Below are positions 1-64,000 of a DNA stretch of 64,000 bases, in pieces. Origin of the DNA: [Clostridium] clostridioforme AGR2157 (GTDB lineage: Bacteria; Bacillota; Clostridia; Lachnospirales; Lachnospiraceae). The notes under the pieces are model-generated. The model ran no database searches and was not told where the DNA came from. It saw nothing but the letters and a program-made list of their open reading frames with translations. Every line of letters starts with the position of its first letter. The first letter of the stretch is position 1. Made by a program: the position numbers and the translations under genes. The stretch lies in the NCBI RefSeq assembly GCF_000424325.1, contig NZ_AUJR01000006.1, positions 62,001 to 126,000 on the forward strand. Reading direction: 5' to 3'.

Positions 1-2
1 AA

Positions 3-122
3 GGGGAAGAAGAGATGGGCAGTGAATGGTTTAGCGGAGTGGGTGACATGGTGTTGAAGCTAGTGGTAAATTTCAGGAGTGCCCTGGAACTGATGCGCAT
101 GATCAGCATGATACAGCTGTAG
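3..122 (+). CDS. 3' end of an unidentified gene
   Basis: An open frame enters from the left edge and ends at a TAG, leaving about 39 codons. The visible tail is partly hydrophobic (MVLKLVVNF, MRMISMIQL). I do not recognise the family, and so short a piece could be a chance open frame. It lies 65 bases upstream of the next gene in the same direction, so it could belong to the same transcript. Confidence 0.3.
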   Translation, partial: GEEEMGSEWFSGVGDMVLKLVVNFRSALELMRMISMIQL

Positions 123-187
123 ACCAGGAGCGCGGAGCCTTCCGGCGCAATAAGCTCCGGCATATGATGATAAAGGAGGCGGACCGT

Positions 188-1435
188 ATGGGCGGTAAGA
201 TTCTGCGTGTACAGATGCTGGGTAAATTTACAATGCGTTATGGGGAGGACCGCATACTGTTTCATAAAACAGGCAATGCAAAATCCGTGCGTCTTCTTCA
301 GATGCTGCTGCTGTCCGGTGAGCAGGGCATTGCAAAAAGTGAGATCATGGATTTCCTCTATGGGTGGAGCGAGGTGACTGACGCGGGAAACCGCAATAAA
401 AATTTGAACAATCTATGCTACCGGCTCAAAGGACAGCTGGCGGCTTCCGGCCTTCCGGAGGAGGAATATGTGGTCATACAGGATGGGGTATGCAGTTGGA
501 AGAGCAGTTTTAAGGTTGAACTGGATGCAGCCTATTTTGAAACGCTGGTCCATAAGGCAGAGGGGAGCCAGGGCCGGGAACGGACCGCGCTGTTCCTTCA
601 GGCCAATCAGAGCTATTACGGAGAGCTGCTTCCCATGTACCAGTCCGATATGTGGTTCTATGAGAAGAGTGAGTCTTTTAAGCGCCTTTATGAAGAGACG
701 ATCCGGGAGTTGGAGCAGGCATTTAAAGCCGATAATGACTACCAGAACCTGCTGAAACTTTACACCAGGGCATCTGCGGTCTATCCCTTTGAGAATTGGC
801 AGACAGAGCAGATACGGTGCTGCCTGGAAATGTACCGGTATGAGGAAGCCATCGATATTTATAACAGGACCATGGAACTCTACGCAAGGGAGATGGGGAA
901 TCCTCCGGCGGAGGAGATGCAGAAGTGTTTTGAAGACCTGGAACTTTTTGAACGGAAGCACAAAAGAAGCATTCAGGCATGGCACACAACGGACCGGCAT
1001 TTTATGGGCAGGGAAGGGGATATCACCAGGGCCATATTTGAGGAAGGCATCATCACGGGGGCGTATTACTGTACCTATCCAAGCTTTATTGACTACTGCC
1101 GCCTGCTGCTTCGGGCCAGGGAGCGACATGACCTGAACCCGGTGCTGATGTTCCTTACTCTGGGTCAACAGGAAAAAAGAAGAGGGCAGGACAACCGCAT
1201 ATACCAGATGGAGCTGCTGAAAGACGTGATCGGCAGTTCCCTGAGAAAAGGGGATGCGTATACACGGTACGGAAACCGCCACTATATCCTCCTTCTCACC
1301 AGGATCAGCAAGGAATCCTGCAGCATTATATTTCAGCGGATCGAATCCGCCTACAATAAGGTACCGGGCAGCCGGGGAGAGCTGTGGTACCACGTGAACA
1401 TGACCCAGGAACTGGAAAAGAACATGCTGGAATAA
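188..1435 (+). CDS. BTAD-type transcriptional regulator with degenerate GGDEF-like domain
   Basis: A protein of about 415 residues. The N-terminal ~95 residues look like an OmpR-type winged helix (LRVQMLGKF, then NLNNLCYRLK), followed to about residue 255 by a helical repeat region typical of bacterial transcriptional activator (BTAD) domains, as in SARP-like regulators. The last ~135 residues resemble a GGDEF fold (LLKDVIGSSLRKGDAYTRYG, then HYILLL), but the signature loop reads YGNRHY, so diguanylate cyclase activity is unlikely. Earlier in-frame ATGs exist at 164 and 167. I chose 188 because AAAGGAGG ends 8 bases before it. A terminator separates it from the surface operon downstream, which it probably controls (inference from position). 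Confidence 0.82.
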   Translation: MGGKILRVQMLGKFTMRYGEDRILFHKTGNAKSVRLLQMLLLSGEQGIAKSEIMDFLYGWSEVTDAGNRNKNLNNLCYRLKGQLAASGLPEEEYVVIQDGVCSWKSSFKVELDAAYFETLVHKAEGSQGRERTALFLQANQSYYGELLPMYQSDMWFYEKSESFKRLYEETIRELEQAFKADNDYQNLLKLYTRASAVYPFENWQTEQIRCCLEMYRYEEAIDIYNRTMELYAREMGNPPAEEMQKCFEDLELFERKHKRSIQAWHTTDRHFMGREGDITRAIFEEGIITGAYYCTYPSFIDYCRLLLRARERHDLNPVLMFLTLGQQEKRRGQDNRIYQMELLKDVIGSSLRKGDAYTRYGNRHYILLLTRISKESCSIIFQRIESAYNKVPGSRGELWYHVNMTQELEKNMLE

Positions 1436-1440
1436 AACTT

Positions 1441-1470
1441 ATATCGCCATTGCAATGTGGCGATATTTTT
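1441..1470 (+). terminator. Rho-independent terminator after the BTAD regulator
   Basis: Perfect 9-bp inverted repeat ATATCGCCA / TGGCGATAT around an 8-base loop, followed by TTTT. It starts five bases after the stop codon. In the 150 bases between here and the giant surface gene I see no convincing promoter with both -35 and -10 boxes. Confidence 0.85.
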
Positions 1471-1624
1471 GAGCCGTATATAGAAAAATGGGAAAATGCA
1501 CCAGATGTGGCAGGTTGCAGGATACCCCCTTTGATAAAATTAACATTATGGAAAGATCACTTTGTCCATTAAGGGTAATATTAAGGAAAATATAAGAGTT
1601 TGCAAAACATACAGGAGGTAAATG

Positions 1625-4600
1625 ATGAATCGGAGATTGAAAGCGGGCTGGAAGAGGATAACGTCTGTTTTTTTGGCGTTTACCATTGTAAGCATACTGA
1701 TACTGGGCAATTCCGGGATTGCATTTGCCGAAGGATATGACGACAGGTTTTACCGGGAGGAGACGGATCTGTCGGAGCTTGGCGATTTTTCCAAGGCCAC
1801 GGTCAGCAATGCCAGCTTCAGAAATACAAAAAAGGATGATGTTGTTATCAGCATATTCTCAGAAGAGGGGGATTATCGTTCCGGAGGTCTGGTTACCCTG
1901 GATGTACACCTTAAGAATGAGACGGGAACCATGATCACAGATGGCTCCCTGACATATAGCGCCAAGGGAATTCAGGAGGGTTCGGCGGAGTTTCTTCTTT
2001 TGGAGGAATCAGGAGAGGATGAGTTTGATGCCGGCATACCGGACAATGGTATTTTGGATGATGGAGCACCGGAAAATGATATGCTGGATAATGAAACACC
2101 GGAAACGGGTATGCCGCAGGAGCGTGACCAAGATGAAGGTCTGGCTGGAGAAGACTCCGGTGAAAGTGAGGAGCGCAGGGAAAGTCAGGTTGAGATCATA
2201 CCTGAGGATACGTTAACGGATCAGGGTATTCCGGAAGAGGAGGATAGCACAGAGGGACTGGAGCGGATTGAAGGGATCGAACTGGTTCCCGGACAGATTT
2301 ATTCAGTATGTTTTACATTTGCCATTGATGAAGATATTGAGGGGGTACGGAACCAGCAGGTAAAGTTCCAGTTTAACGGAAAAGGTGAAGAAAGAAGAAT
2401 ACGTGTCCGCGAGAGTTTTTTATATACGGTCAATTATCTGAACATAGATTCGGTTGAATTTCATGATGGAAACCGTATAGGAACAGGTGAAACGGTCACC
2501 ATGGGAATCCATGCAGCCATGTTTGATTTTGACGCAATTCTGGAGGATTCCTTTAAGGATGTGGCAGATGCTGCGCCTGCTACACCGTCAGTGGCTGTTC
2601 CAATCGTTCCACCGGCTACGCCATCTGAAGCATTGCCGGCCACACCGTCGCAGGCCCGGCCGGATATATCTTCAAAGCCGGTACCAGAGACGCCGGAAGT
2701 AGATCAGGGCATACCGCAGGAAGCTGAGTCCCAGGCGCCCACGGAGGCAGTTGCAACAGAACCAGAGGAAAACGTGACTCAGGTACCCACAGAATCGTCA
2801 CCAGCTGATCCGGAGGAACAGGCACCCACAGAGGCAGTGCCAGCAGATCCAGAGAAAACCACTGCCCAGGCGTCAGCCGAAGCAGCACCTACGGAAGCAG
2901 CAGCCACAGAAGCAGCATCCACCATGTCATCAGAACCCGTCCAAGAGGTTTCAACAGAGACAGGAGTGACAGAGCATGACCAACGTGAAAAAATGGGGTC
3001 TGAATCCATAGTTAAAATTGAAACAAAGTTGGAAGAACCGGTATCAAGCGCCCAACCGGAAGACAAGACTGATAAGACCGGAAACGAGGTGACTGACAAT
3101 GACGCAACCGGCGATGATGCGACTGACAATGACGCAACCGGCGATGATGCGACTGACGATGACACAGCCGGCGATGATGCAGCTGACGATGGCGCAGCCG
3201 GCGGTGACACGATTGAGAGCAATACGATCCAGAGCGCCCCAAATGAGAGCGATCCGTCAGGAGGACGTAAAGACACAGCTGCGGAAGATGCCAGGGAAAC
3301 TCAGGAAGATGCAGATGAGGAGGAAAGCGAAGATTATACGGTAGACCTTGGAAAAGTAAATTACAGGATTGAAATGTATAACGCCAAGTTAAATAGCTTT
3401 AAGGTGAGAAAGGCATTGGTGGATGATGTAAGGGAGAATATGCTGATCTGTTCCTTCCGCGTGTCCGGGGATGTGAACCCTGGGATCTACTTTGGCAAGA
3501 TCACCCAGGAGAGCAGGGTAAAAGGAAAGACCTGTAAATCCACCCAGGGATTCTCACTGATCGTAACAGGTGATGGGGAGATCTCCCTGGAAGACCAGAT
3601 TGGGGATGCTGCTGTAACGGTCAGCGGGCCAGTGGATTCCTTCCCTGAGGCAGACCAGCTGGCTGTGAGAGTCTCCGAAGTAGAGCAGGCTCAGATGACC
3701 CAGGTGGATGAAGCACTGGAGAAAAAGTCTCAGGAAGAGGGGATCTCCATTCAATCCTACAAAGCCCTGGATATTAAGCTCTACGCGGATGGCGTCGAGG
3801 CTGAACCGGTAGGCCCCATCAATGTAGCCTTTAAAAACCTGGAGCTGGAAAAACGTGATCCTGCGGCTGCGTCTGACGCGCTGCCTGATGCACCGGCCGC
3901 TGTCCAGACGCTGTCCCAGCAGGAGGAAACGGCAGATCCCAGCGAACGGATCCAATCCGGGGGAGAGGAAATCAAAGTCTATCATCTGGATGAAACGCAG
4001 GTTGTGGCAAATGAGATGAACAGCACGGTGGCATCTGACGGAACAGTGGTTATGGAGACAGACCACTTTTCCATATACATTGTGGTCAATGTGCCGGAAG
4101 TAAAAGAAGTGCCTGTGACAGTGGAACACTGGGCACAGTTGGATCAGATGACCTTTGACAGTAATGGGAAAATAAAAGAATCCGTCTCCGGGAACAGGCT
4201 GTATCCGGGAGCCCAGAGCGGAAGCACGTATGCAAAGCAGGAGGTAAAGATATACAGCGATGATAACCTGACCCTGCCCAATGGATCAGGCACAGGGGTG
4301 GATTATTCAATTGCGGTTTCCAACTGGAGTAAGGTTGCTTTGGGCGGTAATTATACGGTGAAAAGTGTGACCATAACCAATGCAAACTACCCCAATGGAC
4401 AGACCTTTACGGAAAATGCAGCAGACCAGAAGATCTATCTCGCTGCCACCAACAATAAGATAAAAATCAACTATGTGCCTACTTCAGGCACCATAAAGGG
4501 ATATACGGGTTTCCACGATTACAATGTTACGGTGGAGGGAAAGACCACGGATGGGAACCATGGAACCCTTAATACCAGCAAGGTGGGAATAAACAATACC

Positions 4601-6964
4601 TCCCTGGGCAGCAGTACCACCCGTATCGGAGTGGGGATCGGAGGGACCGGTCAGGCACAGATACGCCATGGTTATACAGGCGCACCAAACAAGGCAGGTT
4701 CCGTGGTGACAGGGATTCCCCAAGGAACCCTGGCCGCGGACAATATGATTAAGTTTAATTATCAGGATCCGGGCCTTTTTGCAACCCGGGACATTACCAC
4801 CAGTGAAACATATAAGGACGGCAAGAAGGTAACCTATTATGCCAAGAAATACCTGCCAAACTATCAGCTGGGCTTTGAACGCCAGGGGGATACCTATACG
4901 CTGAAATCCGTATACGACAGTTCGGGAAAAACACTTTCAAAAAACCTGGATCAGATCGTCTATACATGTAACAGCTGGAACGGATCCAAGAAACTTTATT
5001 CCAACCTGTTCTGGCCTTTGGACAGTGTCAGTTACAACAACGCGGTTAACGGAAAAAACAGGGATCCTCTGTTTGGCTATAACCATTACGGGTTCCCTCA
5101 AAATGATGAGGATGTGAACAACAAGGGGATCACCCACAACTGGTTTTTCGGAATGCGCTATGACTTTGAGTTTGTCCTGGGAGATTACACAGGGCCCATG
5201 GACTACTATTTCAGGGGAGATGATGATTTCTGGCTGTATGTGGACGGCAATCTGGTAAGTGACGTTGATCTGGGAGGAATCCATTCCGCGGAGGGCTCCT
5301 ATGTGGATCTGAAGTCATGGATGCAGAACAAGGGTCTCCTAAGCGATAAAAACCAGAAGCATACCATGTCGGTCTTCTTTATAGAGAGAGGAGGAACCGG
5401 TTCCTGCTGTTACATGAAATTCACACTTCCAAGCATCACATCAATTCCAACCCCGGAATCCGAGACGGTTTCCCGTACGGTCCAGAAGCTGTGGCTGGAT
5501 GGAAACAATGAGGATAAGAAACGGCCCGAATATATCTATGTCCAGCTGAAACAAAATGGCGCTTCCTACGGAAGTGCGGTCAGGCTGGAGGCCTCCAATG
5601 GCTGGAAGTATACGTGGGATAACCTGCCCAAATATAAGGAAGTGAATTCAGATGAGGAGCATGTTTATACCGTAGAGGAAGTCGGAACAATTGTTGGTTA
5701 TACATCAAGTGTCAATGGGATGACCATCACTAATACCCGGCTCACGGATATCAATGTGAGGAAACAGTGGGTTGGAGGTGCCGGAGAGGGTTCTGTTCAG
5801 GTGGGATTGTTTAAGGACGGAAGTAAAAGGACAGGAGACATTATCACACTGGACAGCTCCAACAACTGGTCCGGCGCATGGCAGAACCTGCCGGGGTATG
5901 ACTCCGGAGGGTCAAAGATCAATTATGTTCCCTATGAGGTAGACTCTTCCGGTAACAAGGTGGAAGCCGGCAGCACGGTGCAGATTGGGGAGGGACAATA
6001 TATTGTCACTTACAGCAGTGATCACTCTGTGATAACCAATACTTATAATCAGAAGGACCTGACAGTGAAAAAAGTATGGGTGGATTATGAAAATACCTAC
6101 CATACGCGGCCTGAGATATTGGAGGTCCAGCTGTATCAGAATGAGGCAGCCTATGGCGGACCTGTAAAACTCAGTGATGCCAACCAATGGACAGCAGATT
6201 GGAAAAACCTGCCTGTAAAAGCGGATGGAAGCTCCCCGCCATATGTTTACACGGTGAGAGAGCTGGACCGGACGGGACGGCCCATAGAGGATGGCAGTAC
6301 GGCAGTACTGTCCTCCGGATACTCCTACACAGCATCCTATGATTCCAGCGGTACGGGTACTTCCGCCAATCCGTTTAGAATAACCAATACCCTTTTGGCG
6401 GCAAAGCTGAGGATCAAAAAGACAGTGGAACAGAACGGACTTGAAAATGAGCCCATTGATCCCACCTATAAATTCGTGATACAGGTCCTGGACAGTAAAG
6501 GAACTGTCTATACGCAGACAGCTCTTGGAAATGGAGAGGAAAGCGGGGCAATCCTTGTAATTCCGCCGGAGGAAGGCCAGATCTTTTCCATTGCGGAGAT
6601 AGTGCCCATGGAATACACCATGACACATATGGAAAGCCAGCCGGCAGGTGCGCTCTCAGAAACTGACAATGGGGATAAAGTTACAGTGAAACCAGGGGAC
6701 GATATCCTGGTCATCCTTACAAACACCCCTGATCACGAGAGCTATTTCCATCACACCGCATCAGTCACAAATGTAAAGGGATTTTCAAATGGGGAGGGAT
6801 CGGATTTCAGGCCGGAGAACCCGTTTACAGAATATCATGGAAGTGACAATCCGCAGTATATGGCATCGGCCTTTACCTCGGACTGCATCATGGCGTTTGT
6901 TGAGGACAAAGGTGTAGCGCGCGGCCAGAGAAAGCTGGAGAAAGGAGATGATCTTTATGGATAA
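1625..6964 (+). CDS. Giant secreted fibro-slime / Cna-B repeat surface protein
   Basis: About 1779 residues. A Sec signal peptide covers residues 1-36 (hydrophobic core VFLAFTIVSILIL, probable cut after AFA). Next come a Glu/Asp- and Pro/Thr-rich region and, at about 490-530, an acidic 10-residue repeat. A fibro-slime/PA14-like domain lies around 1165-1275 (YFRGDDDFWLYVDG, FFIERGG). Three Cna-B-like beta domains (about 1285-1590) and a fourth related domain (about 1593-1703) follow, each ending in an ITNT-like strand. There is no LPXTG signal or C-terminal membrane helix; the protein ends in a charged tail. AGGAGG lies 6 bases before the ATG at 1625; an adjacent ATG at 1622 is possible. It overlaps the next gene by 8 bases, so it belongs to the fibre operon. 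A role in adhesion or matrix is inferred. Confidence 0.85.
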   Translation: MNRRLKAGWKRITSVFLAFTIVSILILGNSGIAFAEGYDDRFYREETDLSELGDFSKATVSNASFRNTKKDDVVISIFSEEGDYRSGGLVTLDVHLKNETGTMITDGSLTYSAKGIQEGSAEFLLLEESGEDEFDAGIPDNGILDDGAPENDMLDNETPETGMPQERDQDEGLAGEDSGESEERRESQVEIIPEDTLTDQGIPEEEDSTEGLERIEGIELVPGQIYSVCFTFAIDEDIEGVRNQQVKFQFNGKGEERRIRVRESFLYTVNYLNIDSVEFHDGNRIGTGETVTMGIHAAMFDFDAILEDSFKDVADAAPATPSVAVPIVPPATPSEALPATPSQARPDISSKPVPETPEVDQGIPQEAESQAPTEAVATEPEENVTQVPTESSPADPEEQAPTEAVPADPEKTTAQASAEAAPTEAAATEAASTMSSEPVQEVSTETGVTEHDQREKMGSESIVKIETKLEEPVSSAQPEDKTDKTGNEVTDNDATGDDATDNDATGDDATDDDTAGDDAADDGAAGGDTIESNTIQSAPNESDPSGGRKDTAAEDARETQEDADEEESEDYTVDLGKVNYRIEMYNAKLNSFKVRKALVDDVRENMLICSFRVSGDVNPGIYFGKITQESRVKGKTCKSTQGFSLIVTGDGEISLEDQIGDAAVTVSGPVDSFPEADQLAVRVSEVEQAQMTQVDEALEKKSQEEGISIQSYKALDIKLYADGVEAEPVGPINVAFKNLELEKRDPAAASDALPDAPAAVQTLSQQEETADPSERIQSGGEEIKVYHLDETQVVANEMNSTVASDGTVVMETDHFSIYIVVNVPEVKEVPVTVEHWAQLDQMTFDSNGKIKESVSGNRLYPGAQSGSTYAKQEVKIYSDDNLTLPNGSGTGVDYSIAVSNWSKVALGGNYTVKSVTITNANYPNGQTFTENAADQKIYLAATNNKIKINYVPTSGTIKGYTGFHDYNVTVEGKTTDGNHGTLNTSKVGINNTSLGSSTTRIGVGIGGTGQAQIRHGYTGAPNKAGSVVTGIPQGTLAADNMIKFNYQDPGLFATRDITTSETYKDGKKVTYYAKKYLPNYQLGFERQGDTYTLKSVYDSSGKTLSKNLDQIVYTCNSWNGSKKLYSNLFWPLDSVSYNNAVNGKNRDPLFGYNHYGFPQNDEDVNNKGITHNWFFGMRYDFEFVLGDYTGPMDYYFRGDDDFWLYVDGNLVSDVDLGGIHSAEGSYVDLKSWMQNKGLLSDKNQKHTMSVFFIERGGTGSCCYMKFTLPSITSIPTPESETVSRTVQKLWLDGNNEDKKRPEYIYVQLKQNGASYGSAVRLEASNGWKYTWDNLPKYKEVNSDEEHVYTVEEVGTIVGYTSSVNGMTITNTRLTDINVRKQWVGGAGEGSVQVGLFKDGSKRTGDIITLDSSNNWSGAWQNLPGYDSGGSKINYVPYEVDSSGNKVEAGSTVQIGEGQYIVTYSSDHSVITNTYNQKDLTVKKVWVDYENTYHTRPEILEVQLYQNEAAYGGPVKLSDANQWTADWKNLPVKADGSSPPYVYTVRELDRTGRPIEDGSTAVLSSGYSYTASYDSSGTGTSANPFRITNTLLAAKLRIKKTVEQNGLENEPIDPTYKFVIQVLDSKGTVYTQTALGNGEESGAILVIPPEEGQIFSIAEIVPMEYTMTHMESQPAGALSETDNGDKVTVKPGDDILVILTNTPDHESYFHHTASVTNVKGFSNGEGSDFRPENPFTEYHGSDNPQYMASAFTSDCIMAFVEDKGVARGQRKLEKGDDLYG
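3091..3210 (+). repeat. 30-bp tandem repeat inside the giant surface gene
   Basis: Four head-to-tail 30-bp units encode a 10-residue acidic repeat. The first two (3091-3120 and 3121-3150) are identical and the last two are diverged. The length is a multiple of three, so copy-number change would keep the frame. Confidence 0.9.
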
Positions 6965-7616
6965 AAGAAAGGTCTTATCCAGGCTGCTGCCAATGATCGT
7001 GCTGGTATCCGTATCCATTGCCGCCGGGGTAACAGGCGCCACGGTTATCCACTCCATGCAGCTGGAAAATCCCATAAAGACGCCTGTGGTAGAGGGAGGG
7101 ATAACAGAAAACCTGGACCAGGGGGCGAAGGAGGTTTCTTTTACCAATAATGGGGAGGCGGATGTATTTTTAAGAGTTGCATTTGCACAGTCATGGGTTG
7201 CACATGATGGTACAGTGCTCCCTAATAATATAGTAGATGCATCCGGTCAGGCTTTGCCCGTGGCTGTTCCCAGCCTTTCATTGGACGGCAATTGGGAAGG
7301 CGGGGAGGATGGGTGGTATTACTACAAAAAGGTGCTTCCCGGTTCCGCATCAGGCATGCAGGACCGCAGTACGGAAAAGCTGGTCCGGGGCGTGGATTTT
7401 ATGGATCTGACAGGGATAGAGGATCAGCGGTATAAAAATGCAGAGTATAAATTCCATTTTACGATGGAGATCGTGCAGTCCAGCGATGACTGGAATGTCA
7501 GCAGGAAGGCAGTGCAGCGGCTTTTTGACAGGGACATTTCAGTGATGCCGGATAACTGGGACGGAGATAAATATGGATGCAGTATTAACTGGAATGTTGA
7601 TTCCGGAAAAAATTAG
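6957..7616 (+). CDS. TasA/CalY-like SipW-dependent fibre subunit 1
   Basis: About 219 residues. The N-terminus is basic and then hydrophobic (LLPMIVLVSVSIAAGVTGAT), followed by LENPIKT, where related proteins carry the SipW-type cleavage region. The mature part shares with its neighbours the strand pattern FTNNGEADVFLRVAF and the block GWYYYKKVLPG. TasA/CalY family proteins are exported, trimmed by SipW and polymerise into extracellular fibres in Bacillus. In-frame ATGs occur at 6948 and 6957; I chose 6957 because AAGGAG ends 9 bases upstream. Its start lies inside the end of the giant gene, so translation is probably coupled. Confidence 0.75.
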   Translation: MDKRKVLSRLLPMIVLVSVSIAAGVTGATVIHSMQLENPIKTPVVEGGITENLDQGAKEVSFTNNGEADVFLRVAFAQSWVAHDGTVLPNNIVDASGQALPVAVPSLSLDGNWEGGEDGWYYYKKVLPGSASGMQDRSTEKLVRGVDFMDLTGIEDQRYKNAEYKFHFTMEIVQSSDDWNVSRKAVQRLFDRDISVMPDNWDGDKYGCSINWNVDSGKN

Positions 7617-7628
7617 GAGGTGGTTGTT

Positions 7629-8372
7629 TTGAAAGGATTAGAGATCCATACATGGCTGAAAAACAAAAAGACAGCCTGTCTCCTGATACTGGTCATATTG
7701 CTCCTGTCATTTGCAGTCACATTGGCATATTACAGTGATATCCTGACCCTGGCCAATCCCCTGGGAACTTCCCACAGCGGGGCGGCCATGGTGGAAAGTT
7801 TTGACCCGGAGAGTTCGTTCCTGCCCGGGGAGACAGTGATTAAAAAAGTTTCGTTTCAAAACACAGGTAAAATGGACCTGTTCCTGCGTGTCGAAGTACC
7901 TCCCCAGGAGAACTGGTACCGGAAGGGGCAGGGGAGCAGCCCGCCTGTTATCCTTGAAAAAGAAGCTGGCTATGACACGGATCATGTGATCAAACATTGG
8001 AATCCGGGAGTCTGGGTCGATCCCGGCCAAACAGAGGGAAATGTAGATTATATGAACATGGAGACTGAGTTCTGGTCAAAGTCATACACGGATAGGAACG
8101 GAAAGAGCTACCGGTATTATAAACAGATCCTTCCGGCAGGGGAAACCACGGACTGTATCCTTGAGAGCATCAGCCTGAGCGATGAAGTGTCAAATGACCG
8201 GCATGACGTGGATTACAGCGATAAGATTTATAAACTGACCTTCCATGCAGAGGCGGTTCCTGTTGAGGAACATGATTCGGCCGTGGGGGTACAGTCACAG
8301 TGGAATATGGTGGTTCAGGAAGACAGCAGTGGTGTACTGACATGGAGTCAGGGCAGCCGGGCCGGTGAATGA
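7629..8372 (+). CDS. TasA/CalY-like SipW-dependent fibre subunit 2
   Basis: About 247 residues. It has a basic N-terminus (KNKK), a hydrophobic segment (ACLLILVILLLSFAVTLAYY) and then LTLANPLGTSHS, the layout of a SipW-type signal. The mature part has VSFQNTGKMDLFLRVEVP and YRYYKQILPAGE, shared with the other subunits. A GTG at 7620 overlaps the AGGAGG at 7615-7620, so I take the TTG at 7629, 8 bases after that site, as the start. It follows subunit 1 by 12 bases and the next gene begins 17 bases after it, so all are one operon. Confidence 0.72.
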   Translation: MKGLEIHTWLKNKKTACLLILVILLLSFAVTLAYYSDILTLANPLGTSHSGAAMVESFDPESSFLPGETVIKKVSFQNTGKMDLFLRVEVPPQENWYRKGQGSSPPVILEKEAGYDTDHVIKHWNPGVWVDPGQTEGNVDYMNMETEFWSKSYTDRNGKSYRYYKQILPAGETTDCILESISLSDEVSNDRHDVDYSDKIYKLTFHAEAVPVEEHDSAVGVQSQWNMVVQEDSSGVLTWSQGSRAGE

Positions 8373-8389
8373 TACAGGAGGACAGGAGA

Positions 8390-9355
8390 ATGAGAATAAA
8401 CGGAAAAGTCATAGCAGCGGCCGCAATGCTGGCAGTGGCCGGGCTCGGCGGGACATTTGCTTACTTTAACCAGACTCTGACAGCCGCCAACATATTTGAC
8501 ACAGGGAAATATGATACGGAACTGGTTGAAGAGTTTAAGCCTTCGGAGGGCGAGAACTGGGGGCCTGGAACCAGTGTGAACAAGGATGTGACGGTCCGCA
8601 ACACAGGCACCCTTCCCGTGGTGGTGCGGGTGAAATTCCAGGAAAAGTGGGTCAGGGGACAGGAGGAATTCTATTTTACAGACACCTCTCTGGAAAAGGA
8701 GCGGCCGGCTGCCATTGGAAGCCCATCCAATGCCAACAATGCATTTGAGAACGTTTACCAGGGTGACCCGGAAGACGGCATTGCCAATCCTGACGCGGAT
8801 GACTCAGTGGTATTTAAGAGCATGGCGCCGGATGGCGGCTGGGTTTATAATCCGGCGGACGGATATTATTACTATATGTATGTCCTTCCCGGGGCAGTAG
8901 AGAAGGAGGATGGCAGCCAGGACATTGCGGAGACAACCAAGCTCCTCGATGGCGTGACCCTGGCGGAAAATGTGGATATGGGTTCATACAAGGAGACCCG
9001 GTATTATGCCACCACGGGTCAAAGGCCGGAGAATGAAAGCGGCGACTGGGTGGAATTCGCCACGGCCAGCAATGCATCCAGCCCTCTTGGATATGATTAC
9101 ATTTCCACCAGGGAAATGAATGAGCGCCTGAAGGCGGATGGAAGCCAGATAACCTTTATGAAATCAGTCACTGATCTCAGGGATGCCAAGCTGGCAGGGT
9201 ACAGTGGCGCTGATTATACACTGGTGGTGGCAGCCCAGACCGTACAGGCAACGGACCAGGCCGTTAACACAGTATTTGGAAATGGCGGTGTCTTTGATTT
9301 TAAGCAGCTTGGATGCGATTGGAAGCTGATCAGCGAGTCAGAGATCCAGAAGTAA
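8390..9355 (+). CDS. TasA/CalY-like SipW-dependent fibre subunit 3
   Basis: About 321 residues. The N-terminus GGTFAYFNQTLTAANIFDTG is a close match to the TasA/CalY signal and early mature region. It continues with VRNTGTLPVVVRVKF, then GYYYYMYVLPGA and, near the end, a YTLVV...VQATDQAV block. That last block recurs in subunit 4 and in the wall-anchored subunit, suggesting one conserved fold. The ATG at 8390 has AGGAGG ending 8 bases upstream; an ATG at 8369 has no such site. Expected to be secreted, cut by the SipW peptidase of this operon, and assembled outside the cell (inference from family). Confidence 0.8.
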   Translation: MRINGKVIAAAAMLAVAGLGGTFAYFNQTLTAANIFDTGKYDTELVEEFKPSEGENWGPGTSVNKDVTVRNTGTLPVVVRVKFQEKWVRGQEEFYFTDTSLEKERPAAIGSPSNANNAFENVYQGDPEDGIANPDADDSVVFKSMAPDGGWVYNPADGYYYYMYVLPGAVEKEDGSQDIAETTKLLDGVTLAENVDMGSYKETRYYATTGQRPENESGDWVEFATASNASSPLGYDYISTREMNERLKADGSQITFMKSVTDLRDAKLAGYSGADYTLVVAAQTVQATDQAVNTVFGNGGVFDFKQLGCDWKLISESEIQK

Positions 9356-9472
9356 GTTCAGTTGTCCAAAAGAGAATGATTAAACAGGTTATTACCGCCT
9401 ATGTTTTTTAGATGGACGGACCAATATAACAAAATGGAAGCATTATAATATGAAAAAGCAGGAGGAAAAGAC

Positions 9473-10408
9473 ATGAAGAAGTTAAATAAGAAAGCAGCGG
9501 CAGGAATCGGGCTTGGAGCATTAGCCCTGGTGGGAGGAACATTTGCATACTATTCACAGACAGCGTCCCTGGATAACCCGCTGAGCACAGGCAAATATAC
9601 CACCCAGCTGGTGGAGGATTACACACCGCCAACGGAAGATTTAAAGCCGGGCGCTAAGTGGGATAAGAATGTAGGTGCGGAGAATACCGGAGATTATCCC
9701 GTCCTTGTCAGGGTAAGCATGAAAGAAAACTGGTCCTACAAGGGAGCGGCGGACCCCTACAAAACCATATTGAGCGATTCAGACCTGTTTGACAACGGAA
9801 CCTATGCCGGCGGAATCTTTGACGCAGCCCAGGTTAATGATACCGATGGCCTGACACCGGCAGAGGACGGCACCGTGGTACATAAGAACATTCTGACTGA
9901 TGCCGGCTGGATCGATGGAGGGGACGGATACTGGTACTGGAACGGCGTTCTGGAGAAAAAAGGGTCCGCCAAGTCCAGCACCACCCACCTGTTGGAAGGG
10001 CTGACCATGGCCACGGATATTGACCTTGGCTACTATGAGACAAAAGAGTACTATGCCATTGCAGCAACACAACCGGATCTGGATAATACCAATGCCTGGA
10101 CATTGATTGACTGGACCCAGGTTGATGATGAGAACAATGACGGCCTTAAAGATATACGCGACTTGGCAGCTGTTACAACTATCCCTGAGGGAGAGAGTCT
10201 GTTCCGCAAATCCGAATCCAATTTAGACAGCGATAAGAAGGGCTACGGAGACTCCAACTACACACTGACCGTTACCTCTGAGTTTGTCCAGGCCACAAAG
10301 GATGCAGTGACCGATTCCTGGGCAGGATTCAATCTGGATCAGCTGACCAATGTACAGGTTAATGCAGAGGACGGCGTAAATCTTGAGAATAAAACTGTTA
10401 CACCATAA
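9473..10408 (+). CDS. TasA/CalY-like SipW-dependent fibre subunit 4
   Basis: A 311-residue protein and the most typical family member here: GGTFAYYSQTASLDNPLSTG at the signal/mature junction, AENTGDYPVLVRVSM, DGYWYWNGVLE, and YTLTV...VQATKDAV near the C-terminus. AGGAGG lies 6 bases before the ATG. A 117-base gap separates it from subunit 3. It holds a TATAAT at 9444-9449 but no good -35 box, so a separate promoter for this abundant-looking subunit is possible but unproven. It sits directly before the signal peptidase gene, the same order type as tasA/sipW loci (known from Bacillus). Confidence 0.82.
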   Translation: MKKLNKKAAAGIGLGALALVGGTFAYYSQTASLDNPLSTGKYTTQLVEDYTPPTEDLKPGAKWDKNVGAENTGDYPVLVRVSMKENWSYKGAADPYKTILSDSDLFDNGTYAGGIFDAAQVNDTDGLTPAEDGTVVHKNILTDAGWIDGGDGYWYWNGVLEKKGSAKSSTTHLLEGLTMATDIDLGYYETKEYYAIAATQPDLDNTNAWTLIDWTQVDDENNDGLKDIRDLAAVTTIPEGESLFRKSESNLDSDKKGYGDSNYTLTVTSEFVQATKDAVTDSWAGFNLDQLTNVQVNAEDGVNLENKTVTP

Positions 10409-10423
10409 TACAGAGGCCGATGA

Positions 10424-10921
10424 ATGAACGTTCTGAAACAATTGTTTAATATCCTTTCATGGCCCGTGTATCTGTGTATTGCCGGATACCTTCTGATTGC
10501 AGCTCCCATGCTGGCCGGTTACCGGCCGGTGGTGGTGCTCAGCGGAAGTATGGAGCCCGCCTTTCCTGTTGGAAGCGTGATTTACTATAAAGCGGCTTCC
10601 TTTGAGCAGATTCAGGAGGGAGACCCCATCACCTTCCATGCGGGTGAGGATGGCTCGCTGGTCACCCACAGGGTAGTGGAAAAGCAGGAGCTGAGCCGTG
10701 ATTTTATCACCAGGGGCGATGCCAATGAGACTGCGGACCCAAACCCGGTTTCATATGACCGCGTGGCAGGCAGGGCGGCTGATGTGAGGATTCCTTATGC
10801 CGGATATTTTGTCACCTATGGCAGAACACCTCAGGCAATTGGGGGCATGGGAGGAATCCTGGTGATCGGGATATTACTTGATTTTATCTGCCCGGGAAAG
10901 AAGCGGGAGGAAAAGGCATAA
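10424..10921 (+). CDS. sipW: SipW-type (ER-type) signal peptidase I
   Basis: A 165-residue peptidase with an N-terminal membrane segment (YLCIAGYLLIAAPMLAG) and a C-terminal one (GGILVIGILLDFIC). The catalytic Ser is in VVLSGSMEP and the His in THRVV. A Ser-His pair in place of Ser-Lys marks the ER/SipW type, as in archaeal and sporulation peptidases. SipW proteins process TasA/TapA-type precursors; here five candidate substrates share its operon. The ribosome site is weak (GAGG about 9 bases upstream). The gene starts 15 bases after subunit 4. Confidence 0.93.
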   Translation: MNVLKQLFNILSWPVYLCIAGYLLIAAPMLAGYRPVVVLSGSMEPAFPVGSVIYYKAASFEQIQEGDPITFHAGEDGSLVTHRVVEKQELSRDFITRGDANETADPNPVSYDRVAGRAADVRIPYAGYFVTYGRTPQAIGGMGGILVIGILLDFICPGKKREEKA

Positions 10922-10971
10922 ACGCCTGTTGGCAGTATAGCTGTAATCCGTTTGGACAGGAGATTGATGTT

Positions 10972-12618
10972 ATGAAAAAAGGCAAGATCATGTTATTGGG
11001 CCTGGCAGTTCTGGCGGCTGCATCGGTGGGAACTACCTGGGCGGCGTGGTCCCAGGTAATACGGACCGGCAATGAATACAGGGTTCCCAGGTACAAAACC
11101 AGCCTTGAGGAGCATTTCCGCCAGCCGGATGACTGGCAGCCAGGTATAACCACACAAAAGCAGGTATGGGTATCCAACAACCTGAAAGCAGAGGACGGCA
11201 GCCTGGAGAGCGGTGTGCCTGCCATTGCCAGGGCGGAGATCCACCAGAGCTGGATACGGCGGGAAAATGTTTACGTCCTGGATAAGGATGGCAATGAGAC
11301 AGCGGTCCCTCCACTTGAGGGGGAGGCGCTGCCCCCTGACTTTGTGACAGACCAGGGAGAGCGCCAGTACGCGGCGGTCCCTGCTTTTAATAAAGGATCC
11401 GTTATGGTGCTCCGGTCCGGAATGGCGCAGGATGCCGGCATACGCCTGAATCTGCCCTATGCAGACAAGGTGGAGGATGCCAGGGGAAGATGGCTCCTGG
11501 TGGATGAGGATCCGTCGGAGACGGGGAATTACGTGTTGTATTACATAGGGGTGATACAGCCGGGGGAAGACTCGCCGGTGTTTCTGGAAAGCGTGACCAT
11601 GAACCCCCTTCTGGAGAACACCATAACGGGAAAAGACACCTGTTATGAGAAGACAGAGGATGGTTACAAGCAGATTACCGTGACCCATACCAGCGCCAAG
11701 TACGGGTATGACAGCAGCAGGTACACCATGGATATAAAGGCCACCACGGTGCAGGCCACCAAGGCAGCGGTGGAGCATACGTTTACCGGCGGATTTAATC
11801 AGGAAGTGATCCGCTACCTGGCCGATCAGGTGGCGGATCCCGGCGTCTATGACGCCTCCGGCCTGGAAAAGAAGCTGACCCTGGTCTACAACTGGGGAAG
11901 CCAGAGACTTGAGTACGTACCCTACCGCTCCGGAACCGGGGAGGAGGAAGGAAACTGGTTCATGAGTTTTACAGACATGGTCCCGGGAGGTATCTACAAA
12001 GACCGCCTGAAGGTGGAGAACACCACATCCAACCAGACTGCCAGGGTCTATATGCGGATCGCTCCAAGAGAGCAGGAGAAGATAAAAGACGAGCTCCTGG
12101 AAAAGATCACCATGAAGGTCACATTCCAGGGCAGTGTCCTCTATGATGGAAAGGTGACCGGCGCCAGATACGGGGAAGGTGAAAACCTTCAGGAGCTGAT
12201 TCCCCTGTGTTATCTGAAAAGCGGGACATCTGAGGAGATCCAGGTGGAGCTGCAGCTGGATCCCTCCATTACCTGCGACCCGGTAACGGGAGCGTGTATC
12301 TATGCCGATCAGCTTGCCAAGATCGACTGGGAATTCATGCTCCAGACATTCTCGGAAAATGGCGGTGGAGGGGGCGGCGGAGGTGGCGGCGGCAGAGGCG
12401 GAGGCGGAGGCCGAAGAAGCGTAACCACCATTGACGATGCAGAGGTTCCACAGGCTGTCATGATCCCTGATCCGGAGATACCGTTGGCCGCACTTCCAAA
12501 AACAGGGGACACCACCCCGCTGTTTATGCTGGGAGCCATGACCGCAGTCAGTTTCCTCCTGCTTTCCGCACTGGGAATCTTATGGATCAGGACGCGCAGA
12601 AAAGAGGATAAAGCGTGA
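10972..12618 (+). CDS. Wall-anchored TasA-like protein with LPKTGD sorting signal
   Basis: A 548-residue protein. Its signal region (LGLAVLAAASVGTTWAAWSQ) and first ~270 residues follow the TasA-like pattern, including YTMDIKATTVQATKAAV. A second domain runs to about residue 460. Then come a glycine-only stretch broken by one Arg, a short spacer, the sorting motif LPKTGD, a hydrophobic helix and the basic tail RTRRK. It should therefore be cut by SipW at one end and linked to peptidoglycan by a sortase at the other, making it a candidate fibre base (inference). AGGAGA lies 8 bases before the ATG. Its stop overlaps the GTG of the sortase gene by 4 bases. Confidence 0.88.
   Translation: MKKGKIMLLGLAVLAAASVGTTWAAWSQVIRTGNEYRVPRYKTSLEEHFRQPDDWQPGITTQKQVWVSNNLKAEDGSLESGVPAIARAEIHQSWIRRENVYVLDKDGNETAVPPLEGEALPPDFVTDQGERQYAAVPAFNKGSVMVLRSGMAQDAGIRLNLPYADKVEDARGRWLLVDEDPSETGNYVLYYIGVIQPGEDSPVFLESVTMNPLLENTITGKDTCYEKTEDGYKQITVTHTSAKYGYDSSRYTMDIKATTVQATKAAVEHTFTGGFNQEVIRYLADQVADPGVYDASGLEKKLTLVYNWGSQRLEYVPYRSGTGEEEGNWFMSFTDMVPGGIYKDRLKVENTTSNQTARVYMRIAPREQEKIKDELLEKITMKVTFQGSVLYDGKVTGARYGEGENLQELIPLCYLKSGTSEEIQVELQLDPSITCDPVTGACIYADQLAKIDWEFMLQTFSENGGGGGGGGGGGRGGGGGRRSVTTIDDAEVPQAVMIPDPEIPLAALPKTGDTTPLFMLGAMTAVSFLLLSALGILWIRTRRKEDKA
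12361..12411 (+). repeat. GGN trinucleotide tract encoding a poly-glycine linker
   Basis: A run of GGC/GGA/GGG codons gives 12 consecutive Gly, one Arg and five more Gly just before the sorting signal. Such a tract can change length in steps of three by replication slippage. Confidence 0.85.
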
Positions 12619-13346
12619 AGGATAAAAAGCAGGGGATGAGGCCCGTTGTCCTGCCCCTGTCCTTCCTGGCAATCCTGGGAATCTTCCTGGTGTCCGCCGG
12701 CCTGCTGTGCCGCTCCCTGTATGAATACAGGAAAGGGGAGAAGGAGTACGGGGAACTCCGGCAGTATGCAGCCAATGCCTCTGATCCGGAAACAGATCCC
12801 CAGTCTCCGGGCAGCCTGTCTACCGGGGAGCGGGAACCCATGCTGGCCATTGATTTTGAGACCCTTAAAAAGCTTAATCCCCATATCGTTGCGTGGATCC
12901 ATATTCCGGGGACACCGGTAAGCTACCCTGTGACCCAGGGGGAGGACAATTCCTATTACCTTACAAGGACATTTTCCAAGGCATATAACGGAGCCGGATG
13001 CATTTTCATGGATTACAGAAGCAGTCTGCCCTCAGAGGGCGGGAACACGGTTCTCTATGGGCATAATATGAAAAACGGCTCCATGTTCGGTTCCCTGAAG
13101 CGTTACTGGGACAATGAATATTATAGGGAGCACTCCTCCTTTTACCTGTACACGGCAGAGGGGGATATTTTCCTGTGCCATATTACGGGCCGCCGCACGA
13201 TCCCTGCGCAGACCGATTTTTTTTCCGGGGTGCAGGATAAAGAGGATGAAAAGGGTAGAGACGCCAGGGTCACACTGGTGACCTGTGTGGCGGGGAAAAA
13301 TGAGGAACGGCTGGCAATAGAGGCAGATGCAGAGCAGATGGAATGA
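12615..13346 (+). CDS. srtB: Class B sortase
   Basis: A 243-residue transpeptidase with an N-terminal membrane anchor (LSFLAILGIFLVSAGLLC). The catalytic His is in LYGHNM, the Cys in VTLVTC and the Arg in ERLAIEA, with the class B spacing. Sortases join surface proteins to the cell wall. Clostridial class B enzymes are known to accept (S/P/N)PXTG-like motifs, so the LPKTGD protein directly upstream is the obvious substrate. The start is GTG, overlapping the upstream stop codon by 4 bases, with an AGAGGA site. It is the last gene of the surface operon; I see no clear terminator after it. Confidence 0.93.
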   Translation: MKDKKQGMRPVVLPLSFLAILGIFLVSAGLLCRSLYEYRKGEKEYGELRQYAANASDPETDPQSPGSLSTGEREPMLAIDFETLKKLNPHIVAWIHIPGTPVSYPVTQGEDNSYYLTRTFSKAYNGAGCIFMDYRSSLPSEGGNTVLYGHNMKNGSMFGSLKRYWDNEYYREHSSFYLYTAEGDIFLCHITGRRTIPAQTDFFSGVQDKEDEKGRDARVTLVTCVAGKNEERLAIEADAEQME

Positions 13347-13380
13347 AAGATGGCAATGGCGGCATTGCTGGCGTGGATAC

Positions 13381-13416
13381 AAATCAGGAATCAAATCAGG
13401 AATCAAATCAGGAATT
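13381..13416. repeat. Three 12-bp tandem repeats after the sortase gene
   Basis: AAATCAGGAATC twice, then AAATCAGGAATT, head to tail. They start 34 bases after the sortase stop codon and end just before the tRNA-Gln promoter. Confidence 0.9.
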
Positions 13417-13439
13417 CTGCAAAAGTGGGTTTCAAAAAC

Positions 13440-13468
13440 TTGCAAACCGATAAATTCTATGGTATTAT
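13440..13468 (+). promoter_or_regulatory. Sigma-A promoter of tRNA-Gln
   Basis: TTGCAA (13440-13445), a 17-base spacer and TATTAT (13463-13468). The predicted start is about 25 bases before the tRNA. Confidence 0.7.
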
Positions 13469-13500
13469 AATTTGGCATGCCGGATTACTATATGGCTTGT

Positions 13501-13572
13501 TGGGCCGTCGCCAAGCGGTAAGGCACAGGACTTTGACTCCTGCACTCGAGGGTTCGAATCCCGCCGGCCCAG
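13501..13572 (+). tRNA. tRNA-Gln (anticodon TTG)
   Basis: A 72-base cloverleaf. The 7-bp acceptor stem TGGGCCG/CGGCCCA has the U1-A72 pair and G discriminator typical of tRNA-Gln. The anticodon stem CAGGA/TCCTG carries loop CTTTGAC with anticodon TTG, and the T arm has GGTTCGAATCC. CCA is not encoded. Confidence 0.96.
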
Positions 13573-13584
13573 TACGATGGGGAA

Positions 13585-13630
13585 AGTCCGCAGGGACGCC
13601 AGTTTGAAGGCGTTTCTGCGGGCTTTTCTT
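13585..13630 (+). terminator. Terminator after tRNA-Gln
   Basis: A 16-bp stem (13585-13600 with 13609-13624), including a few G-U pairs, an 8-base loop and a following T-rich stretch. Confidence 0.85.
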
Positions 13631-13699
13631 CTATAATAATGTACTGCGCATGATAATATAATCCACATAAGGCCAGAGGATGTGGGAGGAGGAAAGAAG

Positions 13700-14767
13700 A
13701 TGGAGAGAAAGAGAATCAGGGATTTTGGCATTGTGCCGGGCGTCATGAAAACCGGGCCTAAAAATAAGATTACAGACGTGCCGGGCGTGCTGGTAGGCCA
13801 TAAGACAGTGAGAAATGGGGACAACAGGACCGGCGTCACGGTTATTGTACCGGGACCTGGAAATGTATTTGACCGCAAGTTTATAGCTGCGGGATACGTG
13901 CACAATGGATTCGGCAAGACCTGCGGCCTGGTACAGGTGGAGGAGCTGGGAACCCTGGAGACTCCCATTGCCCTGACCAATACCCTGAACGTGGGTCTGG
14001 CAGCCGACGCCCTGGTGGAGTATACCATCAGGCAGTGCGCAAAGGACCAGGTGGAGGTCACGTCCGTAAGCCCGGTGGTGGGTGAGTGCAATGACTGCAG
14101 GATTAACCGCATTCAGCACAGGGCTGTGTCCATGGAAGATGTGATGGAAGCATTTTCCCGGGCAGGTGAGGATTTTGAGGAGGGTGATGTGGGCGCAGGC
14201 ACGGGAACCGTGTGCTATGGCCTGAAGGGAGGAATCGGTTCCGCCTCCAGAATCATGAGAATCGGCGGAAAAAATTACACGCTGGGGGTTCTGGTGCAGT
14301 CCAATTTCGGGGCAACAGAAGACTTGGTAATAGACGGCATCCGGGCCGGTGAACGGATTCTGGTGGAAAAGGAAAGGCGCAGGAAGATGGCCACCGCAGA
14401 ACAGGACCAGGGCTCCATTATGACCGTCATCGCCACGGACCTGCCTGTCAGTGACCGTCAGCTTAAGCGCATTATCCGCAGGGCAGGTGTGGGCATCGCA
14501 AGGACAGGCGCCTACACCGGTCACGGCAGCGGCGAGGTGATGATTGGGTTCACCACCGCAGGCCGTCTTCAGGGAAAGGATGGTCCGGAAATCATGACAA
14601 GCACCTGCATCAGGGAGGATCTGATTAACGTGGCCTTCAAGGCAGCGGCGGAAGCTGTTAATGAAGCCATCCTGAATTCCATGACAGCAGCCGGACGTGC
14701 CGAGGGACTGGCAGGGGAGGTGTATTACAGCCTGTCGGAGTTCCTTCCGCAGATTCTTAAAAATTAA
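13700..14767 (+). CDS. DmpA/P1-family aminopeptidase (self-processing)
   Basis: About 355 residues, the usual size for the P1 (DmpA/BapA) family. These enzymes cut themselves before a Ser/Thr to make an alpha/beta heterodimer and then release N-terminal residues, including D-amino acids or beta-amino acids, from small peptides. Supporting motifs are ITDVPGVLVGH near the start, TNTLNVG, and GGIGSASR, where the Gly-Ser bond is the expected cleavage site. The ATG at 13700 follows a GGAGGAGGAAAG site. It ends head-on against the regulator on the other strand (4-base overlap) and lies next to a peptide-uptake operon, so a role in the same nutrient route is likely (inference). Confidence 0.88.
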   Translation: MERKRIRDFGIVPGVMKTGPKNKITDVPGVLVGHKTVRNGDNRTGVTVIVPGPGNVFDRKFIAAGYVHNGFGKTCGLVQVEELGTLETPIALTNTLNVGLAADALVEYTIRQCAKDQVEVTSVSPVVGECNDCRINRIQHRAVSMEDVMEAFSRAGEDFEEGDVGAGTGTVCYGLKGGIGSASRIMRIGGKNYTLGVLVQSNFGATEDLVIDGIRAGERILVEKERRRKMATAEQDQGSIMTVIATDLPVSDRQLKRIIRRAGVGIARTGAYTGHGSGEVMIGFTTAGRLQGKDGPEIMTSTCIREDLINVAFKAAAEAVNEAILNSMTAAGRAEGLAGEVYYSLSEFLPQILKN

Positions 14768-16893
14768 TGACGAAGGGACATAAGTCCCTGCTCTGTTATC
14801 TCGCAGCCTCCCCTGGTGCGGTTGATGCGGATAAGTCCTTCTTCAGATAATTCTTTCAGCAGCCCTCGCAGGCGGCCGTCGCTTAATTCCACTCCGGCCT
14901 CTGCCAGGGTATTTTTTATGGCTCCCCGGCCGATGCGGGGGGAGGCGGCTATGGCAGCCAGCACCCTGAGGCGGACCGGGCTGTGGTCCCGGTCGGATTT
15001 TCGCATCTGGTTCCTGATATAGGAGGGAAGCTGTGCCAGTATCAGGGGATGGGCAGCATAGTGGGAGAAAAAATAACGGGTCAGGTTATAAAGCTCCTGG
15101 ACATTGCCGGGGTAATCGTAGCCCAGCAGGAAGTCAAAGAGACTGGAGGACAGGATGTCCTTGGCCATAAGGCTCTTGTTGTGGAACAGCTCGCGGAAGA
15201 ACTGGTCCATGAGCAGAGGGATGTCCTCCCTGCGTTTCCTGAGGGGCAGGGTGTCGATGGAAGCCGCATTCAGCAGGAAGAACAGCTCTTCCCGGAAGGT
15301 GCCCTGCTGTACCATCTCGTACAGGTCCTGCCCCGCCGTGGCGATGATGCGCACATCAAAGGGGGAGAAGTGGGTTCCGAAGACATTTCCGGTTCGGTTG
15401 TCCTGAAGAATGTGAATCAGGAGCCCCTGAATCTCGGGAGACAGGTATTCGGCGCTGTCAATGAGCAGGGTTCCGTGGTTGGCCTCTTTGAACAGTTCCA
15501 GCATCTGGGAGAGCGGATCAGAGACAATCAGGGCTGCTCCTGACAGGCCGGAGGTTCCGTCCGGGTCTGATAAAACGCCCGGGCCGGGAGCGCTGTTTGG
15601 GCCGGAAACTCCATTTGGGCCGGAAACCCAGCCTGGTCCGGAAGTCCCGTTTATCCTTGCGGCCACATTAAGCCCCATGGGCATATTCAGACAGACAAAG
15701 GGATGCTGCCTCCTGGAGGAGGTCCTGTGTATGGCCCTGGCCAGGAGCTTTTTCTGGGTTCCGCTCTCGCCCTGAATCAGCACAGGGAAGTCATAGAGGG
15801 AGAGCCTGCGGGCATATTCCAGGATGTTCTTCATGGGCTCCGAGGCAGTGGTAAAGCTGGTGAACATGCTGTCCGCATATCTGGAGTCGGAGAATACAGG
15901 GTCCGGAAGCGGAGGGTAATACGCGGTCCCGTCAGCCAGCACAGGACACGGCGTGCTGTTGAGCAGGTACAGGGGCTCGTGGTTGGGCAGCAGCAGTTCA
16001 AGGGAGCTGAGCAGGAGAGGCTTTCCGCTGCGGTTCATCACCTTGTAATCCGCGCTGTGACAGAAATCCATGCCCTTACAGGGATGTGGCAGGAACCGGG
16101 ACAGATTCCGGCCCGTGATGCCTGTCTCCGGCAGCTCCAGGTCCATGGAGAATCTGCGGTTTACCATGTTGATTTCCCCGCGGACCGACAGAAGGCACAG
16201 GCCGATGGGAAGATTGCTGATAACGGTCTGGAGAAGCTGCCGGGAATAGATGTAATCCTGGTAATAGGCGCTGGTCAGCTTGGCAATCTGCATGATGCTG
16301 TTCACATAGGACTTGGTAATCTGGTTGGACAGGCTGGCGGGAAGATGGAAATACTCGCACAGCTCATTGACAGTGGAGATGTCGATGATGCGGTTGCCGA
16401 TATCAATGACATTGGTGATATGGCTGGGAACCAGCTGGGGCTCGCCTACGGTGATGGCATAGTGGATGGACTCGTCAGCAAGGATGCATCCCGGATAAAA
16501 GGGCTCAAACCGGTACTGCACCACCCCCGCCTCCTTTAGCTGGTCCATGATGGTGACAATGGAGTCATAGGTGTCGTTTACTATGTAGACACGTTCACCG
16601 GGCGGTATGCGGATGATTTGGTCCAGACAGGCGTGGTTGAAGGTCCTGGTACAGATAATCTCCATGACCTCCCCTGGGATGGGGATGGGAAATTCAGACT
16701 GGACCAGGGGGCTGGAAAAAAGGATGCACTGGTATCCCTTGATTTGCTCCGGACGCTGGACCTGATCCAGACCAATTGTATCAAAGGCAATGTGGGCTCC
16801 CAATATCTTGTGGAGATAGCTCTGGAATTCAAGGCGTATGTTGGAATTGATGCTGACTATGAGTACATGGTATTTTGGTTGGCTTCTGTCCAT
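14764..16893 (-). CDS. Degenerate sigma-54-family regulator lacking the GAFTGA loop
   Basis: A 709-residue protein with an N-terminal sensory region, a PAS-like domain (about residues 215-300) and an AAA+ domain like those of sigma-54 activators. The catalytic features are broken. The Walker A motif reads GESGTQKKLL where GTGKELF is usual, the Walker B region reads LLIDSAEYL without the Asp-Glu pair, and the GAFTGA loop that touches sigma-54 is absent. A Gly/Pro/Ser-rich insert (about 413-450) stands near that place. The C-terminus is a winged helix (LKELSEEGLIRI) rather than a Fis-type helix. It probably works as an ATP-independent repressor or activator with sigma-A (inference). The start is supported by AGGAGG 7 bases upstream. 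It is divergent from the peptide operon, its likely target. Confidence 0.8.
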   Translation of the reverse strand: MDRSQPKYHVLIVSINSNIRLEFQSYLHKILGAHIAFDTIGLDQVQRPEQIKGYQCILFSSPLVQSEFPIPIPGEVMEIICTRTFNHACLDQIIRIPPGERVYIVNDTYDSIVTIMDQLKEAGVVQYRFEPFYPGCILADESIHYAITVGEPQLVPSHITNVIDIGNRIIDISTVNELCEYFHLPASLSNQITKSYVNSIMQIAKLTSAYYQDYIYSRQLLQTVISNLPIGLCLLSVRGEINMVNRRFSMDLELPETGITGRNLSRFLPHPCKGMDFCHSADYKVMNRSGKPLLLSSLELLLPNHEPLYLLNSTPCPVLADGTAYYPPLPDPVFSDSRYADSMFTSFTTASEPMKNILEYARRLSLYDFPVLIQGESGTQKKLLARAIHRTSSRRQHPFVCLNMPMGLNVAARINGTSGPGWVSGPNGVSGPNSAPGPGVLSDPDGTSGLSGAALIVSDPLSQMLELFKEANHGTLLIDSAEYLSPEIQGLLIHILQDNRTGNVFGTHFSPFDVRIIATAGQDLYEMVQQGTFREELFFLLNAASIDTLPLRKRREDIPLLMDQFFRELFHNKSLMAKDILSSSLFDFLLGYDYPGNVQELYNLTRYFFSHYAAHPLILAQLPSYIRNQMRKSDRDHSPVRLRVLAAIAASPRIGRGAIKNTLAEAGVELSDGRLRGLLKELSEEGLIRINRTRGGCEITEQGLMSLRH

Positions 16894-16913
16894 GGTCCGT
16901 CCTCCTGTATAAT

Positions 16914-16957
16914 ATTAGGTTAATTATAACAAAAAGATTAGGATATAACAACCTAAT
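16914..16957. promoter_or_regulatory. Candidate operator: repeated ATTAGGTT boxes
   Basis: ATTAGGTT (16914-16921) and its exact complement AACCTAAT (16950-16957) form an inverted repeat with a related ATTAGGAT (16937-16944) between them. They lie between the degenerate regulator and the promoter of the peptide operon. An operator role is inferred. Confidence 0.45.
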
Positions 16958-17010
16958 GACTTTAAATTTTAAATTTTAACGAATGCTTTACGGAAAAAAG
17001 AATGATTTAT

Positions 17011-17040
17011 TTGACAAGGCAGCACAGAAACGTGTAAAAT
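17011..17040 (+). promoter_or_regulatory. Sigma-A promoter of the peptide operon
   Basis: TTGACA (17011-17016), an 18-base spacer and TAAAAT (17035-17040), about 88 bases before the start codon of the binding-protein gene. Confidence 0.75.
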
Positions 17041-17127
17041 TATTGTAGCAAGGATGCTTACGAAATGAGCGTGAGAGCTGTAGGTTTCCAGGCTTTTTTT
17101 GTATCATCACAAAAAGGAGGATATTCT

Positions 17128-18813
17128 ATGAAGAAAAGCGGAAAGAAGCTGTGTGCCCTGGCACTGGCTGCAGCCATGCTGGGATTGACGGCATGTGGTT
17201 CATCATCAGGCACCACTGATACTACCACGGCGGCTGCAGGCGGGGCGGCAGCTGCGGAAGAAACGACAGCAGCGGCAGCTGTTGCGGAGGGAGAGTCTGT
17301 TTCCCAGGATACGGATATTATAGGAGCGGTCAATGTGGACTTTACCACGCTGGACCCGCTGGATACCAGCGACACCCTCTCAGGAGGTGTTCAGCGTCTT
17401 ATCATGGACGGTCTGTTTGGTTTTGACGATGACATGAAAATCATTCCCATGCTGGCAACTGAGTATACGGCCAATGACAGCGCCACGGAGTTCACCATCA
17501 AGCTGAGAGAGGGCATCACATTCTCTGACGGAACCCCATGGAACGCAGAGGCTGCCAAAGCCAACTTTGACCGTTGGGCGGACAAGTCCCTGGGACTTAA
17601 GAGAACCACATTGTTATGTAATATACTGGACACCACTACGGTTCAGGATGATTATACAATCGTAGTAAAGCTGTCCTCCCCCTTTGGCGCGTTCATCGAG
17701 ACACTGGCCCATCCGGCCTGCGTCATCATGAGCCCCAAGGTTATCGAGCAGGGCTCCCAGGCATGCGCACAGGCCCCCATCGGTACAGGACAGTATACAT
17801 TTAAGGAGTGGATTCAGGGCGACCACCTTACGGTTGAACTGAACAAGGACTGGTGGGGCTATGACGCGGACATCTGCGGCGGCACGCCTTTGGCTGACAG
17901 GGACGCCGGCTTCAAGAGCATCACCTTAAAGCCTGTACCTGAGTCCGCCACCAGGGTTGCCATGATTCAGTCCGGCGATGCCCAGCTTATCTGGCCTGTA
18001 CCGGATGAAAACCTGGCAGGACTTAAATCCGATCCTAACGTAATCGTGGGACAAGACCAGGGCCTGGTAGTCCGTTACCTGATGATGAACAACCAGAAGA
18101 AACCATTCAATGACAAGAAAGTCCGTCAGGCCATCAACTATGCTATCAATAAGGATGCCTATGTGGCAGTTGTCAAGAATGGCAACTCCGAGCCCGGAAC
18201 CTCTGTCATTGCCCCGAAGCTCCAGTACTACAAGGGAAATGATCCTTATCCATACGACATCGAGAAGGCAAAATCACTGCTTGCAGAGGCAGGCTATCCG
18301 GATGGCTTCAAGACAACCCTGATGTTTGCCAACACATCTGCAAACATGAAGCAGGGCGAGTTCTTAAAGCAGCAGCTTGCCGAGGTGGGAATCGATGTTG
18401 AGCTTATCAGCCTGGAGAGCGCAATCGTGAACGAGAAGATCCAGGATACGGACGCTCCCGGCGCAGAGGCAGAAGTTGATATGTATATCATCGGCTGGTC
18501 ATCCTCTACCGGCGACGCGGACTGGGGTATCCGTCCTCTGCTGGCAAAGGAGTCTGAGCCTCCTATGAGCTACAATATCTGCTATTTTGAGAACGATGAA
18601 TTAGACGGATATCTGAAGGACGGCCTGAACACGGCTGACCGTGATAAGAGAGCGGAAGCATATGCCAAGGCTCAGGACCTGATTTGGGAGGAGAGTCCCC
18701 TGGTATGTCTGGCAACTGACTTCAACTCCTGGGCAACTTCCAATAAGATGGTAAATGTAAAGATGTTCCCAGATAGCTGCCTTAATATCAGAAATGGTAA
18801 GATGACGAAATAA
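17128..18813 (+). CDS. Peptide ABC transporter substrate-binding lipoprotein (family 5)
   Basis: About 561 residues. A lipoprotein signal ends in LGLTAC, giving a lipid-modified Cys, followed by a low-complexity Thr/Ala/Glu linker and a family 5 extracellular solute-binding domain (DppA/OppA type). Supporting stretches are FTIKLREGITFSDGTPWNAE and VRQAINYAINKDAY. It captures peptides, or possibly other solutes such as nickel complexes, outside the membrane and hands them to the permeases encoded next. The peptidase genes later in the operon favour peptides. The ATG at 17128 follows AAGGAGG by 9 bases. A hairpin with a T-run follows the gene and may lower expression of the downstream genes. 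Confidence 0.92.
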   Translation: MKKSGKKLCALALAAAMLGLTACGSSSGTTDTTTAAAGGAAAAEETTAAAAVAEGESVSQDTDIIGAVNVDFTTLDPLDTSDTLSGGVQRLIMDGLFGFDDDMKIIPMLATEYTANDSATEFTIKLREGITFSDGTPWNAEAAKANFDRWADKSLGLKRTTLLCNILDTTTVQDDYTIVVKLSSPFGAFIETLAHPACVIMSPKVIEQGSQACAQAPIGTGQYTFKEWIQGDHLTVELNKDWWGYDADICGGTPLADRDAGFKSITLKPVPESATRVAMIQSGDAQLIWPVPDENLAGLKSDPNVIVGQDQGLVVRYLMMNNQKKPFNDKKVRQAINYAINKDAYVAVVKNGNSEPGTSVIAPKLQYYKGNDPYPYDIEKAKSLLAEAGYPDGFKTTLMFANTSANMKQGEFLKQQLAEVGIDVELISLESAIVNEKIQDTDAPGAEAEVDMYIIGWSSSTGDADWGIRPLLAKESEPPMSYNICYFENDELDGYLKDGLNTADRDKRAEAYAKAQDLIWEESPLVCLATDFNSWATSNKMVNVKMFPDSCLNIRNGKMTK

Positions 18814-18820
18814 AAGGCTT

Positions 18821-18860
18821 AAGGGTCTGGCGGAGGGGGATTCTCTGCCAGACCTTTTTA
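18821..18860 (+). terminator. Intra-operon terminator-like hairpin after the binding protein
   Basis: GGTCTGGC / GCCAGACC with a 15-base loop, followed by TTTTT. It lies inside the operon, so partial read-through is expected; this would give more binding protein than permease. Confidence 0.7.
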
Positions 18861-18913
18861 AGAATAAAATACAGGGTGTATACCCAATAATGATATGAAA
18901 GGTGAGAGTTTAT

Positions 18914-19834
18914 ATGCTGAGATACATATGTAAAAGAATTGTTGGAGTTATACCAACCCTGATTATCGTAGTTACATTTGTATTCTTCTTTGTGCGTCTG
19001 ATTCCCGGAGATCCGGCCAGACAGGTGGCAGGACCGCAGGCAACCAAAGAGGATGTGGAACTGGTAAGGGAACAGCTTGGTCTTAACAAGCCCCTTCCCC
19101 AGCAGTATGTCAGCTACGTGACAGGACTTGTGAAGGGGGATTTGGGCACATCACTGAGAACCAAGCGTCCGGTGCTGACTGAGGTCCAGGGGCGCTACAT
19201 GAATACGGTGCAGCTTACCCTTTTAAGCCTGACCTGGAGCGTGATTGCAGGCGTCCTTATCGGCGTATGGTCAGGAAGAAACAGGAGCAAGTGGCAGGAC
19301 TACACAGGAATGACCGTGGCTGTCTCAGGTATATCCATGCCCTCCTTCTGGATTGGGTTCATGCTTATTATGGTCTTTGCGGTCAAGTACAGGCTGCTGC
19401 CCACCACGGGGGCCGGCTCCTTTAAGAACCTGATTCTGCCGTCCATCACGCTGGGGGTCAGCATTGCGGCTATTATTGCCCGCTTTACCCGCTCCTCCGT
19501 CATCGAGGTAATGAAGGAGGATTACGTGCGTACGGCCAGGGCCAAGGGCCTGCGGGAAAAGACCGTTATCTGGAAGCATGTGTTCCGTAACTGTATGATA
19601 TCCGTGGTGACGGTTGTGGGACTTCAGTTCGGTTTTCTTCTGGGCGGTTCCGTTGTGACGGAAACTGTTTTCGCGTTTCCGGGACTTGGTTCCCTTCTGA
19701 TTGAATCCGTGAACTACAGGGATTATCCTGCAATCCAGTCGCTGATTCTTATATTTTCCCTGCATTTCGTACTGATTAACCTGGTTGTGGATGTACTGTA
19801 CGCAGTGCTGAATCCAGAAATTCAATTGAGCTAA
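18914..19834 (+). CDS. dppB: Peptide ABC transporter permease (DppB-like)
   Basis: About 306 residues with six predicted membrane segments. The start YICKRIVGVIPTLIIVV and the family signature RFTRSSVIEVMKEDYVRTAR place it in the DppB/OppB group. The EAA loop that docks on the ATPases is DYVRTARAKGLREKTVIWKH. It forms the membrane channel with the DppC-like protein encoded next. The ATG at 18914 has AAGGTGA about 8 bases upstream; a GTG at 18902 overlaps that site. Confidence 0.92.
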   Translation: MLRYICKRIVGVIPTLIIVVTFVFFFVRLIPGDPARQVAGPQATKEDVELVREQLGLNKPLPQQYVSYVTGLVKGDLGTSLRTKRPVLTEVQGRYMNTVQLTLLSLTWSVIAGVLIGVWSGRNRSKWQDYTGMTVAVSGISMPSFWIGFMLIMVFAVKYRLLPTTGAGSFKNLILPSITLGVSIAAIIARFTRSSVIEVMKEDYVRTARAKGLREKTVIWKHVFRNCMISVVTVVGLQFGFLLGGSVVTETVFAFPGLGSLLIESVNYRDYPAIQSLILIFSLHFVLINLVVDVLYAVLNPEIQLS

Positions 19835-19850
19835 AAGGGGGCGACAAAAG

Positions 19851-20729
19851 ATGGCTATGAATAAATTGTTAACTGAAAAGACGGACATCAATACCCCGTT
19901 TTCAGAGTTTGTAAGAAAGTTCAAAAAACAGAAGACAGCCATGGTTGCCATGGTATTCCTGGTATTTCTTGTGGTGCTGGCATTTATCAGCTATAAGATT
20001 GCCCCTTATGGAATCAATGAATATGATTACTCTGCCATCATGCAGCCGCCTACGGCCGCCCATCTCTTTGGCACCGATGAATTCGGCAGGGATTTGTTTT
20101 CCAGGGTAATCTGCGGAACCAGGATATCCCTCAGCGTGGGTCTGTTTGCCGTGACCGTGGGAATGATTGCGGGAACCATTATGGGACTTCTGGCCGGATA
20201 TTACGGCGGCATCATTGATTCCATCATCATGCGTATCTGTGACGTGCTGCTGGCCTTCCCGGGCCTTATCCTGGCAATTGCTATTGTGGCCATCCTGGGA
20301 AGCGGACTTTATAACGTGGTAATCGCGGTTGCGGTGTTCAACATCCCCAAGTTTGCCCGTCTGGTGAGGGGCAATACACTGGAGACAAAGAACAGCGTGT
20401 TTGTCCAGGCCGCCCGCAACATCGGAGCCGGTGACATGCGCATTCTGTTCAAGCATATCCTGCCCAGCGCCATTCCCAATATCATCGTACAGTACACCAT
20501 GTCCATCGGAACCTCCATCATCACTGCTTCCAGCCTCAGTTTCCTGGGCATGGGCGCCCAGCCTCCCACGCCGGAGTGGGGACTGCTCCTGAGCAATGGA
20601 CGTAACTACATGCTGACAAGCTGGCATATCACCTTGTTTCCGGGTCTTGCAATCTTCTTTACCGTGCTCTGCTTTAACCTGCTGGGCGACGGCCTGAGAG
20701 ACGCGCTGGATCCAAAACTGACTGATTAG
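19851..20729 (+). CDS. dppC: Peptide ABC transporter permease (DppC-like)
   Basis: A 292-residue permease. The long N-terminal cytoplasmic part (FRKFKKQ-like basic stretch) before the first helix, then HLFGTDEFGRDLFSRVICG, is typical of DppC/OppC. The EAA loop includes FVQAARNIGAGDMRILFKH, and SFLGMGAQPPTPEWG is a DppC hallmark. It begins 16 bases after dppB behind an AAGGGGG site. It pairs with DppB in the inner channel of the peptide importer. Confidence 0.92.
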   Translation: MAMNKLLTEKTDINTPFSEFVRKFKKQKTAMVAMVFLVFLVVLAFISYKIAPYGINEYDYSAIMQPPTAAHLFGTDEFGRDLFSRVICGTRISLSVGLFAVTVGMIAGTIMGLLAGYYGGIIDSIIMRICDVLLAFPGLILAIAIVAILGSGLYNVVIAVAVFNIPKFARLVRGNTLETKNSVFVQAARNIGAGDMRILFKHILPSAIPNIIVQYTMSIGTSIITASSLSFLGMGAQPPTPEWGLLLSNGRNYMLTSWHITLFPGLAIFFTVLCFNLLGDGLRDALDPKLTD

Positions 20730-20740
20730 GAGTGGGACTT

Positions 20741-21736
20741 ATGGAGAATACGAATAATAATATTTTAGAGATTAAGAATCTGCACACCTACTTCTACACG
20801 GACAGCGGTGTGATTAAATCAGTGGATGGTGTGGATATTGAACTGAGAGAGGGAAGCACCCTTGGAATCGTGGGAGAGTCAGGCAGCGGCAAGAGCGTGA
20901 CCGCCCTGTCCGTCATGGGACTTCTGATGGGAACCACGGGAAAGGTGGCTGAAGGGGAAATCCTGTTTGAGGGCCGCGATTTGACAAAGCTGGACGATGA
21001 GGAGCGCAGGAAGATGCGCGGGGAAAAGATTTCCATGATTTTCCAGGAACCTATGACCAGCCTGAACCCTGTCATGAAGATTGGGGACCAGATTACGGAA
21101 TGTATCCTGATGCACAATAACATAAGCAAGCAGGAGGCTTGGGACAAGGCGGTGGAGATGCTGAAGCTGACAGGCGTTCCCAGGGTGGAGCGCATGATGA
21201 AGGAATATCCCTTCCAGCTTTCCGGAGGACAGCGCCAGAGAGTCATGATAGCCATGGCGCTGGTGTGCAAACCGAAAATCCTCATAGCGGATGAACCTAC
21301 CACGGCACTGGACGTTACCATCCAGGCCCAGATTCTGGATTTGATGGAGAACCTGAAGCAGAAAACAGGAACCTCCATCCTGTTCATCACCCATGACCTT
21401 GGTGTGGTGGCGGAAGTTTGCGACGACGTGGTGGTCATGTACAGCGGCCGGGTGGTGGAGAAGGGGGATGTGAGGTCCATTTTCGCCAATCCGTCCCATC
21501 CGTATACCAGGGGCCTTCTGGCATCCATTCCCAAGCTGGGAGAGTATGCGGAGGAGCTGGAATCCATACCGGGCAATGTCCCGAATCCAAAATACATGCC
21601 TCAGGGATGTAAATTCGCTCCCAGATGTTCCTGCGCCTTTGATAAGTGCAGGGAGGAAGAACCCGGCTTCTACGATGTGGGAGGAGGCCATATGAGCCGC
21701 TGCTGGCTCTGTGAAAAGAAAGGCGGTGACGCGTGA
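20741..21736 (+). CDS. dppD: Peptide ABC transporter ATPase (DppD-like)
   Basis: A 331-residue ATPase. It has Walker A GESGSGKSVTALS, Q-loop FQEPMTSLNP, signature LSGGQRQRVMIAMAL, Walker B ILIADEPTTALD and a switch His in FITHDLGVV. The C-terminal oligopeptide-transporter extension has four clustered Cys (CKFAPRC and nearby), as in DppD/OppD. The ATG at 20741 follows TAGGAGTG by 6 bases. The stop overlaps the start of the partner ATPase by one base (TGATG), which suggests coupled translation. Confidence 0.94.
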   Translation: MENTNNNILEIKNLHTYFYTDSGVIKSVDGVDIELREGSTLGIVGESGSGKSVTALSVMGLLMGTTGKVAEGEILFEGRDLTKLDDEERRKMRGEKISMIFQEPMTSLNPVMKIGDQITECILMHNNISKQEAWDKAVEMLKLTGVPRVERMMKEYPFQLSGGQRQRVMIAMALVCKPKILIADEPTTALDVTIQAQILDLMENLKQKTGTSILFITHDLGVVAEVCDDVVVMYSGRVVEKGDVRSIFANPSHPYTRGLLASIPKLGEYAEELESIPGNVPNPKYMPQGCKFAPRCSCAFDKCREEEPGFYDVGGGHMSRCWLCEKKGGDA

Positions 21737-22728
21737 TGGCAGATATCCTGCTGAATGTTGAAGGTATGAAAGTGTATTATCCTGTGAAGGGGGATTTTCG
21801 CAGCGGGCGTGAATTCGTCAAGGCGGTGGACGGCGTTTCCTTCGAGGTGCGAAGGGGCGAGGTGTTCGGCATCGTAGGTGAGTCGGGCTGCGGCAAATCC
21901 ACATTGGGAAGGGGAATCTGCAAGCTGGAGACCCCCACGGCAGGGAAAATCGTCCTGTCCGGGGAGGATATCTCCTCCTATGGCAGAAAGCAGATGCGCT
22001 CCGTGCGCAAAAAGGTCCAGATGGTATTCCAGGACCCGTACGCGTCCCTGAATCCCAGGATGTCTGTATTTGACATCATCGCGGAGCCGTTAATCATACA
22101 CGGTCTGACAAAGAGCAAGAAGGAACTGGAAGACCGTGTAATGGGGCTTCTGAGAAAGGTTGGACTGGATGACTACCACGCCAACCGGTATCCACATGAA
22201 TTTTCAGGCGGCCAGCGCCAGCGTATCGGAATCGCCAGGGCCCTGGCAGTTGAGCCGGAGCTGATCATAGCGGACGAGCCTGTATCGGCCCTGGACGTGT
22301 CCATCCAGGCTCAGGTGTTAAACCTGCTGCACCAGCTTCAGAAGGAGTTTAACCTGACTTATATATTCGTGGCCCATGACCTGAGCGTGGTGGAGCACAT
22401 CAGCGACCGGGTGGGCGTCATGTATCTGGGGAATTTTGTGGAGGTGGGGGACAAGCGTAAGCTGTACAGCAATCCGCTTCATCCTTACACCCAGGCCCTG
22501 CTGTCAGCCGTACCGGTCCCGGACCCAACGGCAAAGAAGGAGCGCATCATCCTGGAAGGAAGCATCCCGTCGGCCTTAAATCCGCCAAGCGGCTGCAAGT
22601 TCCACACCAGGTGTCCCAAGTGTATGGACATCTGTAAGGAAAAGGCGCCGGAGCGCTACCAGGTATCGGACGACCATTATGTATACTGCCATCTTTATGA
22701 TGACAAAATTAAGGAGAACAAGGGATGA
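21736..22728 (+). CDS. dppF: Peptide ABC transporter ATPase (DppF-like)
   Basis: A 330-residue partner ATPase. It has Walker A GESGCGKSTLGRG, Q-loop FQDPYASLNPRMSV, signature FSGGQRQRIGIARAL, Walker B LIIADEPVSALD and FVAHDLSVVEH. The C-terminal part holds CKFHTRCPKCMDIC, the Cys cluster common in DppF/OppF. It completes a full importer: binding protein, two permeases and two ATPases. Its end overlaps the next gene by 4 bases (ATGA). Confidence 0.94.
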   Translation: MADILLNVEGMKVYYPVKGDFRSGREFVKAVDGVSFEVRRGEVFGIVGESGCGKSTLGRGICKLETPTAGKIVLSGEDISSYGRKQMRSVRKKVQMVFQDPYASLNPRMSVFDIIAEPLIIHGLTKSKKELEDRVMGLLRKVGLDDYHANRYPHEFSGGQRQRIGIARALAVEPELIIADEPVSALDVSIQAQVLNLLHQLQKEFNLTYIFVAHDLSVVEHISDRVGVMYLGNFVEVGDKRKLYSNPLHPYTQALLSAVPVPDPTAKKERIILEGSIPSALNPPSGCKFHTRCPKCMDICKEKAPERYQVSDDHYVYCHLYDDKIKENKG

Positions 22729-23525
22729 AACTCTTTATCAGTGCGGATATAGAAGGGTGCGCAGGGGTGGCCCTGGCATATGAGACACATAAGAATGAAG
22801 CTGCGTACAGGGAATTTGCGGAGCAGATGACCAGGGAAGTGGTGGCTGCGTGTGAGGCTGCCCATGAAGCGGGAGCTGACGAGATAGTGGTAAAGGACGG
22901 CCACGGGGATGCAACTAACATTGATCCTCTTTGCATGCCGGATTACGTGACCCTGATTCGGGGCAAGAGCGGCCACCCATATAACATGATGTCCGGCCTG
23001 GACGATTCCTTTGACGGGGTCATGTACATAGGATATCATGCCCCGGCAGGAAATCCGGGTTTTGCCATCAGCCACACCTCCACGGGCAATAGCCTGTACA
23101 TCCGTTTAAACGGCAGCTGCATGAGCGAATTCATGCTGAACAGCTACACGGCTGCTTCCCACAAGGTTCCGGTGCTGTTCCTGTCCGGGGACAGGACCAT
23201 CTGTGACATGGCCAGGGAAATGGTGCCGGACATCACCACGGCCGTGACAAAGACCGGTCTGGGGGCATCCACTTACTGTAAGGCGCCGGGGCAGGTGGAG
23301 GAATCCATCCGCCAGGGAGTGAAGAAGGCACTGGCCGGGAATCCTTCCCGGTGCAGGGCAGCGCTTCCGGAGACATTTACATATGAAGTGACCTACAAAG
23401 ACTGGAAGAAGGCATACCAGATGTCCTTTTATCCGGGAATGAGGGCAGTGGACACATTCACCAACAGGCTGGAGACATCCAGATGGATGGATGTGGTGAC
23501 GGCCCATTGTTTTGTGGTGTATTAG
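22725..23525 (+). CDS. M55-family D-aminopeptidase (DppA-like)
   Basis: A 266-residue enzyme of the M55 family, the type named DppA in the Bacillus subtilis dpp operon, which releases N-terminal D-Ala or Gly from short peptides. Motifs are SADIEG at residues 5-10 (metal ligands), KDGHGDATNI, GYHA and HTSTGNSLYIRLNG. It acts in the cytoplasm after import; the overlap with dppF ties it to the transporter. D-amino-acid peptides from cell-wall turnover are the natural guess for substrate (family knowledge plus context). Confidence 0.9.
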   Translation: MKLFISADIEGCAGVALAYETHKNEAAYREFAEQMTREVVAACEAAHEAGADEIVVKDGHGDATNIDPLCMPDYVTLIRGKSGHPYNMMSGLDDSFDGVMYIGYHAPAGNPGFAISHTSTGNSLYIRLNGSCMSEFMLNSYTAASHKVPVLFLSGDRTICDMAREMVPDITTAVTKTGLGASTYCKAPGQVEESIRQGVKKALAGNPSRCRAALPETFTYEVTYKDWKKAYQMSFYPGMRAVDTFTNRLETSRWMDVVTAHCFVVY

Positions 23526-23553
23526 AGCGCGTTTGAATAAGGAGATAACAGCA

Positions 23554-24642
23554 ATGGATATAGAGATGTTTGGAAAGATATCGGATGCATTTGGCCCCAG
23601 CGGGTTTGAAGAGGAGGTGGTGCGCACCGTGGCTGGTTACTGCGGCAAGTACCAGGTGGAAAATGACGCCATGAACAACCTGTATGTGCGCATGCCGGGC
23701 AGCGCCGGGGACAAGCCGGTGGTGCAGCTGGACGCCCACCTGGACGAGTGCGGTTTTATGGTGCAGTGCATCCACGACAACGGCTGCCTGGGAATCCTCA
23801 TGCTGGGAGGCTTTCACCTGACCAGCCTTCCGGCCCACACGGTCATCATAAAGACAAGGGCCGGCAAGAAAATCAGGGGCATCATCATGTCAAAGCCGGT
23901 GCATTTCATGAATGACAAGGAGAGGGCTTCCCTGGAGCTGTGTATTGAAAATCTGTATGTGGACATCGGCGCCACCAGCCGCAGGGAAGTGGAGGAGGAC
24001 TTTGGCGTATCCATCGGAGACCCCATGGTCCCGGAGGTGTCCTTTTCCTATGACGAGGAACACGGGCTCTGCTTCGGCAAGGCATTTGACAACAGGGCCG
24101 GCTGCGCCTGCATCGTGGATACCATGAATAAGATATATGACGGCAGGAATGAGCTGGCAGTGGATGTGGTGGGTGCGTTTGCGGCCCAGGAGGAAGTGGG
24201 CATGAGGGGCGCCACCGTCACCACCCAGGTGGTGAAGCCGGACCTGGCCATCCTGTTCGAGGGTTCCCCGTCGGATGACTTCTTCTTTTCCGCTGCCCAG
24301 GCCCAGGGAAGGATGAAAAACGGCGTTCAGATCCGCCGTATGGACAAGAGCTATATATCCAATCCGGTGTTCATGGAATACGCCATGGAGCTGGCCGGTA
24401 AATTCGGTATCCGGTACCAGGAGGCCGTAAGGCGGGGAGGCAGCACCAATGCGGGCAGAATCAGCCTCATAGGAAAGGCGGTTCCGGTCCTTGTGCTGGG
24501 CGTGCCTTCCAGATATGTACATTCCCATTATAATTTCTGCGCAAAGGATGACCTGGAGGCGGCTACGGAGCTGGCGGCCCAGGTCATCAGGGGTCTGGAC
24601 GCGGAACGCATCCGCCACATCCTGCGCCAGGATATACTGTAG
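23554..24642 (+). CDS. M42-family aminopeptidase
   Basis: A 362-residue member of the M42 (glutamyl aminopeptidase / tetrahedral aminopeptidase) family. Metal and catalytic motifs in order: QLDAHLDECGFMV (His, Asp), AFDNRAGC (Asp), AAQEEVGMRGA (Glu-Glu), EGSPSDD and a late His in YVHSHYNF. These dinuclear metal enzymes form large shells that trim short peptides. The ATG at 23554 has AAGGAG about 9 bases before it. It is part of the peptide operon, 28 bases after the M55 gene. Confidence 0.9.
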   Translation: MDIEMFGKISDAFGPSGFEEEVVRTVAGYCGKYQVENDAMNNLYVRMPGSAGDKPVVQLDAHLDECGFMVQCIHDNGCLGILMLGGFHLTSLPAHTVIIKTRAGKKIRGIIMSKPVHFMNDKERASLELCIENLYVDIGATSRREVEEDFGVSIGDPMVPEVSFSYDEEHGLCFGKAFDNRAGCACIVDTMNKIYDGRNELAVDVVGAFAAQEEVGMRGATVTTQVVKPDLAILFEGSPSDDFFFSAAQAQGRMKNGVQIRRMDKSYISNPVFMEYAMELAGKFGIRYQEAVRRGGSTNAGRISLIGKAVPVLVLGVPSRYVHSHYNFCAKDDLEAATELAAQVIRGLDAERIRHILRQDIL

Positions 24643-24655
24643 GGAGGCGGAGAAG

Positions 24656-25399
24656 ATGGAGCGTCCGATTATCGGTATCATGGGAAATACATACATGACC
24701 CAGCCAGGCTTGTTTGACAGCATGGAAAGGGCCTATCAGAACAGCTGCTATGTGGATGCGGTCATGAAGAACGGGGGAATCCCTGTGATTTTGCCGGCGT
24801 CTGCCGTCATGGAGCAGACAGAGGAAATCATGGGAATCTGTGACGGAATCCTGTTCCCGGGCGGGGAGGACATGACGCCTTCCTACTATGGGGAGGACCC
24901 TCATCCGGCCATCCAGGTATTTAAGCCTGATATTGACGAAGCCCTGATGAGGGCAGGCCGTTATGCCCTGGAGCACGGAAAGCCCATGCTGGGTATCTGC
25001 AAGGGAAACCAGCTGCTCAACGTGCTCATGGGAGGTTCCCTGTATCAGGACCTCTCCCTTAAGGGGCCTGACTGCATCAGGCACCTGCAGCTTGGCAGGC
25101 GGGATTACCTTACCCACCAGATACGGGTGGAAGAGGGAACCAGACTGTCAAGACTTCTGGGCAGCGGCGTCTGTATGACCAATTCCATGCACCATCAGTC
25201 GGTGAAGGAGCTGGGAAAGGGGCTTAGGGCCTCGGCGTATGCAAATGACGGGGTCATTGAGGCCATCGAGGACCAGGATGGTCTGATTGTAGGCGTACAG
25301 TGGCATCCCGAAAGCCTTCTTGAGTCAGCCCCTGCCATGAACCATCTGTTCTCTGACCTGTGCGGCAGGGCCATGGAGAGAAAAGCAGGGAGTTTATAA
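24656..25399 (+). CDS. Peptidase C26 / gamma-glutamyl hydrolase-like class I amidotransferase
   Basis: A 247-residue class I glutamine-amidotransferase-fold protein (peptidase C26, PuuD-like). The nucleophile Cys is in GICKGNQ, the oxyanion region in FPGGEDMTPSYYGE, and the His-Glu pair in GVQWHPES. Such enzymes hydrolyse gamma-glutamyl amide bonds. In an operon with peptide uptake and aminopeptidases it could free gamma-linked Glu, as found in peptidoglycan stems (inference). The ATG at 24656 follows GGGAGGCGG, 13 bases after the M42 stop. Last gene of the operon. Confidence 0.88.
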   Translation: MERPIIGIMGNTYMTQPGLFDSMERAYQNSCYVDAVMKNGGIPVILPASAVMEQTEEIMGICDGILFPGGEDMTPSYYGEDPHPAIQVFKPDIDEALMRAGRYALEHGKPMLGICKGNQLLNVLMGGSLYQDLSLKGPDCIRHLQLGRRDYLTHQIRVEEGTRLSRLLGSGVCMTNSMHHQSVKELGKGLRASAYANDGVIEAIEDQDGLIVGVQWHPESLLESAPAMNHLFSDLCGRAMERKAGSL

Positions 25400-25458
25400 T
25401 TTCTATAGAAAACCATCACAGAATACTCACAATTTATCTGTATGCTGGATAGAAATGG

Positions 25459-25480
25459 AGGCTGCCCGCTGCGGCAGCCT
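25459..25480. other. Hairpin upstream of the alarmone synthetase gene
   Basis: AGGCTGCC / GGCAGCCT, an 8-bp perfect stem with a 6-base loop, no T-run on either side. It ends 29 bases before the next start codon; its function is unknown. Confidence 0.5.
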
Positions 25481-25509
25481 GCCTGAGATAGAATGCGGGG
25501 GTCCGTGTG

Positions 25510-26121
25510 ATGACAAATGAGCAGTATTATGAATTGATAAAGCCCTACGAGGATGCCAGCCGGGTACTTAGTACCCGGCTGGAAATCCTCAACCACAGTC
25601 TTTACGGGGACAGGTCTGCCGCCGGTCCCATACATAATATCCAGGGCCGGATAAAAGAAAAGAAGAGCATGGAATCAAAACTGGCCCGCCTGGGATTTAC
25701 GGCGGGAGTGACCAATGTCAGGAACCATCTGCAGGACATAGCGGGACTGCGGATTATCTGTTACTTTGTGGAGGACATCTATAATCTGGCGGCGGCGCTG
25801 AAAAAACAGTCGGACCTGGTGATAATCAAGGAAAAGGATTATATCCGAAATGCCAAGCCCAACGGATACAGGAGCTATCACATCGTGCTGGGAATACCGG
25901 TGTATTTTCTGGACACCATGGAATATTTTCCGGTGGAGGTGCAGCTTCGGACCATGGCCATGGATTTCTGGGCCAGTATGGAACACCGGGTATGCTATAA
26001 GAAACAGCCCAGGAACCGGGAGCGGCTGGAACAGGATTTCTGCCGCTATGCCAGGATACTGGAGGAGATTGAAGGGGAATTCGAGACACATAATGAGAGG
26101 AGAGGGTCAGATGGAGGTTAA
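25510..26121 (+). CDS. Small alarmone (ppGpp) synthetase, RelA/SpoT domain
   Basis: A 203-residue stand-alone RelA/SpoT synthetase domain, like YjbM/RelQ or YwaC. Key pieces are QDIAGLRIICYFVEDIY, PKPNGYRSYH-like NAKPNGYRSYHIVL, and EVQLRTMAMDFWASMEHRV, which carry the ATP- and GTP-site residues. It lacks the hydrolase, TGS and ACT domains of full RelA, so it only makes (p)ppGpp. The ATG at 25510 is preceded by an in-frame GTG; the ribosome site is weak. It stands 110 bases after the peptide operon, so its own control is likely. Confidence 0.9.
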   Translation: MTNEQYYELIKPYEDASRVLSTRLEILNHSLYGDRSAAGPIHNIQGRIKEKKSMESKLARLGFTAGVTNVRNHLQDIAGLRIICYFVEDIYNLAAALKKQSDLVIIKEKDYIRNAKPNGYRSYHIVLGIPVYFLDTMEYFPVEVQLRTMAMDFWASMEHRVCYKKQPRNRERLEQDFCRYARILEEIEGEFETHNERRGSDGG

Positions 26122-26244
26122 GCAGGCAGGAGGGGGACGCTTCCGTTCCGGTGGGTGTATGAAGTACGTGCAATTGCAGATACTACCTGATGTATATATG
26201 GAAAAAATATAGAAATTCAGTTATATATGGAAGGATGGAGCGGA

Positions 26245-27138
26245 ATGCTGAAAGTATGGATATGCGGGGCTGGGGGACGGGTTGGCAGGAAGATGACAGA
26301 TATTCTGGCGTCCAGGCCAGTGGAGCTGCTTTTGACGGATGTGGATTCGGTGGACATCACGGATTCAGAGGCTGTGATGGAATATGCCCATATCAACAGG
26401 CCCCATTATATCGTAAACTGCGCCGGACTGACCGATGTGGCTGTCTGTGAGGCGCGTCCGGAGGAGGCATACCGGGTAAATGCCCTGGGGGCCAGGAATC
26501 TGAGCGTTGCCGCCAGAAAGGGTAAGTCCAGGCTGGTCCAGATGTCCACAGACGATGTGTTTGACGGGGAAAGCCAGGTTCCTTATACGGAATTTGACCC
26601 GGCCTCACCGCGTACCGTGTACGGCAAGTCCAAGATGGCAGGGGAAAATTTTGTAAGGGAGTTCTGCAGCCGCCATATCATTGTGCGGAGTTCCTGGATA
26701 TTCGGGGAGGGAAGCCCATACCTGGGACGTATTCTGGAGATGGCAAGACAGGGTAAGAACATCAGGGCTGCCTCGGACCAGATGGCATCTCCCACAGGGG
26801 CTGACGGACTGGCTGCCAAGGTCATAGAGCTGATGGAGTACGGTGAGGACGGATTGTACCATGTGACAGGCCAGGGCTGCTGCAGCCGGTATGAGCTGGC
26901 AAAGGAGGCTGTCCGGCTGGCTGGCTATCAGGTCCCGGTGGAACCTGTAAATGCCTCTGAGGATACCTTAAGCTCCATGAGACCTTCCTACAGCGTGCTG
27001 GACAATATGATGCTGCGCATATCCGATATGCGTCTCCTGCCCCATTGGAAGGAGATGCTGGAAGCGTATATGGAGGGCTGGCGGGCCGGGAGTCAGAGAC
27101 GGGCTGAGGGAAAGGACGGTATCGGCTATGGAAAATAG
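26245..27138 (+). CDS. RmlD-like NAD(P)-dependent sugar-nucleotide reductase
   Basis: A 297-residue extended short-chain dehydrogenase of the RmlD (dTDP-4-dehydrorhamnose reductase) type. The nucleotide site is CGAGGRVGRKM, then DITDSEAVMEY and NCAGLTDVAVCE; the catalytic pair is in TVYGKSKMAGE (Tyr-x-x-x-Lys), with STDDVFDG before it. No other rhamnose genes are nearby, so the exact substrate is open. The start at 26245 follows AAGGATGGAG; an upstream in-frame ATG at 26227 is possible. It overlaps the symporter gene by 11 bases. Confidence 0.82.
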   Translation: MLKVWICGAGGRVGRKMTDILASRPVELLLTDVDSVDITDSEAVMEYAHINRPHYIVNCAGLTDVAVCEARPEEAYRVNALGARNLSVAARKGKSRLVQMSTDDVFDGESQVPYTEFDPASPRTVYGKSKMAGENFVREFCSRHIIVRSSWIFGEGSPYLGRILEMARQGKNIRAASDQMASPTGADGLAAKVIELMEYGEDGLYHVTGQGCCSRYELAKEAVRLAGYQVPVEPVNASEDTLSSMRPSYSVLDNMMLRISDMRLLPHWKEMLEAYMEGWRAGSQRRAEGKDGIGYGK

Positions 27139-28408
27139 GAAAAGGCCGGGGCTTACCACCGCTATCTTCATTGGGCTTGCGCTGGGGGCAGCTGCGGGCA
27201 TCCTTCTTCATTACGTCGTTCCCGAGGGAAACGTCCGGGACGTACTGCTCATAGACGGTATGTTTTATCTGATAGGAAATGGATTCCTGCGGCTTATGCA
27301 GATGCTGGTAGTGCCATTGGTATTCTGCTCCCTGGTGTGCGGCAGCATGTCCATGGGGGATACGAAGAAGCTGGGAAAAATAGGAGTAAAGACACTGGGA
27401 TTTTATCTGGCAACCACTGCACTGGCCATCACCGCGGCCATACTGACTGCCCATATCATTAACCCGGGAGCCGGGCTGGACCTTTCTGCCCTGGAAACAG
27501 CCCAGGTCGCAATCGGTGAGAAGGAGGGGCTGGCGGACACGCTTTTGGCTATCATTCCGGTCAATCCGGTGAGGGCGCTGGCAGACGGGGACATGCTGTC
27601 CATCATCCTCTTTGCGCTGATTGTGGGAACCATTCTGGCCGGCCTGGGGGAAGCTGCTGAGACAGTGGGGAATTTATTCAGCCAGTTTAATGATGTGATG
27701 ATGCAGATGACAGTCATGGTCATGAAGCTGGCTCCCTACGGCGTGTTCTGCCTGACAGCCAGGACATTTTCCGGCATTGGTTTTGACGCGTTCCTGCCCC
27801 TGCTTAAATATATGGCAGGAGTCATGATTGCACTGGCCATACAGGGGCTGGTGGTTTACATGGCAATCCTTAAGGGTTTTACAGGGCTGAGTCCTGTCAG
27901 GTTTCTCAAGAAATTCCTGCCTGTGATGGGCTTTGCATTTTCCACCGCAACCTCCAATGCAACCATTCCCATGTCCATCGATACCCTGCACAGGAAGATG
28001 GGGGTGTCGCGGCGTATTTCTTCCTTTACCATACCCCTGGGGGCCACGATCAACATGGATGGCACAGCCATTATGCAGGGGGTGGCTGTGGTGTTCGCGT
28101 CCCAGGCCTTTGGAATCCACCTGTCCGTAGCGGATTATCTGACCGTGATACTGACTGCCACCCTGGCTTCCGTGGGAACGGCCGGCGTGCCGGGGGTGGG
28201 ATTAATTACCCTTTCCATGGTATTTGCCTCAGTGGGCCTGCCTGTGGAGGCCATAGCCCTGATTATGGGAATTGACCGTATATTGGATATGAGCAGGACG
28301 GCTGTCAACATTACCGGGGATGCAGTGTGTACCACTGTGGTGGCATTCCAGGACGGTGGCGTGGATAGGGCCGTATTTGACGATATGGAAGCGGGGAGGG
28401 ATGGATGA
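27128..28408 (+). CDS. Dicarboxylate/amino acid:cation symporter (DAACS family)
   Basis: A 426-residue membrane protein of the GltP/DctA/SstT family, with eight membrane segments plus two re-entrant loops. The signatures are FSTATSNATIPMSI (serine-rich hairpin region) and GATINMDGTAIMQGVAVVFA, which forms the substrate and cation sites. It imports glutamate, aspartate or C4-dicarboxylates with H+ or Na+. Its start lies within the end of the reductase gene, 18 bases past an AAAGG site, suggesting coupling. Confidence 0.9.
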   Translation: MENRKRPGLTTAIFIGLALGAAAGILLHYVVPEGNVRDVLLIDGMFYLIGNGFLRLMQMLVVPLVFCSLVCGSMSMGDTKKLGKIGVKTLGFYLATTALAITAAILTAHIINPGAGLDLSALETAQVAIGEKEGLADTLLAIIPVNPVRALADGDMLSIILFALIVGTILAGLGEAAETVGNLFSQFNDVMMQMTVMVMKLAPYGVFCLTARTFSGIGFDAFLPLLKYMAGVMIALAIQGLVVYMAILKGFTGLSPVRFLKKFLPVMGFAFSTATSNATIPMSIDTLHRKMGVSRRISSFTIPLGATINMDGTAIMQGVAVVFASQAFGIHLSVADYLTVILTATLASVGTAGVPGVGLITLSMVFASVGLPVEAIALIMGIDRILDMSRTAVNITGDAVCTTVVAFQDGGVDRAVFDDMEAGRDG

Positions 28409-28463
28409 CAAGTAGCGGATAACAAGTAGCGGATAACAAGTAGCGGATAATATGTGACGGATA
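28408..28463. repeat. 14-bp tandem repeats right after the symporter stop codon
   Basis: ACAAGTAGCGGATA three times (28408-28449), then a diverged fourth copy to 28463. The first copy begins on the last base of the stop codon. Confidence 0.92.
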
Positions 28464-28478
28464 ACACTGAGAAACTTC

Positions 28479-28507
28479 TTGACGTACTTTCCTCTGGATT
28501 TTATACT
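28479..28507 (+). promoter_or_regulatory. Sigma-A promoter of the 103-residue hypothetical
   Basis: TTGACG (28479-28484), a 17-base spacer and TATACT (28502-28507), 44 bases before the start codon. Confidence 0.78.
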
Positions 28508-28550
28508 TGTACTATATTGTGTTATTGGTGCGAGCGTGCAGGAGGGGAAT

Positions 28551-28862
28551 ATGAATATATTCGGATTTGAGATTAAGAGCAAGGAGGAGCGGGAGCAGGA
28601 GGAGAGGGAATATCTGCACCGCATTTTTCCGGGAGGCACAGCCCAGAAGGCGGCTGTGGAGCAGAAGCTTAGGGAAAAGCTCCCAAAGGAAGATAAAAAG
28701 GCAGTTATGCTTTACTATATTCTGGTGAAGGATGCCATGACGGCTGGTAATGGTATGAGCTTTGAGGAGGCCGTGGGGAAGGTGTCTAAAAAACAGCGGA
28801 TTCTTAAGCTGACGCCGGTGATGCTGGAGAAGGTGAGAGAGGTGATGGAGGACAATCAGTAA
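28551..28862 (+). CDS. Hypothetical protein, charged, 103 residues
   Basis: Not recognised. A soluble, strongly charged protein: a Glu/Arg/Lys-rich helix near the start (EEREQEEREYLHRIF), a middle stretch with KKAVMLYYILVKDAMTAG, and a Lys-rich end. No signal peptide or membrane segment. It has its own promoter, a good AGGAGGGG site 4 bases before the ATG and a bidirectional terminator 30 bases after the stop, so it is very likely a real single-gene transcript. Confidence 0.75.
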   Translation: MNIFGFEIKSKEEREQEEREYLHRIFPGGTAQKAAVEQKLREKLPKEDKKAVMLYYILVKDAMTAGNGMSFEEAVGKVSKKQRILKLTPVMLEKVREVMEDNQ

Positions 28863-28891
28863 TGGTTGTCTTTTTCGTATTCGCTGAAAAT

Positions 28892-28926
28892 AAAAACCCC
28901 GCAAGGCTTGCACCTGCGAGGTTTTC
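28892..28926. terminator. Bidirectional terminator between the hypothetical and tRNA-Arg
   Basis: Stem ACCCCGCA... with ...TGCGAGGT, TTTT on the plus side and, read on the minus strand, GGGGTTTTTATTTT. It can end both the plus-strand gene and the minus-strand tRNA. Confidence 0.8.
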
Positions 28927-28930
28927 CTCA

Positions 28931-29004
28931 TGCGCCAGAGAAGATTCGAACTCCCGACACTACGGTCCGTAGCCGTATGCTCTATCCAGCTGAGCTACTG
29001 ACGC
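28931..29004 (-). tRNA. tRNA-Arg (anticodon ACG)
   Basis: A 74-base cloverleaf on the minus strand. Acceptor stem GCGTCAG/CTGGCGC, D arm GCTCAGCTGGATAGAGC, anticodon stem TACGG/CCGTA with loop CTACGGA (anticodon ACG), T arm with GAGTTCGAATCTT, discriminator A. CCA is not encoded. Confidence 0.96.
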
Positions 29005-29044
29005 ATGCTGCTGTTTGATTTGTATCTCTAACAGCGCAAGAGCT

Positions 29045-29073
29045 ATTATAGCTTGTCTGGATAGAAATGTCAA
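29045..29073 (-). promoter_or_regulatory. Consensus sigma-A promoter of tRNA-Arg
   Basis: On the minus strand, TTGACA (29068-29073), a 17-base spacer and TATAAT (29045-29050), a full consensus match about 40 bases upstream of the tRNA. Confidence 0.88.
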
Positions 29074-29201
29074 TGGTTTTTTGTAAAATAATTTAAAATT
29101 CCGTCCTTAGGAAGGGGAGAGGAAGGCTATTGGTATTAAAATAATGGGAATGGCTGACCACACAGCGCTGGCCGCATAGCTGTCACAAATATGCAACCTT
29201 C

Positions 29202-29230
29202 TTGAAAGATGTCGTATTTTGTGGTATTAT
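29202..29230 (+). promoter_or_regulatory. Sigma-A promoter of brnQ
   Basis: TTGAAA (29202-29207), a 17-base spacer and TATTAT (29225-29230). The start would be near 29237, giving a leader of about 198 bases before the brnQ ATG. Confidence 0.7.
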
Positions 29231-29239
29231 GTTACGGGC

Positions 29240-29434
29240 AGAGGTAAGAAAGAGCGGGGGAAGTTTGATTCTTATCTCTTATTTTGTATTAAGCGGGGAT
29301 AAAAGTTTGGAATAAAGAGGTAGTGGTTAGCCACGTTGTATTTTATCAGTAGGAAAATAAATTTAAAAGGCGAAATGCAGAGAACGGGTTTCATAGCCCC
29401 ATCGGTGCCTTTCGCAGAAAGGCAGAAAATAAAT
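29240..29434 (+). promoter_or_regulatory. Structured brnQ leader, candidate cis-regulatory RNA
   Basis: The leader starts with an 11-bp hairpin (29240-29250 with 29269-29279). Near the gene, GCCTTTC (29407-29413) pairs with GAAAGGC (29417-29423), which covers the AGAAAGG ribosome site. An upstream GCGAAA (29370-29375) can instead pair with TTTCGC (29410-29415), which would free that site. No T-box AGGGTGG-type sequence or other riboswitch core I know is present. Function is inferred. Confidence 0.4.
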
Positions 29435-30793
29435 ATGAAGCAGAAATTATCGAAGCAGAATCTTCTGCTTGTAGGATTTACATTATTTTCCATGTTTTTT
29501 GGCGCGGGGAACTTGATTTTCCCGCCTTTTCTTGGTGCTCAGGCAGGGGTGATGACCTGGAAGGCCATGTCAGGGTTTCTTCTCAGCGCGGTGGGACTTC
29601 CTGTCCTGGGAGTGGCTGCGGTTGCCCTTTCAGGCGGCATTGACAAGCTGGCGGGCAGGGTGCACCCTGCCTTTGCATTCCTGTTTACCCTTCTTATTTA
29701 TCTCTCCATTGGACCGTGCCTGGCTATTCCCAGGACCTCCAGCACTTCCTTTGAGATGACAGTGTTTCCGGTTCTTGAGCAGCTGGGCGTTTCCCTGGAC
29801 AGCACGGTAAGGGGGACCGGCTTTACGGTCCGGACCATGGCGCAGTTCGGGTATTCCGTGGTGTTCTTTACGGCTGCCATGGCAGTGGCCTTCAGGCCGG
29901 ATAAGCTGACGGACAGGCTGGGGAAGATACTGTGTCCCGCATTGCTGCTCCTTATCAGCGTTATTTTTATCGGATGCCTGGTGTGGCCCATGGGGCATTA
30001 CGGCGCCCCCGGAGCTGTCTATAAGTTTGGCCCCGCTGTGGCGGGTTTCCTGGAAGGATACCAGACTATGGACACCATTGCGGCCCTGAATTTTGGAATT
30101 ATCATTGCCATCAATATAAGGGCCAAGGGGGTGGACCAGGAGGGCGCGATTGTCAGGGAAACCATCAAGGCGGGAATCATAGCAGGTACTCTGCTGGCCC
30201 TTATTTATGCGGCCCTGGCCCACATCGGTGCGCCAGCGGGAGCTGCGGCCGGCAGCATGGATAATGGGGCAAGGATACTTACCTACGTTGCGGGAAACCT
30301 CTTTGGAAATGCCGGCATGATGATACTGGGGCTTATTTTCCTCATTGCCTGTTTTAATACATGCGTGGGGCTTCTCAGCTGCTGCAGCCAGTATTTCAAT
30401 TCTATCATACCTGTAATCGGCTACAGAGTCTGGGTGTTTTTATTTGCACTTATTAGCCTGATTATATCCAGTGCGGGTCTTAATAAGATACTGGCCGTGT
30501 CAGTGCCGGTTCTGAACGCCATTTACCCAATCGCCATTGTGCTGATTGTGCTGGCGTTTTTAGGGCCGCTTACAGGAAGGTGGCCGGCCATGTATCCCGC
30601 GGCCATTCTGTTTACAGGCGCGGTCAGTGTGGTATATGCCCTGGAACAGAGCAAATTCGTGATTCCCTTCCTCACTCAGGCAACTACGTTCCTGCCCGGA
30701 TACGGGGCGGGATTGGGGTGGATTGTGCCGGCATTTGCGGGGATGGCGGCTGGTATCATTTACTCCTCGGTCATGGGGGATCAGGAAGAATAG
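29435..30793 (+). CDS. brnQ: Branched-chain amino acid:cation symporter BrnQ
   Basis: A 452-residue transporter of the LIVCS family (BrnQ), with about 12 membrane segments, which imports Leu, Ile and Val with Na+ or H+. The start MKQKLSKQNLLLVGFTLFSM followed by FFGAGNLIFPPFLG is the family's conserved opening and sets the start at 29435, although the frame is open further upstream. AGAAAGG is the likely ribosome site, partly hidden in a hairpin. recJ follows 35 bases later in the same direction. Confidence 0.9.
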   Translation: MKQKLSKQNLLLVGFTLFSMFFGAGNLIFPPFLGAQAGVMTWKAMSGFLLSAVGLPVLGVAAVALSGGIDKLAGRVHPAFAFLFTLLIYLSIGPCLAIPRTSSTSFEMTVFPVLEQLGVSLDSTVRGTGFTVRTMAQFGYSVVFFTAAMAVAFRPDKLTDRLGKILCPALLLLISVIFIGCLVWPMGHYGAPGAVYKFGPAVAGFLEGYQTMDTIAALNFGIIIAINIRAKGVDQEGAIVRETIKAGIIAGTLLALIYAALAHIGAPAGAAAGSMDNGARILTYVAGNLFGNAGMMILGLIFLIACFNTCVGLLSCCSQYFNSIIPVIGYRVWVFLFALISLIISSAGLNKILAVSVPVLNAIYPIAIVLIVLAFLGPLTGRWPAMYPAAILFTGAVSVVYALEQSKFVIPFLTQATTFLPGYGAGLGWIVPAFAGMAAGIIYSSVMGDQEE

Positions 30794-30824
30794 ACAAGGA
30801 CAGGATGAGACAAGGACAGGATGA
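30793..30824. repeat. Perfect 16-bp tandem duplication in the recJ leader
   Basis: GACAAGGACAGGATGA occurs twice head to tail, starting on the last base of the brnQ stop codon and ending 4 bases before the recJ start. It duplicates the AAGGA-like ribosome site and an ATG. Confidence 0.95.
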
Positions 30825-30828
30825 GACA

Positions 30829-32559
30829 ATGACAGAAGCAAGATGGATGTTATACGCCAAGAAGGCAGACTTTAATAAAATTGCAGAAAAATACCATATC
30901 AGCCCGGTTACAGCCAGAATCATACGCAACCGCGGTCTGGAGGATATGGAAGATATAGGACGGTATCTCCACGGCTCCGTGGAGCAGCTTCACGATCCGC
31001 ACCTGCTGCCGGATATGGACCGGGCAGTGGAGATACTCGGACAGAAGGCGGCTAAAGGCAGGCGTATACGGATTGTGGGAGACTACGATATAGACGGTGT
31101 ATGCTCCACATACCTTCTCTACCGCGCCTTAAAGAGGATTGGGGCTGAGGTGGATTATGAGATTCCGGACCGCATTAAGGACGGATATGGCATCAATGAA
31201 TTGATTATAGAGGCAGCGGCGGAGGACGGAATTGACACCATCCTTACCTGTGATAACGGCATTGCCGCCATCAGCCAGATAGCCAGGGCCAAGGAGCTGG
31301 GGATGACCGTGATCGTGACGGATCATCACGACATACTGACTGAGGCAGGGGAGACGCCGGAGGGCAGGGAGATACTGCCGCCTGCGGATGCCGTGGTCAA
31401 TCCCAAGCGCAGGGACAGCCTTTATCCGTTTCCCGATATATGCGGCGGCATGGTGGCCTATAAGCTGGTGCAGGTGCTTTATGAGGTCCATAAAATTCCC
31501 AGGGAGGAATGGCTCAGTCTGCTGGAAATCGCAGCCATTGCAACGGTGGGGGATGTGATGAAGCTTCAGGGAGAGAACCGCATCATTGTAAAGGAGGGGC
31601 TCTCCAGGCTGGAACATACGTCCAATCTGGGACTTCAGAAACTGATTGAGAAAAATAATCTCCAGGCAGGGACCGTCACGGCCTATCACATTGGCTTTGT
31701 CATAGGACCGTGCCTGAATGCCAGCGGACGGCTTCAGACGGCCAAGATAGCCCTTGGGCTCCTTCTGTGTGAGGATGAGGCTGCGGCGGACCGGATGGCA
31801 GAGGAATTAAAGGCCCTTAATGACCAGCGCAAGGACATGACCCAGGAGGGGATTGAACAGGCGGCAGCCATGGTGGATGAGCTGTACCGGGAGGATAAGG
31901 TGCTGGTGGTATTCCTGCCGGACTGCCACGAATCCCTGGCCGGCATTGTGGCGGGACGTCTCAGGGAGCGGTACAATAAGCCCTCCTATGTGCTTACGCG
32001 GGCTGAGGGCTGCGTCAAGGGGTCGGGACGTTCCATAGAGGCATATCATATGTTCCAGTCTCTGGTGGAGGTACAGGACCTGCTGTTTAAGTTTGGGGGC
32101 CATCCCATGGCGGCCGGGTTTTCACTGGAGGAAAAGGATGTGGACGAATTCCGGCGCCGTCTCAACGAAAACGCGCGGGAGCGGCTGACGGAAGAGGATT
32201 TCATACCCAAGGTGTGGATTGATGTGGCTATGCCTTTTGAATACATAACTGAACCGTTCATAGAGGAATTGGAGCTGTTGGAACCGTATGGACAGGGAAA
32301 TGAGAAACCCCAGTTTGCCCAGAAGGGACTGTTTATACGCAGTGCCAGGGTCATGGGGCGTAACAGGAATGTGGTGCGGGTAAGCCTTGTAAATGAGCGG
32401 GGAACAGCCATGGACGGCGTGATTTTTACGGAGGGAGATTTGTTCATGGAGGAAATGGGTGACCGCCGTGTCATGGATATTATCTACTATCCGGGAGTAA
32501 ATGAGTATAACGGAAACAGGAATCTGCAGATTGTGGTGAAGAATTGGAAGTTCCATTAG
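30829..32559 (+). CDS. recJ: Single-stranded-DNA-specific exonuclease RecJ
   Basis: A 576-residue RecJ of the DHH phosphoesterase superfamily, which degrades single-stranded DNA 5' to 3' in repair and recombination. It has VGDYDIDGVCSTYLLYRAL (motif I), LTCDNGIAAI, VTDHHDILTE (the DHH motif), then the DHHA1 domain with GRLRERYNKPSYVLTR and FGGHPMAAGFSLEE, and an OB-fold C-terminus. I take the ATG at 30829, giving MTEARWMLY; the duplicated leader also places an in-frame ATG at 30805. A terminator follows 33 bases after the stop. Confidence 0.92.
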   Translation: MTEARWMLYAKKADFNKIAEKYHISPVTARIIRNRGLEDMEDIGRYLHGSVEQLHDPHLLPDMDRAVEILGQKAAKGRRIRIVGDYDIDGVCSTYLLYRALKRIGAEVDYEIPDRIKDGYGINELIIEAAAEDGIDTILTCDNGIAAISQIARAKELGMTVIVTDHHDILTEAGETPEGREILPPADAVVNPKRRDSLYPFPDICGGMVAYKLVQVLYEVHKIPREEWLSLLEIAAIATVGDVMKLQGENRIIVKEGLSRLEHTSNLGLQKLIEKNNLQAGTVTAYHIGFVIGPCLNASGRLQTAKIALGLLLCEDEAAADRMAEELKALNDQRKDMTQEGIEQAAAMVDELYREDKVLVVFLPDCHESLAGIVAGRLRERYNKPSYVLTRAEGCVKGSGRSIEAYHMFQSLVEVQDLLFKFGGHPMAAGFSLEEKDVDEFRRRLNENARERLTEEDFIPKVWIDVAMPFEYITEPFIEELELLEPYGQGNEKPQFAQKGLFIRSARVMGRNRNVVRVSLVNERGTAMDGVIFTEGDLFMEEMGDRRVMDIIYYPGVNEYNGNRNLQIVVKNWKFH

Positions 32560-32591
32560 AAAGTTTTTAGGAAGTTTCATTCATCAGGAAT

Positions 32592-32630
32592 AAAAAAGGG
32601 GTGCTGCCGCAGCGGACAGCACCCTTTTTT
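32592..32630. terminator. Bidirectional terminator between recJ and the acidic lipoprotein
   Basis: GGGTGCTG / CAGCACCC with a 10-base loop, flanked by AAAAAA on the left and TTTTTT on the right, so it works on both strands. Confidence 0.88.
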
Positions 32631-32643
32631 ACGCGAAAGAAGA

Positions 32644-33003
32644 TTAGTTCTGAGCAGCCTCAGTTGTTTCCTCTGCAACCTCAGCATTAGCCTCGCTGGC
32701 AGCCTCTTCCTTGGAAGCCTCAGTCTCATCAGCCTCGCTGGACTCTTCTGCGTCAGCAGCCTCGGTAGACTCCTCAGCATCAGCAGCCTCAGTGGACTCC
32801 TCAGCGTCATCAGCCTCGGCAGACTCCTTAGTGTCAGCAGCCTCAGCAGTGGTCTTCTCAACAGCCACAGTAGCCTCTGCTGTGGTCTCTACAGCAGTAG
32901 TGGTCTCAGCCTTGTTGTCGCTGCCGCCACAAGCGGTCAGGCTTCCTGCGATCATAGCTGCTGCCATAATAGCGGTCATGGATTTTGCGATTGTCTTCTT
33001 CAT
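32644..33003 (-). CDS. Small acidic repeat lipoprotein
   Basis: A 119-residue protein. The signal peptide (AKSMTAIMAAAMIAGSLTAC) ends in a lipobox, so the Cys at about residue 25 is lipid-modified. The rest is almost only Ala, Glu, Thr, Ser and Asp, with repeats of the type DAEESTEAA, and no recognisable domain. It is probably a disordered, negatively charged surface lipoprotein; function unknown. AGGAGG precedes the ATG. It is a single gene, convergent with recJ. The intergenic stretch upstream (33004-33198) has a doubled GTCACAATT on the minus strand but no clear promoter. Confidence 0.8.
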   Translation of the reverse strand: MKKTIAKSMTAIMAAAMIAGSLTACGGSDNKAETTTAVETTAEATVAVEKTTAEAADTKESAEADDAEESTEAADAEESTEAADAEESSEADETEASKEEAASEANAEVAEETTEAAQN

Positions 33004-33198
33004 AATAGTATCCTCCTCTGAAAGCCTCCCGGTGAGACTTTCTAAATGAATTTTTATGGAACGAGTTTGATAATAGCCTATAATTGTGACCGAATTGTGA
33101 CTAAAGTTTAAAGAAAGTACTACAATTATTATGGAATTCTTAAGAAAAACGGTGGCAAAAAATTAACAGACAAAGAGGAAGCGGCTTTGTCGTATGTC

Positions 33199-33227
33199 TT
33201 GCAATTTGCTGTCATATAGGTTATAAT
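33199..33227 (+). promoter_or_regulatory. Sigma-A promoter of glyA
   Basis: TTGCAA (33199-33204), a 17-base spacer and TATAAT (33222-33227), 43 bases before the glyA start. Confidence 0.82.
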
Positions 33228-33269
33228 CAGCAGAAAAAGGCTGTCATTGCGAAAGGAAGAGGTAAGATA

Positions 33270-34517
33270 ATGGTTAATGAAGTAATGGATTTTATTACCG
33301 GATATGACAAGGAAGTGGGCGAGGCCATTCAGGCTGAATGCGCGCGCCAGAGACGCAACCTGGAACTAATCGCATCAGAGAATATCGTGTCAGAGCCTGT
33401 CATGATGGCTATGGGGACGGTTCTCACCAATAAGTACGCGGAAGGATATTCGGGAAAACGTTATTACGGCGGATGCCAGTGCGTGGACGTGGTGGAAACC
33501 CTTGCCATTGAGCGGGCTAAGAAGCTGTTCGGCTGTGATTACGCCAACGTACAGCCTCATTCAGGCGCTCAGGCCAATATGGCGGTGTTCATTGCCATGC
33601 TGAAAGCGGGGGACACGGTCATGGGCATGAACCTGGACCACGGCGGCCATCTCACCCACGGAAGTCCTGTGAATTTTTCCGGCCTTTACTTTAATATCGT
33701 ACCTTATGGAGTCAATGACCAGGGTTTCATCGACTACGATGAGCTGGAGCGGATTGCAAAGGAAGCCAGGCCAAAGCTTATCATAGCAGGCGCCAGCGCC
33801 TATGCCCGGACCATTGATTTCAGGCGGTTTCGTGAAATCGCTGACGAAGTTGGCGCTTATCTCATGGTTGATATGGCCCATATCGCCGGCCTGGTGGCTG
33901 CGGGCGAACATCCCAGCCCCATTCCTTATGCAAACGTGGTGACCACCACCACCCACAAGACATTGAGGGGTCCAAGGGGCGGCATGATTCTGGCAAACAA
34001 GGAGGCGGCTGAGAAATTTAATTTCAACAAGGCCATTTTCCCGGGAACCCAGGGAGGTCCGCTGGAGCATGTGATTGCGGGAAAGGCAGTGTGCTTTGGA
34101 GAGGCATTAAAGCCTGAATTCAAGTCATACCAGCGCCAGGTGACAGCCAATGCAAAGGCTCTTGCCGGGGCTCTTAAAAAACAGGGATTCAAGCTCCTTA
34201 CGGACGGCACGGACAACCATCTGATGCTGGTTGACCTGCGCGGCATGGAGGTGTCGGGCAAGGAACTTCAGAACCGCTGCGATGAGGTGTATATCACCCT
34301 GAACAAGAATACGGTTCCCAACGACCCCAGAAGCCCCTTTGTCACTTCAGGCGTGCGCATCGGGACACCGGCCATTACCACCAGGGGCCTTAAGGAAGAG
34401 GACATGCCGAAGATTGCCGAGTGCATTTGGCTGGCTGCCACGGATTTTGAGAATAAAGCGGATTATATCAGGGGCGAAGTGACAAAGCTCTGTGACAAAT
34501 ACCCCATTTATCAGTAG
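33270..34517 (+). CDS. glyA: Serine hydroxymethyltransferase
   Basis: A 415-residue PLP enzyme that interconverts serine and glycine with tetrahydrofolate, the main source of one-carbon units. Motifs are [51 protein letters not shown], and [15 protein letters not shown], in which the Lys binds PLP. Length is normal for the family. It has its own promoter and a strong terminator, so it is a single-gene unit. Confidence 0.97.
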
Positions 34518-34566
34518 ATCCGGGGAAATGTGATAAACAGAAACATGAGGGAACAGGAATGAATAT

Positions 34567-34614
34567 GGGGAGCTGCGGCGCTGGGGGTGTCCCCGGCGCC
34601 GCAGCCCCCTTTTG
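34567..34614 (+). terminator. Terminator after glyA
   Basis: GCTGCGGCGC / GCGCCGCAGC, a 10-bp perfect stem, with a further GGGG/CCCC pair inside and another at the base, followed by TTTT. Confidence 0.85.
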
Positions 34615-34664
34615 GCATATAGGCGGCTGCAAAGCAGGCAGGATGGTTAAGGCAGGTGGAATGG

Positions 34665-35825
34665 ATGGAACAGACAGGTCAGGCGCTGAGGCTTTCACAG
34701 CAGGGAGCCCAGGCCATTGTGGAGGAAGTGGGGGCCATTGTGGGCCAGCATATTAATATGATGGATCCGGAAGGCTGTGTCATAGCCAGTACGGACCCGG
34801 AACGAATCGGCACACTGCATGAGGGTGCCAGGAAAATCATCAGGGAGCATCTGGATGAGCTGTATGTGAGGGACGAGGAGGCTACGTTCACCTCCCGTCC
34901 GGGGCTGAACCTGCCAGTATATCAGGCCGGAAGCATTGCCGGCGTCATCGGCATCACGGGCCGGTATGAGGAAGTGGCCGGCTATGGCCGGATTGTGAAA
35001 AAGATGGTGGAAATCCTGATTCGGGAAAATGTTTGGCAGGATGAACGCCGTATGGGGCAGCGGGTGCTGAACCGTTTTCTGGAGGACTGGGTCCTTGGAA
35101 GCGGACTCCTTCAGCCCAGGGTACTGGAGGAGAGAGGCTTTGCGCTGGGAATCGACATTTCTGTTCCCAGAAGGGTCATGGTGGCAGGCGTCAGAAACTT
35201 CCAGGAATACGCATCCACCGCGTCGGGCCAGAAGCTGCTGGAGCAGGCAGAGGCGGAAGCTGTTTCCCTGGCAGGGGCGGGATGTCTGGTGTTCCGCAAT
35301 GCCGGCCGGCAGATTTTCCTGGTTCAGGGTGCTTCCGACCGTCATATGGAACAGCTGGCCGGGCGCATACGCTCCTGTGTGCAGAAGAAACTCGGCATAG
35401 GGCTGGTTATGGGAATCGACGGCAGGGCCAGGGACATCCATGTGGCATATGGCCAGGCCAACAAGGCATGGCGCTCAGCCGGTATGTCCAAACGGGACGT
35501 CATGACGTATGACAGCGTTACCCTGGAGCTGTTTACGGAGGATGTGGCTGAAAGCGTGAAGGCAGAGTACCTGCGCAAGGTATTTAAGAACTGCGGTTAT
35601 GAGGAGCTGTGTCAGTGGATGGGGCTTCTCGAGGCGTATTTCGGAGCCGAGGGTTCCTTAAAGGCTGCTTCGGATGCCATGCACATCCATAAGAATACAT
35701 TGACCTATAAGCTCAGGAAGCTGGAGGAATTGACAGGATATGATGTGCGTGTACTGAGCCAGTCGGCGGTGTTTTACATGGCGATGGTGTTTTTCAGGGA
35801 TGTGAAGGAAATGATGCAGGATTAG
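34665..35825 (+). CDS. CdaR-type sugar-diacid regulator
   Basis: A 386-residue regulator. The N-terminal domain (about residues 5-135: QGAQAIVEEVGAIVGQHINM, VIASTDPERIG, VIGITG) matches the sugar-diacid recognition domain of CdaR. The C-terminus has a PucR/CdaR-type helix-turn-helix (IHKNTLTYKLRKLEELTG). In Escherichia coli CdaR activates glucarate, galactarate and glycerate genes. Here the next gene is glycerate kinase, so the same logic probably holds. The ATG at 34665 follows AGGTGG closely; a GTG at 34656 is an alternative. Confidence 0.87.
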   Translation: MEQTGQALRLSQQGAQAIVEEVGAIVGQHINMMDPEGCVIASTDPERIGTLHEGARKIIREHLDELYVRDEEATFTSRPGLNLPVYQAGSIAGVIGITGRYEEVAGYGRIVKKMVEILIRENVWQDERRMGQRVLNRFLEDWVLGSGLLQPRVLEERGFALGIDISVPRRVMVAGVRNFQEYASTASGQKLLEQAEAEAVSLAGAGCLVFRNAGRQIFLVQGASDRHMEQLAGRIRSCVQKKLGIGLVMGIDGRARDIHVAYGQANKAWRSAGMSKRDVMTYDSVTLELFTEDVAESVKAEYLRKVFKNCGYEELCQWMGLLEAYFGAEGSLKAASDAMHIHKNTLTYKLRKLEELTGYDVRVLSQSAVFYMAMVFFRDVKEMMQD

Positions 35826-35915
35826 GCGGCGGAACGGGAAACAGAATGGGGGATGGCCGGAAGATTTGTTGTGCTGAGGAATAATTAATGTGCCGAATAT
35901 GTGTTTTCTGGAACA

Positions 35916-35944
35916 TTGACGCGGCAGCCTGGAAACAGTACAAT
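35916..35944 (+). promoter_or_regulatory. Sigma-A promoter of the glycerate kinase gene
   Basis: TTGACG (35916-35921), a 17-base spacer and TACAAT (35939-35944), 38 bases before the start codon. Confidence 0.75.
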
Positions 35945-35982
35945 AGATTTAAGAAATTCAATCACAATTGGGAGGCGGAACC

Positions 35983-37128
35983 ATGAAGTTTTTATTTGCA
36001 TCAGATTCATTTAAGGGGACCTTGTCGTCAGAGCGCATTACACAGCTTCTGGAGGAGGCGGCAGGGCGTACATTTCCGGGCTGTGAGACAGCTGGCGTGC
36101 CTGTGGCTGACGGCGGTGAGGGAACCATTGACGCCGTGATTTCAGCGCTAAACGGTACATGCCGCAGGCTGACGGTCCATGGCCCTCTGATGGAGGACCA
36201 GCAGTCCTTTTACGGGGAATTTGAAGGGGACTCCGCCATCATAGAGATGGCAGCTGCTTCCGGGCTTCCTTTGGTGCCTGCGGACAAGCGCAATCCCCTG
36301 AACACCACCACCTATGGCACCGGTGAATTGATTAAGGATGCCCTGGACCGGGGGTACCGGAAGATTTCCATAGCTATTGGCGGCAGCGCTACCAATGACG
36401 GCGGTATGGGGGCCATGCGTGCTCTGGGTGTAAGATTCCTGGATGACCAGGGAAATGAGCTGGAGGGCAGAGGCCGGGATTTGACCAGAGTGGCTGATAT
36501 TGACGTGAGCCGGATTCACCCGGCTGTGGCCCAGGCCAGGTTCACTGTAATGTGCGATGTGACCAATCCCCTTACGGGACCGGACGGAGCCACCTATACA
36601 TTTGGAAAGCAAAAGGGCGGTACACCGGAAATCCTGGATGTGTTGGAGGGCGGAATGGTGCGGTATGCGGCCCTGCTGAAGGAAAAGCTGGGCGTGGATG
36701 TGGATAAGATTCCCGGAGCAGGCGCTGCCGGTGGATTAGGGGCGGCATTCTGCGTGTTCCTGAAGGCCAATCTTAAGTCCGGTATTGACACGGTACTGGA
36801 TTTGGTTCATTTTGACAGCCTCTTAGAGGGTGTGGACCTGGTGATTACCGGAGAGGGCAGAATGGACTGGCAGTCTGCCTTTGGAAAAGTGCCAAGCGGA
36901 ATCGGAAAGCGCTGCAGGGAGAGAGGCATCCCGGTGGCAGCCATCGTGGGAGGCATGGGTGACAAGGCTGAGACGATTTTTGATTACGGCATTGACAGTA
37001 TTATGACCACGATAAATGGCGCCATGGATATCGAGGAGGCTCTGGAGCGGGCCGAAGAGCTGTATATCAGTGCCGCTGACCGTACATTCAGGATGCTGAA
37101 GGCCGGAATGAGCCTGGGGCGTAAATAG
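35983..37128 (+). CDS. Glycerate kinase (GarK/GlxK type)
   Basis: A 381-residue type I glycerate kinase, which phosphorylates D-glycerate (usually to 2-phosphoglycerate) and so feeds sugar-acid breakdown into glycolysis. Family landmarks are ASDSFKGTLSS at the start, PVADGGEGT, IAIGGSATNDGGMGAMRALG, CDVTNPLTGPDGAT and GAGAAGGLG. The ATG at 35983 follows GGGAGGCGG. It has its own promoter although it lies downstream of the CdaR-type gene. The catabolic operons further right make glycerate-type products plausible, linking them to this kinase (inference). Confidence 0.93.
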   Translation: MKFLFASDSFKGTLSSERITQLLEEAAGRTFPGCETAGVPVADGGEGTIDAVISALNGTCRRLTVHGPLMEDQQSFYGEFEGDSAIIEMAAASGLPLVPADKRNPLNTTTYGTGELIKDALDRGYRKISIAIGGSATNDGGMGAMRALGVRFLDDQGNELEGRGRDLTRVADIDVSRIHPAVAQARFTVMCDVTNPLTGPDGATYTFGKQKGGTPEILDVLEGGMVRYAALLKEKLGVDVDKIPGAGAAGGLGAAFCVFLKANLKSGIDTVLDLVHFDSLLEGVDLVITGEGRMDWQSAFGKVPSGIGKRCRERGIPVAAIVGGMGDKAETIFDYGIDSIMTTINGAMDIEEALERAEELYISAADRTFRMLKAGMSLGRK

Positions 37129-37153
37129 GCTGAAGCAGGTGTGGCATAAGGCT

Positions 37154-37206
37154 GCTGCCTGAGATGGATTCATTATCATATGGATTCATTTCAGACAGCG
37201 TTTTTT
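37154..37206 (+). terminator. Long-stem terminator after glycerate kinase
   Basis: An 18-bp stem (37154-37171 with 37182-37199) with several G-U pairs, a 10-base loop and TTTTTT. Beyond it, 37207-37377 holds nothing I can identify. Confidence 0.85.
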
Positions 37207-37377
37207 ATTACGCCAATGTTATTTATGTCCATGCTATTGACTTGACCGGCGGTAAGTGCTATTTTACATATATAAATCTTAAGGACGTTCTGTCCGAGAT
37301 AATCTTAAGGGAGTTTCTCCCCTGTATCCCTGTGTTATATGGTTGAATGTTTTTAAAATGTCAGGCGGTGGTTCTAT

Positions 37378-37404
37378 GGATATGTGATTCAGGATATGTG
37401 ATTC
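37378..37404. repeat. 14-bp direct repeat before the Rpn-family gene
   Basis: GGATATGTGATTC at 37378-37390 and again at 37392-37404, one base apart, directly upstream of the promoter. Confidence 0.88.
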
Positions 37405-37409
37405 GTGTC

Positions 37410-37438
37410 TTGCAACGGAAGTAAAGCTTTTGTATAAT
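37410..37438 (+). promoter_or_regulatory. Sigma-A promoter of the Rpn-family gene
   Basis: TTGCAA (37410-37415), a 17-base spacer and TATAAT (37433-37438), only 14 bases before the start codon. Confidence 0.75.
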
Positions 37439-37452
37439 AAAAGGAGAATAGG

Positions 37453-38130
37453 ATGAAGAAAATGAATGACCCTGGCAGGCCTGTCATGAAACCTCTGGCA
37501 GAGCTTACCCTGCTGGACCGTTTTTTATTTGCATGTGTCATGGAGGATCGCGGGACCATGGAACTGGTCCTTTCCATCATACTTGGTGAGGAGATTAATC
37601 TGGCGGAGCATCCCCAGGCAGAGAGGGAAATGCGGACAGTGCCCTGGCTGCGTTCCATCCGGATGGAGTGTCAGGAGGAAAACGGCCTTTTTCTGGAAGA
37701 CGGGGCGGTCAGGATATTTCTCAATACCCATGGAACTGTGCCGGAGGGAATAAGCGGAGAGCTGATAGAGCTGCTTCATTACATAGAGCGCACCTCTGAA
37801 ACAGAGGCGGCCAAAAGCAGCAGTCCGCGGATTAAGGAACTGCACAGGCGGGTCAGCCAGGTCAAAGTCAGTGAAGAGATTGGAGTGAGATATATGCAGG
37901 AATGGGAAGAACGGATGTATCAGCTTCAGGATGCTAAGGCGGAGGGAAGGGAAGAAGGAAGGGAAGAAGGAAGGGAGGCCGGACTTGAGGAAGGTATAAG
38001 GGCCTTCGTCTTGGATAATCTGGAGGAAGGGAAAACAGAAGGACAGATATTGGATAAACTGGTGCGGATGTTCTCTTTGAGCCGGGACACAGCCGGGGAG
38101 TATTTGAAGCGCTATAAGGGGACTGCCTGA
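37453..38130 (+). CDS. Rpn/PD-(D/E)XK transposase-family protein lacking its nuclease core
   Basis: A 225-residue protein of the PDDEXK_2/Rpn family, shorter than the usual ~290-300. It has the normal opening (AELTLLDRFLFACVM) and the normal late part (GAVRIFLNTHGT, YIERTSE, then a charged coiled tail with EGREEGREEGREAG and a C-terminal helical bundle). Between them the sequence jumps from TVPWLRSIRM straight to ECQEENGLFLEDG. The segment that should carry the catalytic Asp and Glu-x-Gln is missing, with the frame intact. It is probably inactive as a nuclease but may still bind partners (inference). AAGGAG precedes the ATG and the promoter looks strong. Confidence 0.75.
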   Translation: MKKMNDPGRPVMKPLAELTLLDRFLFACVMEDRGTMELVLSIILGEEINLAEHPQAEREMRTVPWLRSIRMECQEENGLFLEDGAVRIFLNTHGTVPEGISGELIELLHYIERTSETEAAKSSSPRIKELHRRVSQVKVSEEIGVRYMQEWEERMYQLQDAKAEGREEGREEGREAGLEEGIRAFVLDNLEEGKTEGQILDKLVRMFSLSRDTAGEYLKRYKGTA

Positions 38131-38189
38131 GCCGTATATCCGGGCAGCGTTCCTTTTGCATCCCGTCTTATGATGAAATGTGTTATGAC

Positions 38190-38235
38190 AGAAGGCGCAG
38201 TTCCGGTGACAGTAGTCACTTGAAACTGCGCTTCT
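38190..38235. other. Large hairpin between convergent genes
   Basis: AGAAGGCGCAGTT pairs imperfectly with AACTGCGCTTCT around an inner GTGAC-AGTA-GTCAC hairpin. No T-run on either strand, so it is not a standard terminator. Confidence 0.5.
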
Positions 38236-38254
38236 GAAACTGCATTCTGAAACT
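38220..38254. repeat. About 13-bp tandem repeats with TTCTGAAACT core
   Basis: TTCTGAAACT at 38232-38241 and 38245-38254, with a shorter TTGAAACT at 38220. They lie beside the hairpin in the gap between convergent genes. Confidence 0.65.
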
Positions 38255-38280
38255 ATACTTTCTGTATACCCAGGTGTCCC

Positions 38281-39456
38281 CTAAGGCTGTCTGTAAATCA
38301 CGCCGCCCTTCATCACCAGTCCTACCTGTGAAAGGCGGGATACATCCTCCAGGGGGTTTCCCTCCACGGCAATGATATCTGCTTCCAGGCCGTTTTCCAG
38401 CTTTCCGATTCTGTTTTCCAGGCGGCAGACTTTGGCCGCGTGGGAGGTGACGCCCTGGATGGCGGTTACAGGGTCGGCTCCAAGTTCCACGGCATATCCT
38501 ACCTCCCGGTACAGAAGGCCGTGATAAGCGTCTGTTCCCAGGACAAAGGGGAGACGGGCCTTGATGATGCGGGTCACATTTTCGCGGACCCGGCTGCGGT
38601 TCTGCCTTACCTTCAGGGCATTGGCGGGTGAGAGGAATTCCTCCCGGCTGGGGTCTAAGAAAATACCGGAGGTCAGGTCCACCACACAGCGGGATGCAGC
38701 CAGCCGCTCCACGTCCTGTTCCGTAGCCATATACATGTGCTCAATCACATCCACCCCTCCGTCAATGCAGTCTTTCAGGCCCTGGCCGCCGATACAGTGG
38801 GCGGCAGTGGGGATGCCCAGGCGTGCGCCTTCGCTGACTGCAACGGAGATTTCCTCCAGGCTGAGAAAGCTCGGCACAAAGGTGCTGAAGGGATCCGGAA
38901 CACCGGGGGTTATGAAAAGCTTCAGCAGGTCTGCGCCTTTTTTCAGGTTCTCGCGGCAGGTATGCCGGATTTCCTCGGCTCCGCAGTGGGGCATTCCGAT
39001 GTGGCCCGCTCCGTGGCTTCCCTTCATGCCGATGCCCGCTGCCAGGAGACGGGGACCATCAACCTTTCCGTCCTCAATCAGCTTCTTCAGGGTCACGTCT
39101 ATGTAGTACTTATCCCCCATGCACCGGGCTGTGGTTACACCGCTCATCAGGTCTTCCTTAAGTCCCTTTAATGCCAGCAGGGTCAGCTGGCATTCGTTGC
39201 TCCAGGCCAGCAGTTCCAGGTGTTTCGGAAGGGTGGCATCGATGCACAGGTGGTTGTGGCACTCTATCATGCCCGGCATCAGGGTCATGTGCGGAAGGCT
39301 GATTTCTTCTGCATCTTCTATGGACAAGGCCTCCCTGGCCTCCTGGGGCAGGATTTCCCCGATTATTCCGTCCTCAATGATAAGGGAGCCGTTCTCCATG
39401 GGAGTAAGCTGTTCCCCGCATAAAATCATTCCTGCATTTAATATGGTTCGGTTCAT
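38281..39456 (-). CDS. Amidohydrolase-family metal-dependent hydrolase
   Basis: A 391-residue amidohydrolase of the imidazolonepropionase/Xaa-Pro-dipeptidase-like branch. Expected metal ligands are in MIECHNHLC (His-x-His), a Lys in LLKLF, His in AAHC and IEHMY, and Asp in LGTDAYHG. The sheet domain around the barrel is formed by the N-terminal ~55 and C-terminal ~50 residues (GLEADIIAVEGNPLED). Substrate unknown; a cyclic amide or lactone is typical of the family. It follows the kdgT-like gene by 106 bases on the same strand with no terminator between, so both may share the sigma-54 promoter. Confidence 0.85.
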   Translation of the reverse strand: MNRTILNAGMILCGEQLTPMENGSLIIEDGIIGEILPQEAREALSIEDAEEISLPHMTLMPGMIECHNHLCIDATLPKHLELLAWSNECQLTLLALKGLKEDLMSGVTTARCMGDKYYIDVTLKKLIEDGKVDGPRLLAAGIGMKGSHGAGHIGMPHCGAEEIRHTCRENLKKGADLLKLFITPGVPDPFSTFVPSFLSLEEISVAVSEGARLGIPTAAHCIGGQGLKDCIDGGVDVIEHMYMATEQDVERLAASRCVVDLTSGIFLDPSREEFLSPANALKVRQNRSRVRENVTRIIKARLPFVLGTDAYHGLLYREVGYAVELGADPVTAIQGVTSHAAKVCRLENRIGKLENGLEADIIAVEGNPLEDVSRLSQVGLVMKGGVIYRQP

Positions 39457-39562
39457 GTCTGTCTGTTTCCTCCGTCTGTCAATATCATCTGTTTCATCAC
39501 CTATCTAATGGTCCGCCTAATCATTGTACAACTAATAGGCTTATATCTAATCACTATCCGAT

Positions 39563-40585
39563 TTAGTCAAAATCAGCAGTTGCCGCGGGCTGGGCTTTGC
39601 AGCCCTCCGGCTCAGGGGCGGGTATGTCTGTGACTATGCCGTGGGCCTTATTCCACTTACGGGACACCTTGGCCAGCCAGGATACCAGCAGCGGGCAAAG
39701 CAAGGCTGTGATTACCACGGCGGCAGCTGTCTGGGCAGTGGCAGTTTCCACCTGGGGCTGGAAGGATGGATCGGCCATGGCTACGGCTGTGGGCGTGGTA
39801 GTGGCCACCCCGGCCGTGGTGCCGATGGCAGCGCCCATGGGGTCCGCCTTCCTGCGGAGGGCGCTGTAGAGGAAGAAGGTGAGAAGGCCGGTGGCCAGCA
39901 CAGTAAGGAGACCCAGCACAATTCCGGAAATACCCGCTCTGAGAATATTGTTGAAGTTCATGCCCGCACCCAGGGCAAAGCCGTTAAATGGGGGAAGAAG
40001 AATCATGCCGGTGGCCAGAATTTTTCTCCACTCGTGGTCCAGATTGCCGATGATGAACCCGATAACCATGGGGATGATGCTGGCAATGATGTCTGTAATG
40101 GGGAAGTTGCCCATGCCGGAAGCGCCCAATGCAATCATGGTAAAAAAGGGACCGTCATTGAGTGCAAGGATGGAGGTGGCTCCCACATCTGTTTCATCGC
40201 CAAATTCGCCTGCCAGGGTGGCGTAGATAACGCCGTTGGAATTTGTTACGGCTCCGATGACAGCCAGGGGCGCCAGTCCCAGGAATCCTGCTTCGCCAAA
40301 CAGTGCATTGAGCAGAAGTCCCAGGCCAAAACCGATAAAGAACTTAAGGGCGGTGAGGACAACGCCTTTCCATACAGTGCTGCCGGCCATCTTTACATCA
40401 ATAGTGGCGCCGCTGCAGAACAGAAACAGGCCAATCAGGGTGGGAACCCCGTTCTTGAACAGGCCTGAAGTAAAACCGCCGATGGTGAGGGCGTTGGGGA
40501 AAAAGGTATTCATTGCACATCCAAGGAGGAGGGGAATCACCATCACTCCTGCCGGAAAACGTTTCATTGTCGCTAATATCCTCAT
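39563..40585 (-). CDS. kdgT: 2-keto-3-deoxygluconate permease (KdgT family)
   Basis: A 340-residue membrane protein with about ten hydrophobic segments. FPAGVMVIPLLLGCAMNTFFP, FCSGATIDVK, GAVTNSNGVIYATLAGEFGD and LNDGPFFTMIALG match KdgT, which takes up 2-keto-3-deoxygluconate in E. coli and pectin degraders. The actual substrate here may be another sugar acid. The frame is open upstream to 40666, but AAAGGAG lies 12 bases before the ATG at 40585, so I use that start. A sigma-54 promoter on the same strand lies about 108 bases upstream. Confidence 0.9.
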   Translation of the reverse strand: MRILATMKRFPAGVMVIPLLLGCAMNTFFPNALTIGGFTSGLFKNGVPTLIGLFLFCSGATIDVKMAGSTVWKGVVLTALKFFIGFGLGLLLNALFGEAGFLGLAPLAVIGAVTNSNGVIYATLAGEFGDETDVGATSILALNDGPFFTMIALGASGMGNFPITDIIASIIPMVIGFIIGNLDHEWRKILATGMILLPPFNGFALGAGMNFNNILRAGISGIVLGLLTVLATGLLTFFLYSALRRKADPMGAAIGTTAGVATTTPTAVAMADPSFQPQVETATAQTAAAVVITALLCPLLVSWLAKVSRKWNKAHGIVTDIPAPEPEGCKAQPAATADFD

Positions 40586-40692
40586 AAATCTCTTCTCCTT
40601 TACGTGGGCTGCCATGCTCACTGGCCATATGAGCTGCGTCAGCTTCTGGTTGTTTTTACATGCCATTGCAATGCTGCTGACTGATTAAAAAA

Positions 40693-40707
40693 GCAATTGT
40701 TGTGCCA
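40693..40707 (-). promoter_or_regulatory. Sigma-54 promoter of kdgT
   Basis: On the minus strand TGGCAC, 5 bases, TTGC: exact -24/-12 elements with the GG and GC dinucleotides 12 bases apart. It points at kdgT. Confidence 0.85.
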
Positions 40708-40792
40708 AAAAAGCATTTGCGGAGGAAACAGAATAGAATTTTATTTAAAACAACTAAAAAAGTATGAGAGAATATGTACTATTTGCATAAGA

Positions 40793-40880
40793 AAAAAGGG
40801 GAAACAGATAAAAAGTTGGAATATATAAAATTGCATATAGATTGCGATTTAACAATTAAATGCAATTTTATGATTGCAAA
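40793..40880. promoter_or_regulatory. Candidate activator sites between kdgT and its regulator
   Basis: TTGCATAA (40793), then a perfect inverted repeat AAAATTGCAT (40827-40836) / ATGCAATTTT (40860-40869), and ATTGCAAA (40873). TGCAT/ATGCA cores also occur as TATGCA-AAA-TGCATA upstream of the other sigma-54 promoter at 43117. The whole gap 40586-40918 otherwise contains only the sigma-54 promoter and an A/T-rich leader. Confidence 0.5.
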
Positions 40881-40918
40881 AATACAATATACAGGATAAT
40901 ATGGACAATGGGAGGTAT

Positions 40919-42886
40919 ATGAACGTGATTAAAATTGTATTTTTTGCACCATATCCGGATATTCTGCCTGTCATTGAGCAGGTATTCCGGGAACGGCCTG
41001 AATCGGAAGCCATCCAGTATGAGGTAATACAGGATTTCTACAATAACAGGCTGGAACAGGTGGTGGCGGACGTGGTCATAGCCAGGGGATTTACGGCCCA
41101 TACCCTGAAGCGCAAGAACATTCCATGCGCAGAGCTTAAATCCACGGGATACGATGTAATGAAGGCAGTTAATGAATGTATGCAGAAGGGGAATATTGAA
41201 AGGATTGCCGTGGTGGGAGCCTTCAATATGGTGTATGGGGCTGAGCAGATGTGCCACCTGTTTCCCAATCTGGAGCTGAGCTGTTATGCGGAGGACGACG
41301 AAACCAAGCTGGAGATGGCGGTGTACCAGGCCCTGAAGGACGGGAACCAGGCTATCGTGGGGGGATATTCCACGGTCCAGATTGCAGAGCGTCTGGGGAT
41401 GCCGGCCGCCATGATTCATTCAGGAATCGAGGCAGTAAACCATGCCATTTCAGAGGCCATAGCAGTGGCCCATCTCACCCGCTATGAGAGACAGAAAAGG
41501 GATGAGATAGCAAATATCATGAATTACTCCTTCCAGGGAATCATTTCCGTCAACCGGAAGGGAATCATAACCCTTGCCAATACATGCTGCCATGCCTATA
41601 TGAAGGACAGGAAGATTTCGCTGGCAGGAGAGCATATAAAGGATTTCTTTCCGGATATTGATTTTGACAGTGTTATCCGGGATAAACAGAAAATCCTGTC
41701 AGAGGTATGCAGGTTCGGAGGAAAACAGGTGCTGGTCAATTGTGTGCCTGTGGCCGGTGACTCGGAGGAGTTCGGCTGTGTGCTCACCTTCCAGGGAACG
41801 GAACAGATACAGGCAGAGGAGGGGAAGCTGCGCAAGCGGATGCATTCGGACGGCTTTACGGCCAAGTATGACTTTTCCCACATACTTTACAGGGACAGCT
41901 GCATGGAGGCGGTTATCAGCCAGGCCGTGAAATTCAGCTACTCAGATTCCAACATACTGATTCATGGGGAAACGGGTACGGGAAAGGAACTGTTTGCCCA
42001 GAGCATTCACAACTCCAGCCGCAGAAGGAAGGGGCCTTTTGTGGCAATTAACTGCGCGGCATTGCCGGAGAATCTGTTGGAGAGCGAACTCTTTGGCTAT
42101 GTGGAAGGGGCCTTTACCGGAGCGTCCAAGGGCGGAAAAATGGGGTTTTTTGAGATTGCCCATAAGGGAACCATTTTTCTGGATGAGATAGGCGACATAT
42201 CACCAAAGCTTCAGAGCCGTCTTCTGAGAGTCATACAGGAAAGGGAAATCATCCGTCTGGGCAATGATACGGTGATTCCCATTGATGTGCGCGTTATCTG
42301 CGCTACCAACAGGGATTTAAAGAAAGAGGTGGCACAGGGGAATTTCAGGGAGGATTTGCTGTATCGTCTGGATGTGCTTGAACTCAATCTTCCGCCCCTC
42401 AGAAGACGGAAAACAGACATCCTTTATCTGGCGGACCGGATGGTGCGTTTTGAACACGAGAGAACAGGAAGCAGGCTGGAGACAATATCCCAGGAGGGCA
42501 GGGAACTTCTGATGCGTTATGGCTGGCCGGGTAATGTGAGGGAAATGCGCAATTTCTGTGAGCGTATCTGCATTCTCTGCGAGAAAACAAGGGCAGGGGC
42601 AGAGGACGTACTCCAGGCTCTTCCGGGAGAGTGGGAAAATGGGAAACCGGCAGACAGCCGGCATGCAGATGGCAGTTCCAACGGTATGGTTTTGCCGGCA
42701 TCCGGGAATCATGTACCGGCATCGGCCGCGGGCCGCCGCGTCCCCCGTCTGGAGGATGCGCAGAGGCAGGCAGTGGAGGATGCCCTTGAGATGTGCGGTT
42801 ATCACAGAGGCAGGACAGCCGCGTATCTGGGGATTAATAAGAGCACTCTATGGAGGAAAATGAAAAAATATGGCATTGAAGGTTAG
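40919..42886 (+). CDS. PrpR-type sigma-54-dependent activator
   Basis: About 655 residues. The N-terminal ~170 residues resemble the PrpR_N sensor (VVADVVIARGFTAHTLK, IAVVGAFNMVYG), followed by a PAS-like domain (FQGIISVNRKGIITLAN). The AAA+ domain is intact: Walker A GETGTGKELFAQSIH (about 349), ESELFGYVEGAFTGAS with the GAFTGA loop (about 397), Walker B GTIFLDEIGDI. A Fis-type helix-turn-helix closes the protein (TAAYLGINKSTLWRKMKKYG). It should activate sigma-54 promoters; two flank it. The start is uncertain: the GGGAGG lies very close to the ATG at 40919, so GTG 40925 or ATG 40901 are alternatives. Confidence 0.9.
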   Translation: MNVIKIVFFAPYPDILPVIEQVFRERPESEAIQYEVIQDFYNNRLEQVVADVVIARGFTAHTLKRKNIPCAELKSTGYDVMKAVNECMQKGNIERIAVVGAFNMVYGAEQMCHLFPNLELSCYAEDDETKLEMAVYQALKDGNQAIVGGYSTVQIAERLGMPAAMIHSGIEAVNHAISEAIAVAHLTRYERQKRDEIANIMNYSFQGIISVNRKGIITLANTCCHAYMKDRKISLAGEHIKDFFPDIDFDSVIRDKQKILSEVCRFGGKQVLVNCVPVAGDSEEFGCVLTFQGTEQIQAEEGKLRKRMHSDGFTAKYDFSHILYRDSCMEAVISQAVKFSYSDSNILIHGETGTGKELFAQSIHNSSRRRKGPFVAINCAALPENLLESELFGYVEGAFTGASKGGKMGFFEIAHKGTIFLDEIGDISPKLQSRLLRVIQEREIIRLGNDTVIPIDVRVICATNRDLKKEVAQGNFREDLLYRLDVLELNLPPLRRRKTDILYLADRMVRFEHERTGSRLETISQEGRELLMRYGWPGNVREMRNFCERICILCEKTRAGAEDVLQALPGEWENGKPADSRHADGSSNGMVLPASGNHVPASAAGRRVPRLEDAQRQAVEDALEMCGYHRGRTAAYLGINKSTLWRKMKKYGIEG

Positions 42887-42976
42887 GCGGATGACATTGA
42901 AGGCCAGGCTGATGGGATGATTTGAAACAGAGAAACACTGTGAAACAGAAAAACGTTATGAAACAAAAATAAAACG
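42874..42976. repeat. Two adjoining tandem repeats: 21 bp x2 and 18 bp x3
   Basis: A 21-bp unit with core CATTGAAGG occurs at 42874 and 42895; the first copy contains the stop codon of the activator gene. From 42923 follow three 18-bp units, each beginning TGAAACA (42923, 42941, 42959). The rest of the gap to 43197 holds the activator site and sigma-54 promoter listed separately. Confidence 0.8.
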
Positions 42977-43044
42977 TGGTAGAGATGATGAAACATTTAT
43001 GCCGTGAAAAGTACGAATACATATGGGGATAAATGATGACGTTA

Positions 43045-43059
43045 TATGCAAAATGCATA
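43045..43059. promoter_or_regulatory. Candidate activator site upstream of the pdxA2 operon
   Basis: A perfect palindrome TATGCA-AAA-TGCATA, about 70 bases upstream of the -24 element. It shares the TGCAT core with the repeat near kdgT. The distance suits a sigma-54 enhancer site (inference). Confidence 0.5.
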
Positions 43060-43116
43060 ACGAAAATAAAGGGTTCCCGGAAGTAAAATATAAAAAATCG
43101 TTCTTCCTGAAAAGTT

Positions 43117-43131
43117 TGGCACGCTTTTTGC
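43117..43131 (+). promoter_or_regulatory. Sigma-54 promoter of the pdxA2-tctBAC operon
   Basis: TGGCAC, 5 bases, TTGC: a full -24/-12 match with 12-base GG-GC spacing, about 67 bases before the first gene of the operon. Confidence 0.88.
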
Positions 43132-43197
43132 TTTTAATATAGGCATAAGTCAAGAGCAGAAATAAAAACCAAAAATAGAAGGAAGGATGATTTTTTT

Positions 43198-44202
43198 ATG
43201 AGCGGTAAACCAATTTTAGGAATCTTATTAGGAGATGCAGCCGGCGTAGGGCCGGAAATCATTGCCAAGCTGGCAGCTTCCAGATTTTATGATGAGTACT
43301 GCCGTCCGGTGGTAATCGGAGATGCCAGGGTATTTGAGAGAGGTGCCAGGATATGCGGCCTGGAAATCCCGGTGCAGATTATAAACAAGGTGGAGGAAGC
43401 AGACTGGACCAAGGGAATGCCTGTCCTGGACCAAAGGGACGTGGACCCTGAGCAGGTTCCGTTTGCAAACATCAGCATTGACAGCGGGCGCGCATGCCTG
43501 AACATGTTAAAAACAGCCATTGAGCTTTACCAGGCCGGCAGCATTGACGGATTCTGCTTTGCTCCGTTAAATAAGCAGGCGATGATTCAGGCCGGGTGTC
43601 CTTTTGAGAGCGAACACCATTACATGGCCCACCTCTTTGGACACACGGATCCATTTGGGGAAATCAATGTGCTGGGAGATCTGTGGACCACAAGGACAAC
43701 CAGCCATATTCCGATCAGCAAGGTCAGCGAGAGCCTTACCGTGGATACCATCATGAGAGCCATAAGGCTGGCAAATGTTTCTCTTAAGAATTCCGGCATT
43801 GAGAAGCCAAGGCTTGCCCTGGCTGCCCTGAATCCTCACTGCGGCGAGGGCGGAAAGTGCGGCAGGGAGGAAATCGATGTGATTGCACCGGCCATTGAGA
43901 AGGCAAGGGAGATGGGAATTGACGCCAACGGACCCTTCCCGTCCGATATTCTGTTCATCAAGGCATTTAACGGGGATTTTGACGGAGTGGTGACCATGTA
44001 TCATGACCAGGGTCAGATTGCGCTTAAGCTGAAGGGATTTGACCAGGGCATCACCATTGCGGGAGGCCTTCCGGCGCCAATCGTCACATGCGCCCATGGC
44101 ACGGCCTACGATATTGCAGGAAAGGGAATTGTCAAGACTTCGGCATTTGAGAATGCGGTCAAGATGGCTGCCAAGATGGCTGTCCATCTGAAAGGCTGCT
44201 GA
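43198..44202 (+). CDS. pdxA2: PdxA2-type 4-phospho-sugar-acid dehydrogenase
   Basis: A 334-residue enzyme of the PdxA family. Landmarks are LLGDAAGVGPEI at the start, FCFAPLNKQAMI, the metal-binding EHHYMAHLFGH and the strong family motif VVTMYHDQGQ, then CAHGTAYDIAGKG. PdxA makes the vitamin B6 precursor, but paralogues in catabolic operons (PdxA2) oxidise 4-phospho-D-threonate or 4-phospho-D-erythronate and decarboxylate the product. The sigma-54 promoter and following tctBAC genes support the catabolic role (inference). No DUF1537-type kinase, the usual partner, is in view. AAGGAAGGAT precedes the ATG. Confidence 0.88.
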   Translation: MSGKPILGILLGDAAGVGPEIIAKLAASRFYDEYCRPVVIGDARVFERGARICGLEIPVQIINKVEEADWTKGMPVLDQRDVDPEQVPFANISIDSGRACLNMLKTAIELYQAGSIDGFCFAPLNKQAMIQAGCPFESEHHYMAHLFGHTDPFGEINVLGDLWTTRTTSHIPISKVSESLTVDTIMRAIRLANVSLKNSGIEKPRLALAALNPHCGEGGKCGREEIDVIAPAIEKAREMGIDANGPFPSDILFIKAFNGDFDGVVTMYHDQGQIALKLKGFDQGITIAGGLPAPIVTCAHGTAYDIAGKGIVKTSAFENAVKMAAKMAVHLKGC

Positions 44203-44220
44203 TAAAAGGGAGGGGTTTAC

Positions 44221-44670
44221 ATGAAAAAAATAGGTACAAAGCAGATTGTACCCTTGGTGTTGGCGGCAGTTGCTGTGGTATTCGCTGTGGTTGGTTTTAC
44301 ACAGCTGGGGTTCTGGAAGGATGTGGACGGGCCTCAGCCCGGTTTCTTCCCGGCCATCATGGCTATTGTTATGTTCCTGGCAAGCATCGCTTCTTTCTTC
44401 CGGTCCCTGAAGGAAGAGAAGGCTGCCAGGTATGAGCGGGATGAGATGGTGGTTATAGCCGGGGGAGCGGGAATCATAGCAGGTTCCTTTATCATAGGTT
44501 TGCTGCCCAGCTGCTATTTGTTCGTGATACTGTGGCTGAAGGTGTTTGAGAAGTCCGGATGGAAGGAAACCCTCATTGTCCTTGCTGTCTGTATGGCCAT
44601 TTCCATCGGCGTGTTCCGGCTGTGGCTGGGGGTCCATTTTCCAATGGGGCTTTTCGAAGCATTCTTGTAG
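44221..44670 (+). CDS. tctB: TTT transporter small membrane subunit (TctB)
   Basis: A 149-residue protein with four predicted helices. It matches the TctB family by size and by the conserved GPQPGFFPAIMAIVM stretch after the first helix, with a short charged loop (EEKAARYERDE) mid-protein. It is one of two membrane subunits of a tripartite tricarboxylate transporter, a binding-protein-dependent secondary importer for organic acids. It starts 18 bases after pdxA2 behind a GGGAGGGG site. Confidence 0.88.
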   Translation: MKKIGTKQIVPLVLAAVAVVFAVVGFTQLGFWKDVDGPQPGFFPAIMAIVMFLASIASFFRSLKEEKAARYERDEMVVIAGGAGIIAGSFIIGLLPSCYLFVILWLKVFEKSGWKETLIVLAVCMAISIGVFRLWLGVHFPMGLFEAFL

Positions 44671-44685
44671 AAGGGGGTAAACAAA

Positions 44686-46191
44686 ATGGAAAATATTCAA
44701 CTGTTAATGCACGGCTTCTCCACGCTGTTCACCTTCAGCAATGTGGGTGCCGCCCTTTTGGGAGCGGTTCTGGGCCTTGTGGTGGGGGCAATGCCCGGTA
44801 TCGGAAGTCTGGCCGGTGTGGCCCTGCTGCTTCCGCTGACCTACAAGTTTAACCCGACCACTGCCATCATTATGCTGGGAGCTTTGTATTACTCCAATAT
44901 GTATGGCGGTGCCTTCAGCGCAATCCTGTTAAATATTCCTGGAGATTCACCGGCCATCTGCACGGCCATGGACGGCTACCCAATGGCTTCCAAAAAGAAG
45001 CGTCCCGGACAGGCGTTGTTTACGGCTAATATGGCCTCCTTTATCGGAGGAACCATCGGTATCATCATCCTGACCTTTACAGGACCTGCCCTGGCGGATA
45101 TCGGCCTTAAGTTCGGCCCATCTGAGATGACGGCCCTGCTTCTTATCGCCATGACGTCCATCAGCTGGCTGGTGGGAGAGAATCCCATCAAGGGAGTGGT
45201 GATTACCATGCTGGGTATTCTGCTGGCAAGCATTGGCATGGACACTCTGTCAGGCTCGCCCAGATATGATTTTGGCAGCATGTATCTGCTGGGAGGCATT
45301 CCATTTACGCCATTCATTATCGGTACAGTGGGCTTTTCACAGGTTATCAAACTGGTCATGGAGCGCAGCAATGAGGTGAAATCAGAGCCTCACATGAAAC
45401 TCACCATCCGGGGGAGCCTTCTGACAAAGCATGATTTTAAACGTCTGCTGCCGCCTGCCCTGCGCTCCGGCGTCATGGGAACCTTTGTGGGCGTGCTTCC
45501 GGGAGCAGGGGCAACCACCGGCGCCTTCATGGGATATGCGGCCCAGAAAAAGTTTAAGAACGAGGAAGAGCTGGGAACCGGCGCCATAGAAGGCATTGCG
45601 GCCAGCGAGGCTGCAAACAATGCGGCCGCGGCCGGCGCATTTGCACCGCTTTTGGCCCTGGGCATACCGGGAAGCGGCACAGGCGCAGTGCTTTTAGGCG
45701 GCCTGATGATGTGGGGACTCAATCCGGGACCTCTCCTGTTTACCAATGAACCGGAATTCACGTGGGGCCTTATTGCATCCCTGTTCCTCTCCAACATATT
45801 TGCACTGGCAGTGGCAATCGGCGTTATTCCGTTTCTGATTCAGATATTGTCCGTGCCTGTGAAGTACATGATTCCCATTATTACCATTGTGTGTGTGGTA
45901 GGGTCCTACAGTTCCAGCTATTCCATGTATGGTGTGCTGATTATGTTTCTGTCAGGCATACTGGGATATCTGCTGGTGAAGAATGATTATCCCACGGCTC
46001 CCATGCTTTTGTCCTTTGTGTTAGCTAAGCTGCTGGAGTCCAATATGCGAAAGGCATTTATCATATCTGGGGGAAGCCTGAGCATTTTCTTTACAAGACC
46101 CATTACATGTGTGCTGATGCTGATTTTCCTGGGGTTTATCTGTACGCCTGTGGTAAAGGCCATACTTAAAAAGGCAAAGGCATCCAGATAA
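44686..46191 (+). CDS. tctA: TTT transporter large membrane subunit (TctA)
   Basis: A 501-residue membrane protein with about twelve helices. It carries the duplicated TctA signatures GAMPGIGSLAGVALLLPLTY early and VGVLPGAGATTGAFMGYA in the second half, plus ILLNIPGDSPA and EGIAASEAANNAAAAGAFAP. It forms the transport path with TctB and takes substrate from the TctC protein encoded next. It starts 15 bases after tctB. Confidence 0.93.
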   Translation: MENIQLLMHGFSTLFTFSNVGAALLGAVLGLVVGAMPGIGSLAGVALLLPLTYKFNPTTAIIMLGALYYSNMYGGAFSAILLNIPGDSPAICTAMDGYPMASKKKRPGQALFTANMASFIGGTIGIIILTFTGPALADIGLKFGPSEMTALLLIAMTSISWLVGENPIKGVVITMLGILLASIGMDTLSGSPRYDFGSMYLLGGIPFTPFIIGTVGFSQVIKLVMERSNEVKSEPHMKLTIRGSLLTKHDFKRLLPPALRSGVMGTFVGVLPGAGATTGAFMGYAAQKKFKNEEELGTGAIEGIAASEAANNAAAAGAFAPLLALGIPGSGTGAVLLGGLMMWGLNPGPLLFTNEPEFTWGLIASLFLSNIFALAVAIGVIPFLIQILSVPVKYMIPIITIVCVVGSYSSSYSMYGVLIMFLSGILGYLLVKNDYPTAPMLLSFVLAKLLESNMRKAFIISGGSLSIFFTRPITCVLMLIFLGFICTPVVKAILKKAKASR

Positions 46192-46308
46192 GGCTGGAAT
46201 GATTTTGCAGCTGATACAGCAAACGTAATATTCCAAAAATAAAATAACGAAGGTAACATGCAGGTTTGTTCATACATTCATGAACATGGATTGAGGAGGT
46301 ATTTAATA

Positions 46309-47301
46309 ATGAAGAAAAGAAGTATTGTAATGGCAATGGCAGCTCTTATGGCAGTATCAGCAGTAACCGGGTGTACAGGCAAGGCAGTCAGCAGTGACGG
46401 CACATTCACACCAAAGGAAACCATTAACTGGACCGTTACATCCAGTCCGGGCGGCGGCAGCGACATCTATACACGAATGATATCCGATATCATGACAAAG
46501 GAAAACCTTGTCAATGGACAGCCCATCATTGTCACCAATAAGACGGATGGAAGCGGTGAAATCGGCAGAAACGAAGTGGCTACCACCAAGGGGAGCAAGG
46601 CTGACTATACCCTTCTCACATTTAACAGCGGCGATTTAATGCCCATGGTCCAGAATACAAAGAACCGTTCTTCCAATTTCCGTATCCTGGCTGTTATGGC
46701 TGTTGACAAGCAGCTTATTTTCAAGGGGGAGCAGACAAAGTATGCTGATTTCAAGGAGGCAATCGAGGCTGCCAAGAACGGTACAAAGATCGTCATCGGC
46801 GGGTCCAAGGGAGATGATATCGCTACCTATGATGCCATGCTGGAGGAAATCGGAATCAGCAAGGATGTGATGTCCTATATCACCTATGACTCCACTGGCG
46901 ACGCCATCACGGCAGCCCTGGGAGGCCATGTGGAATTTGTTATCTCCAAGCCTGCGGCTGCTTCTGAGTATGTGACAGCCGGTTCCCTGATTCCTGTGCT
47001 GGCACTGTCCACGGAACGGTATACCGGCAACCTGGCAGACGCCCCTACACTGAGCGAAATCGGAGACTATGAAAATGTGGAAGTCCCTGTATGGCGCGGC
47101 GTGGCAGCCCCTGCGGCCATGAGTGATGCTGCTGTGGCTTACTGGAGCGGGCAGCTGGGCAAGGTGGCTGAGACCGATACATGGAAGAATGATTATCTGG
47201 AAAAGAACAAACTGATTGGCAACTATATGGATACTGCCGCCGCAACGGAATACGTGACAACCTATGAAAAGGACTTCATGGCTGCCAACGGAATCCAGTA
47301 A
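46309..47301 (+). CDS. tctC: TTT transporter substrate-binding lipoprotein (TctC)
   Basis: A 330-residue lipoprotein; the signal ends MAVSAVTGC. The mature part follows the TctC/Bug fold with SSPGGGSDIYTRMISDIM near the start (ligand loop), then VTNKTDGSGEIG and GGSKGDDIATYDAM. It catches an organic acid outside the membrane; which acid is unknown, though the operon suggests a four-carbon sugar acid. AGGAGGT lies 8 bases before the ATG at 46309. It is separated from tctA by 117 bases containing a small GTTCAT/ATGAAC inverted repeat. A strong terminator follows. Confidence 0.9.
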   Translation: MKKRSIVMAMAALMAVSAVTGCTGKAVSSDGTFTPKETINWTVTSSPGGGSDIYTRMISDIMTKENLVNGQPIIVTNKTDGSGEIGRNEVATTKGSKADYTLLTFNSGDLMPMVQNTKNRSSNFRILAVMAVDKQLIFKGEQTKYADFKEAIEAAKNGTKIVIGGSKGDDIATYDAMLEEIGISKDVMSYITYDSTGDAITAALGGHVEFVISKPAAASEYVTAGSLIPVLALSTERYTGNLADAPTLSEIGDYENVEVPVWRGVAAPAAMSDAAVAYWSGQLGKVAETDTWKNDYLEKNKLIGNYMDTAAATEYVTTYEKDFMAANGIQ

Positions 47302-47328
47302 GACTGAAAAATGATATGAATACGCTGT

Positions 47329-47381
47329 AAAATGGGCTGCTGCACCAATGAAAAAAATCAGGTGCAGCAGCCCATTTAAAA
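47329..47381. terminator. Bidirectional terminator after tctC
   Basis: A perfect 17-bp stem (47330-47346 with 47361-47377) around an A-rich 14-base loop, with A/T-rich flanks on both sides. It serves tctC and the convergent TIM-barrel gene. Confidence 0.9.
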
Positions 47382-47385
47382 TACA

Positions 47386-48330
47386 TCAGTGATTACAGTG
47401 CTGCTCCAGTGCGGCCATAAATGCGGAGGATACCTTTTCGTACATAACCCTGGCTGAGGTGCGTCCGGATACACCGGGATAGGGCCGGACTTCCAGGGAG
47501 ATGGTGGGACGGACCGGGCCGGGAAAAGCGGGGATATAACCGGATGTCAAGAGTGCTTTGAATTGGAGAGTCAGTTCCTGACAGTCATAACAGCCATGCT
47601 GGACCCCTATTGGCGGATGGGTGTGGCCATAGAATTGGCTGGTTTGTTCCAGTACGGCATTGCCCATGTGAACGTGAGCAAGACCGGCTTCCATACAGGA
47701 CTTCACCGCGCCGCCAATTTCCTCGCCCATCAGTGGAAGGTGGGCAATATCCAGTATGAGTTTAGCGTTGGAAGCGCCCTTTTCCTGCATATCCTTAATG
47801 AAAGCTGCACATTCCCACGTGGGGCCCAGAATCAGATTCTTAAAGCGTCCGCGCTCAATCGGCTCGATGGATACCGTCATATTATACTGTGCGGCGTGTG
47901 CGGCGCATTTCAGGAAAAATTCACTGTACCGTTCCAGAAGGACTGGGCGTCTGCTGTCTCCCTGATCCGGTGTTCCGGTCAGGACGATGAGGGAGCAACC
48001 CGCCTCAGAAGCATAGTCAATCTGTTCCTTCATGGCTGTCAGGGCATGTTGTCTGAAGGCTGGGTCATCGCTGGATGCGTTATACATCCCATCCAGTTGG
48101 AAATATCCCGGAGTATTATAGTTGAGTACTTTGTTGTGTTCCTTCATCCGTTTGATTTCTGCCTTTCTCAGTCCGGCATCGGATGGGAGAAAGGTCTCGA
48201 AGCATTCATATTCGGGAAACTGGCAGCACTGGTCGACTGCACTGAAATGTTCCAGCTCATCCTCAAAGGACAATGGATACAACATGGAAGGACTGATGCC
48301 AAAACAAACATAATCACTAAAGAACATCAT
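47386..48330 (-). CDS. Sugar phosphate isomerase/epimerase-like TIM-barrel protein
   Basis: A 314-residue protein of the xylose isomerase-like TIM barrel superfamily. Metal-binding positions are a Glu in VSIEPIERG, an Asp and His in KLILDIAHLP, a His in LAHVHMGN, and a late Glu in ISLEVRPYP. These proteins isomerise or epimerise sugars and sugar acids; the substrate is not readable. The frame is open upstream to 48483, but GAGAGGAG lies 5 bases before the ATG at 48330. It is divergent from the second TTT operon and convergent with tctC. Confidence 0.83.
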   Translation of the reverse strand: MMFFSDYVCFGISPSMLYPLSFEDELEHFSAVDQCCQFPEYECFETFLPSDAGLRKAEIKRMKEHNKVLNYNTPGYFQLDGMYNASSDDPAFRQHALTAMKEQIDYASEAGCSLIVLTGTPDQGDSRRPVLLERYSEFFLKCAAHAAQYNMTVSIEPIERGRFKNLILGPTWECAAFIKDMQEKGASNAKLILDIAHLPLMGEEIGGAVKSCMEAGLAHVHMGNAVLEQTSQFYGHTHPPIGVQHGCYDCQELTLQFKALLTSGYIPAFPGPVRPTISLEVRPYPGVSGRTSARVMYEKVSSAFMAALEQHCNH

Positions 48331-48402
48331 AAAAACTCCTCTCTCAATTTGTTCCCAGCTAATGGAAGGAGAGAAAAAGAGGTGTACAAAAGCACAGTTA
48401 CA

Positions 48403-48432
48403 ATCATAACACATTCTAAAAAATAAAGTCAA
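48403..48432 (-). promoter_or_regulatory. Sigma-A promoter of the TIM-barrel gene
   Basis: On the minus strand, TTGACT (48427-48432), an 18-base spacer and TATGAT (48403-48408), about 73 bases before the start. Confidence 0.65.
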
Positions 48433-48468
48433 TATTGTTAATAAGAAAATAATATATTTAAACAATAT
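48432..48468. promoter_or_regulatory. Inverted repeat, candidate operator
   Basis: ATATTGTT (48432-48439) / AACAATAT (48461-48468), 21 bases apart, touching the -35 box of the minus-strand promoter and upstream of the plus-strand one. It could be a site for the GntR regulator at 52.8 kb (inference). The rest of the 335-base gap holds only the two promoters. Confidence 0.4.
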
Positions 48469-48514
48469 GTATAAAGTGCACAAAAATATTGGGGAAATTA
48501 GGGAGATGTGTTGG

Positions 48515-48543
48515 TTGACAAACCAGAACAGTATTGCTAAAAT
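48515..48543 (+). promoter_or_regulatory. Sigma-A promoter of the second TTT operon
   Basis: TTGACA (48515-48520), a 17-base spacer and TAAAAT (48538-48543), 122 bases before the tctC start. Confidence 0.75.
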
Positions 48544-48665
48544 GGCCTTACCAGCTAATACATGTAGGACAACCGTTAACCCATAACTGACAACATATAG
48601 CGGCTAACGAAATACATATACAGGTTTGCGGTTATACATGAAAAGAAATGAAAAGGAGAGAGGAT

Positions 48666-49781
48666 ATGAGAAAGAAAACATGGAATACCCTGGCTGCAGG
48701 CGCATTAGTGGCAGTTATGGCTTCTTCTGTCATCACAGGATGCCAAGGAGGACAGTCCACAGCAACGGCAGCGGCCACAGCAGCGCAGGAAACCGATATC
48801 CAGGTAGAGGAAGCAGGCAAGGCAGATACTGAAACCACGGGGGGAAGCAAAGGCTCAGGAGACGTCCACGGCACAGATATGACACCTATCGATAACTATC
48901 CGGCCTCATCTCTTACCATCACCTGTCCCGCAGGGGCCGGTGGCGGAACAGATCTTCTGTTAAGGGCTATGGCACCAGCTATGGAGGAGTACCTGGGGGT
49001 ACCGGTTATGGTTGTGAACAAGCCGGGCGGCGGTTTTGCTATCGGCTATGCTGCTGCATTACAGGATTCCAATGACGGCAGCAGTATTTCAGTAGCACTC
49101 TCAGAACTTCTGGGCCTGCCATATGTAGCCGATGTTAGCTTTGACTATACAGATTTTGAGCCTATCTGCAATTTTAATTCCACCTTCGGCGCTCTTTCTG
49201 TTAATTCCAGCGCGCCCTACGATACGGTGGAGGAGTTTGTAGAGTACTGCAAGGCGAACCCCAATACAGTAAGAATCGGAAATTCCGGAATCGGCGGCGT
49301 GTGGCATATCCTGGCGGCATCCTTTGCACAGGAAGCAGGTATCGAGGTGGTACATGTTCCCTTCGATGGCGGCGGGCCTGCGGCGGTAGCCGTGGCAGGC
49401 AACAATGTGGAGGCGGTTCCGGTAAGCGCCCAGGAAGTGCAAACATATGTGGAGGGCGGAATGGTAAAAATTCTGTGTTCCTTCTCTCCGGAGCGTCTGC
49501 CTGAACTTCCGGATGTTCCTACGGGTACAGAGTGCGGTTATCCGGCACAGATGACGGTGTTCAGGGGCTTTTTGGCACCCAAGGGCATGTCTGAGGATGT
49601 AAAGGCCATGATTGATGCAGCTACCAGATATGCTTTGGCAGACGAAACGGTCCAGGAATTCATGAAAGCCCAGAATTACACGAATAATTATATGAATGCA
49701 GATGAATTAAAGGAAATGATGGACAGAGAAAATGCGGTATATGCTGAACAGTCCAAGGCATTGGGCATTGCTGTCAAGTAA
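48666..49781 (+). CDS. tctC: Second TTT substrate-binding lipoprotein (TctC)
   Basis: A 371-residue lipoprotein; the signal ends in VITGC and is followed by a Thr/Ala/Glu-rich linker. The TctC/Bug domain shows TCPAGAGGGTDLLLRAMAP, VVNKPGGGFAIGY, GNSGIGGVWHILAASFAQ and VPFDGGGPAAVAVAG. The closing part (FRGFLAPKGM) is standard. It differs clearly from the first TctC, so a different organic acid is likely. The ATG at 48666 follows AAGGAGAGAGG; an in-frame ATG lies at 48648. It is the first gene of an operon with tctB, tctA and a hydroxyacid dehydrogenase. Confidence 0.9.
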   Translation: MRKKTWNTLAAGALVAVMASSVITGCQGGQSTATAAATAAQETDIQVEEAGKADTETTGGSKGSGDVHGTDMTPIDNYPASSLTITCPAGAGGGTDLLLRAMAPAMEEYLGVPVMVVNKPGGGFAIGYAAALQDSNDGSSISVALSELLGLPYVADVSFDYTDFEPICNFNSTFGALSVNSSAPYDTVEEFVEYCKANPNTVRIGNSGIGGVWHILAASFAQEAGIEVVHVPFDGGGPAAVAVAGNNVEAVPVSAQEVQTYVEGGMVKILCSFSPERLPELPDVPTGTECGYPAQMTVFRGFLAPKGMSEDVKAMIDAATRYALADETVQEFMKAQNYTNNYMNADELKEMMDRENAVYAEQSKALGIAVK

Positions 49782-49790
49782 TTGAACCCC

Positions 49791-49815
49791 AAGGGCTGCC
49801 ACAGGCAGCCCTTTC
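49791..49815 (+). terminator. Intra-operon terminator-like hairpin after tctC
   Basis: AAGGGCTGCC / GGCAGCCCTT, a perfect 10-bp stem with a 3-base loop and then TTCTAC-like bases. It lies between tctC and tctB and probably reduces, rather than stops, read-through. Confidence 0.65.
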
Positions 49816-49835
49816 TACACAGATGGAGGTACTTT

Positions 49836-50288
49836 ATGAAGAAAATTGCAAATGTGATTGCATGTGTTTTCACTGCAGTCAGCCTGTATGCGTTTTTTAC
49901 AGCAAGAACGTTTCCGCCGGGCTCCAACGGAGCCCTGGGCCCGGGATTCTTTCCCCAGGTCCTGGCGGTCCTGGTTATCTTTCTATCGGTTCTGGAGCTC
50001 GTCGGTTCCCGCAATGCCGTGATTCCTGAGAATCAGAGAGAGGTTACTCTGTTTAGGAAAGAAAACCTGAAGGTATGGCTGTCTGTGGCAGCCGTGATTG
50101 TGTACATATGGACCCTCAAATATATAGGGTTTAAGATTATGACTCCCATCTATCTCTTTACCATGCTGTTCTTTTTCAAAGTCAGGAATAAGCTGGTACT
50201 GGCGGGTGTTCCCTTAGGAATCACCATGCTGTTGTATTATGTGTTCTCCGTGTTGCTGCATGTGCAGCTTCCACAGGGGGTATTTTAG
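49836..50288 (+). CDS. tctB: Second TTT small membrane subunit (TctB)
   Basis: A 150-residue protein with four helices and the TctB hallmark GALGPGFFPQVLAVLVIFLS. The end (YVFSVLLHVQLPQGVF) matches the closing motif of the family. ATGGAGGT lies 6 bases before the ATG at 49836. It follows the tctC hairpin and precedes tctA by 16 bases. Confidence 0.88.
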   Translation: MKKIANVIACVFTAVSLYAFFTARTFPPGSNGALGPGFFPQVLAVLVIFLSVLELVGSRNAVIPENQREVTLFRKENLKVWLSVAAVIVYIWTLKYIGFKIMTPIYLFTMLFFFKVRNKLVLAGVPLGITMLLYYVFSVLLHVQLPQGVF

Positions 50289-50304
50289 AGAGGGGGCAGG
50301 ATAA

Positions 50305-51789
50305 ATGTTTGTAACAGTTATATCTAATATTTTAAATCCCGTATGTCTGCTGTCAATACTGGGCGGGGTGGCTATGGGGATATCCTTTGGGGCAATGCCT
50401 GGTCTTACCTCCACAATGGGAGTGGCCCTCCTGATGCCAATCACCTTTTCTATGGCGCCTCATGTTGGAATGCTGATGCTTATAGGCATATTCTGCGGAG
50501 CCATCTATGGCGGCTCTATCACAGCAATTCTAATCAATACCCCAGGCACTCCTTCTGCCGCAGCCACAGTGCTGGACGGTTATAAATTCACAGAGCGCGG
50601 GGAGGCGGGGAGAGGACTGGGCATATCTACGGTGGCTTCCTTTGGAGGCGGGATTATAAGCGGGATTGTCCTGATTCTGGTTGCGCCTCAACTGGCCCAG
50701 ATTGCCCTTAAATTCAATGCTCCGGAATCCTTTGCCCTGGCATTTTTCGGACTGAGCATTATAGCGGGCATCTCCGGCAAAGACATGGTGAAGGGCCTTA
50801 TGTCCGGCATGTTAGGCCTGCTGCTATCCTTGATTGGTATGGATAATGTGACGGCCTATACACGCTTTTCCTTTGGCTCCACCTATCTTATGGGCGGGCT
50901 GTCTTTCATACCTGTGCTGGTAGGTCTCTTTGCTATGAGCCAGTGCTTCCTCACGGTGGAGGAAATCTATGTGGAGCGTACAAAGGCTGCCAGGACCAGG
51001 AATCCCCTTCCTTCTCTAAAGGACTTAAAGACAATTGCTCCCACCATACTGAGGGCTGGACTGACGGGAACCTTTATTGGAATTATTCCGGGTGCAGGCG
51101 GGGATATCAGCGCCTTTGTATCCTACGATATGGAGCGCAGGGGGTCAAAGCATCCAGAAAAGTTCGGAACCGGTATCCCGGAAGGGATTGCCGCGCCTGA
51201 GGCGTCCAATAACGGCACAACAGGCGGGGCTCTGATTCCGCTGCTGACCCTGGGGATACCGGGAGACGCCAACACCGCTGTTATGCTGGGGGCGCTGATG
51301 ATGCACAATTTGACTCCGGGTCCACAGTTGTTTCTGACGAAAGCTGAGACAGTGTATACATTGTTTGCAGGCTTTATGGTAGCTAATGTAATTATGCTTG
51401 TTCTGGGTTTTTTAGGACAGCCCTTGTTTGTGAAGATTGTATCGATTCCCAAACGGATTCTGGTTCCTGTGATTATCGTAATGTGTACCGTTGGCTCCTT
51501 TGCCATCAATAACAATTACTACGATATCATAATTATGCTGATTGCAGGAATCGTTGGTTACTTTATGTCAAAGGGGGGATATCCTCTTTCCCCTATTGTG
51601 CTGGCACTGATTCTGGGACCAATGGCAGAAGGTAATTTCCGAAGAAGTCTGGTTATGTCCCAGGGAAGCTATTCCATATTCTTCCAGAGGCCCTTCTCGG
51701 CAGCGTTCATTATCATAGGCATCCTGTCGCTGTCATGGCCTATCATATCACATATGCGGAGAAAATGGCGGATGGCACAGAAAGGATAA
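50305..51789 (+). CDS. tctA: Second TTT large membrane subunit (TctA)
   Basis: A 494-residue TctA. The duplicated signatures are FGAMPGLTSTMGVALLMPIT and GIIPGAGGDISAFVSYDMER; between them come AILINTPGTPSAAATVLDG and EGIAAPEASNNGTTGGALIP. About twelve helices. Together with the adjacent TctB and TctC it makes a complete second transporter, under a sigma-A rather than sigma-54 promoter. Confidence 0.93.
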   Translation: MFVTVISNILNPVCLLSILGGVAMGISFGAMPGLTSTMGVALLMPITFSMAPHVGMLMLIGIFCGAIYGGSITAILINTPGTPSAAATVLDGYKFTERGEAGRGLGISTVASFGGGIISGIVLILVAPQLAQIALKFNAPESFALAFFGLSIIAGISGKDMVKGLMSGMLGLLLSLIGMDNVTAYTRFSFGSTYLMGGLSFIPVLVGLFAMSQCFLTVEEIYVERTKAARTRNPLPSLKDLKTIAPTILRAGLTGTFIGIIPGAGGDISAFVSYDMERRGSKHPEKFGTGIPEGIAAPEASNNGTTGGALIPLLTLGIPGDANTAVMLGALMMHNLTPGPQLFLTKAETVYTLFAGFMVANVIMLVLGFLGQPLFVKIVSIPKRILVPVIIVMCTVGSFAINNNYYDIIIMLIAGIVGYFMSKGGYPLSPIVLALILGPMAEGNFRRSLVMSQGSYSIFFQRPFSAAFIIIGILSLSWPIISHMRRKWRMAQKG

Positions 51790-51793
51790 GCAG

Positions 51794-52753
51794 ATGAAAA
51801 AAATAGTATTTAGCCACAACATACCAAAGGAGTATTATCAGGAATATACGCAGGGGCTTCGCGTAGTTACACCTGAAAATTCCATGGAGAGCTTTTCCAG
51901 GGAGGAGGCTGAGAGAGTCATAGAAGATGCAGATATCTTTATCTGTATTGGGGATTATACCTGTGACCAGGCGCTTATAGACAAGGGCAACAGCCTCAGG
52001 ATCATAGGAAATATGGGGTCAGGCTATGATAATGTGGAGGTGGCCTATGCAAAGAAAAAAGGCATACGGGTGCTGAATGCTCCGCGTTCTGTGGTGGATT
52101 CCACGGCTGAGATGACGATAGGGCTCATGATGAGCGTATGCCGGGGAATCGTACAGTATGACCGTGAACTGAGAAAAGACCGGGTCTGCACGAGACAGCT
52201 GTTTTTCCGCAGGGATATGCTCCTAAACGGCAAGACGCTGGGTGTCATTGGTTTTGGAAGGATTGGGCAGGAGGTGGCCCGCAAGGCATATGGACTGGGT
52301 ATGAAAATTGTCTTCTATCAGCCGGTGCCTGCGCCAGATGAGGCGGTCAGGGCATGCGGTGCTAAGGCAGTGGGCCTGGATGAGCTGCTGGAGACATCGG
52401 ATGTCGTCACAATCCATATTCCATATACAGAAGAAACCCGTCACTACATAGACATGGAGAAGCTGGGACATATGAAGGAGACTGCCTATCTGATTAATGC
52501 GTCAAGAGGCGCCATCGTAGATGAGCGCGCCCTGGTGGATGCCCTTAATAACCATAAGATTAAGGGGGCGGCGCTGGATGTACATGAGTTTGAACCAAAT
52601 ATCTCGGCTGATATCGCTGAGCTTCCTAATATTGTAATCACGCCTCATTGCTGTACAAATATAGCGGAGGTCAGGGTTGGCATGCTGCATGAGCTGTTGG
52701 AGGGAATCAGGCAGCTGTTAGAGGGAAAGAATGCCCATAATATTGTCTGCTGA
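51794..52753 (+). CDS. D-isomer-specific 2-hydroxyacid dehydrogenase
   Basis: A 319-residue NAD-dependent dehydrogenase. The Rossmann motif is LGVIGFGRIGQEVARKA; catalytic residues are Arg in INASRGAIVDE, Glu in HEFEP and His in TPHCCTNIAE. The family interconverts 2-oxo acids and D-2-hydroxy acids (glyoxylate/hydroxypyruvate reductase, phosphoglycerate dehydrogenase). It starts 4 bases after tctA, so it probably works on the acid imported by this transporter (inference). Confidence 0.88.
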   Translation: MKKIVFSHNIPKEYYQEYTQGLRVVTPENSMESFSREEAERVIEDADIFICIGDYTCDQALIDKGNSLRIIGNMGSGYDNVEVAYAKKKGIRVLNAPRSVVDSTAEMTIGLMMSVCRGIVQYDRELRKDRVCTRQLFFRRDMLLNGKTLGVIGFGRIGQEVARKAYGLGMKIVFYQPVPAPDEAVRACGAKAVGLDELLETSDVVTIHIPYTEETRHYIDMEKLGHMKETAYLINASRGAIVDERALVDALNNHKIKGAALDVHEFEPNISADIAELPNIVITPHCCTNIAEVRVGMLHELLEGIRQLLEGKNAHNIVC

Positions 52754-52788
52754 CGGACAGAAGATATGTTTAAATCTGGCATAAAAGG

Positions 52789-52797
52789 TGGTATACT
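52789..52797 (+). promoter_or_regulatory. Extended -10 promoter of the GntR gene
   Basis: TGGTATACT, an extended -10 element without a recognisable -35 box, 30 bases before the start codon. Confidence 0.45.
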
Positions 52798-52827
52798 TTA
52801 AGGAAAAGAAAAAAGGCGGTATTTGTC

Positions 52828-53553
52828 ATGAACTTAAAAGCTGTCAAGAAAGTTAATATTGGAGACCAGGTGTACAATCAGATGAAAGACCAGATTATGT
52901 CGGGTGTTTGGGTGCCAGGCGAGAAGATACCTTCGGAAAATCAGCTTATGGAAGTATTTGGAGTCAGCCGGGGGACAGTGCGCCAGGCGATTCAGAAGTT
53001 GTCAGCAGTGGGACTTCTGGAAACCAGGAGGGGGGAAGGATCATATGTGGGCCAGCTGGGGCTGGCCAACTACTTTCAGAGTGCTGTGCCGGCTGCTTTC
53101 TTAAATGAAGATGAATTGAAAGAAGTGTTTGAGTTCAGGATGCTGTTTGAATGTGGGGTGGCTGAGATGGCTGCGGAAAATGCCACTGATGTTCAGATTA
53201 GGAAGCTGGAGAAAAATTATAAAAAGATGCTGCAAAACCTGGGGAATCTGGAAAAATACATAGAGATTGATTTTGAGTTCCATTGTCTTCTGGGAGAATG
53301 TACCCATAATACGTTAGTGTGCCAGATGTATAAAACCATAGAAGATGCGCTGGTAATGTCCATCAGGGAAGGCACGGAGATGATTGGGTTTGAGCATGGC
53401 AGGAAGGACCACGGGCTGATTCTGAAAGCAGTACAGAATCATGATTCCCAGGCGGCCAGAGAAGCTATGCGGCATCATATAATCGATCATCCGGCACTGG
53501 CACTGGATGTTCCGGCTGAAACAAAAGTTGACAGCTTAGTGAAACACATTTAA
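52828..53553 (+). CDS. GntR/FadR-family transcriptional regulator
   Basis: A 241-residue regulator. The N-terminal winged helix (VYNQMKDQIMSGVWVPGEKI, then FGVSRGTVRQAIQKLSAVGL) is typical of GntR. The C-terminal part is an all-helical FCD domain of the FadR type, with metal-ligand positions in EFRMLFE, DFEFHCLL and a late HGLILKAV. FadR-type regulators usually sense organic or sugar acids. It follows the second TTT operon, its likely target. After the stop, 53554-53620 is made of diverged A/T-rich units such as TTTAAAC and GAAACAAAA. Confidence 0.88.
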   Translation: MNLKAVKKVNIGDQVYNQMKDQIMSGVWVPGEKIPSENQLMEVFGVSRGTVRQAIQKLSAVGLLETRRGEGSYVGQLGLANYFQSAVPAAFLNEDELKEVFEFRMLFECGVAEMAAENATDVQIRKLEKNYKKMLQNLGNLEKYIEIDFEFHCLLGECTHNTLVCQMYKTIEDALVMSIREGTEMIGFEHGRKDHGLILKAVQNHDSQAAREAMRHHIIDHPALALDVPAETKVDSLVKHI

Positions 53554-53660
53554 ACGTATTTAAACAACTGAGACGATTGAAACAAAACGAAACAAAATAA
53601 GCGGGCATAAAACATGACGTTCCATTGAAAAAAAGGATGTATATTGGGGAACAATGGAGT

Positions 53661-53675
53661 TGGCATGTTTTTTGC
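53661..53675 (+). promoter_or_regulatory. Sigma-54 promoter of the transketolase operon
   Basis: TGGCAT, 5 bases, TTGC with 12-base GG-GC spacing, 77 bases before the first gene. Just upstream, TCCATTG (53621-53627) and CAATGGA (53652-53658) form an inverted repeat. Confidence 0.82.
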
Positions 53676-53751
53676 TTATTATATAATTTACAGAAGCTGC
53701 TGCTCTCAGTGCACAAGGGTAAGCAAGGAACAAGGTAAGGAGGAGTGTAAG

Positions 53752-54606
53752 GTGAAACTATGTTATCAGGTGGCTACGCCGGATGTGGCGATTGCTGATT
53801 CCGTGACAGCATACCAGGGAAGCCTGGATAAAAGTTTCGGGGATCTGGGAAGGCTGGGATATGACGGGGTGGAGCTTATGACCTTGAATCCCGGTGAATT
53901 AGACTGGAAGGAAGTTAAGGATACAGCAGAGAAGAATGGCTTGTCTGTGGTCCTGGTGTGTACCGGGGAGATTTACGGGCAGTTGGGCTTAAGCTATACG
54001 AATCCGGATGAAAGAATCCGTATGGAGGCCATCCGCAGGAGCAAGGAAATCATTGACTTTGCCAGTTATCTTGGGGCGAATATCAACATTGGCCGGGTAC
54101 GGGGACAATATTGTAAGCAACTGACCAGAGATGAAACACAGGAACTGGCAGTGAAAGCCTTCCGGGAATTGGCAGATTATGGGGCGCCAAAGGGAGTGAA
54201 TATCGCGCTTGAGACAGTGACAATCATGCAGACAAATTTTATCAATACCCTGGCAGAGGGAGCGGATATGGTTGACCGGGTGGACCGGCCTAATTTCCGC
54301 CTGATGATGGATATCTTCCATCTGAACCTGGAAGAGAAGGATATATATGAAGCCATCCGCCGTTACAATCCGTATAATATTCATGTACATCTGGCGGACA
54401 ACAACCGGCGGTACCCTGGCCACTGCGGACTGGACTTTGAGAAGATATTGAGCACCTTTAAGGAATGTGGTTATGATGGGAATTACTGTACCGAGATATT
54501 TCAGATTCCTTCGATGGAAGAGGCGGCGAAAGGGGCAATCGCCCACCTGAGGCCCATTGCAGACAAGGTGTATGGAAAAAAGACGGAAAACTTATATAAT
54601 AACTGA
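53752..54606 (+). CDS. Xylose isomerase-like TIM-barrel sugar epimerase
   Basis: About 284 residues. A TIM-barrel protein of the sugar phosphate isomerase/epimerase superfamily, close in layout to hydroxypyruvate isomerase or L-xylulose-5-phosphate 3-epimerase types. Metal positions are Glu in VNIALETVTI, Asp and His in LMMDIFHLN, His in NIHVHLADN, and Glu in YCTEIFQIP. The frame is open upstream, but it crosses the sigma-54 promoter, so the real start is the GTG at 53752, about 8 bases after AAGGAGGAG. First gene of the sigma-54 operon. Confidence 0.85.
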   Translation: MKLCYQVATPDVAIADSVTAYQGSLDKSFGDLGRLGYDGVELMTLNPGELDWKEVKDTAEKNGLSVVLVCTGEIYGQLGLSYTNPDERIRMEAIRRSKEIIDFASYLGANINIGRVRGQYCKQLTRDETQELAVKAFRELADYGAPKGVNIALETVTIMQTNFINTLAEGADMVDRVDRPNFRLMMDIFHLNLEEKDIYEAIRRYNPYNIHVHLADNNRRYPGHCGLDFEKILSTFKECGYDGNYCTEIFQIPSMEEAAKGAIAHLRPIADKVYGKKTENLYNN

Positions 54607-54654
54607 TAACAGATAACTGGCAGCGCCAACTGCCGGTTGGAGTCGGAGGATCAC

Positions 54655-55314
54655 ATGAAAAGTATAGCATTAATCCATACAGTAAAGAGCGTGGCGGCAG
54701 GCTTTGACGACAGCCTGAGGAATTACCTGGGATATGAAGTGAAGATACATAACCTGTGGGACGATTTTCTGGCAAATAATCCCAACGAGATTGGGGAGTT
54801 CACCATACAGAACCGCAACCGCCTGCTCTGCGATATGAAGGCCCAGGAGCTGACAGGAGCGGATATCATTGTCACCACCTGCTCCACGCTGACCCCTGTG
54901 GTGGAGATGATTCGGCCCTTTATCCGGGTTCCCGTCATTGCCATTGACGATGCCATGGCCAGAAGGAGCGTCCTCTACGGAAAGCGCATTATGGTCATGG
55001 CCACAGCGGAGAGCACGGTGGGCCCCACTGTCTCAAAGATTAAGGCTGAGGCGGATAAGGCGGGAAGGGAAGCAGACATATCCACCTGCGTGTGCATGGA
55101 CGCATTCCATGCCATGAAAGCCATGGACATGAAGAAGCACGACATGATTCTCAGGGAAAAGGCCGGGGAACTTAGCGGCTATGACTGTATTGTCCTTGCC
55201 CAGGCATCCATGGCCCATCTGGAAGACGAGATAGCTTCCATCACAGGCTGCCCTGTCCTTACCAGCCCCAGGCTGTGCATGGAAGAAATCAAGAATAAAT
55301 TGGAGGAGATATAG
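54655..55314 (+). CDS. Asp/Glu racemase-fold protein with a single active-site Cys
   Basis: A 219-residue protein of the aspartate/glutamate/hydantoin racemase superfamily. The first catalytic Cys is present (IIVTTCSTLTP, residue 76). At the second site, normally Cys in a CTH-like motif, the sequence reads VLAQASMAHL, so Ala (184) replaces it. One-Cys members such as arylmalonate decarboxylase do not racemise in the classic two-base way, so a decarboxylase or isomerase is as likely as a racemase (inference). CGGAGGAT precedes the ATG. It is followed after 2 bases by the transketolase N-terminal gene. Confidence 0.82.
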   Translation: MKSIALIHTVKSVAAGFDDSLRNYLGYEVKIHNLWDDFLANNPNEIGEFTIQNRNRLLCDMKAQELTGADIIVTTCSTLTPVVEMIRPFIRVPVIAIDDAMARRSVLYGKRIMVMATAESTVGPTVSKIKAEADKAGREADISTCVCMDAFHAMKAMDMKKHDMILREKAGELSGYDCIVLAQASMAHLEDEIASITGCPVLTSPRLCMEEIKNKLEEI

Positions 55315-55316
55315 AG

Positions 55317-56144
55317 ATGACGAATGAGAGAAAAGAGGAGTTACAGAGACAATGCAGCAAATTCCGGAACGACCTGATTGACCTGCTTCACAGCATCCAG
55401 ACAGGCCACCCCGGCGGTTCCCTGTCATGTACGGAGATACTGACGTCCCTTTATTTTGAAATCATGCATGTGAATCCCGAGAATCCTGAGATGGAGGGAA
55501 GGGATCACCTGATTCTGTCCAAGGGCCACGCGGCACCCATGCTGTATCTGGTGCTGGCAGAGAAAGGCTTTTTCGCCAAGGAGGAGTTAAAGACCCTGCG
55601 CCAGATGAACAGCATGCTTCAGGGCCATCCGTGCGTACATAAGACTCCGGGCGTGGAGCTGTCCACAGGTCCTCTGGGGCTGGGACTTTCCGCCGGCCTG
55701 GGCATGGCCATGGCAGACAGGATTAAGGGACTGGATTCCTATACCTATGTGGTCATGGGCGACGGAGAGATTGAGGAAGGCTGTATCTGGGAAGCTGCCA
55801 TGTCCGCATCCAAGTTCGGGGCAGACCATCTGATTGGAATACTGGACAACAACGGAGTACAGCTGGACGGCACCCTGGAGGAAATCATGCCAATGGGAGA
55901 CATCGGGGCAAAATGGAGAGCATTTGGGTGGAACGTGGTAACATGTGACGGCCATGATGTGGAGGATTTCTGCCGGGCCGTTGAAGAGGCGAAGAAGACC
56001 AAAGGCCAGCCTTCCCTGATTCTTGCAAACACCGTGAAGGGCAAGGGCGTTTCCTTCATGGAAGGAAAGAACACCTGGCACGGCAAGGCCATCAATGATA
56101 ATGAATACGCACAAGCGAAAGCAGAATTAGGAGGTGCCAGATAA
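55317..56144 (+). CDS. Transketolase, N-terminal (TPP-binding) subunit
   Basis: A 275-residue half-transketolase. It carries GHPGGSLSCTEI, LSKGHAAPMLYL and the thiamine diphosphate motif VMGDGEIEEGCIWEAA ending in DNNGVQLDG. In many Clostridia transketolase is split into two genes; the second half follows with a one-base overlap. The enzyme moves two-carbon ketol groups between sugar phosphates. As a dedicated copy inside a catabolic operon it probably acts on a pathway-specific ketose phosphate (inference; split transketolases for apulose 4-phosphate are a known example). Confidence 0.93.
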   Translation: MTNERKEELQRQCSKFRNDLIDLLHSIQTGHPGGSLSCTEILTSLYFEIMHVNPENPEMEGRDHLILSKGHAAPMLYLVLAEKGFFAKEELKTLRQMNSMLQGHPCVHKTPGVELSTGPLGLGLSAGLGMAMADRIKGLDSYTYVVMGDGEIEEGCIWEAAMSASKFGADHLIGILDNNGVQLDGTLEEIMPMGDIGAKWRAFGWNVVTCDGHDVEDFCRAVEEAKKTKGQPSLILANTVKGKGVSFMEGKNTWHGKAINDNEYAQAKAELGGAR

Positions 56145-57079
56145 TGGGAGAAAACATAGCAATCCGTGACGCTTACGGCGCAGCGCTTAAGGAGCTGGGA
56201 GAACAGAATGAGAAAATCGTGGGCCTGGAGGCGGATGTGGCTTCCTCCACAAAGAGCGGTATTTTTGGAAAGGCATTTCCGGAACGTTACTTTAATGTGG
56301 GCATAAGCGAGCTGGATATGGTATCCATGTCAGCCGGGGTTGCCAGGGAGGGGTTGATTCCTTATGTAAATACATTCGCGGTGTTCCTGACCACCAGAGG
56401 AGCAGACCCCATACAGAGCCTGATTGCCTATGACAAGCTGAACGTGAAGCTCTGCGGCACCTACTGCGGGCTTTCCGACTCCTATGACGGGGCCAGCCAC
56501 CAGGCCATTACCGACCTGGCGTTTGTAAGAGCCATCCCCAATATGACGGTGATTACAGTGGCTGACGCAGTGGAGACAAAAAAGGCGGTATTTGCCATCG
56601 CAGACCATCAGGGCCCTGTATATTTAAGGCTCAGCCGCGCGGCAGCTCCTGTGTATTATACTGAGGACATGAAATTTGAGATTGGCAAGGGCATCACGGT
56701 CAGGGAAGGCAGGGATGTGACCATCATCACCACGGGAACCGTGCTGCACAAGGCCCTGGCAGCGGCAGAGCTTCTGGAAGCAAAAGGAATTCAAGCAAGA
56801 GTGGTGGATATGCATACCATCAAACCCATTGACGAGGAACTGATTATAGAATGCGCCAGGGAGACAGGCGCCATCGTGACAGTGGAGGAACACTCTGTCT
56901 GCGGCGGACTGGGAAGCGCTGTGGCGGAAGTCCTGGCAGAGCATATGCCTGTACCCATGACCCGCATCGGGGCGACTGACTTTGCAGAATCCGGGGATTA
57001 CGAGCAGCTTTTGGTGAAATACGGCTATGGCCCGGAATCCATTGCGGAAAAATGCGCGGAAGTGATGAAACGCAAGTAG
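56144..57079 (+). CDS. Transketolase, C-terminal subunit
   Basis: A 311-residue second half: the pyrimidine-binding domain (RYFNVGISELDMVSMSAGVA, with the Glu that activates thiamine) followed by the C-terminal regulatory domain (VVDMHTIKPIDEELI, VTVEEHSVCGGLGSAVAE). Its ATG overlaps the TAA of the N-terminal gene by one base, so equal amounts of both subunits are expected. AGGAGGTG lies about 10 bases upstream. Confidence 0.93.
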   Translation: MGENIAIRDAYGAALKELGEQNEKIVGLEADVASSTKSGIFGKAFPERYFNVGISELDMVSMSAGVAREGLIPYVNTFAVFLTTRGADPIQSLIAYDKLNVKLCGTYCGLSDSYDGASHQAITDLAFVRAIPNMTVITVADAVETKKAVFAIADHQGPVYLRLSRAAAPVYYTEDMKFEIGKGITVREGRDVTIITTGTVLHKALAAAELLEAKGIQARVVDMHTIKPIDEELIIECARETGAIVTVEEHSVCGGLGSAVAEVLAEHMPVPMTRIGATDFAESGDYEQLLVKYGYGPESIAEKCAEVMKRK

Positions 57080-57133
57080 GTACAGAACGGCCAGTATAGA
57101 AAAATCAGTACAGAGAAATCAGTACAGAAAAGT
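57078..57133. repeat. 14-bp tandem repeats after the transketolase stop codon
   Basis: Three copies of a 14-bp unit with core CAGTACAGAAAA (57092, 57106, 57120), preceded by a weak copy that begins in the stop codon. The rest of the 217-base gap to 57296 shows no clear promoter. Confidence 0.85.
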
Positions 57134-57296
57134 CAGGAGGGAAGGCGCGCCTATAACGTACCCTGAACCTGGCCTGGGAGCTGGTGTGACAAGGACCTGA
57201 TGATACAGGACCTGCATTTGATATAGATATACATTTGGAAGTAAATGGAATTGAATCAAACAAGATTTGCAAACAGAAATAAGGAGGTATATAATT

Positions 57297-58199
57297 ATGA
57301 AAGACCCAATTCAGAAATATTTTCAGGTAGGAACCATACAGTGGATGACCCATCCTCCGGTGAATTATCCCATAGTGGATTCCGTTAAGACCATCTGCTG
57401 TGACGAATACTTCAGTGCCCTGGAAATAACCCACATCGAGGACCAGGAGACAAAGGACAAGGTAAGGGATATGCTGGCCCAGGGCCATATGAAGGTGTGC
57501 TACGGCGCCCAGCCCCGTCTGCTGGGACCCAAGCTTAACCCCAATGACCTGGACGAGGAAGGCAGGAAGAAGGCGGAGGCTGTCCTGATTGATTCCATTG
57601 ATGAGGCCCAGTACATGGGTGCAAAGGGAATTGCATTCCTGGCAGGAAAATGGGAACCGGAGACAAAGGACCAGGCATATGTCCAACTTCTTAAGACCAC
57701 CAGGGCTGTGTGCGGCCATGCTGCATCCAAGGGAATGATGGTGGAGCTGGAAGTCTTTGACTTTGACATGGATAAGGCAGCCCTCATCGGACCGGCTCCC
57801 TATGCGGCCAGGTTTGCGGCGGATATGCGCACCACCCACAACAATTTCGGCCTGCTGGTAGACCTTTCCCATTTCCCCACCACCTACGAGACTTCCAGGT
57901 TCGTGATTCAGACACTGCGTCCCTATATCACCCACCTGCACATCGGTAATGCAGTGGTGAAGGAAGGCTTTGAGGCATACGGCGATCAGCATCCAAGGTT
58001 CGGGTTCCCTGACAGTGCCAACGACACAGAGCAGCTTGTGGACTTCTTTACCGTCCTGAAGGAGGAAGGCTTCTTTAATAAGGAAAATCCCTATGTATTG
58101 TCTCTGGAGGTAAAGCCGTGGGCAGATGAGGACGGAGATATCATACTGGCTAACACCAAGAGAGTCATCAACAGGGCCTGGGCGCTGGTAGAGGATTAA
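57297..58199 (+). CDS. Second TIM-barrel isomerase/epimerase of the transketolase operon
   Basis: A 300-residue xylose isomerase-like barrel. Likely metal ligands are Glu in MMVELEVFDFD, Asp and His in GLLVDLSHFP, His in ITHLHIGN, and Glu in VLSLEVKPW. It is only distantly similar to the first barrel protein of this operon and resembles more the one at 47.4 kb (HIGNAVV, LSLEVKP against HMGNAVL, ISLEVRP). Substrate unknown. AAGGAGGT lies 8 bases before the ATG at 57297. Confidence 0.83.
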   Translation: MKDPIQKYFQVGTIQWMTHPPVNYPIVDSVKTICCDEYFSALEITHIEDQETKDKVRDMLAQGHMKVCYGAQPRLLGPKLNPNDLDEEGRKKAEAVLIDSIDEAQYMGAKGIAFLAGKWEPETKDQAYVQLLKTTRAVCGHAASKGMMVELEVFDFDMDKAALIGPAPYAARFAADMRTTHNNFGLLVDLSHFPTTYETSRFVIQTLRPYITHLHIGNAVVKEGFEAYGDQHPRFGFPDSANDTEQLVDFFTVLKEEGFFNKENPYVLSLEVKPWADEDGDIILANTKRVINRAWALVED

Positions 58200-58292
58200 A
58201 GCGCGTCTGTAAAATCCTTGTGCCAGGAGCGGGCCTGACAGAGGCCTGCAAGAGCGGATAGAATAGAACAATCAGAAAACGGAGGAATAAAC

Positions 58293-59252
58293 ATGAAAAT
58301 CGTAGTTTTAGACGGATATACAGAGAATCCCGGTGATTTAAGCTGGGAGGGACTTGCAAGTTTAGGGGAGCTGACCGTATATGACAGGACTCCTGCTGAC
58401 AAGATTGCAGAGCGGATTGGGGATGCCGAGGCGGTTTATACCAATAAGACCCCAATCAGCGCAGAGACCATCAAACAGTGCCCTAATTTAAAGTTCATCG
58501 GAGTGCTGGCTACGGGCTACAATGTGATTGATACAGCGGCAGCCAAGGCAGCAGGCGTGATCGTGTCCAACATCCCAACCTATGGTACGGATGCGGTTGC
58601 GCAGTATGCCATTGCCCTTTTGCTGGAGCTGTGCCACCACATCGGGGAGCATTCTGACTGCGTGAAGGCAGGGGAGTGGACCCACAATGCTGACTGGTGC
58701 TTCTGGAAGCATCCCCTGGTAGAGCTGGCCGGAAAGACATTTGGCGTCATCGGCTTTGGAAGGATTGGACAGAGGACAGCCAAAATCGCGGAGGCACTGG
58801 GCATGAAGGTGCTGGCGTATGACGAGTATCCCAACAAGGCGCTGGAAACAGACAACTGCAGATATGCTTCCCTGGACGAGCTTCTGGCACAGGCTGATGT
58901 CATCAGCCTTCACTGCCCGCTGTTCCCGTCCACAGAGGGAATCATCAACAAGGATTCCATTGCAAAGATGAAGGATGGAGTAAAAATCATCAATACCTCC
59001 AGAGGTCCTCTGATTGTGGAAAAAGACTTAAGAGAAGCGCTGGACAGCGGAAAGGTCAGCGGGGCAGCCGTGGACGTGGTATCCAAAGAGCCTATCCGCG
59101 AGGACAATCCTCTTCTGGGCGCCAAGAATATGATTATTACCCCACATATTGCCTGGGCTCCGAAGGAATCCAGACAGAGACTTATGGACATTGCAGTGGA
59201 TAATCTGAAACATTTTGTAGACGGAGCGCCACAGAATGTGGTAAATAAATAG
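58293..59252 (+). CDS. D-2-hydroxyacid dehydrogenase (hydroxypyruvate/glycerate type)
   Basis: A 319-residue NAD-dependent dehydrogenase. Rossmann motif FGVIGFGRIGQRTAKIAEAL; catalytic Arg in INTSRGPLIVE, Glu in VVSKEPI, and His in ITPHIAWAPKESRQRL. The last motif, with Ser-Arg after the His, is characteristic of glycerate dehydrogenase/hydroxypyruvate reductase. Its product, D-glycerate, would suit the glycerate kinase encoded at 36 kb (inference). CGGAGGAA precedes the ATG. Confidence 0.9.
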   Translation: MKIVVLDGYTENPGDLSWEGLASLGELTVYDRTPADKIAERIGDAEAVYTNKTPISAETIKQCPNLKFIGVLATGYNVIDTAAAKAAGVIVSNIPTYGTDAVAQYAIALLLELCHHIGEHSDCVKAGEWTHNADWCFWKHPLVELAGKTFGVIGFGRIGQRTAKIAEALGMKVLAYDEYPNKALETDNCRYASLDELLAQADVISLHCPLFPSTEGIINKDSIAKMKDGVKIINTSRGPLIVEKDLREALDSGKVSGAAVDVVSKEPIREDNPLLGAKNMIITPHIAWAPKESRQRLMDIAVDNLKHFVDGAPQNVVNK

Positions 59253-59291
59253 TAGGACAGTCAGACAGCCTGCAGCGCAGGCCCATGACAG

Positions 59292-59340
59292 ACGCCGGGC
59301 GGAGAAGCGGGCATGAGAATGCTTTGATTCCCCCCGGCGT
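59292..59340 (+). other. Hairpin between the dehydrogenase and the second activator
   Basis: ACGCCGGG (59292-59299) / CCCGGCGT (59333-59340), 8 bp, with a smaller GCAT-ATGC hairpin inside the loop. No T-run, so termination is uncertain. Confidence 0.5.
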
Positions 59341-59394
59341 ATTTCCGTATTGGCGGATACGGGGCAGATACAGAGGGAAAGAGGGCGTGAATTC

Positions 59395-61296
59395 ATGGTT
59401 ACAGTGCGGATGTTTATTCCATATATGAATATGAAGAGCAGGTTCGAGGCGGCGGTGAGCCGTCTGGAGCCTCAGGATGATGTCAGGGTGGAGCTGCTTC
59501 ACGTATTCGGCACCCCGGAATCCCTGTCGCGGTACGGGGACGCCGACATTTTAGTGGCCAGGGGCATGACCTATGACCGTCTCAGGTATCTGTTTCCGGA
59601 GAAGCATGTGGTGGAGATACAGCTCTCCAGCTTTGATATACTGAAAGCCCTGATTTGCGCCAGACAGGAGTTCCATCCTAAGAAGATAGCTCTCTGTGTG
59701 CGGTATATGGATGAGAGCGCTGTGTCCGAGCTGGAGAAATTGTGCCAGGCGGAGATTGCGTATTATACGGTCCATGACGAGGCATCCACCCTGGAGGCCA
59801 TCCACAGGGCCAAGGCAGGCGGCGCCGACGTGTTCGTGGGAGCCGGAACCATGTGCGGACTGTGCGATAAGGAGGCATTGAACCGGGTCCATATCCACAC
59901 AAAGGATATAGCCATAGAGCAGGCCCTGAAGCAGGCCATGGATGCGGCCAGGACCATCAATATGGAGCGGGCCAGGTCCAAGATGACCAGCACCATTCTC
60001 AACACCAGTGCCGATGCCCTGATTGCTGTAAACGGCAGCGGGCTGATTCAGGCGTTGAACAACCAGGCATACCGTACCTTTCAGCTTTCCTCCCAGGCTG
60101 ACTTCACAGGCCGTCCCGTGGAGGAGGTCTGCCCTGCCCTTAAATGGAAGGATGTGGTGGAGACTGGACGGGAACGGGAGGAGGTTATCCAGTGGAAGGA
60201 CAGGAAACTGTACACTGAATACCGGCCCGTACTGGTGGACAAGATGGGAAAGGGCGCCATCATTGTTGCCCGCTACACCGAGCAGATTATTGAGGCAGAG
60301 ACTAAAATCCGGCAGAGCCTTGCGAAACAGGGACTTACGGCCAAGTATTCCTTTGACGACATCATTGGAAGCAGCCTTGCCATCCGGGAGAATATCCTTA
60401 TGGCAAAGCGTTACAGCCGGGTGGATTCCAATGTGCTGATTGTGGGAGAGACAGGAACCGGCAAAGAGCTTTTCGCTCACAGCATCCACCGGGAGAGCAG
60501 GCGCAGCGCGGAACCTTTTGTGGCGTTAAACTGTGCCGCCCTGCCTGAAAACCTGCTGGAGAGCGAGCTCTTTGGATACGAACCCGGCGCGTTTTCCGGG
60601 GCGTCTAAAAACGGTAAGACGGGCCTGTTTGAACTGGCCCATAAGGGAACCATTTTTCTGGATGAAATCGGGGAGATTCCCATATCTCTCCAGGCAAAGC
60701 TGCTGAGGGTGCTTCAGGAAAGGGAAATCCGCCGCATCGGCAGCAACCGGGTACAGCCGGTGGATGTGCGTGTTATTTCCGCTACAAATATAAATATTGA
60801 GGAAAAAATCCGGGAAGGACAGTTCCGCGCTGACCTGTATTACCGCCTTAACCTGTTGGACATCACCATCCCGCCTCTCAGGGAACGGGGAGACGATATC
60901 CGGGAAATGGTGGATTTCTACCTGACCCGCTTTGCCTGCGAGATGGGAAAGCCTATCCCCAGGCTGTCAAGGGAGGCAGTGGATTTGATGACCCATTACG
61001 GCTGGCCCGGCAATGTGCGGGAGCTGCGCAATATCTGCGAGCGTCTGATTGTGCTGAGCGACACCACGGAAATCGGACTCAGGGAAATACAGATGCTAAA
61101 GATATTCCGGAAAAAAGAAGGCCTCTTGCCCGGCACAGAGACGCCTGTAAAGGAACAGGCCCTGCCGGAAACCGAGATTATGTATGCCAATCTGAAGCCC
61201 AGGAAGAAAAAACAGGATATAGCAAAGGAGCTGGGGGTCAGCAGGACGACCCTGTGGCGCATGGAGAAGATGGCGCGGGAACAGAAGAAACAGTGA
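59395..61296 (+). CDS. Second PrpR-type sigma-54-dependent activator
   Basis: A 633-residue paralogue of the activator at 41 kb: PrpR_N-type sensor (ILVARGMTYDRLRYLFPEKH), PAS-like domain (ALIAVNGSGLIQALN), AAA+ domain with Walker A GETGTGKELFAHSIH, Walker B GTIFLDEIGEI, and a Fis-type C-terminus (IAKELGVSRTTLWRMEKM). The sigma-54 contact loop reads GAFSGA instead of GAFTGA, a mild change that may still work. The start at 59395 is 9 bases after GAGGG; the frame is open upstream to 59350. It lies directly downstream of the transketolase operon, whose sigma-54 promoter is its likely target. Confidence 0.9.
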   Translation: MVTVRMFIPYMNMKSRFEAAVSRLEPQDDVRVELLHVFGTPESLSRYGDADILVARGMTYDRLRYLFPEKHVVEIQLSSFDILKALICARQEFHPKKIALCVRYMDESAVSELEKLCQAEIAYYTVHDEASTLEAIHRAKAGGADVFVGAGTMCGLCDKEALNRVHIHTKDIAIEQALKQAMDAARTINMERARSKMTSTILNTSADALIAVNGSGLIQALNNQAYRTFQLSSQADFTGRPVEEVCPALKWKDVVETGREREEVIQWKDRKLYTEYRPVLVDKMGKGAIIVARYTEQIIEAETKIRQSLAKQGLTAKYSFDDIIGSSLAIRENILMAKRYSRVDSNVLIVGETGTGKELFAHSIHRESRRSAEPFVALNCAALPENLLESELFGYEPGAFSGASKNGKTGLFELAHKGTIFLDEIGEIPISLQAKLLRVLQEREIRRIGSNRVQPVDVRVISATNINIEEKIREGQFRADLYYRLNLLDITIPPLRERGDDIREMVDFYLTRFACEMGKPIPRLSREAVDLMTHYGWPGNVRELRNICERLIVLSDTTEIGLREIQMLKIFRKKEGLLPGTETPVKEQALPETEIMYANLKPRKKKQDIAKELGVSRTTLWRMEKMAREQKKQ

Positions 61297-61315
61297 TGTC
61301 TGTTTATGATGTCTA

Positions 61316-61618
61316 TTGACAGAAAAACCTTTGGGAGATATGCTTACAATATCAGGAAAAACCAAAGGCAAGGCAGCGGATTATGTGATTACGGACTGCG
61401 GCACGGGCGAGGGAGCCATGCTGGCCCGCAACTCGTTCCCAGGTGTGATTTGCGGCCATGTGGAGGATGCGCTGGACGCCTATACATTTGCCCAGATTAA
61501 CGATGGGAACGTTGGCTGGGGAGGCGATCTGAACCTGGAATATATATTTGAGAAACTGTTCTGCGAGCCTTCCGGCCAGGGATATCCCAGGGAGAGGGCT
61601 GCTGGTCCAGTCCCTTAA
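61316..61618 (+). pseudogene. Unidentified gene fragment (plus strand)
   Basis: An open frame of about 100 codons. Its first ~85 look like real protein (KAADYVITDCGTGEGAMLAR, VEDALDAYTFAQINDGNVGW, LNLEYIFEKLF) but I do not recognise the family. The end (PRERAAGPVP) lies over a protein-like minus-strand remnant, so the gene seems cut off at about 61575. The only possible start near its left end is a TTG without a good ribosome site. Probably a remnant. Confidence 0.45.
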
Positions 61619-61690
61619 AGATTTCCACCAGGTCTTTTAAGGAGGTGCCGCCAATGGCCTGAATGCGTTTCTCTGCATTGATAGGAACAC
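61590..61690 (-). pseudogene. Minus-strand gene remnant
   Basis: Read on the minus strand, this stretch encodes VPINAEKRIQAIGGTSLKDL and VEIFKGLDQQ, which looks like conserved protein, but it has no start of its own and runs into non-protein-like sequence at its end. It meets the plus-strand fragment head-on. Together with that fragment it accounts for the 400-base gap 61297-61698. Parent gene not identified. Confidence 0.35.
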
Positions 61691-61698
61691 CGCTATTT

Positions 61699-62496
61699 TT
61701 ATGTCACCTTTTCATAATGAAGAATTCTCTTACGTATCTGGCTATACTTCAATATATTAGTATCCACATACTCCCAAGTATAAACTGCCGGCGTACTGTC
61801 CTCATCAAAGTTAACGCCTTTTAAAAGGAGAAATGCTTTAGGGGGAATCCCTGCTTCTCCCAGTAGCCGGTCTAACAGCTCCACATCTTTGCTGTACACC
61901 GCATTCAGCTCCACCTTTTCCCATTCCAGTTTTTTCCTGCTGGCTCTGTACATGAAGTAAAATACAGAATTAACATAGGTGTCCAGTTCATCCATGTCAA
62001 TCCCATTTAAATAGGAAAGAGGGATATAGTCCCGGGTGACGGCGCATATCTGCATGTCAGCGTAGAAAATCTTGTCACACTCAAGGGCATCCCGCCCTTC
62101 TTCCATGCCCAGATGGGAAGCCACATCCCTGTCTGCCCTGACAATCCGGTGGTTAATCATCTCCACCCTGGGCTTATATCCGCTGTTACGTATCATATCT
62201 GCAAAATGCATTACAGGATTAAAACTCACTTTTATTTCAAAAAAGCTGCTGTTTACAAAGGTTCCTTTCCCGTGTCTGCGAAATATCATGCCTTTGGCTG
62301 CCAGGTCGTCCAGGACACTGCGCAGGGTGATACGGCTGACCCCCAGCATACGGGCAAGCTCTTCCTCCCTGGGAAGCTTGCTGTTCACTGCTAAATCCAT
62401 TTGCTTGATAAAACGGAGAAGCTCCTCCTCCACCTGTACCTTCAGGTCAGTTTTCCTGACCCGTCTGGGTACGGATTCCATATAATCTTCCGCCAT
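61699..62496 (-). CDS. GntR/HutC-family regulator with UTRA domain
   Basis: A 265-residue regulator: N-terminal GntR winged helix (KLPREEELARMLGVSRITLR, then GKGTFV) and a C-terminal UTRA ligand-binding domain (about residues 100-250). The UTRA fold binds small molecules such as sugars, amino-acid derivatives or nucleoside-like compounds. The ATG at 62496 has GGGAGGG 5 bases upstream; the frame is open to 62529. It lies downstream of the NCS1 permease on the same strand and probably regulates it (inference). Confidence 0.88.
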   Translation of the reverse strand: MAEDYMESVPRRVRKTDLKVQVEEELLRFIKQMDLAVNSKLPREEELARMLGVSRITLRSVLDDLAAKGMIFRRHGKGTFVNSSFFEIKVSFNPVMHFADMIRNSGYKPRVEMINHRIVRADRDVASHLGMEEGRDALECDKIFYADMQICAVTRDYIPLSYLNGIDMDELDTYVNSVFYFMYRASRKKLEWEKVELNAVYSKDVELLDRLLGEAGIPPKAFLLLKGVNFDEDSTPAVYTWEYVDTNILKYSQIRKRILHYEKVT

Positions 62497-62606
62497 TTTT
62501 CCCTCCCATAAATGCCGCTGGCACTGCACTCCGTAAGCTTCGTGCTTACATGATGCAGTACTGGGAGCATGTTCTTAATATACTCCCGGCAAACAAATAT
62601 AAATTA

Positions 62607-62639
62607 TGCCTACCCTGTCGCTTATAGACAGGGCAGGCA
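62607..62639 (-). terminator. Terminator-like hairpin before the GntR/UTRA gene
   Basis: A 13-bp stem (62607-62619 with 62627-62639) with one G-U pair and a 7-base loop. On the minus strand it is followed by TAATTTATATTTG. It may end the permease transcript. The rest of the gap 62497-62738 shows nothing else. Confidence 0.6.
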
Positions 62640-62738
62640 CGTCCCTACAAAGGACAAATACATTATTTATATGATAACATGTTTCCCGCTTTCTTTCAAG
62701 CGGACCGAAGGTTTTAACATTTGTTCCTCAATATCTGT

Positions 62739-62903
62739 TTATGGCTGCCACTTGAAATACCCATATATCATAATAAGAATACTCACAATCAAAAGTCCAT
62801 TTCCTATATTGATAAACAGTGGATTTTCAGCCAGACATCCCATAAAGGAGCCGATACCCATAATAACTGTTCCGAATAAAGCACTGAATTTATATCTGTC
62901 CAT
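62739..62903 (-). CDS. 54-residue two-helix membrane protein
   Basis: A small protein with two hydrophobic segments (ALFGTVIMGIGSFMGCL and GLLIVSILIMIYGYFKW) separated by ENPLFIN. It starts with MDRYKFS; AAAGGGG lies 10 bases before this ATG, and another in-frame ATG is three codons earlier. The stop is TAA at 62739. It lies 17 bases after the permease gene on the same strand, so the two are probably made together; an accessory or stabilising subunit is possible (inference). No family recognised. Confidence 0.65.
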   Translation of the reverse strand: MDRYKFSALFGTVIMGIGSFMGCLAENPLFINIGNGLLIVSILIMIYGYFKWQP

Positions 62904-62920
62904 ATATACCATACCCCTTT

Positions 62921-64000
62921 CTATTCTTCTGAAGCCACACTGGTGGTTACACGCTGCTTACTTAAGGCCATAAGGACTGTATAGATAACTGAGCCCAGAA
63001 TAATTCCATTTAGGGATGGCAGGCCAAAGGGAACCATGTACACCAGGGCAATTGAGATGGCCCAGGTAATCCAGGGAACCGGATTCCATTTACAAAACTG
63101 CGCCTTGTCATATGCAGCGTAGCTGCCCTTATGTACCAGAAAATAATCTGACAGGATGATTCCTGAAAGGGGAGGTACCACGGTGCCAAGTATATCAAGG
63201 AAGGTGAACAGAAAGCCAATTTTATATGGCTCTGTCAGGGTGGCCAGTGCTGACAGCGCCAGCAGGATGGACAGCATCTTCTTGCGCTCCATCTTGAATG
63301 CATTGGAAAGATTCAGGGATGTGGAGTACAGGTTGGCTGCATTGGTGGTGAAAATGTTGGTGGTCATGAGAATCAGGCTGGGGATGACCAGGCCAAAGCC
63401 CAGAAGGATTACGGTCAGGTCACTGTTCTGCATGGAAATTGCTGCAATGGCACCGCAGACAATCATCAGGATATTGCCCCCCAGCAGTCCTGTAAGGGTG
63501 GCTGACACCGCTGCCTTGGTATCCTTGGCATAGCGCATGATGTCGGCAATACAGGTTGCAGTGGACAGGATCCAGGTGCCTATAACGGCTGTGATGCCTG
63601 TAAACAGCGGCATGTCAGTAGCCGGGACATAGGAGAACAGGGCATCCACCCCGCCTATGACTCCTAGGGAACGGATGGCAGTGGCAATGGACAGGAATAC
63701 AATGGCCGGGATGGCAATGTAACCCAGAATGGTGATGGCGCTGATTCCAAACATGGCGAATATACCCATGATAATAGCGCTGGCAGCCATGCACACTCCC
63801 TCGCCAACATGATCCAGATTGAATACCTGTGCCACGAAATGTCCATAGGTTGCTGCCTGGATGGTGTACCAGCCAAGGTTAACCACCGGCACGAAAATGG
63901 AGGCTGCCTTGGAACCGCCGGAACCAAAACTGTAGCTGGTAAGCAGTGCAAAGGTAAGGCCTGTCTTACAGGCAATGATACTGATTAACACGGCAATGAT
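62921..64000 (-). CDS. NCS1-family permease (cytosine permease-like), 5' part outside window
   Basis: About 359 residues are visible; the N-terminus lies beyond the right edge. Ten or so hydrophobic segments, with TSYSFGSGGSKAASIFVP, NLGWYTIQAATYGHFV and PPLSGIILSDYFLVHKGSYA, match the CodB/NCS1 group that imports cytosine, allantoin, hydantoins or related nitrogen compounds with H+ or Na+. Which one cannot be told. It is followed on the same strand by the 54-residue membrane protein and a GntR/UTRA regulator. Confidence 0.88.
   Translation of the reverse strand: MIAVLISIIACKTGLTFALLTSYSFGSGGSKAASIFVPVVNLGWYTIQAATYGHFVAQVFNLDHVGEGVCMAASAIIMGIFAMFGISAITILGYIAIPAIVFLSIATAIRSLGVIGGVDALFSYVPATDMPLFTGITAVIGTWILSTATCIADIMRYAKDTKAAVSATLTGLLGGNILMIVCGAIAAISMQNSDLTVILLGFGLVIPSLILMTTNIFTTNAANLYSTSLNLSNAFKMERKKMLSILLALSALATLTEPYKIGFLFTFLDILGTVVPPLSGIILSDYFLVHKGSYAAYDKAQFCKWNPVPWITWAISIALVYMVPFGLPSLNGIILGSVIYTVLMALSKQRVTTSVASEE

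Follow-up and report, generated by a model that had tools for sequence, protein, structure and literature searches.

TasA-type fibres have a known role as scaffolds of the matrix. In the gut bacterium [Clostridium] clostridioforme AGR2157, genes for TasA-like proteins lie together with a gene for a class B sortase, which raises the question of whether such a fibre could be fixed to the cell wall, and what it would carry at its far end. The window analysed here is the whole stretch of 64,000 nucleotides containing this locus. The reading favoured below, with a probability of roughly 0.58, is that positions 1622-13346 encode a cell-wall-bound surface fibre with a shaft of TasA-like subunits, the subunit T5 as base attached through the sortase (SrtB), and a large adhesin as tip.

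Organization of the operon

The features of the locus are as follows, with coordinates in the window.
164..1435, + strand: probable regulator, a BTAD protein (PF03704 E 9.3e-7; weak TPR and GGDEF-like matches)
1622..6964, + strand: large unanchored adhesin, 1780 aa, with a signal peptide, a fibro-slime domain and three Cna_B stretches, without a sorting signal
6743..6787, + strand: donor-strand-like motif YFHHTASVTNVKGFS, located with the subunit N-terminal profile close to the C-terminus of the adhesin
6957..7616, + strand: T1, weak TasA-like subunit (TIGR04090 28.2 bits, E 1.4e-6)
7629..8372, + strand: T2, TasA/BsaA-like subunit (TIGR04090 85.2 bits, E 5.6e-24)
8390..9355, + strand: T3, TasA/BsaA-like subunit (TIGR04090 175.1 bits, E 1.9e-51)
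9473..10408, + strand: T4, TasA/BsaA-like subunit (TIGR04090 148.1 bits, E 3.5e-43)
10424..10921, + strand: SipW-type signal peptidase (TIGR02228 100.5 bits)
10972..12618, + strand: T5, putative base subunit with a TasA-like N-terminal domain (TIGR04090 141.9 bits, E 2.7e-41) and an anchor-type domain (about 11866-12399)
12493..12615, + strand: T5 sorting signal of LPKTGD, membrane span and basic tail (TIGR01167 20.0 bits)
12615..13346, + strand: class B sortase (TIGR03064 137.7 bits; PF04203 E 1.2e-15)

A preliminary description had placed five TasA-like proteins, a SipW-type peptidase and a class B sortase in one operon at 6957..13346, and these parts were all found there, tightly packed. 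It missed, however, the adhesin at the front and the strand motif near its C-terminus. The operon probably starts at 1622 and not at 6957, since the gene for the adhesin (1622-6964) runs into the T1 gene and contains the likely ribosome-binding site of T1 (AAAGGAG, 9 bases upstream of the ATG at 6957). The ATG of T3 is at 8390, as the codon at 8387 reads R, and the start of the sortase gene shares 4 bases with the end of the T5 gene. A scan of 1200-13700 for promoters and terminators gave a number of sites no higher than in shuffles, and no statement is therefore made on internal promoters.

Subunits, wall anchor and cognate enzymes

Membership of the TasA-like family was judged with TIGR04090 ('BsaA family SipW-dependent biofilm matrix protein'; NCBIfam cut-off 60 bits), which is passed by T2, T3, T4 and T5 (4/5) but not by T1. 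The claim of five TasA-like proteins thus stands with T1 as a weak member, which matches a family HMM built in this analysis, one that includes T1, at E 2.3e-26; it is possibly an adaptor adjoining the adhesin. T3 also matches camelysin (PF12389, E 3.9e-8), and T4 is the candidate major subunit. The N-terminal strands lie at 7041-7085 in T1 (TVIHSMQLEN...), 7728-7772 in T2 (YYSDILTLAN...), 8462-8506 in T3 (YFNQTLTAAN...) and 9548-9592 in T4 (YYSQTASLDN...), and an alignment of T1-T5 with the citroniae orthologues has ten invariant columns, one of which holds the N in the N-terminal strand of the mature protein. Among the shared motifs described previously, the N...V-R strand is indeed common to all five proteins and YYY/YWY can be recognized clearly in T1, T3 and T4 and in variant form in T2 and T5, but VQAT occurs in T3, T4 and T5 only. 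An AlphaFold model of T4, made from ten window and citroniae sequences, consists mostly of strands but is of too low a quality (pLDDT 39.6, pTM 0.43) to judge a TasA jelly-roll fold by, and PDB sequence searches with T3 alone and T4 alone gave nothing relevant up to E 10.

The SipW-type signal peptide model TIGR04088 (cut-off 19) is passed by T3 (30.9 bits) and T4 (26.9 bits), with T2 below the cut-off (15.9 bits) and no match in T1 or T5. The peptidase itself is of SipW type, scoring well above the TIGR02228 cut-off of 51.85 and being the sole match to that model in its own genome (at E 0.001); the Bacillus SipW model matches at E 1.3e-25, below that model's cut-off.

As had been proposed, T5 is the only one of the five subunits with a sorting signal, which T1-T4 lack. 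Its C-terminus reads IPLAALPKTGD, followed by a membrane span and RTRRKEDKA, i.e., the LPXTG-type motif, span and basic tail of a sortase substrate, and it passes the sorting-signal model TIGR01167 (cut-off 15.9). IPLA ahead of LPKTGD makes a doubled motif, and the doubled-motif anchor model NF033073 matches at E 8.4e-8, below its cut-off. An anchor-domain HMM that includes T5 matches its residues 299-476 (E 9.1e-42), and the anchor-domain profile has matches in 10 of 196 class genomes, namely its own genome and nine from other families. Against the PDB, this profile finds TasA second and third (E 0.33, 0.51) behind an unrelated match at 0.26, so that kinship of the anchor domain with TasA is unproven. 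In a G015 locus (L048), what corresponds to T5 is split over two proteins, one matching each half (12779 at E 1.8e-27 and 15486 at E 7.4e-4), a clue to fusion. The sortase falls short of the TIGR03064 cut-off of 153.75 but scores far above the other sortase-class models listed, with class C at 12.3 bits (cut-off 160), and its assignment to class B is likely.

A donor-strand-like motif shared by subunits and adhesin

In TasA, residues 28-38 are reported as the donor strand, with F29, I32 and F39 as its hydrophobic contacts (PMC9674648, available part). When a profile of 30 subunits was compared with the PDB, TasA gave the top two matches (8aur, E 0.0046; 5of1, E 0.032), and the F-T-D...N-x-F of the profile aligned in register with the TasA N-terminus; the 8aur value holds for the whole sequence and becomes 0.056 for the aligned stretch, a likeness at the sequence level only. 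A regular expression for subunit N-termini located the N in 100 of 145 subunits, and the motif profile was built on these (95 distinct).

The adhesin carries a fibro-slime domain (TIGR02148 50.5 bits, cut-off 45) and Cna_B matches (E 3.9e-43, 3 stretches), and hydropathy gives no C-terminal membrane span. Scored with the subunit N-terminal profile, its own genome left out, its C-terminal motif is the best of 1766 windows (11.3, best elsewhere 7.9), with the N 64 residues from the C-terminal end and a p of 0.046 for this adhesin alone. In the discovery set, the tail motif was the whole-protein best match in 10 of 21 unanchored neighbouring adhesins (expected 1.8, P 2e-6; controls 25/119, expected 19.4), although two of the ten positives (L055, L059) are not terminal motifs. 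Validation on further genomes, with the test fixed beforehand, found it best in 6/16 adhesins (expected 1.3, P 0.001; controls 16/87, expected 12.3). Both counts follow the stated adhesin rule, and L067, L090 (6211) and L056 (8658), which show the motif as best match but fail the rule, are uncounted. Altogether, 12/37 adhesins exceed the 97.5th percentile of 206 control tails.

The adhesin motif could instead serve as a tag that some other partner recognizes, or it could be an ordinary beta-strand in closing position resembling the subunit N-terminus, which would be compatible with the other readings and appears rather unlikely. In favour of this, the best match lies elsewhere in over half of the adhesin-set proteins (11/21 in discovery, 10/16 in validation), many adhesins have H where the subunits have D, and with a 12-column profile secreted controls are slightly raised as well (24/89, expected 16.5, P 0.03), the discovery count then being reached by 1/1000 permutations. 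On the other hand, column-permuted profiles rarely reach the observed counts (0/1000 for the 10 of discovery, 5/500 for the 6 of validation), and the 15-column profile gives no excess in secreted unanchored proteins away from subunits (17/89, expected 16.6).

A donor role for the adhesin, as favoured here, is further consistent with a reverse test, in which an adhesin C-terminus profile scored highest within the donor zone in 62 of 135 subunits (permuted mean 24.5, max 50, 500 permutations), although among the five window subunits this held only for T3. The motif also tends to score lower in the tail-anchored class: 19 tail-anchored TasA-type proteins have a median score of 1.8, three of them having the motif, against 11.0 in 116 others (p 2.5e-5). 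It is low in T5 (-1.4 at the N-terminus) and never above 1.6 within the first 95 residues of T1. Judged from sequence, the novel element would be a division of parts into an adhesin that is donor only, subunits that are donor and acceptor, and a wall anchor that is acceptor.

Recurrence and comparison with known systems

The sortase co-occurrence expected of relatives is borne out, as a class B sortase lies within 10 kb in 11 of 33 genomes with TasA-like matches, compared to about 0.95 by random placement (25 kb per cluster). Across 83 loci, a SipW-type gene is found in 73, a tail-anchored TasA-type protein in 52 and a sortase in 28; the figure of 52 is rough because the tail rule misses some anchored proteins (L048, L062) and requires no sorting motif.

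The closest published system is that of Clostridium perfringens, where srtB adjoins sipW-bsaABCRSD and BsaA is the pellicle matrix (PMC7395162). Both systems combine BsaA-family subunits, a cognate SipW in the operon and a neighbouring srtB; they differ in that a two-component regulator lies in the operon there and a BTAD protein in front here, and in the five TasA-like proteins (one wall-anchored) and giant adhesin found here, a comparison that covers BsaA and the available part of that report. The wall-anchored fibre of the preliminary description is supported in part, namely in its TasA-type subunits, cognate SipW, single wall-anchored subunit and sortase company, and is narrower in novelty than implied, because SipW-dependent BsaA fibres with neighbouring srtB are already published (PMC7395162). 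The difference from C. perfringens is a subunit carrying a sorting signal.

It could be argued that the locus makes a plain secreted biofilm matrix of BsaA type, with T1-T4 polymerising extracellularly as in C. perfringens and T5, SrtB and the adhesin being separate surface proteins that share the operon. According to the available text on C. perfringens, BsaA lacks LPXTG, its polymers, most of which lie outside the cell, are still made in the absence of SrtB, and srtB deletion changed neither polymers nor pellicles (PMC7395162); in addition, 55/83 loci have no sortase within the locus stretch examined. This explanation is nevertheless improbable, as T5 itself fuses a TasA-like domain to an anchor, anchored TasA-type proteins recur in the loci counted above, and the strand motif is common to adhesin and subunits. 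The SipW-type signal scores of T1, T5 and T2 and the lack of effect of the srtB deletion are points against the anchored fibre.

Partial likenesses to that fibre are seen elsewhere, here taken from the available parts of the reports. Bacillus cereus TasA/CalY/CapP also unites several TasA/camelysin-type subunits in one system but is sortase-independent according to its authors; since CapP is placed at the cell wall, B. cereus also has a wall-linked partner, without a sortase (PMC13082335). The archaeal thread is likewise a donor-strand chain with a proposed donor-only cap, Saci_0405, which gives a strand and has no groove, but this cap uses its N-terminus and a pilin fold, and the authors report no sortase in that group (PMC9715654). 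Bacillus subtilis tapA-sipW-tasA shares putatively SipW-processed subunits, an N-terminal strand that by sequence aligns in the TasA donor register and, as a candidate here, a minor partner able to give a donor strand, there TapA (PMC9674648, PMC10151520). In what is available on that system, the differences are the sortase signal and the extra donor candidate, which lies here near the C-terminus of an adhesin, whereas in B. subtilis it is the N-terminus of a chaperone-like protein that gives the strand. Eight proteins were scanned down to E 1 with the model libraries used, and none matched a family named TapA.

Class C sortase (SpaA-type) pili also consist of an adhesin, a shaft and a wall-anchored base, but each of their shaft subunits has a sorting signal and is covalently joined; T1-T4 have no such signal. 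A covalent pilus polymerised by SrtB, as thought for the class B sortase Spy0129 involved in assembly of a streptococcal pilus (PMC3019223, available part), was rejected as the main reading and is very improbable even with the overlap of the sortase and T5 genes, as 4/5 subunits have no sorting signal, so that SrtB has no known handle on T1-T4, and the class C model stays at 12.3 bits.

Proposed assembly of the fibre

For the wall-bound fibre, T1-T4, together with the N-terminal half of T5, would be exported and cut by the SipW of the operon, freeing an N-terminal strand that would fill the groove of the next subunit, as in TasA. On the cell side, T5 would terminate the chain, because the TasA-type domain in its C-terminal half is of the kind mostly without a donor strand, and its LPKTGD would be joined to the wall by the adjacent SrtB. 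As the adhesin has no anchor but a donor-strand-like motif, it may plug the open groove at the far end and so become the tip.

Tentatively, with somewhat less than even odds, these fibres would represent a separate class of pilus in Gram-positive bacteria that recurs in Lachnospiraceae, in which TasA-like subunits make up a shaft held together non-covalently by donor strands, an adhesin cap donates a near-C-terminal strand and a sortase-fixed base offers only a groove, whereby donor-only, donor-plus-acceptor and acceptor-only parts would set the assembly order. Among the matches listed from open-access titles and abstracts, no sortase-anchored TasA-like fibre with a donor-motif adhesin was found. 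If true, donor-strand exchange and sortase anchoring would be united in one appendage, many of the proteins exported by gut Lachnospiraceae would gain a suggested function, and fibre-borne adhesins could be predicted from sequence by a simple rule: a large protein without an anchor that has the strand motif close to its end.

Finally, the BTAD protein at 164..1435 may control the fibre locus. BTAD matches were also present in proteins scanned from the fibre loci L048, L062 and L066.

Organization of the fibre locus

The fibre locus and the genes preceding it are arranged as follows:
164-1435, gene for a probable BTAD-type regulator, upstream of the adhesin gene.
1622-6964, gene for a secreted adhesin of 1780 residues with fibro-slime and three Cna_B stretches, directly upstream of T1.
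6957-13346, genes for five exported TasA-like proteins (T1-T5, in gene order) and for a SipW-type signal peptidase, which separates T4 from T5; a probable class B sortase gene (srtB) follows, its first four bases shared with the end of T5.

The composition of 6957-13346 agrees with the preliminary description, as does the presence of a sorting signal in T5 alone among T1-T5. Scored with the NCBIfam model TIGR04090 ("BsaA family SipW-dependent biofilm matrix protein", cut-off 60 bits), T2-T5 pass and T1 falls short at 28.2 bits. T3 and T4 have camelysin-family matches as well and are the only two to pass the cut-off of the SipW-type signal model. The adhesin gene overlaps T1 and likely contains the T1 ribosome-binding site, and no anchor was found in the adhesin itself. 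The same kind of regulator occurs in three other fibre loci scanned (L048, L062 and L066). The poly-glycine linker preceding the T5 sorting signal (about 12355-12420) varies in length between sister species, across which T5 has 548, 544 and 550 residues.

A putative donor-strand motif in subunits and adjoining adhesins

In many subunits the signal peptide is followed by a pattern resembling Y-F-T-D-x(5)-N-x-F-T-x-G, the N of which was located by regular expression in 100 of 145 subunits. A profile of 30 subunits searched against the PDB gave as top match TasA in its fibre form (chain 8aur), with E 0.0046 overall and 0.056 over the aligned stretch, followed by the TasA crystal chain 5of1 (E 0.032), with the pattern falling on the first residues of the TasA chain and the alignment being poor past the first 60 residues. 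According to PMC9674648, residues 28-38 of Bacillus subtilis TasA are the donor strand completing the next subunit, with contacts at F29, I32 and F39. PMC10151520 reports that biofilms formed properly in a strain whose only secreted part of TapA was residues 44-57, and thus a strand borne by another molecule can work. T1 and T5 are low scorers for the donor motif, which speaks against the chain proposed below.

By eye, unanchored adhesins adjoining subunits were seen to end in a pattern resembling that of the subunits, for instance YFHHTASVTNVKGFS in the window adhesin and YFTDKTMKTNSIKVK in locus L051. Adhesins were defined as proteins of at least 500 residues with a signal peptide, without a membrane tail and adjoining a subunit, and were scored with a 15-column profile of subunit N-termini from which the genome under test was left out. 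The best match in the whole protein fell within the last 80 windows for 10 of 21 adhesins (expected 1.8, P 2e-6), although in two of these (L055, L059) the match is not the terminal pattern; other large open reading frames gave 25/119 (expected 19.4). In 1000 column permutations of the profile a count of 10 never occurred; with a 12-column profile, one of 1000 permutations reached the adhesin count.

Because the idea of the motif came from these data, a validation test was fixed in advance, covering 40 stretches from 32 further genomes and no genus that had yielded discovery loci. Here, 6 of 16 adhesins were positive (expected 1.3, P 0.001; 7/16 and P 1e-4 with 12 columns), a count reached by 5 of 500 permuted profiles, and controls gave 16/87 (expected 12.3). 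Both samples combined give 16/37, and 12/37 adhesins score above the 97.5th percentile of 206 control tails. Secreted, unanchored proteins away from subunits gave 17/89 (expected 16.6), or 24/89 with 12 columns (expected 16.5, P 0.03). A majority of the adhesin set fails the test, which counts against the proposed reading; the set includes other kinds of protein, retained as misses. In the reverse direction, a profile of adhesin C-termini found its best place in the donor zone of 62/135 subunits (T3 being the sole one of T1-T5), compared with a mean of 24.5 and a maximum of 50 for 500 permuted profiles; permutation is the fair yardstick since the subunits are mutually related.

The anchored subunit and proposed assembly

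Residues 299-476, which make up the back half of T5, belong to a domain present in many loci, where it precedes a tail such as VKTGD, a membrane span and a basic end. Compared by hhalign, the anchor-domain and subunit profiles match with a probability of 99.7, the aligned part including signal peptides and both sequence sets coming from the same loci. The 19 tail-anchored among 135 TasA-type open reading frames have a median donor-motif score of 1.8 against 11.0 in the other 116 (p 2.5e-5). Three exceptions do carry the motif (L051, L052, L059); these share the two-domain build of T5, which is also seen in some low scorers. In the G015 locus the T5 halves match two separate proteins. A base that accepts a strand and gives none is a requirement of a chain fixed at one end.

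We infer the subunit order, their joining and the pairing with the sortase as follows. The adhesin strand would enter the groove of the first subunit, each subunit's strand would fill the groove of the next, and T5 would close the chain, with SrtB attaching it to the wall through LPKTG. The polarity is deduced solely from the presence of a donor in the adhesin and of an anchor in the base. We give this reading, a donor-strand chain from adhesin through subunits to wall-joined T5, a probability of about 0.58, and place more confidence in a fibre with a wall-anchored subunit than in the tip position of the adhesin. The one structure model obtained, of T4, was poor.

Occurrence in relatives and comparison with known systems

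The complete eight-gene order is also found in genomes G151 and G152. TIGR04090 is matched in 6/17 genomes of the genus (3 above cut-off), 28/150 of a family sample (6 above) and 70/397 of a larger, overlapping family sample (19 above). Eleven of 33 genomes with TasA-like matches have a class B sortase no more than 10 kb from the cluster (about 0.95 under random placement), and 17 of the 33 do when any sortase is counted. Across 83 loci, a SipW-type gene was found in 73, a tail-anchored TasA-type protein in 52, an adhesin by the above rule in 36 and a sortase in 28; SipW, anchor and sortase occur together in 21, and all four parts in 6.

SipW-dependent TasA/BsaA fibres are already known and the srtB neighbour is already published. 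For Clostridium perfringens, PMC7395162 reports that SrtB, encoded next to the bsa operon, is not needed for the polymerisation of BsaA. The two cases differ because BsaA there is without a sorting signal, whereas T5 has one, but the finding is a warning against inferring function from gene company. Literature searches found no paper on an anchored base or an adhesin strand among the matches listed, as far as the available parts of these sources go.

A second locus type (L069, L071, L073, L074, L082, L087, L097) combines a TasA-like pair with an anchored TasA-type protein (tails e.g. VKTGDD) and SipW, with a sortase, mostly of unassigned class, nearby in all except L069. LPSTG-tailed proteins occur in L074, L087 and L097, and this type may join both kinds of pilus. 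Class B sortase matches also lie within open frames of ~4100-4250 residues (G000:C15, G151:C10, G152:C1 and G158:C7). The archaeal-type signal peptidase model TIGR02228 has 36 matches in G149, mostly weak among those listed, against 1 to 12 in 32 other genomes.

Downstream of the fibre locus, the genes scanned (13500-24642) include:
13500, tRNA-Gln.
13682-14767, peptidase S58 gene.
14764-16893, minus strand, sigma-54-type AAA+ regulator, its AAA domain matched in two stretches separated by a Gly/Pro/Ser-rich repeated insert.
22725-23525, M55 D-aminopeptidase gene, among peptide transport genes.
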